IMG/VR virus record: IMGVR_UViG_3300010885_021743
Location: 1-30,586 of that record
Source of the DNA: a virus
Length of the DNA stretch: 30,586 bases
Direction: 5' to 3' (one strand)
Under the pieces are notes generated by a model. It ran no database searches, was not told the DNA's origin, and saw only the letters and a list, made by a program, of their open reading frames with translations. This document shows positions 1 through 30,586 of this stretch, in pieces. The stretch's first letter is position 1; each line of letters begins with the position of its first letter. The translations under genes were made by a program, and so were the position numbers.

Positions 1-1326
1 CACAACACTATTGGCGCCAGAAGACGCCGTGACGCCCGTGCCGCCAGAGCCAACGGCAAGCGTGCCGGCAAGCGTAATCGTGCCGCTTGTTGTAATAGGC
101 CCGCCCGACGTTGTGAGGCCCGTGGAGCCGCCCGCAACGCTGACGCTGGTTACGGTTCCGGTGGTTGACGATGCCGCCAAAGTGCCGCCAGCCGAAAGCG
201 TCAAGCCAGAGCCAACTGTTACCGCGCCAGGGGATGCCGATGCCGTGCCGGGATTGCCCAACAAAGAATTGCCCGCAATCGACGCGAGGATAATGGTTCC
301 CGACGTCGTAATCGGACCCCCGGAAAGCCCGGTGCCGGTGCTGATGCTCGTGACAGTGCCTGAGCCTACCGAGATCGAGATCGTGCCGCCCAAAGAAACC
401 GGGGTGCTGTTAATCGTAATTGCGCTATTGGCCAGGGCGCTATTGGGGATTGCCGCAAAGCCCGTGCCGATAGCGCCTACCGTCAATGTCCCGACGCCCG
501 TAATGCCCGTATAACTTCCCGACAATCGCAACGCAGGCAATGTGCCAGAAGAAATGTTGCCCGCGTTCGTGGTGTCAATCGTCGCCGATGCAGCCAGGCC
601 AGATACGGCACTCGACGCAATGGCAATGGCGGTCGGCGTAACGCCAGACACACGCCCGTAAGCATCGGTCGTGATGACCGGCACCGACGATGCAGAGCCG
701 TATGCGCCTGCGGTGCCGATTGTTCCCAGGCCAATAGTGACTGCGGAGGAGCCCGAATAAGACGCTCCAGTCAACGGGCTGGAGATTGTTAGCGCGAACG
801 GGTTGGAAGCCGTAATTGTGCCTGCACCGCCCAACGCAATAGTGGTGCTATTGACCGTGACGCTGCTGTTGGCAAGCGCCGTGTTGGGAATTGCCGTAAA
901 CCCGGTGCCAATCGCGCCAACCACCAGCGTTCCAACGTTGGTGATGCCAAGTTGATTCAAACCAATCGAACCTGTGCTGGTGATCGTCCCGCCGGTCAAC
1001 GGGCTAAGTGCGGTGATGCTGGTGACGGAGCCTGAATTGGTTGCGGCGATCGTAATTGCGCCAGCCGTGTTGTTGATCGAAACGCCAGATCCAGCCGTCA
1101 ACGTATTTAGGACATAACTGGTCCCGTTTCCGATCAGCAATTGCCCGTTTGCAGGCGCAGTCGTGACACCAGTGCCGCCATTAACCGCGGCGACAGGATA
1201 CGCCAAAGCAGCAATGGAGCCGAGAGTGACAGAACGGGCGGTAATGTCGCTGGGACGCGCGATTGGAGCCCGATCCGTGCTTTGTGGTGTCGTAAGTGTT
1301 GCTTGGCTGATCGATGTATTAGTCAT
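1..1326 (-). CDS. Tail fibre protein, partial (C-terminus beyond left edge)
   Basis: An open frame of 442 codons starts at ATG 1326 and stays open to base 1, so the 3' end is missing. The start follows a GGGGA ribosome-binding motif about 7 bases upstream that overlaps the end of the preceding gene. The protein is almost entirely Gly/Thr/Ser/Ala/Ile with motifs typical of trimeric phage fibre shafts: AVNGGTGVTT near residue 47, GTVTSVS near 390, ITTSGTITLAG near 411 and GSGGTGVTAS near 427. A segment around residues 131-168 is repeated around 279-314 (AIGTGFTAIPN versus AIGTGFAAIPN), a period of about 147 residues. It probably forms an elongated beta-structured receptor-binding fibre attached to the baseplate. 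The receptor-binding tip would be in the missing part. Fibre identity is confident; the exact role (side fibre or central fibre) is not. Confidence 0.85.
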   Translation of the reverse strand, partial: MTNTSISQATLTTPQSTDRAPIARPSDITARSVTLGSIAALAYPVAAVNGGTGVTTAPANGQLLIGNGTSYVLNTLTAGSGVSINNTAGAITIAATNSGSVTSITALSPLTGGTITSTGSIGLNQLGITNVGTLVVGAIGTGFTAIPNTALANSSVTVNSTTIALGGAGTITASNPFALTISSPLTGASYSGSSAVTIGLGTIGTAGAYGSASSVPVITTDAYGRVSGVTPTAIAIASSAVSGLAASATIDTTNAGNISSGTLPALRLSGSYTGITGVGTLTVGAIGTGFAAIPNSALANSAITINSTPVSLGGTISISVGSGTVTSISTGTGLSGGPITTSGTIILASIAGNSLLGNPGTASASPGAVTVGSGLTLSAGGTLAASSTTGTVTSVSVAGGSTGLTTSGGPITTSGTITLAGTLAVGSGGTGVTASSGANSVV

Positions 1327-1329
1327 GCG

Positions 1330-2259
1330 TCATCCCCAGAACCAAGCGCCATTTCCGCTTTCCAGCCCCCAAAGTCCAAGGCCACTTTCCAACGCAATCC
1401 CGTTGTTGACCCAAACGAACGGAGGGCCAAATCCCGGATCAGGCGGAAGCGAGAACGGAGGAACGGAATAGTCCATATCAATTGGCAGCGTAACTGGCCA
1501 GGAGAATGTTCTTCCTGCATCCGTGGCAACGTCAACCCGGACTGTGTAAACGCGCCCCGCAACGCCACCTGCCAGCCAAATTTCAACGTCGTAATTTCCC
1601 GACAGGTTTAAATAGGTTGTTTGCAGTTCGCCCGCGCCAGATGGAGCGATGCTAATCGCCAACGAGTAGATGCCATCGGCATATTGAGAAATTGGCGCCG
1701 CCGCATCAAGGTAATAATCAAGGTCCTCTTGCGCCTCGGCCACCGGCCATTGCAGGAAGATATTGCCCGCTTTCGGAATGGCAATTGTCCTGGCCAGCGA
1801 CGTGACTTCTGTGCTGGTCGGGATAGACGGCACAACCGGCGTAATCGGTCGATAGGGTCCAGAGTAGGTCCAAGTGACAACGGATCCAAAGCCTGGCACC
1901 GGAGCAATCGGCAGCGGGTATGTGGCAAACTCCGCGCTAACCGGCAGCGTCACCACCCAGGAATACTCGCGTGCAAGCTGAGTGATTGCGTCCACGCAAA
2001 CAAAGTAAGTTCGACCGGCAACACCGCCAGACAACTTGACGTTGATGATGGCGCCCGTGACTGTGACGCTGACGGGCGCCATCTCGCCTGAACCGGAAGG
2101 CGTAACACTGACTGACGCCGACGCAATGTAATCGTTGCCAACCGCAAGCGTGGCGTCAATCAGGTAGTCAAGAATGTCCGCCGGTTCCGCAATCGGCCAT
2201 TGCAAGAACTCATTTCCTGCTGCGTAAAGGACGATAGTGCGGACGGTCGAATTGCTCAC
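1330..2259 (-). CDS. Tandem-duplicated fibre-tail adaptor-like protein
   Basis: 309 residues with a GTG start directly after the TAA of the upstream gene and a GGAAG motif a few bases before it. Two copies of one beta-rich domain are visible. Each begins near an LQWPxAE motif (about residues 19 and 168), continues with LDYxxDA, then SGxGE, and ends with LSGGVAGRTY or LAGGVAGRVY followed by a W-VTLP strand. The same domain occurs singly in the gene at 3850-4248. The pattern resembles phage fibre-tail adaptor proteins, which link fibres to the baseplate (inference from motif memory). The C-terminal 30 residues form a Gly/Trp-rich tail (GLGLWGLESGNGAWFWG). It sits between two fibre genes, which supports a fibre attachment role. 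Confidence 0.65.
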   Translation of the reverse strand: MSNSTVRTIVLYAAGNEFLQWPIAEPADILDYLIDATLAVGNDYIASASVSVTPSGSGEMAPVSVTVTGAIINVKLSGGVAGRTYFVCVDAITQLAREYSWVVTLPVSAEFATYPLPIAPVPGFGSVVTWTYSGPYRPITPVVPSIPTSTEVTSLARTIAIPKAGNIFLQWPVAEAQEDLDYYLDAAAPISQYADGIYSLAISIAPSGAGELQTTYLNLSGNYDVEIWLAGGVAGRVYTVRVDVATDAGRTFSWPVTLPIDMDYSVPPFSLPPDPGFGPPFVWVNNGIALESGLGLWGLESGNGAWFWG

Positions 2260-3237
2260 TTAGCTTCCGATCGCAAACCAAGTAATTCTGACGGTGTTGG
2301 TGATTGGTTGCGCCGACATGCCTGCTGTATCGCAAGAGAACGTGTATCCCGTTGACGAAAGAGCAGCCGGATAAACGGTCAAAGCAACCCAACCGGGAGA
2401 CGAAGCGTTGTTTGGAGTTCCCCAAATTCCATAAGCAGCGGTTGGGAATGCAACGGGAAATGTTCCGGCAATAGACGCAAGGTTGCTTCCGGTCGGAAGC
2501 GTGCCAGACACACCCCATTTTAAAATCAACCCAGTCGGAAGCGTTTGCGACCCGGAAGAACCAAGGGAAGATGCAAACTGACCGAAATTGACGGCCTGGG
2601 TGGCGCCGCTTCCTGCAGCAACCGCAAACACCTGACCTGAGCTGCCAGCAATCGGCGCTGCGTAGTTTCGGACGTAGGCAGTGGTTGCCAGCTTTGTGGT
2701 GTTGTCAGATGTGGCCGGTGTCGGCGCTGCAGGCGTGCCAGTGAACGTCGGGCTGTTCAAAGGTGCCTCTGCGATCCAAACAGCACTTCCTGATGGGCCA
2801 GACGTCGTGCAAACCCACAACAATCCGTTTGTTGTATCCCAGACCATCGAAGGAGAGTTCGACGCACTTGCCGCCTGGCCAGCGACAGCGCCGTTCGGGT
2901 TGCCAGCGTTGTAAATAACCTGGCCCAGCGCGTTCATCGTTCCGGCAGTCAGCAAGTTCTGAACAAGGGCGCCAGTAGCCCACGTTGATGCCGTGGTCCC
3001 TTCTTGACCGCGAACAATGGTGAACGTGTCGGTGGAACGAGCCGTCACATGGACGATTTCCGGCGAAGGACTGCTGCCCGTTGCCGGGTTAAGCGTGACT
3101 TTAAAATACTGCCCAGTGCCAGGCGAAGGGAACAATGCGCCTGTGCCGCTGGCGACAGTAAGCGATGTTGCAGAAGTGGTCGTGATGGGCGAAGCCAACG
3201 TCGTGGTGGCGTTGTTCGTCCACATAATTTGGGTCAT
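2260..3237 (-). CDS. Tail fibre protein with gp53-like C-terminal region
   Basis: 325 residues, ATG start overlapping the upstream stop as ATGA. The N-terminal part (1-115) is a small beta domain containing [13 protein letters not shown], a motif common at the base of phage fibres. Residues about 160-195 carry a classic tail-fibre repeat ([16 protein letters not shown] followed by [12 protein letters not shown]). The last 90 residues ([10 protein letters not shown], then [13 protein letters not shown]) resemble the C-terminal domain of gp53-like phage fibre proteins, which usually forms the distal tip. It is likely a receptor-binding fibre or tail tip. It lies in a cluster of fibre genes, and the next gene starts at its stop codon. 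Confidence 0.8.
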
Positions 3238-3440
3238 TTATGCCCCCGAAAATGCTTGGCCATTGAAGTGCTATCGCCTTTCACCACGGCGTCCATGTAG
3301 CTGTGGATCTCGTCTTTGCGCGCAACGCCAGCCGTCCGCAAAGCGATGGCGACGGCTTGTTTCTGCGGTTTGCCAGCTTCAACTTCACGCTTAATGTTGC
3401 GTGAGATTGCTTCGTGACTTTTCCCTTTTTCAAGAGGCAT
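3234..3440 (-). CDS. Small conserved phage protein ([12 protein letters not shown] motif)
   Basis: 68 residues with an AAGGT ribosome-binding motif 7 bases before the ATG; its stop overlaps the next gene as ATGA. The sequence is basic and helical, with the motif [13 protein letters not shown] near residues 22-34 that I recognise from many small phage proteins of unknown role located near structural genes. There is no signal peptide or membrane segment. The translational coupling to the fibre gene suggests co-expression. Function unknown. Confidence 0.75.
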
Positions 3441-3449
3441 GGTTTGACC

Positions 3450-3836
3450 TTACCAAACGAAGACGGTGAAAGCGTGGGCGCTGGTTGCTGCGTTGGCTTT
3501 TAGCGTGACGGCTGCCGCAATGGCAGGAAGCTGATACCCAGCGCCAGGCGCCAAAGTGAGCGTCGTGCCGTTGCCACCAGCCGCAGTCGCCAGAGGCGTG
3601 CCGACCAAATCAATGTAAAGCGGTTCTGCTGTGACAATCTTTTGTTCGGCGGCAGTCAACGGATTGTAGATATATCCGCCGTTGATGACGCCGGTCAAAA
3701 CAGTGACAGCCGTTCCGCCAGTTGTAATGGCAGACGCCGTTGCAGCCCGCGGCGTCCAACCGGCGCCTCCCGGACCAGGAACAATCCAGCCTGGAATAGC
3801 GCCGCTGGCCGAGCCTTGTGAATTGGAAAACGACAT
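3450..3836 (-). CDS. Small beta-rich virion-associated protein, unknown function
   Basis: 128 residues. The start is ATG 3836, with AAAGG upstream. The N-terminus is Gly/Pro-rich (IPGWIVPGPGGAGW) and the rest is rich in Ala, Thr and Val with alternating hydrophobic strands and no catalytic motif. It includes GYIYNPLTAAEQ near residue 54, and LYIDLVGTP near residue 73. I do not recognise a named family. Its place between an adaptor-like gene and fibre genes suggests a fibre-associated or decoration role, by context only. Confidence 0.65.
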   Translation of the reverse strand: MSFSNSQGSASGAIPGWIVPGPGGAGWTPRAATASAITTGGTAVTVLTGVINGGYIYNPLTAAEQKIVTAEPLYIDLVGTPLATAAGGNGTTLTLAPGAGYQLPAIAAAVTLKANAATSAHAFTVFVW

Positions 3837-3849
3837 GCCAGAAGCCTTT

Positions 3850-4248
3850 CTAAGTGTGAATTGGAGTGCTGTAGCCTGGAGACGGAGGTGTTGATAACGG
3901 ATAAGACGCCAATTCAGAACTCATCGGCAATCGAATATACCATGAGAAATCACGCGCCGCAGTAGTTATGACGTTGATATTGACCGTATACATACGACCA
4001 GCTACCCCGCCAGACACCCAAATTGTAATCACATCTCCGTAAAACGAAATGCTGTTGATCAACAGTTCGCCTGTTCCGTAAGGCGACACGCAGGCAGATG
4101 CTACTGAAATGACATCGCCTACGTCGATCAAAGCAGCCGAAATGTCCAACGCATAGTCCAAGACGTCATCTGGTTGCCCAGGGGGCCACCGCAATCCGCT
4201 TTGCCAGGGCGGAACGACGTAGACTGTGCGATTGGCTGACGTGATCAT
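3850..4248 (-). CDS. Fibre-tail adaptor-like protein (single domain)
   Basis: 132 residues. It is one copy of the domain that is duplicated in the gene at 1330-2259: WPPGQPDDVLDYALDI near residue 21, an SPYGTGE turn near 55, and VSGGVAGRMYTV near 78 followed by a DFSWYIRLP strand. The WPP..PDDVLDY and SGGxAGxxY motifs match phage fibre-tail adaptor proteins as I remember them. It probably joins a fibre to the baseplate or to another fibre. It lies within the fibre cluster, 11 bases after the preceding small gene, with an AGG motif before its ATG. Confidence 0.7.
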   Translation of the reverse strand: MITSANRTVYVVPPWQSGLRWPPGQPDDVLDYALDISAALIDVGDVISVASACVSPYGTGELLINSISFYGDVITIWVSGGVAGRMYTVNINVITTAARDFSWYIRLPMSSELASYPLSTPPSPGYSTPIHT

Positions 4249-4259
4249 TGTGCCTGGAC

Positions 4260-4460
4260 TTACCCGGCCACGGGTTCGGCTTTAGGCTCTTCCGGCGCAG
4301 ACGCCGCAATTGCTGCAAGCTGATCTTCGCCCTGCGTCCGAATCGCCAGGATCATGTCGGCGACCTTTGCGAACGGAAGATCGCCAAGCGCAAGAAGCAT
4401 CTTGTTGATCTGAGAGACGGTGAACGTCAGAGTAATCGGATGATCATCAGACACGGGCAT
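4260..4460 (-). CDS. Small acidic protein, unknown function
   Basis: 66 residues with a good AGAGGA ribosome-binding motif about 9 bases before ATG 4460. The first 50 residues are predicted mainly helical (INKMLLALGDLPFAKVADMI). The last 15 are Ala/Glu/Pro-rich and likely unstructured. It lies between a 58-residue gene and the single-domain adaptor. Small helical proteins in this position often accompany fibre genes, but no function can be assigned from the sequence. Confidence 0.7.
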   Translation of the reverse strand: MPVSDDHPITLTFTVSQINKMLLALGDLPFAKVADMILAIRTQGEDQLAAIAASAPEEPKAEPVAG

Positions 4461-4516
4461 TGTGGTTTTCCTCTATTGTAATGCCGAAAGTGAGTAGCTT
4501 GCTGCGGGCGTTGTAG

Positions 4517-4693
4517 TTACGAGGCGGGTGCGATGGTAAGTTGACCCTCTGCCACCAACACCATCATGTTGGCGTAATCCGGGCAGGCTGATTCAATTGG
4601 CACAAACGTCGTGATGCCGTTGATATCAACCCGGATTGCGTTTAACTCACCGTTGGAATTGTTGCAATATTGAGCGTTTGTATAAACCGGCAT
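4517..4693 (-). CDS. Small conserved phage protein (58 residues)
   Basis: A short gene of 58 codons plus TAA. The ATG at 4693 is preceded by GGAG 9 bases upstream and lies 3 bases after the stop of the long fibre gene. The protein starts MPVYTNAQY, has a short beta hairpin (AIRVDINGITTFVPIE) and ends with an EGQLTIAPAS strand. This matches a type of small protein, NG-x-I-x(n)-FVP followed by a G-x-LTIA end, that I recognise from the fibre regions of other phages. Its function is unknown. It may be a fibre-associated or chaperone-like factor. Confidence 0.75.
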   Translation of the reverse strand: MPVYTNAQYCNNSNGELNAIRVDINGITTFVPIESACPDYANMMVLVAEGQLTIAPAS

Positions 4694-4696
4694 TGT

Positions 4697-6316
4697 TTAA
4701 AGCTCCGCAGATGCTGTGTAAGAGACAATGACAGAAACAAACGTATTAGTTGTTGGCGTTGGAGTTGTTGCTGCGCCTGTTACTTGCAAACTGTACGACT
4801 GGTTTGCTCCAAAATCCACCGCAAGCGCAGAACAGTTTGCATATGTAGTTACATTAAAAGTCATAGCCGGAATTATTCGCATGGAAACTGGAAAATAAAC
4901 TGTTCCAATAGCGTTTGCGCCTGTTCCGGTATAATAGTTGCTAAGCTTGTTTGTGTTGGTTCCTGTAGAGAAAAAATACCGTTGGCACAGCATCAGAACT
5001 TCGCCAAACGGCCTGCGCTCAAACGGCGTAACAATAGACCCAGACTCAACCTGAACGCCTGTGACCGTCAAAGTTCCTGATGTAAAAGCACCCCCGTTGT
5101 TGGGTGAAATTACAATTTGCAAGCCGTTAACAGCGTTGGCAGGCAAAGCTATTTGAACCGAATAAATTGTAGCCGTAGTTGTTACTGTCCATGTTCCTGT
5201 TGCAATTGAGGTTTTGCTTGTATAATTGTCAATTGCTGTTGGATAATACGCTGTCCACGCTACGGTTTGCCCCACTGATGCAAAGATTGTTGCAGAAAGA
5301 GTCACGGTTGTGCTGGCCAAGTCTGCTATATTATTGGATTCTATGTTTTGATTTATTGCCGTTGCTGTATTTGATGCCGCACCCGTTATTTGAAGAGCAT
5401 ATTGATATCCGGTTGGGCCAGCTATTTGCGCGACGGTGGCGGGCGCCGCGCCGGTCCAGCTAACAAAAAACCGATCTAGCGTATATGCGCCATTTGCCGG
5501 TGTCGTAAAGCTTGTCCCGCGTTGGGCGACTCCCATTGCTCCATTGATGATGCGGTTTCGCATGAACGACGAAGCCATCGCAAGATTACCGACTAACGTG
5601 GCGTTTTGCGTCGTGCTGAGCGTCAACGCTGTGGTGCTGTTGGATTGCAACGTCAATGCAGTTGATGCACCAGCGTTGATAATCGGAATGACCGCTGTGC
5701 CGGAAACAGTTGGGCTTGTAAGGGTCGGAGTTGTAATTGTCGGGCTGGTTGCCAAAACATTAGCGGTGCCAGCCGTGCCGGTAGAGGACGTTGACCCGGT
5801 GCCACCATTGGCAACGCCAAGAACCGTTTGACCCTGGATGGTCGTCGCGCCTGTCCAGATGCCGATCTGGCCAGTAGTTGGCGTTCCGACGTTGGTCACA
5901 ATGCCCGATGTTGCAGGTGTCGAGGACGTCCACGTCGTGCCATTTGACGCCAGGATGTTTCCGGTCGTGCCAGGCGCCACATTTTGAACTGCGCTTGTTC
6001 CGTTGCCGAGCAGCACGTTGTTGGTTGACAGAGTGGCCAAGCCCGTGCCGCCGTTGGCAACGCCAAGCGTGCCAGTTACGCCGGTTCCGCCAAGCGGAAG
6101 GCCGGTGGCGTTTGTAAGGGTCAAGCTTGTTGGGGTCCCAAGAACCGACGAACCAGAAAGCGTAACACCCGACAGCGACAAGCCGGAAATGGACGTGATC
6201 GTTGAACCAAGGCCAACGGTCGACGATCCGATCGTGATAAGCGAAGAAAAGTTCGCATCCAACTGGCTCAGGGCAAGAGTTCCTGAAGCAGTGGCGAACG
6301 TGTAGGGGACTGCCAT
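4697..6316 (-). CDS. Tail fibre protein with C-terminal carbohydrate-binding-like domain
   Basis: 539 residues. The N-terminus (MAVPYTFATASGTLALSQLD) is typical of phage fibres. Residues about 30-245 form a low-complexity Gly/Thr/Ser shaft with GLPLGGTG, GVANGGTGLATL, LLGNGTSAVQN and a second GVANGGTGS. From about residue 253 the protein changes to a globular beta domain that begins RNRIINGAMGVAQRGTSF and includes an ALQITG strand and ERRPFGEVLMLCQRYFF, a pattern common in receptor- or sugar-binding fibre tips. The DNA for this C-terminal half looks clearly more AT-rich than the shaft part, which suggests independent acquisition. It is the first fibre gene after the DUF2612 baseplate gene and so is the best candidate for the main host-recognition fibre. 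Confidence 0.85.
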   Translation of the reverse strand: MAVPYTFATASGTLALSQLDANFSSLITIGSSTVGLGSTITSISGLSLSGVTLSGSSVLGTPTSLTLTNATGLPLGGTGVTGTLGVANGGTGLATLSTNNVLLGNGTSAVQNVAPGTTGNILASNGTTWTSSTPATSGIVTNVGTPTTGQIGIWTGATTIQGQTVLGVANGGTGSTSSTGTAGTANVLATSPTITTPTLTSPTVSGTAVIPIINAGASTALTLQSNSTTALTLSTTQNATLVGNLAMASSFMRNRIINGAMGVAQRGTSFTTPANGAYTLDRFFVSWTGAAPATVAQIAGPTGYQYALQITGAASNTATAINQNIESNNIADLASTTVTLSATIFASVGQTVAWTAYYPTAIDNYTSKTSIATGTWTVTTTATIYSVQIALPANAVNGLQIVISPNNGGAFTSGTLTVTGVQVESGSIVTPFERRPFGEVLMLCQRYFFSTGTNTNKLSNYYTGTGANAIGTVYFPVSMRIIPAMTFNVTTYANCSALAVDFGANQSYSLQVTGAATTPTPTTNTFVSVIVSYTASAEL

Positions 6317-6333
6317 CTAAAAAACACCCATAA

Positions 6334-7065
6334 TTAGTAGTTGACCCACGAAAGAGTAACCAAAGAATTGTTCTGCCACGCTACGGTGGCGCCGGAATTG
6401 TTCGCCCACAACACATTTCCGCCAACAGGCCCTGTCACGGTGACGGTGTAGGCAAACTGGAATGGCAATTCAGCAGCACCACTGTCAATAGCTGCTTTAA
6501 GTATCGTGGCCAACGGATAAGTCGGCATGGTGATGCTGACGGCATTGCCAGCACCAAACGTCACGCTGATTTGATACGTCGTGTTTACGCCAGGATCTGC
6601 GCCTTGGTCCCCGGTCAAGAACCGCATGATGCGCCGTTTCAACCAGCGGACATTGAACGTCTTGCCGTCGCCCTTGTAAAAATGCCAGGTCAACAGCCGT
6701 TTGTAGACATCGTCCGTGGTTACAAACGTCGTTCCAGACGTCGATGTTTGGCTGTTCAACGGATACTTGTAGTTCGACCCATACGTGTTCAGCGGACCAT
6801 ATGAAGCAGGCGCAGTCCCAGGAATGTCGGCTCTTGGATAACCGTAGATGCCTTTTCCAACCCAATCTAGCAAATCACCAGTGATTGTCGGACTGGTATA
6901 AACAGGCAAATTTAGCTGATTGAACGTATTGACGTATTGCTGGGCTATTGCGTTGTAGGAATATACAAACGCTTGCAAATCGTCATCATCAGAATATTGC
7001 TGATACAAATATGATGGAATGGCGTTTTGCAGGCAGTTATTGCTAAAGCTGGTGGAACCGCTCAC
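6334..7065 (-). CDS. Baseplate wedge protein, DUF2612-like (gpI analogue)
   Basis: The frame is open from 7128, but the better start is GTG 7065, preceded by AGGGG 8 bases upstream and placed 5 bases after the stop of the J-like gene. This gives 243 residues. The features fit DUF2612-type proteins at the fibre end of the baseplate: an N-terminal helix with DDDLQAFVYSYN, LPVYTSPTITGDLLDWVGKGIYGYPR in the middle, then DDVYKRLLTWHFYKGDG and WLKRRIMRFLTG. The C-terminal 50 residues are beta-rich (NNSGATVAWQNNS) and may be the docking site for a fibre adaptor. Its role is to connect the baseplate wedge to the tail fibres. Confidence 0.75.
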   Translation of the reverse strand: MSGSTSFSNNCLQNAIPSYLYQQYSDDDDLQAFVYSYNAIAQQYVNTFNQLNLPVYTSPTITGDLLDWVGKGIYGYPRADIPGTAPASYGPLNTYGSNYKYPLNSQTSTSGTTFVTTDDVYKRLLTWHFYKGDGKTFNVRWLKRRIMRFLTGDQGADPGVNTTYQISVTFGAGNAVSITMPTYPLATILKAAIDSGAAELPFQFAYTVTVTGPVGGNVLWANNSGATVAWQNNSLVTLSWVNY

Positions 7066-7069
7066 CTCA

Positions 7070-8713
7070 TCACCCCTGAGTGATTGTGATATTTGAAAGC
7101 GCTGTCGAGAAATAACCTTCCGGATCACCAGGGATGATGCCGCCGGTCGTCTGCGACATGGATCCGCTGTTGGCGTTATAGGCTAAGCCAGTCGAGTTGT
7201 AGGGGATCGTAAACGAATAAGGCGTGAGGACGGTCGGCGTCCACATGCCATTAATCAACGCCGTTCCGGTCGCACCAGAAATGGCGATCGTGATAGAGCC
7301 GGAAAGGCCATGCGGAAGAGGTGTGTAAATTGTCGTCGTGGTTCCGACACCAATGCTTGAGATCGTCAACGGTGCCGCCGAAATTCCATTAATGGAAACG
7401 GTAAAAATCATTCGCGTCAAAAGCCGTGTTGGAAGAACGCTTGCTGTTGCAATCTGGAATGCGTTTTGAAGTTCAAAAAGATTGATCGGAGATCCGACTG
7501 GAATGCTGTTGATATACGCCGCCAAGTCAATAGCACCCAAAGACGCCATTGTGGCGGCAGAAACCGTGTTTGTGGACGTCGTGTTCCACACCAAACCAAT
7601 GGTGACATATTGCACAACAGGAACAACAAACGGCACCAAATAGGTGTTCGGGTAATCCGTGATTGTGATGTATTGCGTGCGAGCATTGGATGCCAAAGCG
7701 CCACCGCCGCCATACGTAGGCGCAGACGTCGAGTTGTAAGGGATGCTGAACGTAGTCGTCGAAAGAACCGTGATTGTCCATGTGGCGTTGGCGCCGATCA
7801 TGCCAAGAACACCAGAGATCGTGACGCTGTTTCCGGTCGTCAGGCCATGCGGGAGCAGCGTCGTCACAACAGCCGCCGAGGCGTTGCTGATGCCGCTAAT
7901 CGTGCCAGTCTGAGATCCTGCCAAGGTAGATGTGTCAAAAATGGAAGAATAGATCGCATATGCAATCTGATACGGGTCTGCACTGCCGCCGACAATAATT
8001 TCCCAGGTCGAGCCGACTTGCACCACGGAAACCAACCGGATTTGAACACCAGAGACGTTTCCAAGCAGCGTTTTAAGATAACGCGCCATCCCCATCGAGG
8101 CAGCCAAACCAGCTTGCAAAACTTGCGACCGATAATTTTCAACGGTCTGCGCGCCGGAACTGGGCGTTCCGACAAGCGGATTAGTAACGGTCAGCGTGTA
8201 TCCCGAAGGAACAGACGTGGCGATCGTTGTGACGGTGTTAGCGGGTATCGCCCAGGATCCAGATTGAGTCGCCACGCAATAAAGAGACGGACTTGTGCCG
8301 CCCGTGCTGATGATCCCGCCATCCTGCACAATGTATTGGTATGTGCCGTCAGACACGTAGAACCCGATAGGAATGACGTATCCGGCAGTTCCAGTAAACA
8401 CCACGTAGACGCTGGCGTTCGTCGCCTGGCCCTGCTGCACACCGTAGATCTGACCGAGCTGATTGAGAATGAATTGATTGGCGCCATATGGCGTGATCGA
8501 ATTGACCAGTTCGACAAGGGCCGAATTGCACTGCATGATTGAGGCGACATCAGTGCTGCTGATGTCCTCAATCAGCGTCCCAGGCAGGTTTGCCGTATAG
8601 CCAGGATTGGTCGCGGCGACAGCAGTGAGCAAAGTCGTTTGAACGTCCGCAGGAACTGCCGGAACCATGCCAGCAGGCCCCAGGACGATCGGGATCGTTG
8701 TGCTGCCGCTCAT
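7070..8713 (-). CDS. Baseplate J-like wedge protein with two inserted beta modules
   Basis: 547 residues, ATG overlapping the upstream stop (ATGA). The N-terminus (PGTLIEDISSTDVASIMQ near residues 44-61, GANQFILNQLGQIYG near 77-91) is typical of baseplate J-like proteins, which form the wedge ring of contractile tails. The C-terminus shows the usual TRLLTRMIFTVS and PEGYFSTA motifs. The normal J fold is interrupted by two copies of a module of about 70 residues, at about 268-340 (LLPHGLTTGNSVTISG, then TFSIPYNSTS) and 450-520 (LPHGLSGSITIAISG, then SFTIPYNSTG). The same module occurs in the sheath, plug-like and decoration-like proteins of this window. It lies in the baseplate gene run between the gp25-like and DUF2612 proteins. 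Confidence 0.85.
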   Translation of the reverse strand: MSGSTTIPIVLGPAGMVPAVPADVQTTLLTAVAATNPGYTANLPGTLIEDISSTDVASIMQCNSALVELVNSITPYGANQFILNQLGQIYGVQQGQATNASVYVVFTGTAGYVIPIGFYVSDGTYQYIVQDGGIISTGGTSPSLYCVATQSGSWAIPANTVTTIATSVPSGYTLTVTNPLVGTPSSGAQTVENYRSQVLQAGLAASMGMARYLKTLLGNVSGVQIRLVSVVQVGSTWEIIVGGSADPYQIAYAIYSSIFDTSTLAGSQTGTISGISNASAAVVTTLLPHGLTTGNSVTISGVLGMIGANATWTITVLSTTTFSIPYNSTSAPTYGGGGALASNARTQYITITDYPNTYLVPFVVPVVQYVTIGLVWNTTSTNTVSAATMASLGAIDLAAYINSIPVGSPINLFELQNAFQIATASVLPTRLLTRMIFTVSINGISAAPLTISSIGVGTTTTIYTPLPHGLSGSITIAISGATGTALINGMWTPTVLTPYSFTIPYNSTGLAYNANSGSMSQTTGGIIPGDPEGYFSTALSNITITQG

Positions 8714-9045
8714 ACTGCGATACTCAATTGCACTGTCGCACCCTGATTAGTGACGATGTTGATTCTGTAGGTCGGCGTAAGCGAATTGACCTTTTGGATG
8801 GCCAACGACGCGAAGTATACGGAATAACGCTGTTGGATCAAAGCGACATAATAGTCGGGAAATATCTGCTGAACGACAGATTGCTGCGCGGGGATTCCCC
8901 AGTTGGCCCAAAACGGAGACTCGTTCAGGTTTAGCTTCAAGCACTGGATCAATGCCGTGACGTAAACATAGTCGTTGAACCCATTGAAGTCTGTTGTGAC
9001 TTCCATCCATTTGCCGGTTTGTGAGTCGCGGCCATAAACGCGCAT
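8710..9045 (-). CDS. Baseplate wedge protein, gp25/W-like
   Basis: 111 residues. The start ATG 9045 overlaps the TAA of the spike gene by one base (TAATG), and the stop overlaps the J-like start (ATGA). It starts MRVYGRDSQTGKW and contains a VTALIQCLKLNLNESPFW helix, followed by a C-terminal beta hairpin (YRINIVTNQGATVQLSI). Length, helix position and location between spike and J-like genes agree with gp25/W-type wedge proteins, which start sheath assembly at the baseplate. The family call relies on position more than on sequence. Confidence 0.7.
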   Translation of the reverse strand: MRVYGRDSQTGKWMEVTTDFNGFNDYVYVTALIQCLKLNLNESPFWANWGIPAQQSVVQQIFPDYYVALIQQRYSVYFASLAIQKVNSLTPTYRINIVTNQGATVQLSIAV

Positions 9046-9692
9046 TAGACCACCCCGCCAGTGTTGTTGCCGCCGGTCATAACACCGCTGTGGACGTGAG
9101 TTGCAAAGTCTTTTCCACCAATGGAAGCGCCATGCGTGTCAACGACAATGGAATTGGATCCATATGAAATTGTCACAGAGGAAGAGGTCAACGTGATTTT
9201 GCTGTTTGCTCCACAGGAAATCACAATTGAGGACGGAGTAAGCGTGATCTTGCTGTTGCCGCTGTCGTCTTTGAGCACCACCCCATTTGGCGCGGTGACG
9301 TTGTAGGCGTTGCCATCAACGGCAGGAAATTTGGTGTTGCTGAGAGGAACGAACACCAGCGTTGATAGGTTGCCCTCTTTGCGAAGATAGTCCGCAACGC
9401 CATTGCCAAGCCCAGTTACGCCGCCAAGATACAAGTCAGCAGCAACGACAAATCCTTTGTCGCCAATCTGCGTTGGTGGGCGAGCGTAACGCGATATAGC
9501 CTGCGGAACGGTAATTTGAGGAAAATTGATGGTGCTATTGATTTCAAATTTAACCGTCACCATTGCGTTTGAAACGGCTACAACGCTGACGGGCAAAGAT
9601 TTTGGATTTTGTTGTGTTGCTTGAATAATCTCATTTTGAATGAGTTGGATTATTGACCGTGAAAGAGGCGTCGTTTGGACGTTGTCAGCCAT
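9045..9692 (-). CDS. Baseplate central spike protein (gp138/gpV-like)
   Basis: 215 residues. Residues about 32-115 form an N-terminal OB-fold-like domain (SLPVSVVAVSNAMVTVKFE, then IGDKGFVVAADLYLGG) as in gp138-type spikes. It is followed by a short beta-helix built from repeated SKITLTPSSIVIS and SKITLTSSSVTIS strands (about 148-185). The last 23 residues have ATHVHSGV and end in NTGGVV. The paired histidines (199 and 201) match the metal-binding apex described for P2 gpV and phi92 gp138. The trimer would pierce the outer membrane on contraction. It sits directly after the hub gene. Confidence 0.82.
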   Translation of the reverse strand: MADNVQTTPLSRSIIQLIQNEIIQATQQNPKSLPVSVVAVSNAMVTVKFEINSTINFPQITVPQAISRYARPPTQIGDKGFVVAADLYLGGVTGLGNGVADYLRKEGNLSTLVFVPLSNTKFPAVDGNAYNVTAPNGVVLKDDSGNSKITLTPSSIVISCGANSKITLTSSSVTISYGSNSIVVDTHGASIGGKDFATHVHSGVMTGGNNTGGVV

Positions 9693-9704
9693 GACGGTTC
9701 TAAA

Positions 9705-10874
9705 TTACCCTAGGTTTGAAGACGTGGAAGTTGGAGGCAAGTATGTGCATTTAAAAAGAGAAACCCAAGAATCGGCAGTTGGCTGGCGGAAATTTCCATA
9801 ATGATTAATTTCATTAACATTAAAAGTCCCTTTTTGCTGGGACGTATTGCGATAATTATATGGAGCACTGACTTCTGAAGGAGCAATAGTTGGAAATACA
9901 CCTTCTGGAAATTTTATGGTGTCCAGGCAATGGATGTCTGCTCTCATAGGGCATTTAAATTGAACTTCACCTTGCGTAATCCACGTCGGTTGGCCGATCA
10001 AGTCTTTAAACTCAATGTCTATAGTTTTTGGTTTGTAAGACGGATTATCGGCGTTTTTTGCAGTGGAAGAAGCGGATGTTGTAGAGGTTGCAGCGTTCTG
10101 AGTAACAGCAGGCGGCGGAACCGTTCCGTCTGAAACAAAAAACGCATTGTTTTGCAGCAAAGCAATTTTTACGCCCAGGTATGGGCCTGGGCCTTTGTGA
10201 TAAATGCTAATAATTTTTTTAGAAAAATTATTAACCCATTCAGCAAACGCAGGAAGTGTGTCGTATACACTGTGCATTGAATAAGCCAAAATCAAATTTG
10301 GATTAATTTCAATCTGAGGTTCTGGATATTTGGGAAACGCATTTTTTAAAAATTCTTTAATCGCAACAGAAAGAGGAATGCCAGCAGGCCAGCTAAAACT
10401 GCCATTGATAGGTTGTTTCATGGAACCCAAAGGCGGGGGGAGAGGTTCCGAAACAATGGAAGATGATTGTGCCGTTGCCGGTTGCGTGGGCGCTGGAGTT
10501 GTCGGTGAAGAACCAGGCTTCAAAATAAGATCAAGCGTCATGTCGTTGCCAAGCCAATTGCCAAACGCTTGAGAGATGTAGCCATTCACAAGAACGCCGT
10601 TTTGCTCAGGATTGGCAAGCGGCAAACCTTTTTGAAAACCAGCAGATATTTTTATGTTTTTGTTGTTTAGATTACTGGCTTGGCTAATGGATTTTATAGA
10701 TATTCCTTGAATTTGAACAACCGCTGCGTTGGTTAAAAATTCATAAGTATTTGTAGTGATGTTGAATTGCACATTCAACGCGCCTGGGTCGTTTTTGCCA
10801 TTAACCCAACTGGTGTAAACTTGGGTTGGGCCTGGATTGGCGGGATCTGTAATTTCAATCCGGTAATACCTCAC
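9705..10874 (-). CDS. Baseplate hub protein
   Basis: 389 residues. The start is GTG 10874, overlapping the upstream stop (GTGA). The N-terminal 115 residues are beta-rich and begin MRYYRIEITD, a typical opening of hub proteins in phages with this baseplate type. Residues about 165-250 contain a mixed domain (SVAIKEFLKNAFPKY, then SVYDTLPAFAEWVNNF). The C-terminus contains DLIGQPTWI near 291. Two Pro/Thr/Ser/Ala-rich linkers, about 120-151 and 250-283, split the protein in an unusual way. The gene is visibly more AT-rich than its neighbours. It precedes the spike gene, as expected for the hub that holds the spike trimer. Family identity is inferred from order and the N-terminus. Confidence 0.72.
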   Translation of the reverse strand: MRYYRIEITDPANPGPTQVYTSWVNGKNDPGALNVQFNITTNTYEFLTNAAVVQIQGISIKSISQASNLNNKNIKISAGFQKGLPLANPEQNGVLVNGYISQAFGNWLGNDMTLDLILKPGSSPTTPAPTQPATAQSSSIVSEPLPPPLGSMKQPINGSFSWPAGIPLSVAIKEFLKNAFPKYPEPQIEINPNLILAYSMHSVYDTLPAFAEWVNNFSKKIISIYHKGPGPYLGVKIALLQNNAFFVSDGTVPPPAVTQNAATSTTSASSTAKNADNPSYKPKTIDIEFKDLIGQPTWITQGEVQFKCPMRADIHCLDTIKFPEGVFPTIAPSEVSAPYNYRNTSQQKGTFNVNEINHYGNFRQPTADSWVSLFKCTYLPPTSTSSNLG

Positions 10875-11440
10875 GGGCTTACCTCAAACTGTTGGTTTTC
10901 AACTCGGTAAATCAACGACGAGGTAAAATATCCAGCTGCCATGTTGATGTTGTATTGGACGGATCCCAGAGCAGCAATTGCCCCAGGAAACGACGCAACG
11001 CTGTAAGTGAATTGCGTTCTGTTGATAATGTTTGCAGCAAACAAGCCGTTGTATGTGGTGGGAGCGCAATTGATCATTGTCAGGTTAATGATGGAACCCA
11101 CTTCATACCCATGCGGGCCATTGGTTGTGGCTGTGACGGTGCCATAATTCCACGAAAGGTTTTGCAGGTTAACGCCAATCATGGATCCAATCAAAGGAAC
11201 CGAGAACACCAACACGCCGGAAAGCGTGTAGCAGTTCACGTAAAAGCGTTGCCCAAACAGGCCCCAAGTCACGGTGATGGTATATTGTGTGTTGTCCAAA
11301 GTCGGTTGAAACGTAAACGGACCAGCAGAAGATGGGACAGCAACTGGATTGAGACCGTAAGCAACAACCCGAGCAACAACAGAAGGAACCTGCGCGTTTG
11401 GCGCGCCGATCGGCGGTGTAAAATCGTATGTCGTGGTCAT
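10871..11440 (-). CDS. Baseplate plug-like protein (Pam3 gp18-like) with inserted module
   Basis: 189 residues, ATG overlapping the upstream stop (ATGA). The central strand pair around residues 53-86 (YTITVTWGLFGQRFYVNCY, then GVLVFSVPLIGS) matches the domain known from the cyanophage Pam3 baseplate plug gp18 and its relatives. At about 97-160 that domain is interrupted by one copy of the recurrent module (NGPHGYEVGSIINLTM, then PTTYNG). The C-terminus returns to the plug-like fold (TSSLIYRVENQQFEV). It probably plugs or caps the tail tube inside the baseplate. It lies between the hub-peripheral protein and the hub. Confidence 0.7.
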   Translation of the reverse strand: MTTTYDFTPPIGAPNAQVPSVVARVVAYGLNPVAVPSSAGPFTFQPTLDNTQYTITVTWGLFGQRFYVNCYTLSGVLVFSVPLIGSMIGVNLQNLSWNYGTVTATTNGPHGYEVGSIINLTMINCAPTTYNGLFAANIINRTQFTYSVASFPGAIAALGSVQYNINMAAGYFTSSLIYRVENQQFEVSP

Positions 11441-12114
11441 GTCGGATTACCCGGCACGGGAGTAGCTAGTCCGCTGCCCGTGTGGCTCATGAATGTGTTT
11501 TGAGCTGCCTGGGCTTGCTCAAGCGTCACCAGCGGCTGGATGAAATCCCATTGCCAGGCATTTTGAGGTATCGGGCTGCCCTGGCTGACGTCCGTCAGGC
11601 CTGTCAAAATGCAGTTGGTGTAGAATTTCACAGGGGTGGCTATGGTGAACGTGCCGCCCTTGTTTACGTGTGCCTGAATTGATGATTGCAGAGCCATCAT
11701 TGTGATGAGTTTGGCCGTGTGCCCTCCAGGCTTGTTGACCGGGATGATCATCCGCAGAGAGATCGTCAACGGTTCAGAGATGATCGCGTTGGCGGCAACG
11801 GACTGGTTGGCAAACGGATACATGCCGACTGCGTAGTTGGCCAGCTTGCCGCCTTGCACAGGCGTGAAATGAGCAAAAAAATCGTCCAAAGATTTGGTGT
11901 TTAGCGCATTAATGGCAGTGGTGACGATCGCGCCTGCAGCAGCAAGGGCGGTTCCAGAAGCACCAAAATCGTAGCCAGTTTCCGTAATTGCAATGACAGG
12001 CAAAATCCCAAACGGGGCCATGTCGGCAATGCCACCTGTGAAAAGAATGGGCGAAATCTGAAAGCCGAGTTCGTAGATAACCCGACCGATGTTATTGAGA
12101 AGAGAACCGCTCAT
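11437..12114 (-). CDS. Baseplate or distal tail protein, unknown family
   Basis: 225 residues with ATG 12114, seven bases past the stop codon of the tape measure gene, and a stop that overlaps the next start (ATGA). Motifs include ELGFQISPILFTGGIA near residues 15-30 and SEPLTISLRMIIP near 113-125, which I recall from baseplate proteins located directly after tape measure genes. A C-terminal segment contains LTDVSQGSPIPQNAWQWDF. The position suggests a Dit-like or hub-surrounding component that links the tail tube to the hub. No catalytic motif is visible. Function is inferred from gene order. Confidence 0.65.
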   Translation of the reverse strand: MSGSLLNNIGRVIYELGFQISPILFTGGIADMAPFGILPVIAITETGYDFGASGTALAAAGAIVTTAINALNTKSLDDFFAHFTPVQGGKLANYAVGMYPFANQSVAANAIISEPLTISLRMIIPVNKPGGHTAKLITMMALQSSIQAHVNKGGTFTIATPVKFYTNCILTGLTDVSQGSPIPQNAWQWDFIQPLVTLEQAQAAQNTFMSHTGSGLATPVPGNPT

Positions 12115-12118
12115 TGCA

Positions 12119-14167
12119 TCATGCCGCCAACGAGGAAATGACCGCGTTCACTTGCCCACCTGTTGCGTTGTAGAGGGAAATCTTAACGCCTTGGCCAGGT
12201 TGCGCGGTAAAAGAATTAACTCCAAGACCAGACCTGTTCAAGTTGTTTAGATATTTTTCTGTTTCAGGAGGAAGGTGTTCTCTCCAATTGTCTCCATATT
12301 GGTTAATTGCTTTTTGGACATTTCCTTGCCCCCAATTGTAACCCGCAGCCGCCTTGTTGACATCTCCTTTAAACATGACGAGCAGGTCTTGAAAATATCG
12401 TGCCGCTGCTTCGGATGATTTGGCAAGATCCCACACAGATTTTTCGTCCAGGCCGTAATCTTTTGCTGTGCCTGGCATAAACTGAAACGGACCCATAGCA
12501 CCAGCGGAAGAGACAGGATGTCTGGGATCCCACTCTTGCTTGTGGATTTGCGCCAGCAAACCAGCCGGAAGATCATATTGTTTTTCCAGCGCGCTAAACG
12601 CACCGGGGCGTTTGGCTTCCAGATATTGTTCTCCGTAGGCAAAATGCTTGCCGGTCGAAGAATTGTTGTTGGCTGCGCCTTGCATTGGAGGTGGGACATA
12701 ACCGTTCGGAGAAGCGTAATTGGCGCCTGCAGGGCCACCTGCTGATCCAGCAAGACCTTTATTGATTCCGGTTTTGAATTTTTCCCAAAAGCTATCAGCA
12801 TTCCAGATGCTGTAGAGAAGCCCAGGAATTGTTCCGTATTTGTAAGCTGTTCCGATTGCGTTTTGCGTTTGTTCGGCTGCTTTGTCTTGTTCTGCTTTAA
12901 CAGCCTGTTGGCGACGCTTAAGGTCGTTCCACTGTTCTTGAGTGCCTTGCCAATAAATTGGAGCTTTCCCATAAGGATTCTGCGGCGTTAGAGTTTCTTC
13001 TCCTTTTTTCCCGCCCCCAGCCAGCCAATCAAGAAGGCTTACGAATTTCGAAGTGAGAGTTGTGACTGTGTTTATGAATTTGTCTACGGACTCTTTGAAC
13101 TCTGGTTTTTCCATGTTCCTGGCGAGGTTTTCAAGCCAGGCGGCAAATGTTTCCAGCCCGTCTCTGAATCCCTTTGATTCAAAAACTTTTACCAACAAAT
13201 CGGCAAAAGCGGTTGTGATGTGCCCAAGAGGTTTGGCCAAACCTTGCAAAGCAACTACAAATTTGTTTGTAATTTCTCCTGTTGCCGTTTCCAAGGATTG
13301 GATAAAATCTTCCCATTTGCTGATGGTATCTTTTCCAAGGGCCAGCTTTTCTAGCGTTCCCGGCAAGGCTCTGTTTGCTGTTTCAATTTCAGCAGATGAA
13401 TGGCCTGCCAATTCTCGAAGATTGGGAATGCCGCCAACCAATTCAGCCCAACCGTATCCTTCAGCTTGTGCCGTGAAGGCGCCAGTCCCTTGCTTAAGGG
13501 CCTGTTGAGATCTTGCGTGCAACGCCTCGATAACTTGCGGCATAAGTTGCGCCGAAGTTTTTCCTTCAATGTCTTCTTGAGAAATACCAAGATTCCGAAG
13601 CCGCCATTGTTTGCCGTAATCGACTTGGGCTTGAGATATGTTTCCCAATAGCGCAGACGACCCACTAAACCTCCGGTATACGGTTTGAACGGCTTGAAGC
13701 TCGTTTGGATTAAGACCAAGCGCACCAGCTTGTTGGCGCGTTTGACTGGCGCCACGAGCCATTGCATCCAACCCAAAGAAACCTGTCGCTCCAGAAAGCA
13801 AGCCAAACGTCGTCGTCAAAGCGCCTGTGATCGCGCCCCATTTTAGCATTGAGAACGTAATGCCTTGAATGTTCTTCAGGGCTTTGCCGCTGTTGCTGCC
13901 AATGCTGACCATATTCCGATCAGTCTTTTTCATCTCCTCGCTGATTTTGATTTGAGTAATTAATTGTTTATTAAGAATATTAGTTTGCGCTTCAATTGCA
14001 TGAAGCAGCGAGTCTGCTTTGTCCGTTGTTTCAACAATGGAATCTGTTGTTAGTTGCCAAACTTCTGGTAGTTTATCCAAATCTTTTTTGTGTTTGTCAA
14101 ACAGGTTTTTAAATGCCTTAAAAGCGGCATCGTTTATCTCAATGTCGATGATGGATTTAACGGCCAC
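12119..14167 (-). CDS. Tail tape measure protein with lytic transglycosylase domain
   Basis: 682 residues. The start is GTG 14167, immediately after the TAG of the frameshift reading frame of the tail chaperone, with AGGG about 9 bases upstream. The first 480 residues are mostly helical and include a hydrophobic segment near residues 113-135 (WGAITGALTTTFGLLSGATG), as in tape measure proteins that set tail length and enter the cell envelope. Residues about 525-645 form a soluble lytic transglycosylase domain: QIHKQEWDP with the likely catalytic Glu 545, SSAGAMGPFQFMPGTA, and a YNWGQGNVQKAI repeat end. It would cut peptidoglycan during DNA entry. At 682 residues the protein is short for a tape measure, implying a short tail of this class. 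The gene appears AT-richer than the sheath and tube genes. Confidence 0.88.
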   Translation of the reverse strand: MAVKSIIDIEINDAAFKAFKNLFDKHKKDLDKLPEVWQLTTDSIVETTDKADSLLHAIEAQTNILNKQLITQIKISEEMKKTDRNMVSIGSNSGKALKNIQGITFSMLKWGAITGALTTTFGLLSGATGFFGLDAMARGASQTRQQAGALGLNPNELQAVQTVYRRFSGSSALLGNISQAQVDYGKQWRLRNLGISQEDIEGKTSAQLMPQVIEALHARSQQALKQGTGAFTAQAEGYGWAELVGGIPNLRELAGHSSAEIETANRALPGTLEKLALGKDTISKWEDFIQSLETATGEITNKFVVALQGLAKPLGHITTAFADLLVKVFESKGFRDGLETFAAWLENLARNMEKPEFKESVDKFINTVTTLTSKFVSLLDWLAGGGKKGEETLTPQNPYGKAPIYWQGTQEQWNDLKRRQQAVKAEQDKAAEQTQNAIGTAYKYGTIPGLLYSIWNADSFWEKFKTGINKGLAGSAGGPAGANYASPNGYVPPPMQGAANNNSSTGKHFAYGEQYLEAKRPGAFSALEKQYDLPAGLLAQIHKQEWDPRHPVSSAGAMGPFQFMPGTAKDYGLDEKSVWDLAKSSEAAARYFQDLLVMFKGDVNKAAAGYNWGQGNVQKAINQYGDNWREHLPPETEKYLNNLNRSGLGVNSFTAQPGQGVKISLYNATGGQVNAVISSLAA

Positions 14168-14473
14168 CTAAATCATCCCTGCTCGTTTGAGTGTTCCAAG
14201 AAGATAGCGTTGTCGATACTCATGCGCCGTCTCCCATTTCCACTCGGGGACTTGCTCATTAAAATACTCGGCAAATCCCTCATTAGCAATCCAATCTAAG
14301 CAGGAACTGACGATGTGTTCGCCGTAAGCGCAGAAGTTTCTGTCTCGGTCAATATCGGCAAGGAAGCGGCGTACGCCGTAGAGTTCAAGGACGTTGTTTG
14401 CGATCCCCACAAACGCATTCTTTCGAGAACCGACGCCACTTCCGTCCTGCGACTCATGGCCGAGGCGCAGATA
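14168..14473 (-). CDS. Tail assembly chaperone, -1 frameshift extension (T part)
   Basis: This frame has no good start of its own (only GTG 14410). It is open from just before a T_TTT_TTT heptamer to TAG at 14168-14170, and is in the -1 frame relative to the upstream chaperone gene. Slippage there would add 101 residues to the first 132, giving a fused protein of 233 residues. The extension contains NNVLELYGVRRFLADIDRDR and ends QRYLLGTLKRAGMI. The arrangement copies the G/GT system of lambda and P2-like tails, where a small share of fused product recruits tube protein to the tape measure. It ends directly before the tape measure start. Confidence 0.75.
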   Translation of the reverse strand, partial: YLRLGHESQDGSGVGSRKNAFVGIANNVLELYGVRRFLADIDRDRNFCAYGEHIVSSCLDWIANEGFAEYFNEQVPEWKWETAHEYRQRYLLGTLKRAGMI

Positions 14474-14868
14474 AAAAAACAGATCAGGCCCTCAACCTCC
14501 GCGATATCGTCGCCATCCAGAAGCTTCTTGTCAATCGCGTCTTGAAAAGGAACCGTCACCCACCCCGTCTCGGACGGCATAACGACATTGGATAGGCGCC
14601 GAATCTCGGACATCAAACCCATCTCAACACCGGAACGCCCTTCCCAGACGCCCTGGTCTACGGCAATCTTCTTCAACAGCATTGCCGCAACTCGTGGGCC
14701 GGAAATGAAACTCAGACCCTCCGAGATAATCGCCGCAAACGTCTTGCTGATGATCAGGAAGTATTTTTCAAACACCTCACGAGAAATCGGAGTGCTGTGG
14801 ACGTAGATAGTGGTCTTGTCCTCAGTCTCAATTTCAGTGATGAGGTTCAACTTGTTATCAAGACGCAT
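14296..14868 (-). CDS. Tail assembly chaperone (G part)
   Basis: 190 residues, ATG 14868 with only a weak purine-rich motif upstream. It is a mostly helical protein: VFEKYFLIISKTFAAIISEG near residues 32-51, GPRVAAMLLKKIAVDQGVWE near 57-76, and LICFFICASAM at 128-138. The C-terminal part after residue 132 is Thr/Ser/Ala-rich and lacks clear structure, as expected for a tail that only the unshifted product carries. Located between the tail tube and the tape measure, the standard position of the tail assembly chaperone. A perfect slippery heptamer lies at codons 130-132. Confidence 0.75.
   Translation of the reverse strand: MRLDNKLNLITEIETEDKTTIYVHSTPISREVFEKYFLIISKTFAAIISEGLSFISGPRVAAMLLKKIAVDQGVWEGRSGVEMGLMSEIRRLSNVVMPSETGWVTVPFQDAIDKKLLDGDDIAEVEGLICFFICASAMSRRTEVASVLERMRLWGSQTTSLNSTAYAASLPILTETETSALTANTSSVPA
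14473..14479 (-). promoter_or_regulatory. Programmed -1 ribosomal frameshift site (T_TTT_TTT)
   Basis: On the minus strand the codons read TGT TTT TTT ATC in the chaperone frame, a perfect T TTT TTT slippery heptamer followed by A. Both tRNAs can re-pair fully after a one-base backward slip. The -1 frame has a TGA eight codons before the end of the heptamer and is then open for 101 codons. This fits the short window in which slippage can work. No downstream pseudoknot was identified by eye. Confidence 0.75.
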
Positions 14869-14894
14869 TTGCTGCTTTCGTCCGATAGGGGTTG

Positions 14895-14924
14895 CGCCTG
14901 GACACCTCTCTCAATGCCCAGGCG
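14895..14924 (-). other. Inverted repeat after the tail tube gene
   Basis: Arms CGCCTGG (14895-14901) and CCAGGCG (14918-14924) form a 7-bp stem with a 16-base loop, beginning 10 bases after the tube stop codon. There is no T-run behind it on the minus strand, so it is not a classical terminator. It could stabilise or attenuate the message between the abundant tube and the rarer chaperone. Low certainty. Confidence 0.3.
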
Positions 14925-14933
14925 GAAGACAGG

Positions 14934-15380
14934 TTAGAGCAGGCTCCAGAGCGAGTTGTTGATCTGGTAATAGCCCTTCACAGTCACAACAAAACCAGCG
15001 TCTTCGCCTGCAAAGTTCAATTCACGGACGTTGTCGATGGCGCAGTTGTTCATGGTATAGGACGGCAAGCTTGACGTATCAGGCGTCACCGTCACATCAC
15101 CTATCACGCTCAAGGTCTGGCGCTGGATTTCCCACTGGGGAGCCAGTGCCTGAGTCTTAAGCAGGGCAATGGTGATCGTCACCATTTGGTAGGGAAGCGG
15201 GGACTGAACCGTCCCCGTCATCGTCGGAATGGCGTTGGTGGTCTCGCCTTCAAACGCCATTGTGATGCCAGGACGCCCCAGATAGGGCGCCGTGACGTTA
15301 AGGTTGGGAAAAGACGGGATCACTACGCTGCCACGAAGGCGGTTGAGTGTCCCCTGGACGACTTGCGGATTGCCAGCCAT
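14934..15380 (-). CDS. Tail tube protein (DUF3277-like)
   Basis: 148 residues with a strong TAGGAG ribosome-binding site 10 bases before ATG 15380. The protein is beta-rich, starts MAGNPQVVQGTLNRLRGSV, and contains FEGETTNAIPTMTG near residues 43-56 and YQMVTITIALLKTQ near 64-77, patterns of tail tube monomers that stack in hexameric rings inside the sheath. It sits immediately after the sheath gene and before the tail chaperones, the usual order. Length is normal for the family. Confidence 0.8.
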   Translation of the reverse strand: MAGNPQVVQGTLNRLRGSVVIPSFPNLNVTAPYLGRPGITMAFEGETTNAIPTMTGTVQSPLPYQMVTITIALLKTQALAPQWEIQRQTLSVIGDVTVTPDTSSLPSYTMNNCAIDNVRELNFAGEDAGFVVTVKGYYQINNSLWSLL

Positions 15381-15395
15381 TTGCGTGGGCTCCTA

Positions 15396-17000
15396 TTAAC
15401 CAGCCGCCGGGAACGACGTGACGTTGACGTAAAAGACAATCTGCGTAAACCCGCGCTGCGGCGTGTAGCTGACCGCAAGACCACGGTAAATTCCCGCCGG
15501 GTAGTCAGTCGGGTTCTGCGACACGTAAGTTGCAAACGGAACCGCCGTCACCGTCACAGGCCCAAGCGCCAGACCGAAAGCAATGGCGTTGTTCATCACC
15601 GTCTGCTCAACCGCCCGAAGCCGGTTGATGCCGTTCTGGTCGTAATAGAGTGGGTTCTGTGGGTTGTTTGAACCGTTGATCACGGCGTTTGCAAGCATCT
15701 CGTCCGAGACGATCTGCACCCAATCTACCGAATACCAATAGGTCAAATCGTGACCGTCTTCCGTGGTTCCCCACAGGATGATGGTGTTGCTGATCCCACC
15801 TTCAGCGCCAGTCCCAATGGTGTTGGTAAACGCATTCTTCAACGTAGTCAGAAGAGCGTTGTTGCCGCGAACCGGGAATGGGGTGACGCCGTAGCAATAG
15901 CTGAAAGCGAACGGAGTGACGAGGTTTGCCGCAGACGGGTTGTATCCAAGCAGTGTGTAGAACGCCGCAGCAATGCTGAACTCCGACGCGGCGACGACAC
16001 CCGTGTTTGCGTAGAGACTGGCCAAAACAGTGCCAAAAACAGTCGCAGTGCCGGGGTTGGCGGAAACCGCATAGACCAACGACGTGCCGGTAGTGCCAGG
16101 CAACGCAAGCCAAGTGCCGTTATACGCGATCGGAGTGCATCCCGTGATCGTAAACCAGTTACCCGGCACAACGCCGTGAGCAGCAGATGTAACTGCAGTC
16201 ACATAAGTCGTTGTGGCCGAATAAGTAAGCGTCGAGATCGTGCTGGATGTGTAAGTCCCGAAATTGGGCGATTCGATCAACGTAAACGCGCACTTCATCA
16301 ACGCGGTGTAGTTGACGTAATTGGTCAAAGTTGTCGTGATGAAGAAGTAAGTCTTGGAAGTGTTGGACTGGAAGCTTTGCAGCAGCGTCATGAAGCTGGC
16401 AACGCTGTCCCAGGTTCGCGGGACGACGTAAGCGTAGAAATAACCAGCAGCGCCAGGCGTGTAGTTGCTGTTGGGATTGGCAGCGATATAAGACGTCAGA
16501 GTGGCAACACCCTGATCGACGCTGCCGATGCCCAATTCCAGCACGTAGCACGACACGCTTGACCCTTGGGCAAAAAACGTGGTGACCATTGCTTGCAGCT
16601 CAACTGCGCTGTTAGGCAAATACGTCCCGCCTGTGCCAGCCGAAATTGATGTGCCAATCAGCGTGAACGTGAACGCTGTAGTGGTGGTCGGCGTGCAAAG
16701 CCACGTTCCGTTGTAAGACGATACTGACACGCCGGAAACCGCAAGGTAGATTGCGGTTCCGACAGTCAAACCGTGCGCGACGGTAGTGGTAATGGTGGCG
16801 ACGTTGGCAACCCAAGACGCCGAAGTAAGGGCTTTGGACGTAACCAAAATCGACGTAAGGGCAGAGGCTTGAGTGAGAAGCGTAGCAGTTCCCACGCTGG
16901 TGGTCGTCGCACCCTGAGAAATGAGTGCGCCGGATTGCTGCAGAGTGGCGGGCGTCGGCCCGACAGTCTGAGAGACGTTGACTGTGACAATACTCGGCAT
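15396..17000 (-). CDS. Tail sheath protein (DUF3383-like) with two inserted modules
   Basis: 534 residues; ATG 17000 with GGAG 6 bases upstream. The N-terminus (IVTVNVSQTVG) and the C-terminus (YRGLAVSYTPQRGFTQIVF) are characteristic of DUF3383-type contractile sheath proteins, as is the long central alpha/beta part (VLELGIGSVDQGVATLTSYI near 154-173). Two copies of the recurrent beta module are inserted, at about 57-127 (TTVAHGLTVGTAIYLAVSG, then SSYNGTW) and 256-328 (AAHGVVPGNWFTITG, then IAYNGTW). They probably project from the sheath surface. The sheath contracts to drive the tube through the envelope. The tube gene follows after 15 bases. Confidence 0.87.
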   Translation of the reverse strand: MPSIVTVNVSQTVGPTPATLQQSGALISQGATTTSVGTATLLTQASALTSILVTSKALTSASWVANVATITTTVAHGLTVGTAIYLAVSGVSVSSYNGTWLCTPTTTTAFTFTLIGTSISAGTGGTYLPNSAVELQAMVTTFFAQGSSVSCYVLELGIGSVDQGVATLTSYIAANPNSNYTPGAAGYFYAYVVPRTWDSVASFMTLLQSFQSNTSKTYFFITTTLTNYVNYTALMKCAFTLIESPNFGTYTSSTISTLTYSATTTYVTAVTSAAHGVVPGNWFTITGCTPIAYNGTWLALPGTTGTSLVYAVSANPGTATVFGTVLASLYANTGVVAASEFSIAAAFYTLLGYNPSAANLVTPFAFSYCYGVTPFPVRGNNALLTTLKNAFTNTIGTGAEGGISNTIILWGTTEDGHDLTYWYSVDWVQIVSDEMLANAVINGSNNPQNPLYYDQNGINRLRAVEQTVMNNAIAFGLALGPVTVTAVPFATYVSQNPTDYPAGIYRGLAVSYTPQRGFTQIVFYVNVTSFPAAG

Positions 17001-17035
17001 GGATGGCTCCGGCGATTGGGTGCGACGACTTCAGA

Positions 17036-17398
17036 TCAGCGGTAGGCGACCGACACCACCTGAGAAGCGCCAGGGGCGACGACGATACCAGCAGTGACCG
17101 GCCAGTCGAAAGCGTAAGTGCCGACAACCGCAGGAATCACAGCAATCAAAGTGGCGGCGCCCGTGCCGCTGGTGGTGGCAAAATCATACACCGCACCAGC
17201 AGAACCGGCGACATTGACGTTGATGCGCCCAAGATAACCAGCGCCGGTCCTTACGACGGTGGCTGCGGTAATGTTCAGCACAGCGACTTCCGAACCACCG
17301 TTGTCGGCAACAAGCAAGAAGCCGTTGGCGTCAACAATGAGCGGCTTTGCAACGCCACTGGCTACGGCGGGATAGACTTGGTTGGGGGCTTGAGGCAT
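17036..17398 (-). CDS. Small beta-rich virion protein before the sheath
   Basis: 120 residues with a strong AAGGAG ribosome-binding site before ATG 17398. It is composed almost wholly of small and beta-branched residues with no cysteine or charged clusters: AKPLIVDANGFLLVA near 17-31, GYLGRINVNVAG near 54-65 and a YAFDWPVTAGIVVAPGAS end. The strong start suggests high expression. It is likely a structural protein, perhaps a decoration or tail-terminator-associated subunit; no family recognised. Confidence 0.65.
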   Translation of the reverse strand: MPQAPNQVYPAVASGVAKPLIVDANGFLLVADNGGSEVAVLNITAATVVRTGAGYLGRINVNVAGSAGAVYDFATTSGTGAATLIAVIPAVVGTYAFDWPVTAGIVVAPGASQVVSVAYR

Positions 17399-17413
17399 GA
17401 CAAAACTCCTTGA

Positions 17414-18370
17414 TTAAGCGGCAACAGGATAAGGGGCGACATTGTATTGAACAAAGACATGTTCAATCATTTGCCGCGCAACGTCATTGATGCGCGCTTG
17501 GTAATAGCTCACATCATACTCGATAGTCTTCTTCATTGCGATGGATTGTATCTCTGATTGGGTCCGCTTGTCATCGCGCATCATCGGCATGTTCATAATG
17601 CCAATAACATCGGTAAGCAGGCTGTATTGGTTGACCGTATCGACAAAATCCAACGCCGCGCTGTTGTTTACACCGTAAAGCGTAATCCGAACATGATCAG
17701 TGGCCAATTGATAATGAGTGGCGTTGATTGTCAACAACGGAGCTGCCTGGATTGCCGCCGTCTGGGCTGGCTCAATGTGAACAACGCCATATGGCGGCAC
17801 GATGTTGCTCGGCACCAAAAACGACGGATACAACATGATTGCCGGGTTTGGGATTGTCAGCCACGCAGGAGAATACGTCTGAAGCGCCAACCACGCCGGT
17901 AGGCTGTTGGAGACAATCAAATTGGCGGGCGAAAGGTCATACAGGTTCGTAACTAGCTGAGACGCCAGAGCCGGGTAAACAGCGTCCCCCGCATAGTGAT
18001 ACAGGCCCGCCTGCTGATAGAACATTCCACGCTGAGAGAAAGCAAACCGGATGTCGTCAACGGTCGCCACCCACATGACCTGGCCGTTGACCTGGTTCAG
18101 TTTTTCTACGGGTTGCGTTGTGGTAAAAATGACACGGTTGATGCCGATTGTCTCATCCTCACGTTGCTCACGCACCGAAGCGTAATGCAAAGAGCCCTGA
18201 ACAACGATCGTCTCACCGGCCAGCCAAAACACGTAACCATCAAGCGGCAGAATCCGTTTTACGTATTTTGTAAAGACGACAGACGCGCTCTCCGAGATCA
18301 TCGTCAAGCCATCGGCCAACGTAGACCGAAGCTGAGAACCGTTCCCGACGCTTTCGTTGACTGTCGCCAT
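17414..18370 (-). CDS. Conserved virion structural protein, probable neck/tail component
   Basis: 318 residues; ATG 18370 shares its A with the upstream stop codon (TGATG). The motifs LPLDGYVFWLAGE (42-54), GSLHYASVREQREDE (59-73) and RFAFSQRGMFYQQAGLYHY (108-126) are, as I recall, highly conserved in structural proteins of phages with DUF2184 capsids, though no role is established to my knowledge. The C-terminus is helical (VSYYQARINDVARQMIEHVF). The position between connector candidates and the sheath suggests a neck or tail-terminator function. No catalytic motif is visible. Confidence 0.7.
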   Translation of the reverse strand: MATVNESVGNGSQLRSTLADGLTMISESASVVFTKYVKRILPLDGYVFWLAGETIVVQGSLHYASVREQREDETIGINRVIFTTTQPVEKLNQVNGQVMWVATVDDIRFAFSQRGMFYQQAGLYHYAGDAVYPALASQLVTNLYDLSPANLIVSNSLPAWLALQTYSPAWLTIPNPAIMLYPSFLVPSNIVPPYGVVHIEPAQTAAIQAAPLLTINATHYQLATDHVRITLYGVNNSAALDFVDTVNQYSLLTDVIGIMNMPMMRDDKRTQSEIQSIAMKKTIEYDVSYYQARINDVARQMIEHVFVQYNVAPYPVAA

Positions 18371-18903
18371 CAGTCAATCCACGCTTTGAAATTAGCCTGG
18401 TATAGCCCGGTGTCGATGAACGAAGGCCGTGGTTCGCGTTTGGCATACGGGTGTTTCATCCGATGATTGACGCCCATCAAAGCAGCTTGCGTCGGCACGC
18501 CGCGAGCAACGCCATCAAGAAATTGCAAAGAAAGAAAATGCTTAAACGCAGTTTCAATTTCGTTCATGGCTTCGCTTACAGGCCCTTGTTTGGACGGGCT
18601 CAAAGGCTCGTCAACCACAGGCGCACCCATAAGCACATTTTGAATTGAGCCATTAACGGAATGCTCTAAAGCCTTGGCAATTAGATCAACGCCGACCTCT
18701 TCAAAAAATAACTCCATAACGTGATATTTGTCTTCAAGCATTTCGGCCACGTCAAATGTCGTCTTTTCCATAGGCGTAGCGATAGCTGGCGCTTCTATAT
18801 TGCCAGCTTTTGCTTTTCCGTATTTGTAAGCTTTATTTTTAGCTTTTCCATAAGATTCGGAATTATTGTATGGTTGCTCAATAACGCCCAGATGCAAGAT
18901 CAT
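18370..18903 (-). CDS. Probable neck/tail-completion protein
   Basis: The frame is open from 18960, but ATG 18903 forms an ATGA overlap with the preceding gene and is the likely start, giving 177 residues. An unusual basic, tyrosine-rich stretch with two YGKAK units lies near residues 18-33. The C-terminus HPYAKREPRPSFIDTGLY (near 150-167) matches the ending of phage virion morphogenesis or tail-completion proteins as I remember them. Probably a connector that closes the head-tail junction. Function is inferred from the C-terminal motif and position. Confidence 0.65.
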   Translation of the reverse strand: MILHLGVIEQPYNNSESYGKAKNKAYKYGKAKAGNIEAPAIATPMEKTTFDVAEMLEDKYHVMELFFEEVGVDLIAKALEHSVNGSIQNVLMGAPVVDEPLSPSKQGPVSEAMNEIETAFKHFLSLQFLDGVARGVPTQAALMGVNHRMKHPYAKREPRPSFIDTGLYQANFKAWID

Positions 18904-19367
18904 GCCACACCCCACATCGTCCCGTAGGTCTGCGCCATCGCAAGATAAGCACGCCCCCAAGGCGTTTTGAGGTTTTGCAAATTGGACAGCGTCAAATTCT
19001 TTAGCGAATCGGGAACCGCAAGGCTATCGCTGGTTCCTTGATCGGACGCGGACTGAACAACGCCAGCGGCAAAATTGTTGATCTTCAACGACGCCCGAAG
19101 ATCGGCAAAATACGTGCGGCCAGGCTGGTCCTGGGCGTAATTGATCAGGTTGTCGGCAGCTAGGTTGTAAACCGCCTCGACGTAAAGGTTCGTCTCTGGC
19201 GTTGCGGAAAAAGAAGATCCAACGATGGCGAGTGCTGGATTGACCAGCATCGTCGCCACCGAAAACGACCAACTAATCACAGGGCTATCTGTCGGCAGCA
19301 CCAACGGGCTGATGCCCATGATGTTGTAGATAAACGAACTAAACCCTGTGAGAGTCGGTTGCATCAT
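18900..19367 (-). CDS. Head-tail connector candidate, unknown family
   Basis: 155 residues. Two adjacent ATG codons (19367 and 19364) compete. The AGGA motif is 4 bases from the first and 7 from the second, so the second may be used. The protein contains ATPETNLYVEAVYNLAADNL near 55-74, DQPGRTYFADLRAS near 79-92, and a C-terminal TPWGRAYLAMAQTYG. This suggests a largely helical adaptor. It overlaps both neighbours by four bases (or abuts). Its place two genes after the capsid gene fits the head-completion or connector slot. Confidence 0.6.
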   Translation of the reverse strand: MMQPTLTGFSSFIYNIMGISPLVLPTDSPVISWSFSVATMLVNPALAIVGSSFSATPETNLYVEAVYNLAADNLINYAQDQPGRTYFADLRASLKINNFAAGVVQSASDQGTSDSLAVPDSLKNLTLSNLQNLKTPWGRAYLAMAQTYGTMWGVA

Positions 19368-19882
19368 CCCTTCCTGGGTCGCCCACGACCACGCTTTGCG
19401 CCAGTGTCAGTGCCATCCCGAACAACCTCAACACGCTCGTTCAATCCAGGCTCCGTCGAACCATTCTGCTCGACAACCTCAAGTTCCAGCGACTCCAGCT
19501 TGGCGCCTCCTTCAGTCACGCGCTCAATGGCAGCATGCAAAGCAGCCGCAGACATCTTACGAGCTTCCTGGCTCGTTTCCTGCAGCACACCAGCATTATG
19601 TTCATCAGCATACATAATCTTTTCAACCTTGATCGGCTTGTCGAAACAATAGCACAGACCCACAAACGGCTTGCTGCGATCAATGTCAGCAACGTCCACC
19701 AACCCATAGGCCTTGTGCTGATCAACAATCATGCTCAACACATTCTGCGGTGCATTCGGCTGGTAGATCACAATCTGGCTGCCAGGCTGAATCTGCTGGC
19801 GCCGGACATTGTTCTCTTCCGGAATGCGATAGATAAAATCATGCTTCTGCTTGCTGGCATTGGCAATGTAGAGAGTGGGCAT
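19364..19882 (-). CDS. Capsid-linked protein with C-terminal AT-hook-like motif
   Basis: 172 residues; ATG 19882 has an AGAGGA site 7 bases upstream. The N-terminal 95 residues form a compact alpha/beta part (MPTLYIANASKQKHDFIYRI, PGSQIVIYQPN, DRSKPFVGLCYCFDKPI). A helix (ARKMSAAALHAAIERV, about 107-122) and a Glu-rich linker follow. The last 11 residues are KRGRGRPRKG-like, containing the GRP core flanked by arginines that defines an AT-hook. AT-hooks bind the minor groove of AT-rich DNA; whether this one does is inference. The gene follows the major capsid gene and a hairpin. The motif could contact packaged DNA from the head interior or neck. Confidence 0.65.
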   Translation of the reverse strand: MPTLYIANASKQKHDFIYRIPEENNVRRQQIQPGSQIVIYQPNAPQNVLSMIVDQHKAYGLVDVADIDRSKPFVGLCYCFDKPIKVEKIMYADEHNAGVLQETSQEARKMSAAALHAAIERVTEGGAKLESLELEVVEQNGSTEPGLNERVEVVRDGTDTGAKRGRGRPRKG

Positions 19883-19903
19883 CTTGGTTTCCTCTTAAGT
19901 GAA

Positions 19904-19937
19904 GATCAGCCAGTAGGTTGCTGCCTACTGACTGATC
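19904..19937 (-). terminator. Strong hairpin after the major capsid gene
   Basis: Arms GATCAGCCAGTAGG (19904-19917) and CCTACTGACTGATC (19924-19937) enclose a 6-base loop. In the minus-strand RNA all 14 pairs form, one being a U-G wobble; in the plus-strand RNA there would be one mismatch. It starts 9 bases after the capsid stop. No T-run follows, so it is more likely an mRNA-stabilising or attenuating hairpin than a full Rho-independent terminator. Confidence 0.6.
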
Positions 19938-19946
19938 CCGGTTTCA

Positions 19947-20969
19947 TCACTGATACTGCATGCTCAGGATGGTGATGGCTTCAGGGCGAATGCCCCAGCC
20001 GGAAGTCACGCGCATCTCAGACAGAACGTCAATCGCGCCACCCGGAAGCGGAGTCGGGATTTCACGCGGCGCCGCCATGTCGCAGAACTGCATGGTGCAG
20101 GCCGACAGACCCGGCGAAAGTTCAGCAAAGACGTTGGTGTTGACGCGGCCACCCATCGGCTTGTGAACCTCAGGCATGACCACCAGAATGGCGTCCGTGC
20201 CGCCAGCGCCCTTGCCGATCAAGGTGTCGTCGTAGCACCAGAGGATCTCATCCTCGTTCATCTCGCCAACAGCCTTCACAACACCGGCAGTCGAGAGCGT
20301 GCCAGCACCCTGGCGCTGGAACTGCGTCACCTGCACGATGTCCTGATACTCCCAGGCGCCGAGAACACGCTGCGGACCAAGGACCACGATGCGGTGGCCC
20401 ATGCCAAGCTGCATGGTGCGGGTCTTCATGGCAGACACCTGCGAGAGCAGGAAGAACGCCATCTGGCCGTTGTCGTAAGTGACGACGGTCGTGTTGCCGT
20501 TGCTGTCAGCCGGAAGATTGGCAGCAGTCGCGCCGCTGGTGTTCAGCAGGCCTTCGCCATTCGAACCGTTGAAACCATACAGCAGCGCCGAACGCATCAG
20601 CTGGAAGTGACCCTGGCGCATACCAAGGCGCTGCGCTTCGACAATCGACACGCCCCACTGCGACATCGCCGCGGTGTCGTGATGATCATACTCGGCGCGA
20701 ACGCGCTGAAGGTAAGTCGGGGTCGAAATCTGCCGCGCCGTTACCGTGACGCTCGGCAGAGCATTGTAGGCCGCTTGACCAGCCGCCATCGTGGTGCGGA
20801 TGTCGAACGCATCAATGTAGACATACAGGTCGCCTTCGCCGAGACGAACCTGCGGGTTGGCACCCGCAAGAGCGTCAAACGCGCCGGAAGCCTGGCTATA
20901 CTGAAGCAGCTTTTCCGGCACCATATAGTGCGGAGAAACCATTACGCGGGCTGGAGTGATATTCGCCAT
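19947..20969 (-). CDS. Major capsid protein (DUF2184-like)
   Basis: 340 residues with an AAGGAG ribosome-binding site 9 bases before ATG 20969, the strongest initiation region in the head module. Motifs fit DUF2184-type HK97-fold capsid proteins: YVYIDAFDIRTTMAAGQ near 48-64, QRVRAEYDHHDTAAMSQWG near 87-105, EAQRLGMRQGHFQLMRSALL near 110-129, and a C-terminal RVTSGWGIRPEAI. The DEILWCYDDTLIG segment near 240-252 is also typical. It would form the icosahedral shell, with proteolysis likely by the DUF2213 protein. A hairpin follows the gene. Confidence 0.85.
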   Translation of the reverse strand: MANITPARVMVSPHYMVPEKLLQYSQASGAFDALAGANPQVRLGEGDLYVYIDAFDIRTTMAAGQAAYNALPSVTVTARQISTPTYLQRVRAEYDHHDTAAMSQWGVSIVEAQRLGMRQGHFQLMRSALLYGFNGSNGEGLLNTSGATAANLPADSNGNTTVVTYDNGQMAFFLLSQVSAMKTRTMQLGMGHRIVVLGPQRVLGAWEYQDIVQVTQFQRQGAGTLSTAGVVKAVGEMNEDEILWCYDDTLIGKGAGGTDAILVVMPEVHKPMGGRVNTNVFAELSPGLSACTMQFCDMAAPREIPTPLPGGAIDVLSEMRVTSGWGIRPEAITILSMQYQ

Positions 20970-20981
20970 TGGTGCGGCTCC

Positions 20982-21884
20982 TTAGATCTGGATCAGAGCG
21001 GCGGAACCGCTGTTATTCCACGTTGCGACGTTGTTGACCGGATCCCAGACAACGACCTTCGAGTTGCCCGACTGCACACGAAGCACTTGCACCGGAAGAG
21101 CCGCTTCGCTGTAGACAAGCGTAATGGTTCCGCCAAGAGTTCCCCACATGGCCGAAGTCCCCGGCAGCAAGAACGTGAAGTTCTGGCTGTTGGTGAACGT
21201 GTTGACCTGGTGAACGGTGTTGATTGCGGTCGTGCCGCCGTTGCCGGTGTTGGTCGCGCCAGCCAGAGTGAAGTTGTCGCCAACTGCAGCGACCGGAGTG
21301 GCAGCAGCCATCACGACAGCAACCTGACCGCCGTTGGTGGCGGACCACGTCAGCGAAGTTACGCTGTAAGAAGCCGAAGCGGTCGGCGCGAGGCACTGGG
21401 CGTTGAAGTCCCAATACACGGCCTGGTTGATAGCGCCACCAGCAAGCGAGGCCGCAAGCGACGGATCGCAAGCCACCGCAATACGGGCTTCGCTGCCAAG
21501 CAGGTAATACGGCACCATCATGCCGCCAGCCGCGGTCGGAACCGGCGACTGCGGCCAGCTAATCCAGTTGCTGGCCTGATTGAACACCGAAAAGCCGATA
21601 AGCTTGCCCGAAGCATTGGCCGAGATCGTTGTGCCGCGACCGACAACGGAGCCAAGTTCGCTGCCGTAGGAGGTGTTGGCATACGCAGTCGGAACGTTGG
21701 CATACACACCAACGCCGCCCCACATCGGGTAAACTTCAGCAGTGGAAAGAATGCCACCAAAAAGCAGGTTGCGAATGGCGGGATCGTCCATGGCAACGCC
21801 CTGAACGAGACCGTGAGAGGCGGTGCTGAACCCACCAATGTTGGTGGTCGTAAGATTCGGATTGAAAGAAACTGAATTGGCCAT
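20982..21884 (-). CDS. Candidate capsid decoration/cement protein with inserted module
   Basis: 300 residues; ATG 21884. The N-terminus (LTTTNIGGFSTASHGLVQG near 11-29) and the segments AIRNLLFGGILST and YPMWGGVGVY resemble structural cement or decoration proteins that lie between the DUF2213 and DUF2184 genes of related phages. At about 174-257 there is a divergent copy of the recurrent beta module (VAAVGDNFTLAG, then a FTFLLP strand), in which the usual HGL is replaced. The C-terminus (VQVLRVQSGNSKVVVWDPV) completes a beta barrel-like part. Likely exposed on or bound to the capsid. The role is inferred from gene order. Confidence 0.65.
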   Translation of the reverse strand: MANSVSFNPNLTTTNIGGFSTASHGLVQGVAMDDPAIRNLLFGGILSTAEVYPMWGGVGVYANVPTAYANTSYGSELGSVVGRGTTISANASGKLIGFSVFNQASNWISWPQSPVPTAAGGMMVPYYLLGSEARIAVACDPSLAASLAGGAINQAVYWDFNAQCLAPTASASYSVTSLTWSATNGGQVAVVMAAATPVAAVGDNFTLAGATNTGNGGTTAINTVHQVNTFTNSQNFTFLLPGTSAMWGTLGGTITLVYSEAALPVQVLRVQSGNSKVVVWDPVNNVATWNNSGSAALIQI

Positions 21885-21890
21885 GGTTCA

Positions 21891-23618
21891 TTAACCCCCA
21901 GCGCGAGGACGGAAGAAAGGCTTGCTGATCGCTCGGGCGGGAGTGCGGAAAGCACCCATCCAAGAGTTCGGCTCGCCAACAAATTCGGTGATCACGCGAT
22001 CAGCCGCATCACGGCGACGGATCTCACGAAGCTGGCCCATCGGGACGTCGGTCGGATTCTTCGCCGCAGACTGCGCGTCGGCGTAGATCTGAGCCTCAGC
22101 GATGTCCAAGGCAGTGCCGGGGAGATCACGGAGAGAGACGTCTTTCCAGGCGCTAGAATGCTTCTGGACGCCCTTAGCAAGACGAACGCGGTAGGAACCG
22201 AGAGCTTCGCCCTGCAGCGGAGCAGGAGCACGCTCACCGAAAGCGCCGTAGACGCTGTCAGCACGGGCCTGATGGTCAGCCATGGAAGCATAGTCGGCAT
22301 CCGACATGCTTTTGGGCATGCGAGCAACGGACTCGGAAAGGCGCCGAATTTCTGCAGCGATGTGCTTGTCCATGGAACGGGTCGAGTCCTTGCGAGAACG
22401 GTCATCGTCGTCATCGTCAAGACGGCGGTGATGGCGCCAATTGGCAAGTTCACTGGCAGCTTTGCCAGCAACGCCGTCGTCATCCTTGCGGTGACGCTTG
22501 CCCTTGTCGTCGTCATCGTCGTCATCAGCCTTGTGAGCGGGCTCCTTGCCCTCTTCCTCGGCCCACTTCTTGAACGTCGTCTCTTCGCCGTCCTTGCGGT
22601 GACGCTTGCCGTCCTTGCGGGCGCGATCGTCATCGTCGTCGTCCTTGCGGGCCTTCTTCTTGTCGGCAGCAAGTTCCTTGGGCTCGCCCATCTCGGCGTG
22701 TTTGTCGTCGTCATCGTCGTCATCATCATGACGGCGACCCTTCGCATCCTTGCGATGCGCCTTGTCGTCATCGTCATCGTCGTCATCATGACGGCGACCC
22801 TTGGCATCCTTGCGGTGCTTCTTGTCGTCATCGTCATCGTCGTCATCTTTGCGATGCGACATGGAGTCCATGCGCTTTTCCATCGCATCAAGGCGATCGC
22901 ACATCGCGTCAACGCCCTTCAGAAGACGGTCAAGATTTCCGCCGCTGTGCTCGGCATCGTCTCGCTTTTCAGGCATTTCTTTTTCCATTTCTGGCATGTC
23001 AGAACCCTCAGGAGTGGTTGTTGGAAGCTCGACTCCGGTAGGGTCTCTACCTTTGTCCCAGACGCCCTCTTCGCAGATGGCCAAATGGTCTAGCAGACTC
23101 GGCTTGCCTTCGACCAACAAAGCAGAACCGTCTTCTAAAGTTGCGCGCTGGTTTCCATCAGTAGCACGAAAAACAACAGCAGGCGAAGTGGAAAGTTGTT
23201 TTGATTCCATCGCACGCGCAGCATCTTGATCATAAATTTTGGCAATCCCCCAAACTTCTTCGCCCTTAATGTAAGGAAGAACAATGGTGCCAATTACACG
23301 ATCAAGAAATTCTTCAGTGTTTAGTTTTCCCGTATCCGGGTGTTCCCAAATCACTGGCAAACCATTGCATCGATCAAGAAAATGTTGGTTCAAATATAGG
23401 TCGGGCTTGCGATAAACATACTCGTCAAGCTTGGTTCGATACGCCACGCCAGTGCCTGTAATACGCAGCGCAAACAACGCCACATTCTCATACTGCTGCG
23501 GACTGACCAACTCGCCATCACGAATAGCCTGGGCAACACCCAACTCGTCCATGCCCAAACGGGACAAAGAAACCAACACACCGGGGTGAATATCTCCAAG
23601 AATTGGAACGACTGCCAT
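21891..23618 (-). CDS. DUF2213-like prohead protease/scaffold with poly-Asp repeats
   Basis: 575 residues; ATG 23618 directly follows the NUDIX stop codon. Residues about 40-190 match the DUF2213 domain: YENVALFALRITGTGVAYR, then GLPVIWEHPDTG (candidate catalytic His 93) and QLSTSPAVVF (candidate Ser 143 or 145), by analogy with capsid maturation proteases; the catalytic assignment is inference. Residues 207-250 are a charged helix (LLKGVDAMCDRLDAMEKRM). From 258 to 406 come six aspartate runs of 6-8 residues alternating with basic HRKDAKGRRH-type spacers. The C-terminal third (415-575) is helical with SMADHQARADSVYGAF. The fused protease-scaffold layout is common, but the poly-Asp tract is unusual. 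It lies directly upstream of the decoration and capsid genes. Confidence 0.8.
   Translation of the reverse strand: MAVVPILGDIHPGVLVSLSRLGMDELGVAQAIRDGELVSPQQYENVALFALRITGTGVAYRTKLDEYVYRKPDLYLNQHFLDRCNGLPVIWEHPDTGKLNTEEFLDRVIGTIVLPYIKGEEVWGIAKIYDQDAARAMESKQLSTSPAVVFRATDGNQRATLEDGSALLVEGKPSLLDHLAICEEGVWDKGRDPTGVELPTTTPEGSDMPEMEKEMPEKRDDAEHSGGNLDRLLKGVDAMCDRLDAMEKRMDSMSHRKDDDDDDDDKKHRKDAKGRRHDDDDDDDDKAHRKDAKGRRHDDDDDDDDKHAEMGEPKELAADKKKARKDDDDDDRARKDGKRHRKDGEETTFKKWAEEEGKEPAHKADDDDDDDKGKRHRKDDDGVAGKAASELANWRHHRRLDDDDDDRSRKDSTRSMDKHIAAEIRRLSESVARMPKSMSDADYASMADHQARADSVYGAFGERAPAPLQGEALGSYRVRLAKGVQKHSSAWKDVSLRDLPGTALDIAEAQIYADAQSAAKNPTDVPMGQLREIRRRDAADRVITEFVGEPNSWMGAFRTPARAISKPFFRPRAGG
22401..22847 (-). 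repeat. Poly-aspartate codon repeats in the scaffold region
   Basis: GAC/GAT-rich repeats encode six aspartate runs at residues 258-265, 278-285, 298-305, 326-331, 365-371 and 401-406. The central part is a 60-bp tandem unit (20 residues: HRKDAKGRRH, eight Asp, Lys and a variable residue), nearly identical in two copies at about 22,700-22,820, with a partial third. The mixed use of GAC and GAT codons shows it is not a simple trinucleotide slippage product alone. Confidence 0.85.
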
Positions 23619-23999
23619 TTAGCGCACTACCTCTGGACCAAACTCAGGTTCCATCGACTTGGGGTTGATCATATCAAACACATGAACCCAAGTATACGCC
23701 GTGTGATCGCCATCCAATTTAGGGATATACGATTCCTCAATTCGCTGAATGAACGTCGTGTAGTCGCAACCGCTAACACCTTCGGAAATACGGCGCGTCC
23801 ATATTTCACGAACACCATCGGGCACATGGCCCGTCTCCTCTTCGCATTCGCGGACAGCAGCTTCTTCAGGCGTCTCATCGCCCTCAAGCTTGCCACCAGG
23901 GAAGTCCCAATACCCACCGAAATCACCGGCATCAGACCGCTTCAGCAGCAACGTCTCGCCTGCGTCGGTCATGAACATGATGCCAGCGGCTTTAATCAT
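23619..23999 (-). CDS. NUDIX hydrolase
   Basis: 126 residues; ATG 23999 overlaps the preceding stop (ATGA) and has a strong AGAGGG site 6 bases upstream. The NUDIX box is complete at about residues 36-58: G, five residues, E, seven residues, RE, then EEETG (GKLEGDETPEEAAVREC and on). Upstream strands (AAGIMFMTDAGETLLLKRS) and the DFPGGKLEGDE entry are typical. NUDIX enzymes hydrolyse nucleoside diphosphates linked to another group, such as oxidised dNTPs, NAD or capped RNA ends; the substrate cannot be read from the sequence. It is an accessory enzyme within the head operon, between the head morphogenesis and prohead protease genes. Confidence 0.9.
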   Translation of the reverse strand: MIKAAGIMFMTDAGETLLLKRSDAGDFGGYWDFPGGKLEGDETPEEAAVRECEEETGHVPDGVREIWTRRISEGVSGCDYTTFIQRIEESYIPKLDGDHTAYTWVHVFDMINPKSMEPEFGPEVVR

Positions 24000-24175
24000 C
24001 GTTTCCCTCTCGAAAACCCACCTGGATCTTCACTCGAAATCCGCCGCACAATTCCTTCGACACGCTCAACCAATTGAGCGGGCGTATCCTTGCGGACTGC
24101 AGGGATAACCTTTGTCATCGCCGACCGACGCATCAAAATCCGCGTCAAACGCTCAATTTGCTCACCCTCGCGCAC
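23996..24175 (-). CDS. Small basic protein preceding NUDIX, unknown function
   Basis: The frame is open from GTG 24211, but GTG 24175 is preceded by GGGAG 7 bases upstream and is the better start, giving 59 residues. It overlaps the head morphogenesis gene by 14 bases at its start and the NUDIX gene by 4 at its end (ATGA). The sequence is highly charged and helical (EQIERLTRILMRRSAMTKV, then QLVERVEGIVRRI), with a basic end. It may be a small regulatory or assembly factor. The close coupling to NUDIX supports translation, but function is unknown. Confidence 0.55.
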   Translation of the reverse strand: MREGEQIERLTRILMRRSAMTKVIPAVRKDTPAQLVERVEGIVRRISSEDPGGFSRGKR

Positions 24176-24998
24176 GAATGATCTCCCGAACTCGCTTGAG
24201 TTCAGCTTCACCCTTCGCAGTTAGCATATCAGGCGGCAAACTTTCCAAAGAATAAATCCATTGGTGCCAACACCGGCAGAAAACTTCTTCACCAGGCGAA
24301 GTAACTTCATCTGTATACCCCGCTGACCCAGCTTTCATCAAGCCTTTTTGCAAAGCCCAATTATCGCGGACTGCATACACTTTCAAATCACGATCTTTGT
24401 GATCTTCGCGGTAATTGTAATTCTGCTGGCGCCAATGAGAGTGCCAAATTCCACACAAAGCGCCACCGGCAAGCGCCACCGTCTCAGACAACGCCGCAGC
24501 GAACTTGTGGCCCTGATCAATGATCACCCGGCGCTCTTCAAACGGCAAACTCGTCAAAGATTTCCGTATCGCACGCTTTGTCTCAACACGCTCAACAACG
24601 TCAGATCCGCCAACCGGGATTGAGGTCGCCCACCCGCTGAACCGTTGCAACGTCTGCTGAATCGACGCCTCACGATTTAATTGAATCAACTGCGCCGAAG
24701 CAAAGATACGACGATCCAGTTCAGCCCGAAGCTGCGGTTTCGCCATTTCCAACGTAAACTGCGACACGCCAGGATTGCTCTTCAACAACCCGCCACGATC
24801 CACATACTTCTGATACAGCGTGTGCAAGTGTTTCCGCAAAGTATCCTCAAGGAAACCACGCGATACCATGTCACGACGAGCTGCCTCGGCAATCTGCTGC
24901 ATCCAGAACTCAAGACGCTCAGACGAATCATAGCCGTGCTGCACGAAGTCATTCACAGCCGCGGTGATAACTTCAAAAAACGTCATCGACGCTTTCAT
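24162..24998 (-). CDS. Phage head morphogenesis protein (Mu F-like)
   Basis: 278 residues; ATG 24998 overlaps the upstream stop (ATGA). The C-terminal part carries the hallmark of Mu F/SPP1 gp7-like minor head proteins: WRQQNYNYREDHKDRD near 194-209 and a PGEEVFCRCWHQW motif near 241-253, where paired Cys and His residues occur in this family. The N-terminal 150 residues are helical (VSRGFLEDTLRKHLHTLY). These proteins bind the portal and enter the prohead in a few copies, and some are ejected with DNA. It lies after the portal, separated by one coiled-coil gene. Confidence 0.75.
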   Translation of the reverse strand: MKASMTFFEVITAAVNDFVQHGYDSSERLEFWMQQIAEAARRDMVSRGFLEDTLRKHLHTLYQKYVDRGGLLKSNPGVSQFTLEMAKPQLRAELDRRIFASAQLIQLNREASIQQTLQRFSGWATSIPVGGSDVVERVETKRAIRKSLTSLPFEERRVIIDQGHKFAAALSETVALAGGALCGIWHSHWRQQNYNYREDHKDRDLKVYAVRDNWALQKGLMKAGSAGYTDEVTSPGEEVFCRCWHQWIYSLESLPPDMLTAKGEAELKRVREIIRARG

Positions 24999-25291
24999 TG
25001 ACCCGTCCGTTCAATCTCTTCGTTCAAACCCTCCAGGCGCTCCAACAAAGCCACGAACCGAACTTCAAATCCAGACATCGTGCCAGCCGCCACAACCTCG
25101 GCCCGCAAGGCCGCAACCTCATCCATAACGCCATTACGCTGCGCCCGTAGAGCCTCTGCACGCGCCCTGTGCTCAAAGATATGCCGCAGAGCAGCACCCT
25201 CATCAGAGTCGTCTACCGGCCCGCTGGACGGGGCTAGGGGAGGAGACCCGCCCCGCCCAGCAGTAGTATGTCGGCGCAGCAACCCCGACAT
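24995..25291 (-). CDS. Small coiled-coil protein between portal and head protein
   Basis: 98 residues, ATG 25291 six bases after the portal stop with a weak AGAGA motif. The N-terminal 35 residues are Gly/Pro/Ser-rich (GRGGSPPLAPSSGPV). Residues 36-98 look like a two-part coiled coil with Leu/Ala heptads (VMDEVAALRAEVVAAG, then FVALLERLEGLNEEIERTG). Its stop overlaps the next start (ATGA). Placed between portal and Mu F-like protein, it may help incorporation of minor head protein or scaffold. No family recognised. Confidence 0.65.
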   Translation of the reverse strand: MSGLLRRHTTAGRGGSPPLAPSSGPVDDSDEGAALRHIFEHRARAEALRAQRNGVMDEVAALRAEVVAAGTMSGFEVRFVALLERLEGLNEEIERTGQ

Positions 25292-25297
25292 ACGTCT

Positions 25298-26716
25298 CTA
25301 AACCGACGAAGAGAACGGGCTGGGCGGCGTAGGCGCACCCTGCAACGCTTCCATCGGAGGCTCGTAATCACGCAAAGCCTCGGCATCCAACACCAAAGGC
25401 TGCGGAAATAGAATGCGGTTTTCACCGGCATTGTCGATTGCCCATTCAATCACACGCACCCGATTGTCCGGATCCATATGCGGCAACAGCACTTCCATCA
25501 TTGCAATCAAAGCTTTCTGACGCACTTCTTCTGCCTTCGTCTCCGAATCAGGATCCCGCAGCAAAGACGGCCATTCAACCTTAAAGCTGTTCTTCCACCG
25601 ATAAAAAGCATCGGTGTAACTCACACCCTCATACTCAGGATAATCTCGCTGAATGATGCTGTAGAAATCCTCATTCCAAGCACGCCGCATCACGATCTCA
25701 TCAAAGAACCGATACAGCGGATTCATCCATTCACGGATGCCATCAATGAACCGCGCCAGGTTCTTTGCATCCTCGGTGCCTTCACCAAAGCCTTGAACCA
25801 TCGTCTCGTTCTCCAGCATCTTCGCTGGCATGTCAGCAGCCGTGGCAATGTTTTTCAAAATGTTGGTGCGAGCAAACGTCCCGGCACCCTCGATGTTCTC
25901 CAAGTTCAAAGACTCAATGTCCTCGGAAATATCAATCGACATCACGTTGTTGGTCTCAGCCTCTTTCAACAATTGACGCTTCATGCCAGCCAACCGCTGC
26001 ATGGCATTGTCAATAATCGACCCAGGCGCTTTCAACTTGGCCACAATCAAGCCAGCCTTCCGCGAAATCATGTCATCCGTCACCATCGTCTGAATAAACG
26101 ATTTCAACGGATACAACGCACGCTGATACACAGACCGACCTACATAACCAAACGCCGACGTCGTATATTCAATATACAACGGGCGCTCATTCATTAGCAC
26201 AACAGTGCGACTGCGATGATATGCCACGCCTGCAGACGTGATGATTGTATGCTTCTGGAAATCAGGCGCATTTGGATCTTGGTTCAACACCAAAGACCCA
26301 GCCGTATTCAACGGATCCAAAACATTGAAATACAGCGGCAAGTCAGCCATTTTCTCAGGCGGGATCTCTTTGTCGGGAGCAATGCCTGTCGCACCCAAAA
26401 CCAAAGACCCAACACCATAAATCCTGGCAATGCCAGCAACCTGGGCAATGTAAGCGTCAGCATTAATCCGCTGCCACTCAGCCTCAAAAGCCTCACGAAC
26501 CCTGTTTTCAGGCGCATTTGCAATACTGATCGCCCGACGCTGGCTCTGCGCCACCATCACAGGAGAATCAACCATCTTCCGACCCAGAGGATGATACGAG
26601 TAAATCGTTTTGCAAATTTGATACGAAGCGTCACTGCCAGGGATAATCTCATCCGCCATCAGCAATTGCTGCAAAGACCCGTTAATGCTGGAACCGGAAA
26701 TCGCAATCGTGGACAT
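25298..26716 (-). CDS. Portal protein (DUF1073-like)
   Basis: 472 residues from ATG 26716, which shares its A with the upstream stop (TGATG) and has GAGG 9 bases upstream; a TTG one codon earlier is unlikely. The opening (DEIIPGSDASYQICKTIYSY, then PLGRKMVDSPV), the GIARIYGVGSLVLGA segment near 95-109, the NLENIEGAGTFARTNILK and AADMPAKMLENETMVQGFGE segments, and the following GTEDAKNLARFIDGIREW are typical of DUF1073-type portals. The portal forms the 12-subunit ring at the capsid vertex for DNA packaging and tail attachment. It lies downstream of terminase with one small gene between them. Confidence 0.85.
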   Translation of the reverse strand: MSTIAISGSSINGSLQQLLMADEIIPGSDASYQICKTIYSYHPLGRKMVDSPVMVAQSQRRAISIANAPENRVREAFEAEWQRINADAYIAQVAGIARIYGVGSLVLGATGIAPDKEIPPEKMADLPLYFNVLDPLNTAGSLVLNQDPNAPDFQKHTIITSAGVAYHRSRTVVLMNERPLYIEYTTSAFGYVGRSVYQRALYPLKSFIQTMVTDDMISRKAGLIVAKLKAPGSIIDNAMQRLAGMKRQLLKEAETNNVMSIDISEDIESLNLENIEGAGTFARTNILKNIATAADMPAKMLENETMVQGFGEGTEDAKNLARFIDGIREWMNPLYRFFDEIVMRRAWNEDFYSIIQRDYPEYEGVSYTDAFYRWKNSFKVEWPSLLRDPDSETKAEEVRQKALIAMMEVLLPHMDPDNRVRVIEWAIDNAGENRILFPQPLVLDAEALRDYEPPMEALQGAPTPPSPFSSSV

Positions 26717-26904
26717 CAAACAACCTCACTGCCAAGCTTACGATGCTGCGCCAAATGATCAGCAACAGCTTTCCCGCCATTGTCCACCAACACGACACCA
26801 GCGTCTTTCAACGCTTTGTGCAGCCAATGAGGAGGAAAATATACGCCCATATCCGTCAACGCATTTAAAAGCCGGGAAGCCGCGTCCATATCAGAACCCT
26901 TCAT
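26716..26904 (-). CDS. Small protein between terminase and portal
   Basis: 62 residues; ATG 26904 with AGGGAA 5 bases upstream. It overlaps the end of the large terminase gene by 14 bases and the portal start by one. The sequence is helical with an aromatic turn (LTDMGVYFPPHWLHKALKD near 16-34) and a basic end (HLAQHRKLGSEVV). Double coupling to two essential genes supports it as real. Function unknown. Confidence 0.65.
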   Translation of the reverse strand: MKGSDMDAASRLLNALTDMGVYFPPHWLHKALKDAGVVLVDNGGKAVADHLAQHRKLGSEVV

Positions 26905-28165
26905 TGTTCCCTAGCGCCAAGGCAATACCATACGTCAAAGTATCCAACAAATCATCATCTCTGTGATTGCCAACCTGACCAACGCGAAAATTTAAAACCT
27001 GACTCAAAAAGTGATTCCTAGTATGCCCTTTATACGTCACCGTCTTATCGTAAGCATGCTGCGATAGCTTCACCATTTTCCGATACAAATACCCGGAAAC
27101 ACTCACAGCACGCTCGTCTTTGCCAATCGACGTCAGTTTGCTGTCAATCGCCTGGGCAGGCCACCCACGACGCAAAGACTGCTGAATCAGCACCTGGCCC
27201 GTCGATTTGTCCTCAATGTAAACGCCCAAGGATCCCATCCGGGCGCCAGTCATCTTAGACAAATCCTCCAAACGATCAAACACGCTCGGCAACCACGTCT
27301 CCAACAACGCACCTTCGATCTGCGCGATATCCCAATCCAGAATCGTCACAGGATGAGGCGACAACTTGTCCACAGCATAAAACACCACCGCAGTGCCATC
27401 GTTGTCCCGACCCGTCTTCACAGCCGTGTCCAACACAGCAAACACAGCGTCACAATGCACAGGCGGCTGCACCGGCAAGCCATTCGTCAAAATGTCCTCC
27501 AACGCAAAAAACTGAACACCCGACCAATTTACAAACTCAGCCAAATATTCCTGCTTGAAAACCAAAGGAGGGTTTTCACGCTCCAACTTTTCCAACTCCT
27601 CTGGCGGCAAATACGGGTTTGTGTGCGTCGGAGCGTGAAACTCCTTAAACCCCAACTCAGGCTCATTGCAAACGCGCCAAAAGAAGTTCTCAGGATCCGT
27701 GCCATTGGCATTCGACAACGCCCAAGCACGACCACCATAATCCAACAACGTCGGCCTAATAGCTCGCGTCCATATGTTGAACATGTTGGATTTCGTAAAC
27801 GCCGCTTCGTCAATGATAACAGTATGATACTTCCTGGATCGACCCGCACGCTCATCTTCCAACGTCCAGAAATCAATACGACCTTTTGTCTTTAACCGAA
27901 TAACGCCCTCAACCTTTGAAGACGACTCTTTAGCGGGCAACAGTATATCCGAACAATCAGTAAATATCTCCGAAATATACTTATACGAAGGCGCAAAATA
28001 GCCAACATATTGACCTTTCATTGCTGCATCACACGCCAGCGTGATGCCCATTACAGACTTGCCCCAACGACGACCGCACCGTATCGCCTTGTATTTGCCA
28101 GGCATCTTGAACGCCGCAACCTGCCCCTTGTGCAAAGTCGGCAGGAAAATTTCACGTTCAGCCAC
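26891..28165 (-). CDS. terL: Terminase large subunit (ATPase-nuclease)
   Basis: 424 residues; GTG 28165 overlaps the small-subunit stop by one base (TAGTG). The ATPase domain has Walker A CGRRWGKS (30-37) and Walker B VIIDE (116-120), followed by a WALSNANGTDP coupling segment near 148-158. The C-terminal RNase H-like nuclease shows VFAVLDTAVKTG (Asp 246), VYIEDKSTGQ (Asp 319) and NHRDDDLLDTLTYG (Asp 403-405), the expected acidic metal ligands. It powers DNA translocation into proheads and cuts concatemers. The length is normal for a compact terminase. Confidence 0.95.
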   Translation of the reverse strand: MAEREIFLPTLHKGQVAAFKMPGKYKAIRCGRRWGKSVMGITLACDAAMKGQYVGYFAPSYKYISEIFTDCSDILLPAKESSSKVEGVIRLKTKGRIDFWTLEDERAGRSRKYHTVIIDEAAFTKSNMFNIWTRAIRPTLLDYGGRAWALSNANGTDPENFFWRVCNEPELGFKEFHAPTHTNPYLPPEELEKLERENPPLVFKQEYLAEFVNWSGVQFFALEDILTNGLPVQPPVHCDAVFAVLDTAVKTGRDNDGTAVVFYAVDKLSPHPVTILDWDIAQIEGALLETWLPSVFDRLEDLSKMTGARMGSLGVYIEDKSTGQVLIQQSLRRGWPAQAIDSKLTSIGKDERAVSVSGYLYRKMVKLSQHAYDKTVTYKGHTRNHFLSQVLNFRVGQVGNHRDDDLLDTLTYGIALALGNNEGF

Positions 28166-28491
28166 TATTTCTGATCCGGCAAGCCGCCCTTAACCGTAAA
28201 GGCCGCATTGCTGTTTGCATCCTTCTCAGCCTCTTTCCAACCGGCGCGGTTCTTCAACCAAAAAAACGTCGCCGCAGGATGCGCCCCACTCTTTGCCATC
28301 GCCAGCAAAGTGTCTGCCACGTCCAGCGTGGCATCCATCGTCCCCATCTCCAGCTCATTCTTGAACTCACGTTTTATTGTGTAAAGCCCCAAGTTCAAAG
28401 AACGGGCAATCTGATCGACCGGCACGCCATAAGCAGCCATCCGCTTAACAACACGACGCTGCTCGGCAGTGGGAGTGTAACTTGAACCCAT
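28165..28491 (-). CDS. terS: Terminase small subunit
   Basis: 108 residues from ATG 28491, with GGAG about 10 bases upstream; an upstream TTG at 28515 is less likely. The N-terminal 45 residues form a helix-turn-helix (TAEQRRVVKRMAAYGVP followed by VDQIARSLNLGLYTIKREF). A helical part (ATLDVADTLLAMAKSG, then PAATFFWLKNRAGWKE) ends with the WLKNRAGW motif frequent in phage small terminases. It recognises the packaging site on phage DNA and loads the large subunit, the next gene, to which it is translationally coupled. Confidence 0.82.
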   Translation of the reverse strand: MGSSYTPTAEQRRVVKRMAAYGVPVDQIARSLNLGLYTIKREFKNELEMGTMDATLDVADTLLAMAKSGAHPAATFFWLKNRAGWKEAEKDANSNAAFTVKGGLPDQK

Positions 28492-28651
28492 GAAAACAAC
28501 GCTCCAATGCGCCAAATATAACTATAGCGCCTTGCCCACAACGCTACACCGCCGACGTGGCAACATCCAACCTCAAAGTCAAGACAAACCATAACGCCAA
28601 GCTGTGCGGTGGGCTCGCAAGAGCAGGGTGCGGCAAGGGAAAGGCCAACTA
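28492..28651 (-). other. Intergenic spacer before small terminase
   Basis: 160 bases without a supported gene. On the minus strand it holds an AT-rich box TATAGTTATAT (about 28526-28516) that could be a -10-like element 30 bases before the terminase start, but no convincing -35 element is spaced correctly. One arm of the hairpin at 28643-28675 reaches into it. This is the only gap in the terminase-head gene run large enough to hold a promoter. Confidence 0.35.
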
Positions 28652-28675
28652 TTAAGCCCTGCTTAATGGTTGGCC
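28643..28675 (-). terminator. Hairpin overlapping the phosphoesterase stop codon
   Basis: Arms GGCCAACTATTAAGC (28643-28657) and GCTTAATGGTTGGCC (28661-28675) with a 3-base loop form a 15-bp stem. It has one C-A mismatch in the minus-strand RNA (a U-G wobble on the plus strand). The stop codon of the phosphoesterase lies inside the stem. The minus-strand stem is followed by TTTCCCTT. It is a possible weak terminator or attenuator separating the phosphoesterase from the terminase genes. Confidence 0.5.
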
Positions 28676-29665
28676 CCATTTGGCACCGCGGAACCAAATG
28701 ACGCCTCCCATCCATTCAGCTATTTCAGGCGGTCGCAATACACCATCTTCGCCAAACGTAAGAACTACAAAACCAGGCCGCGCCCGACTCGGCGCACCCT
28801 CATGATACTGGAATTGCGGCCCAGACGGATCCGTCAACGTGCCGCACTCAATCCCGTACCGCGTGCCACGCAAATCAACAACCGGCTTGCAATCAAGCTG
28901 ATGCGTGTGTCCCGTCACAGTCGAAATGCCAGCATGCAAAGCGTTGTTCCATCCGGCGTGAATACCCGATCGGAATCTATGGCGGATTGCAACAATGTCG
29001 TTGATCGTAATTTGCCAAGCAAAAGCCCAATCAGAGAACCTATCTGTCAAACTTCCCGCGTAATCCTGCAATTCAGGCGCATTGGCCGCAAGATAATTGT
29101 CAACTCGCGCATCATGATTCCCAAGCGTCCAATATTGCTCGCTACCAGACGGAAGCATCGCAAGCCATTCCCGCAAAGCCGTAATTTCGTCAGACAACGT
29201 AGGCGCTCTGCCAGGGCTGCGAGCGTGACGGCTAATGCTCGCACCATCAATCATGTCGCCATTCAACACAATCACAGCAGGCTTAAGCATGTGCGCCACT
29301 TCACAAAACGCACGCCAAGTTGGCGACGGATCCCCAGGCCAAACATGAGCATCAGATCCAATAAGCACCACACCAGGAGCAACATGCACGTCAATGTTGC
29401 GTGGAGTGTGCCACTTGGCGCGAGAATAACCAGGATTAAGCGAAATTCCCGGCAAATCTATTCCATTGGCCTGCATCCTGGCACGGCGCTTGTAAAGACC
29501 GCGAACCTGTATACCCAACGCCTCCGACGCCTTGGTTGCACTGCACCCAGCAGAAAACCACGCAGCAACAAATTCTTCGTCGCTAATGCCCTCCCCCGCA
29601 GGAGGTCGATGTGCCGGTCGTTTGTTTATCTCAATAATCTTTTTCCGTTTTTGTTTTTCAGCCAT
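28652..29665 (-). CDS. HTH-metallophosphoesterase fusion
   Basis: 337 residues from ATG 29665, chosen because GTGAGG lies 7 bases upstream; the frame extends to 29716 but without a better start. Residues 1-20 are Lys/Arg-rich. Residues about 28-66 resemble a helix-turn-helix (DEEFVAAWFSAG, then SATKASEALGIQVRGLYKRR). From residue 98 on comes a calcineurin-like phosphoesterase: LIGSDAHVWPGD (Asp 105, His 107), VLNGDMIDG (136-138), TLGNHDARVD (182-185), HAGWNNALHAG and VTGHTHQLD (252-255). All five metal-ligand blocks seem present, so it is probably an active metal-dependent phosphatase or nuclease that binds DNA. It is the first gene of the leftward run, next to terminase. Substrate unknown; packaging, nucleotide or DNA end processing are possible. 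Confidence 0.85.
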   Translation of the reverse strand: MAEKQKRKKIIEINKRPAHRPPAGEGISDEEFVAAWFSAGCSATKASEALGIQVRGLYKRRARMQANGIDLPGISLNPGYSRAKWHTPRNIDVHVAPGVVLIGSDAHVWPGDPSPTWRAFCEVAHMLKPAVIVLNGDMIDGASISRHARSPGRAPTLSDEITALREWLAMLPSGSEQYWTLGNHDARVDNYLAANAPELQDYAGSLTDRFSDWAFAWQITINDIVAIRHRFRSGIHAGWNNALHAGISTVTGHTHQLDCKPVVDLRGTRYGIECGTLTDPSGPQFQYHEGAPSRARPGFVVLTFGEDGVLRPPEIAEWMGGVIWFRGAKWGQPLSRA

Positions 29666-29808
29666 AAATGCCTCACAAAACAAGTGGATGCTGCCCTGTA
29701 TCCTAAACCGAACCAAAATGCGAGCATGTCTTAAGAAAGGTTTGCGGCGTTTTCTTTCCGTAAAAAAATCGTTGGTAAACTTTCAAAAATACCGACCGGC
29801 CTTTAGAC

Positions 29809-29824
29809 GGTCCCTGATGGGACC
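29809..29824. other. Short GC-rich hairpin
   Basis: GGTCCC TGAT GGGACC forms a perfect 6-bp stem with a 4-base loop. On the plus strand it is followed by CATTTTCG, a poor T-run, so it is at best a weak plus-strand terminator. It may instead be an operator-like site upstream of the leftward gene run. Confidence 0.35.
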
Positions 29825-29903
29825 CATTTTCGAAAGGGGGTGGGGGGGTGTCTTTTTTCTAGCGCCTGTTTGAGGGTGGCGTGGTGCGGGGTGCGCCATG
29901 CGG

Positions 29904-29982
29904 TTGTGCGGTGGCGTGGTGGCGGTATGCGTTTGTGCGGTGGCGTGGTGGCGGTATGCGTTTGTGCGGTGTTGGCATGCGT
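29904..29982 (+). repeat. 29-bp tandem repeat, two full copies and a partial
   Basis: The unit begins TTGTGCGGTGGCGTGGTGGC and ends GGTATGCGT. Copies at 29904-29932 and 29933-29961 are identical; a shortened 21-base copy follows at 29962-29982. A degenerate GGTGGCGTGGTGCGG-type copy precedes them near 29875. Identity of the two full copies points to recent duplication or conservation. Confidence 0.85.
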
Positions 29983-30249
29983 TTTGTGAATAGGTCAAAA
30001 AATGGGTTTGTCGCATTTTGAGGTGGGATCGGTTAACTTTTCCAAACAGGGGTATTGTCGCTTTTTGTCATTGTCGACCACCCGCACCCTCGATCAGGCA
30101 TGGGCGTTGGCGGGCCTAGAAGGGGGGCTGTAGGCGGGGCGCTGGGTCGCCTGGGTGCAACTGACATGGAATGACAGGCTGCCATCCTGGGGCTTCTGTG
30201 GGGCTTGTGGCGCGTATGGCAAACGGTGACAATTGTTTTGGTCTGTTAG

Positions 30250-30268
30250 TGTCATGAGAACAATGACA
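30250..30268. promoter_or_regulatory. Operator-like inverted repeat TGTCAT-N7-ATGACA
   Basis: A perfect 6-bp inverted repeat with a 7-base spacer. The TGACA core recurs at 30066 (inverted), 30162, 30172, 30227 and 30349 as well, many more times than expected by chance in 300 bases. This is the pattern of a dimeric DNA-binding protein site, but no binding protein can be named. Confidence 0.35.
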
Positions 30269-30460
30269 TAGACCTGGTCAAATGAGGTGGTTGATGGGCG
30301 GTTTAGAATGGGCTTTAGGGGGCTTGGAACGGGGTCGCTAGGTGGCTCTGACAGGGTGGCATGTGGGGGGAATGCTGCGGCGCCTGGGATGGGCCTGTAC
30401 GGGTCAGAACGGCGTTTCTGTGACGTGCTACCAGGCGCGCGGCGTTTTGACCGGCTTAAC

Positions 30461-30586
30461 GGTGTCGAGGCCGACGGTGTCGAGGCCGACCTGGCGACGG
30501 TGTCGTCGAGGCCGACCTGGCGACGGTGTCGTCGAGGCCGACGGTGTCGTCGAGGCCGACGGTGGCGTCGAGGCCGACCTGGCGAC
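30461..30586. repeat. Variable-length tandem repeat at the right edge
   Basis: Six tandem units begin GGTGTCG or GGTGGCG and contain CGAGGCCGAC. Lengths are 15, 23, 26, 18, 18 and 26 bases, differing by presence of one GTC and of an eight-base CTGGCGAC block. The array continues to the last base of the window, so its full length is unknown. The minus strand is open through it from the edge to a TAG at 30428, so it could be the end of a repetitive gene; this is not supported further. Confidence 0.8.

Follow-up and report, generated by a model that had tools for sequence, protein, structure and literature searches.

A small self-folding domain enters and leaves the loops of assembly proteins in a group of phages, and the protein family that hosts it is retained. 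Six copies of this module are carried by four virion proteins of the window, which is the whole stretch of 30,586 nucleotides of a tailed phage analysed here (positions 1 to 30,586 of the IMG/VR virus record IMGVR_UViG_3300010885_021743). Altogether, the data describe a real and well-supported promiscuous virion domain, whose copying from gene to gene can be traced within one phage group. In the account that we consider probable, a barrel of the E1 FCCH/endosialidase type was inserted as a unit, was copied between genes inside the group, and would have been kept as a set of weak multivalent binding patches.

Six modules in four virion proteins

The initial annotation had placed six related modules in the J-like, sheath, plug-like and candidate decoration proteins, and all of them were found at those places; their exact coordinates in the window were verified by retranslation (Table 1). 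A profile made from 128 copies of relatives, from which the window and its near-twin contig were excluded, recovered the six modules with E-values between 2e-24 and 6e-5 (4e-16 for J1; the others in Table 1), with no further match at E <1 among the other window proteins. Moreover, profiles restricted to some sites reached the rest of the set: the one made only of sheath modules matched the plug (2e-21) and J1 (1e-5), the one made only of decoration modules matched sheath S2 (3e-21), and the sheath/plug/decoration-type and J-type profiles matched each other at 2e-10. Pairwise BLAST of single copies connected part of the set through weak links (J1/J2 7e-10, S1/plug 1e-4, S1/S2 6e-4) and missed the decoration copy. 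Profile matches and module-free homologues thus bear out the proposal of a single type of module housed in unrelated proteins.

Table 1. Carrier proteins and modules of the window. Profile values are E-values of the profile built from relatives' copies; paired numbers are tree support values.
Feature	Position	Strand	Evidence
J-like baseplate wedge protein, 547 aa, two modules	7070..8713	-	Pfam Baseplate_J 6e-8; phrog_6 baseplate wedge 2e-20
Module J1, residues 268-343, canonical FCCH type	7685..7912	-	PF16190 42.1 bits, cut-off 29.5
Module J2, residues 448-526, lineage-specific copy of J1 type	7136..7372	-	Profile 5e-7; within J1 clade 97/83
Plug-like protein, 189 aa, Pam3 gp18-like, one module	10871..11440	-	phrog_8737 1e-15; Pam3_gp18 0.003, sub-threshold
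Module P1, residues 88-166	10943..11179	-	Profile 2e-24; clade among sheath S1 modules 99/88
Tail sheath, 534 aa, two modules	15396..17000	-	phrog_205 3e-22; model pLDDT 87; fold match to solved sheaths
Module S1, residues 57-132	16605..16832	-	Profile 6e-19; predicted strands E56-64 to E126-129
Module S2, residues 250-333	16002..16253	-	Profile 3e-19; low-confidence linkers 247-249 and 329-335; within D1 modules 98/97
Capsid decoration protein, 300 aa, one divergent module	20982..21884	-	phrog_6268 alignment; core superposition
Module D1, residues 170-260, divergent, without HGL	21105..21377	-	Profile 6e-5; Uba6 FCCH superposition
Neck-region protein, phrog_6356 family, module-free in window	18900..19367	-	Carrier in relatives L024, L034, L162

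As for the carriers, the sheath model superposed on the solved sheaths of Sf14, XM1 and Pam3 with Z-scores of 24-27. The decoration protein, so far only a candidate, gained support from its core, which superposes on the capsid decoration proteins of FCWL1 and T1 (Z 13.9 and 13.8); phrog_6268 (211 aa) aligns to it from end to end on both sides of the insert. Sequence searches of the PDB returned nothing with the window sheath and one unrelated chain (E about 1) with the plug, for which tblastn found no phage record. The Pfam and PHROG matches of the sheath, J, plug and decoration carriers included no E1 domain apart from the FCCH module itself.

A predicted FCCH/endosialidase barrel

The module was previously read as a beta-sandwich, a description that has to be replaced, as matches to Pfam, to PDB profiles and to structures give a beta-barrel of the E1-FCCH/endosialidase type. 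According to the models, its fold is the small beta-barrel of the E1 FCCH half-domain and of the polysialic-acid-binding endosialidase barrel. The AlphaFold model of the sheath (pLDDT 87) shows six strands per module, and a structure search with it retrieved sheaths in the first place and then E1 chains at E 0.004. In the decoration model (pLDDT 80) the strands of the module follow the same order as in the sheath modules. Residues 170-261 of this protein superpose on the FCCH of Uba6 with Z 10.4 and an rmsd of 2.0 over 77 aligned residues (Z 9.3-10.4 and rmsd 2.0-2.4 for Uba6/Uba1 overall), and on residues 425-506 of EndoNF with Z 8.8 and an rmsd of 2.2 over 78 (Z 8.8-9.2 for the endosialidase barrels EndoNF 3ju4 and phi92 4hiz), which argues for a barrel and not a sandwich. 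The comparison of predicted structures that had been proposed for every carrier thus holds for the two that it covers, sheath and decoration, both with the barrel, the decoration module superposing on FCCH; the J and plug modules probably share this fold, judging from their sequence relationship to the others.

In sequence searches of the PDB, a multi-site module profile matched E1 enzymes (2e-7) and gave weak matches to phage endosialidases, whereas a profile from which the J types were left out, made of sheath, plug and decoration copies, did not reach E1. J1 lies over the PF16190 cut-off, whereas J2 and the plug, sheath and decoration copies fall below it. E1_FCCH was matched by 22 of the 35 J relatives (E limit 0.01), and the sheath and decoration copies of this phage group were not recognised among the Pfam matches; the module is largely invisible to Pfam. 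The best match to PF12195 (End_beta_barrel) came from the J module of a relative (L034) at 1e-5, its 25.4 bits being below the cut-off of 35, and no window protein matched this family. Pfam holds both E1-FCCH-like and endosialidase-barrel families, and some phage proteins bear these names, at times misleadingly; labels such as 'ubiquitin-activating E1 FCCH' or 'endosialidase' on phage structural proteins are explained by the barrel module. The decoration homologues of PdC23 and vB_YenM_06.16-1 carry the database label 'endosialidase'.

The copy in the decoration protein had been described as a divergent form without the HGL motif. Canonical copies of the type AHGL...AYNG occupy this same site in RothD, vB_YenM_30.14, PdC23 and several metagenomic relatives, so D1 is homologous by position; together with the profile match and the fold match to the Uba6 FCCH, this identifies it as the same module.

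Insertion, inheritance and copying between genes

Six phages, either cultured or temperate, and close relatives from the environment were aligned, and they provided a module-free homologue for every one of the six sites, against which each copy stands out as a discrete insertion of 70-90 residues, some of these homologues being 25-37% diverged. The J proteins of two relatives (L009/L018), 75% identical to that of the window, lack both J1 and J2, and the decoration protein of another (L013, 63%) lacks D1. Plug homologues of 87-92 aa have no module, the QDWS sheath is devoid of S1, and the sheaths of RothD, PdC23, Rac-SA53 and QDWS are devoid of S2. In all these cases the homologues align across the site with a gap and not through it, in agreement with the insertion points that had been predicted.

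Full-length family profiles cross-match through the modules, and for this reason core profiles were built without the module columns. In 99 related loci the module profile detected 226 copies, which are spread over 187 proteins from five virion families, and the copies outside the four carrier families were those of two neck-region proteins of phrog_6356 (L024 and L034). A third neck-region carrier was found in L162, and this protein is a fifth carrier family, in relatives only. S1 and J1 are retained in most of the clade, whereas few lineages have J2, J0, P1 or the neck copy: among the fetched loci J2 is limited to the window and its near-twin (L014/L088), J0 is an extra J site of L011, and a tandem second J copy occurs in L022 and in the L043 group. 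In the loci examined, which were centred on structural genes, the module is confined to virion proteins. Beyond this group, a scan of viral contigs with single-sequence queries, one of them a consensus-like sequence made for searching only, gave at least 395 confirmed module places; carriers in unrelated phages include minor and major tail proteins, head closure and other structural proteins, as well as cyanophage fibres. The modules are therefore known in phage proteins, as the initial annotation had it, but not only singly, since unrelated phages also have them in more than one virion protein.

A tree of 134 module copies, all from this phage group, was unrooted, comprised 80 columns and left many forks open. 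Site labels change 16 times on it compared to 72 with shuffled labels, which indicates that copies were mostly inherited in place. On the other hand, some sites are nested within others: the plug P1 clade among the sheath S1 copies (99/88), sheath S2 among the decoration D1 copies (98/97), the second J copy of the L043 type (J1b) in the sheath S1 clade (100/99), and J0 and J2 within J1 (97/83). In the L043 genome, J and sheath modules are 66% identical. Single clades for all J copies and for all sheath copies were rejected by the AU test (p 0.002 and 0.00015, respectively). These nested clades and rejected trees, together with the discrete insertion points, support the suggested movement of the module between genes as a unit. 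The tree requires several gene-to-gene copyings, from sheath to plug, from decoration to sheath and from sheath to J; the directions sheath to plug and decoration to sheath explain this unrooted tree most parsimoniously, and a larger sampling may alter them. Modules of the sheath and plug diverge faster than their host proteins.

The data show a self-contained barrel of 70-90 residues that enters loops of virion proteins as one unit. It is inherited site by site in most lineages, with clean gains and losses, and has been copied several times between virion genes of the group, which is what ordinary recombination, legitimate or illegitimate, of short similar segments would produce. Insertions of this kind may be tolerated because the barrel folds alone on short linkers and stands off from a host fold that stays intact. 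The copies exposed on capsid, sheath and baseplate would then be kept as weak, multivalent accessory binders of the host surface or of extracellular polymers, as with Ig-like domains and the endosialidase barrel.

Possible roles, alternatives and known systems

A common surface or glycan-binding function would follow by analogy. Glycan binding is plausible in view of the polysialic acid bound by the EndoNF barrel, which is the phage structure nearest to the module. The site in that barrel involves S460, S468 and G504 (PMC12632334), and these three positions fall within 425-506, the range matched by the decoration module. The residues common to all copies (T, HG, G, NG, G) are also present in E1 enzymes and therefore mark the fold and not a ligand; no sign of a shared exposed patch was seen among the modules, and the sites evolve separately. 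Moreover, the plug, being Pam3 gp18-like, may be enclosed in the hub and not surface-exposed, a poor fit to a common surface role. An accessory binding patch would still be, by analogy, the best-supported role for the module. The clean absences in close relatives and the faster divergence in sheath and plug suggest an accessory character, and we count the latter for a binding role because exposed domains often diverge in this way. A bolder version, in which a virion-wide pool of interchangeable barrels is recopied between the genes of head, neck, sheath and baseplate and the whole particle thereby displays one kind of weak multivalent binder, we regard as speculative.

The serious rival is neutral accretion: a foldable barrel would drift in and out of loops as neutral or mildly useful padding, with no ligand and no common function, and where kept it would fill gaps or brace adjoining subunits. 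This possibility, which we find somewhat unlikely, draws on much of the evidence above, as presence varies among close relatives (J1 is missing in L009/L018 and present in their relatives), conservation is limited to structural residues, nothing requires the plug carrier to be exposed and modules diverge faster than cores. It is opposed by the retention of S1 and J1 across most of the clade, by the restriction of the module to virion proteins in loci centred on structural genes, and by a structural relative that binds glycan.

Independent acquisition of the module at each site from tail fibres or other proteins of unrelated phages is improbable; the abundance of modules in cyanophage fibres, minor and major tail proteins and head closure would offer a source, but P1 is nested inside the sheath modules of this phage group, S2 inside its decoration modules and the J1b of L043 inside its own sheath clade, in a tree made of the group's copies only. 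We give very little credit to an original presence of the module in all four proteins followed by loss in module-free relatives: S1 and J1 occur widely and certain losses seem genuine, as in the J of L009/L018, but the core is matched, without modules, by solved sheaths such as that of Pam3 (382 aa, of which 330 align), and only few lineages carry J2, J0, P1 or the neck copy. Chance likeness among Thr/Ser/Gly-rich beta proteins, a thought raised by the low identity of some copy pairs (21-45%), is refuted, with a residual probability close to nil, by the zero matches of the module profiles (mod0, mod2) to reversed proteins of the 99 loci, by E-values down to 2e-24 with the window left out, by precise gaps of presence and absence and by matching predicted folds.

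In a partial literature search, neither an account of this barrel as a domain that wanders among virion proteins nor one of FCCH domains in phages was found. Next to the analogous Ig-like domains of phages, the barrel stands as a second promiscuous domain of the virion. It extends a short list of wandering phage-particle domains by a non-Ig entry, with gene-to-gene traffic inside one phage group that can be followed with support values. Moreover, homologues with and without the module, some of them 25-37% diverged, form a natural set that suits tests of what such domains do for the phage.

With the E1 FCCH (PF16190; Uba1, Uba6) the phage modules share the barrel fold and a signature of HG-x(3)-G, NG and a closing TFsI strand, but they are insertions in virion proteins without a surrounding E1 enzyme. 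The endosialidase barrel (PF12195; EndoNF 3ju4, phi92 4hiz) has a common fold with the module and also belongs to a phage surface protein, whereas the modules stay below its sequence cut-off and lack the catalytic propeller. Ig-like domains of phages are non-essential in known cases. Like the barrel, they are small beta domains spread over capsid, tail and baseplate proteins and patchy between relatives, and we find the same patchy occurrence in several unrelated virion proteins for the module, whose positive match is to the FCCH/endosialidase barrel and not to the Ig fold. Their patchy distribution over phage particles was described in 2006 (Fraser et al. 2006, as cited in PMC10385173). In contrast to Ig-like domains, the barrel insertions lie inside genes, no programmed frameshift was seen for the module, and its copying between genes of one group is traceable. 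Finally, protein mosaicism has revealed recent or ongoing domain shuffling in phages, with receptor-binding and baseplate proteins as notable cases (Smug et al. 2023, PMC10684548); the text of that study makes no mention of the sheath or FCCH, and, in comparison with the mosaicism described there, the shuffling unit found here spans head, neck, sheath and baseplate.

Module sites of the tail sheath

The tail sheath, which carries the beta-barrel module at sites S1 and S2, was compared with its homologues at loci of other phages. Whereas the sheath cores of three of them (L012, L013 and L015) are 72% identical to that of the window, their S2 modules share only about 40% identity with the window S2. 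Moreover, in the tree of module copies, which covered L012 and L013 and left out L015, the S2 copies of these two loci cluster with those of the decoration type, that is, from the capsid decoration protein. Taken together, both observations suggest that one module has been swapped for another at S2 of the three loci. In the alignment of sheath homologues, S1 is missing from the sheath of Shewanella phage QDWS, which carries at a different position an unlike insert with GSGYTSAPTV-type repeats, so modules of different kinds seem to find a place in the sheath.

Coordinates of the features discussed
Locus	Positions	Strand	Feature	Remark
Window	1330-2259, 3850-4248		Gp77-type fibre adaptor protein and look-alike	two domains; apparent third copy
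Window	21099-21383		module segment of decoration model	residues 168-262
Window	21891-23618		Asp-run protein	between Nudix and decoration genes
L008	15239-16561	(-)	QDWS sheath	without S1; other insert
L143	1513-3834, 3862-5856		minor tail proteins, adjoining pair	tandem modules
L179	2096-2932, 2575-3504, 4328-5293		connector-like, head closure and major tail proteins	module carriers

Other window proteins

A single window protein has two Gp77-type fibre adaptor domains, and another one looks like a third copy. Long, repeated Asp runs with spacers rich in Lys/Arg/His characterize the Asp-run protein.

The module in other phages

The module of the AlphaFold decoration model superposed on the T1 tail-tube chain 9l0f_G (residues 14-97; Z 8.6) and, at Z 9.2, on chain 9jlf_E of the FCWL1 head-to-tail interface; each of the two chains may carry the module or just a similar barrel. 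Tandem modules, six and three, occur in the two minor tail proteins of L143. The same module is found in all three listed virion proteins of L179, an unrelated phage-like contig, and therefore its virion-wide spread extends beyond this phage group.
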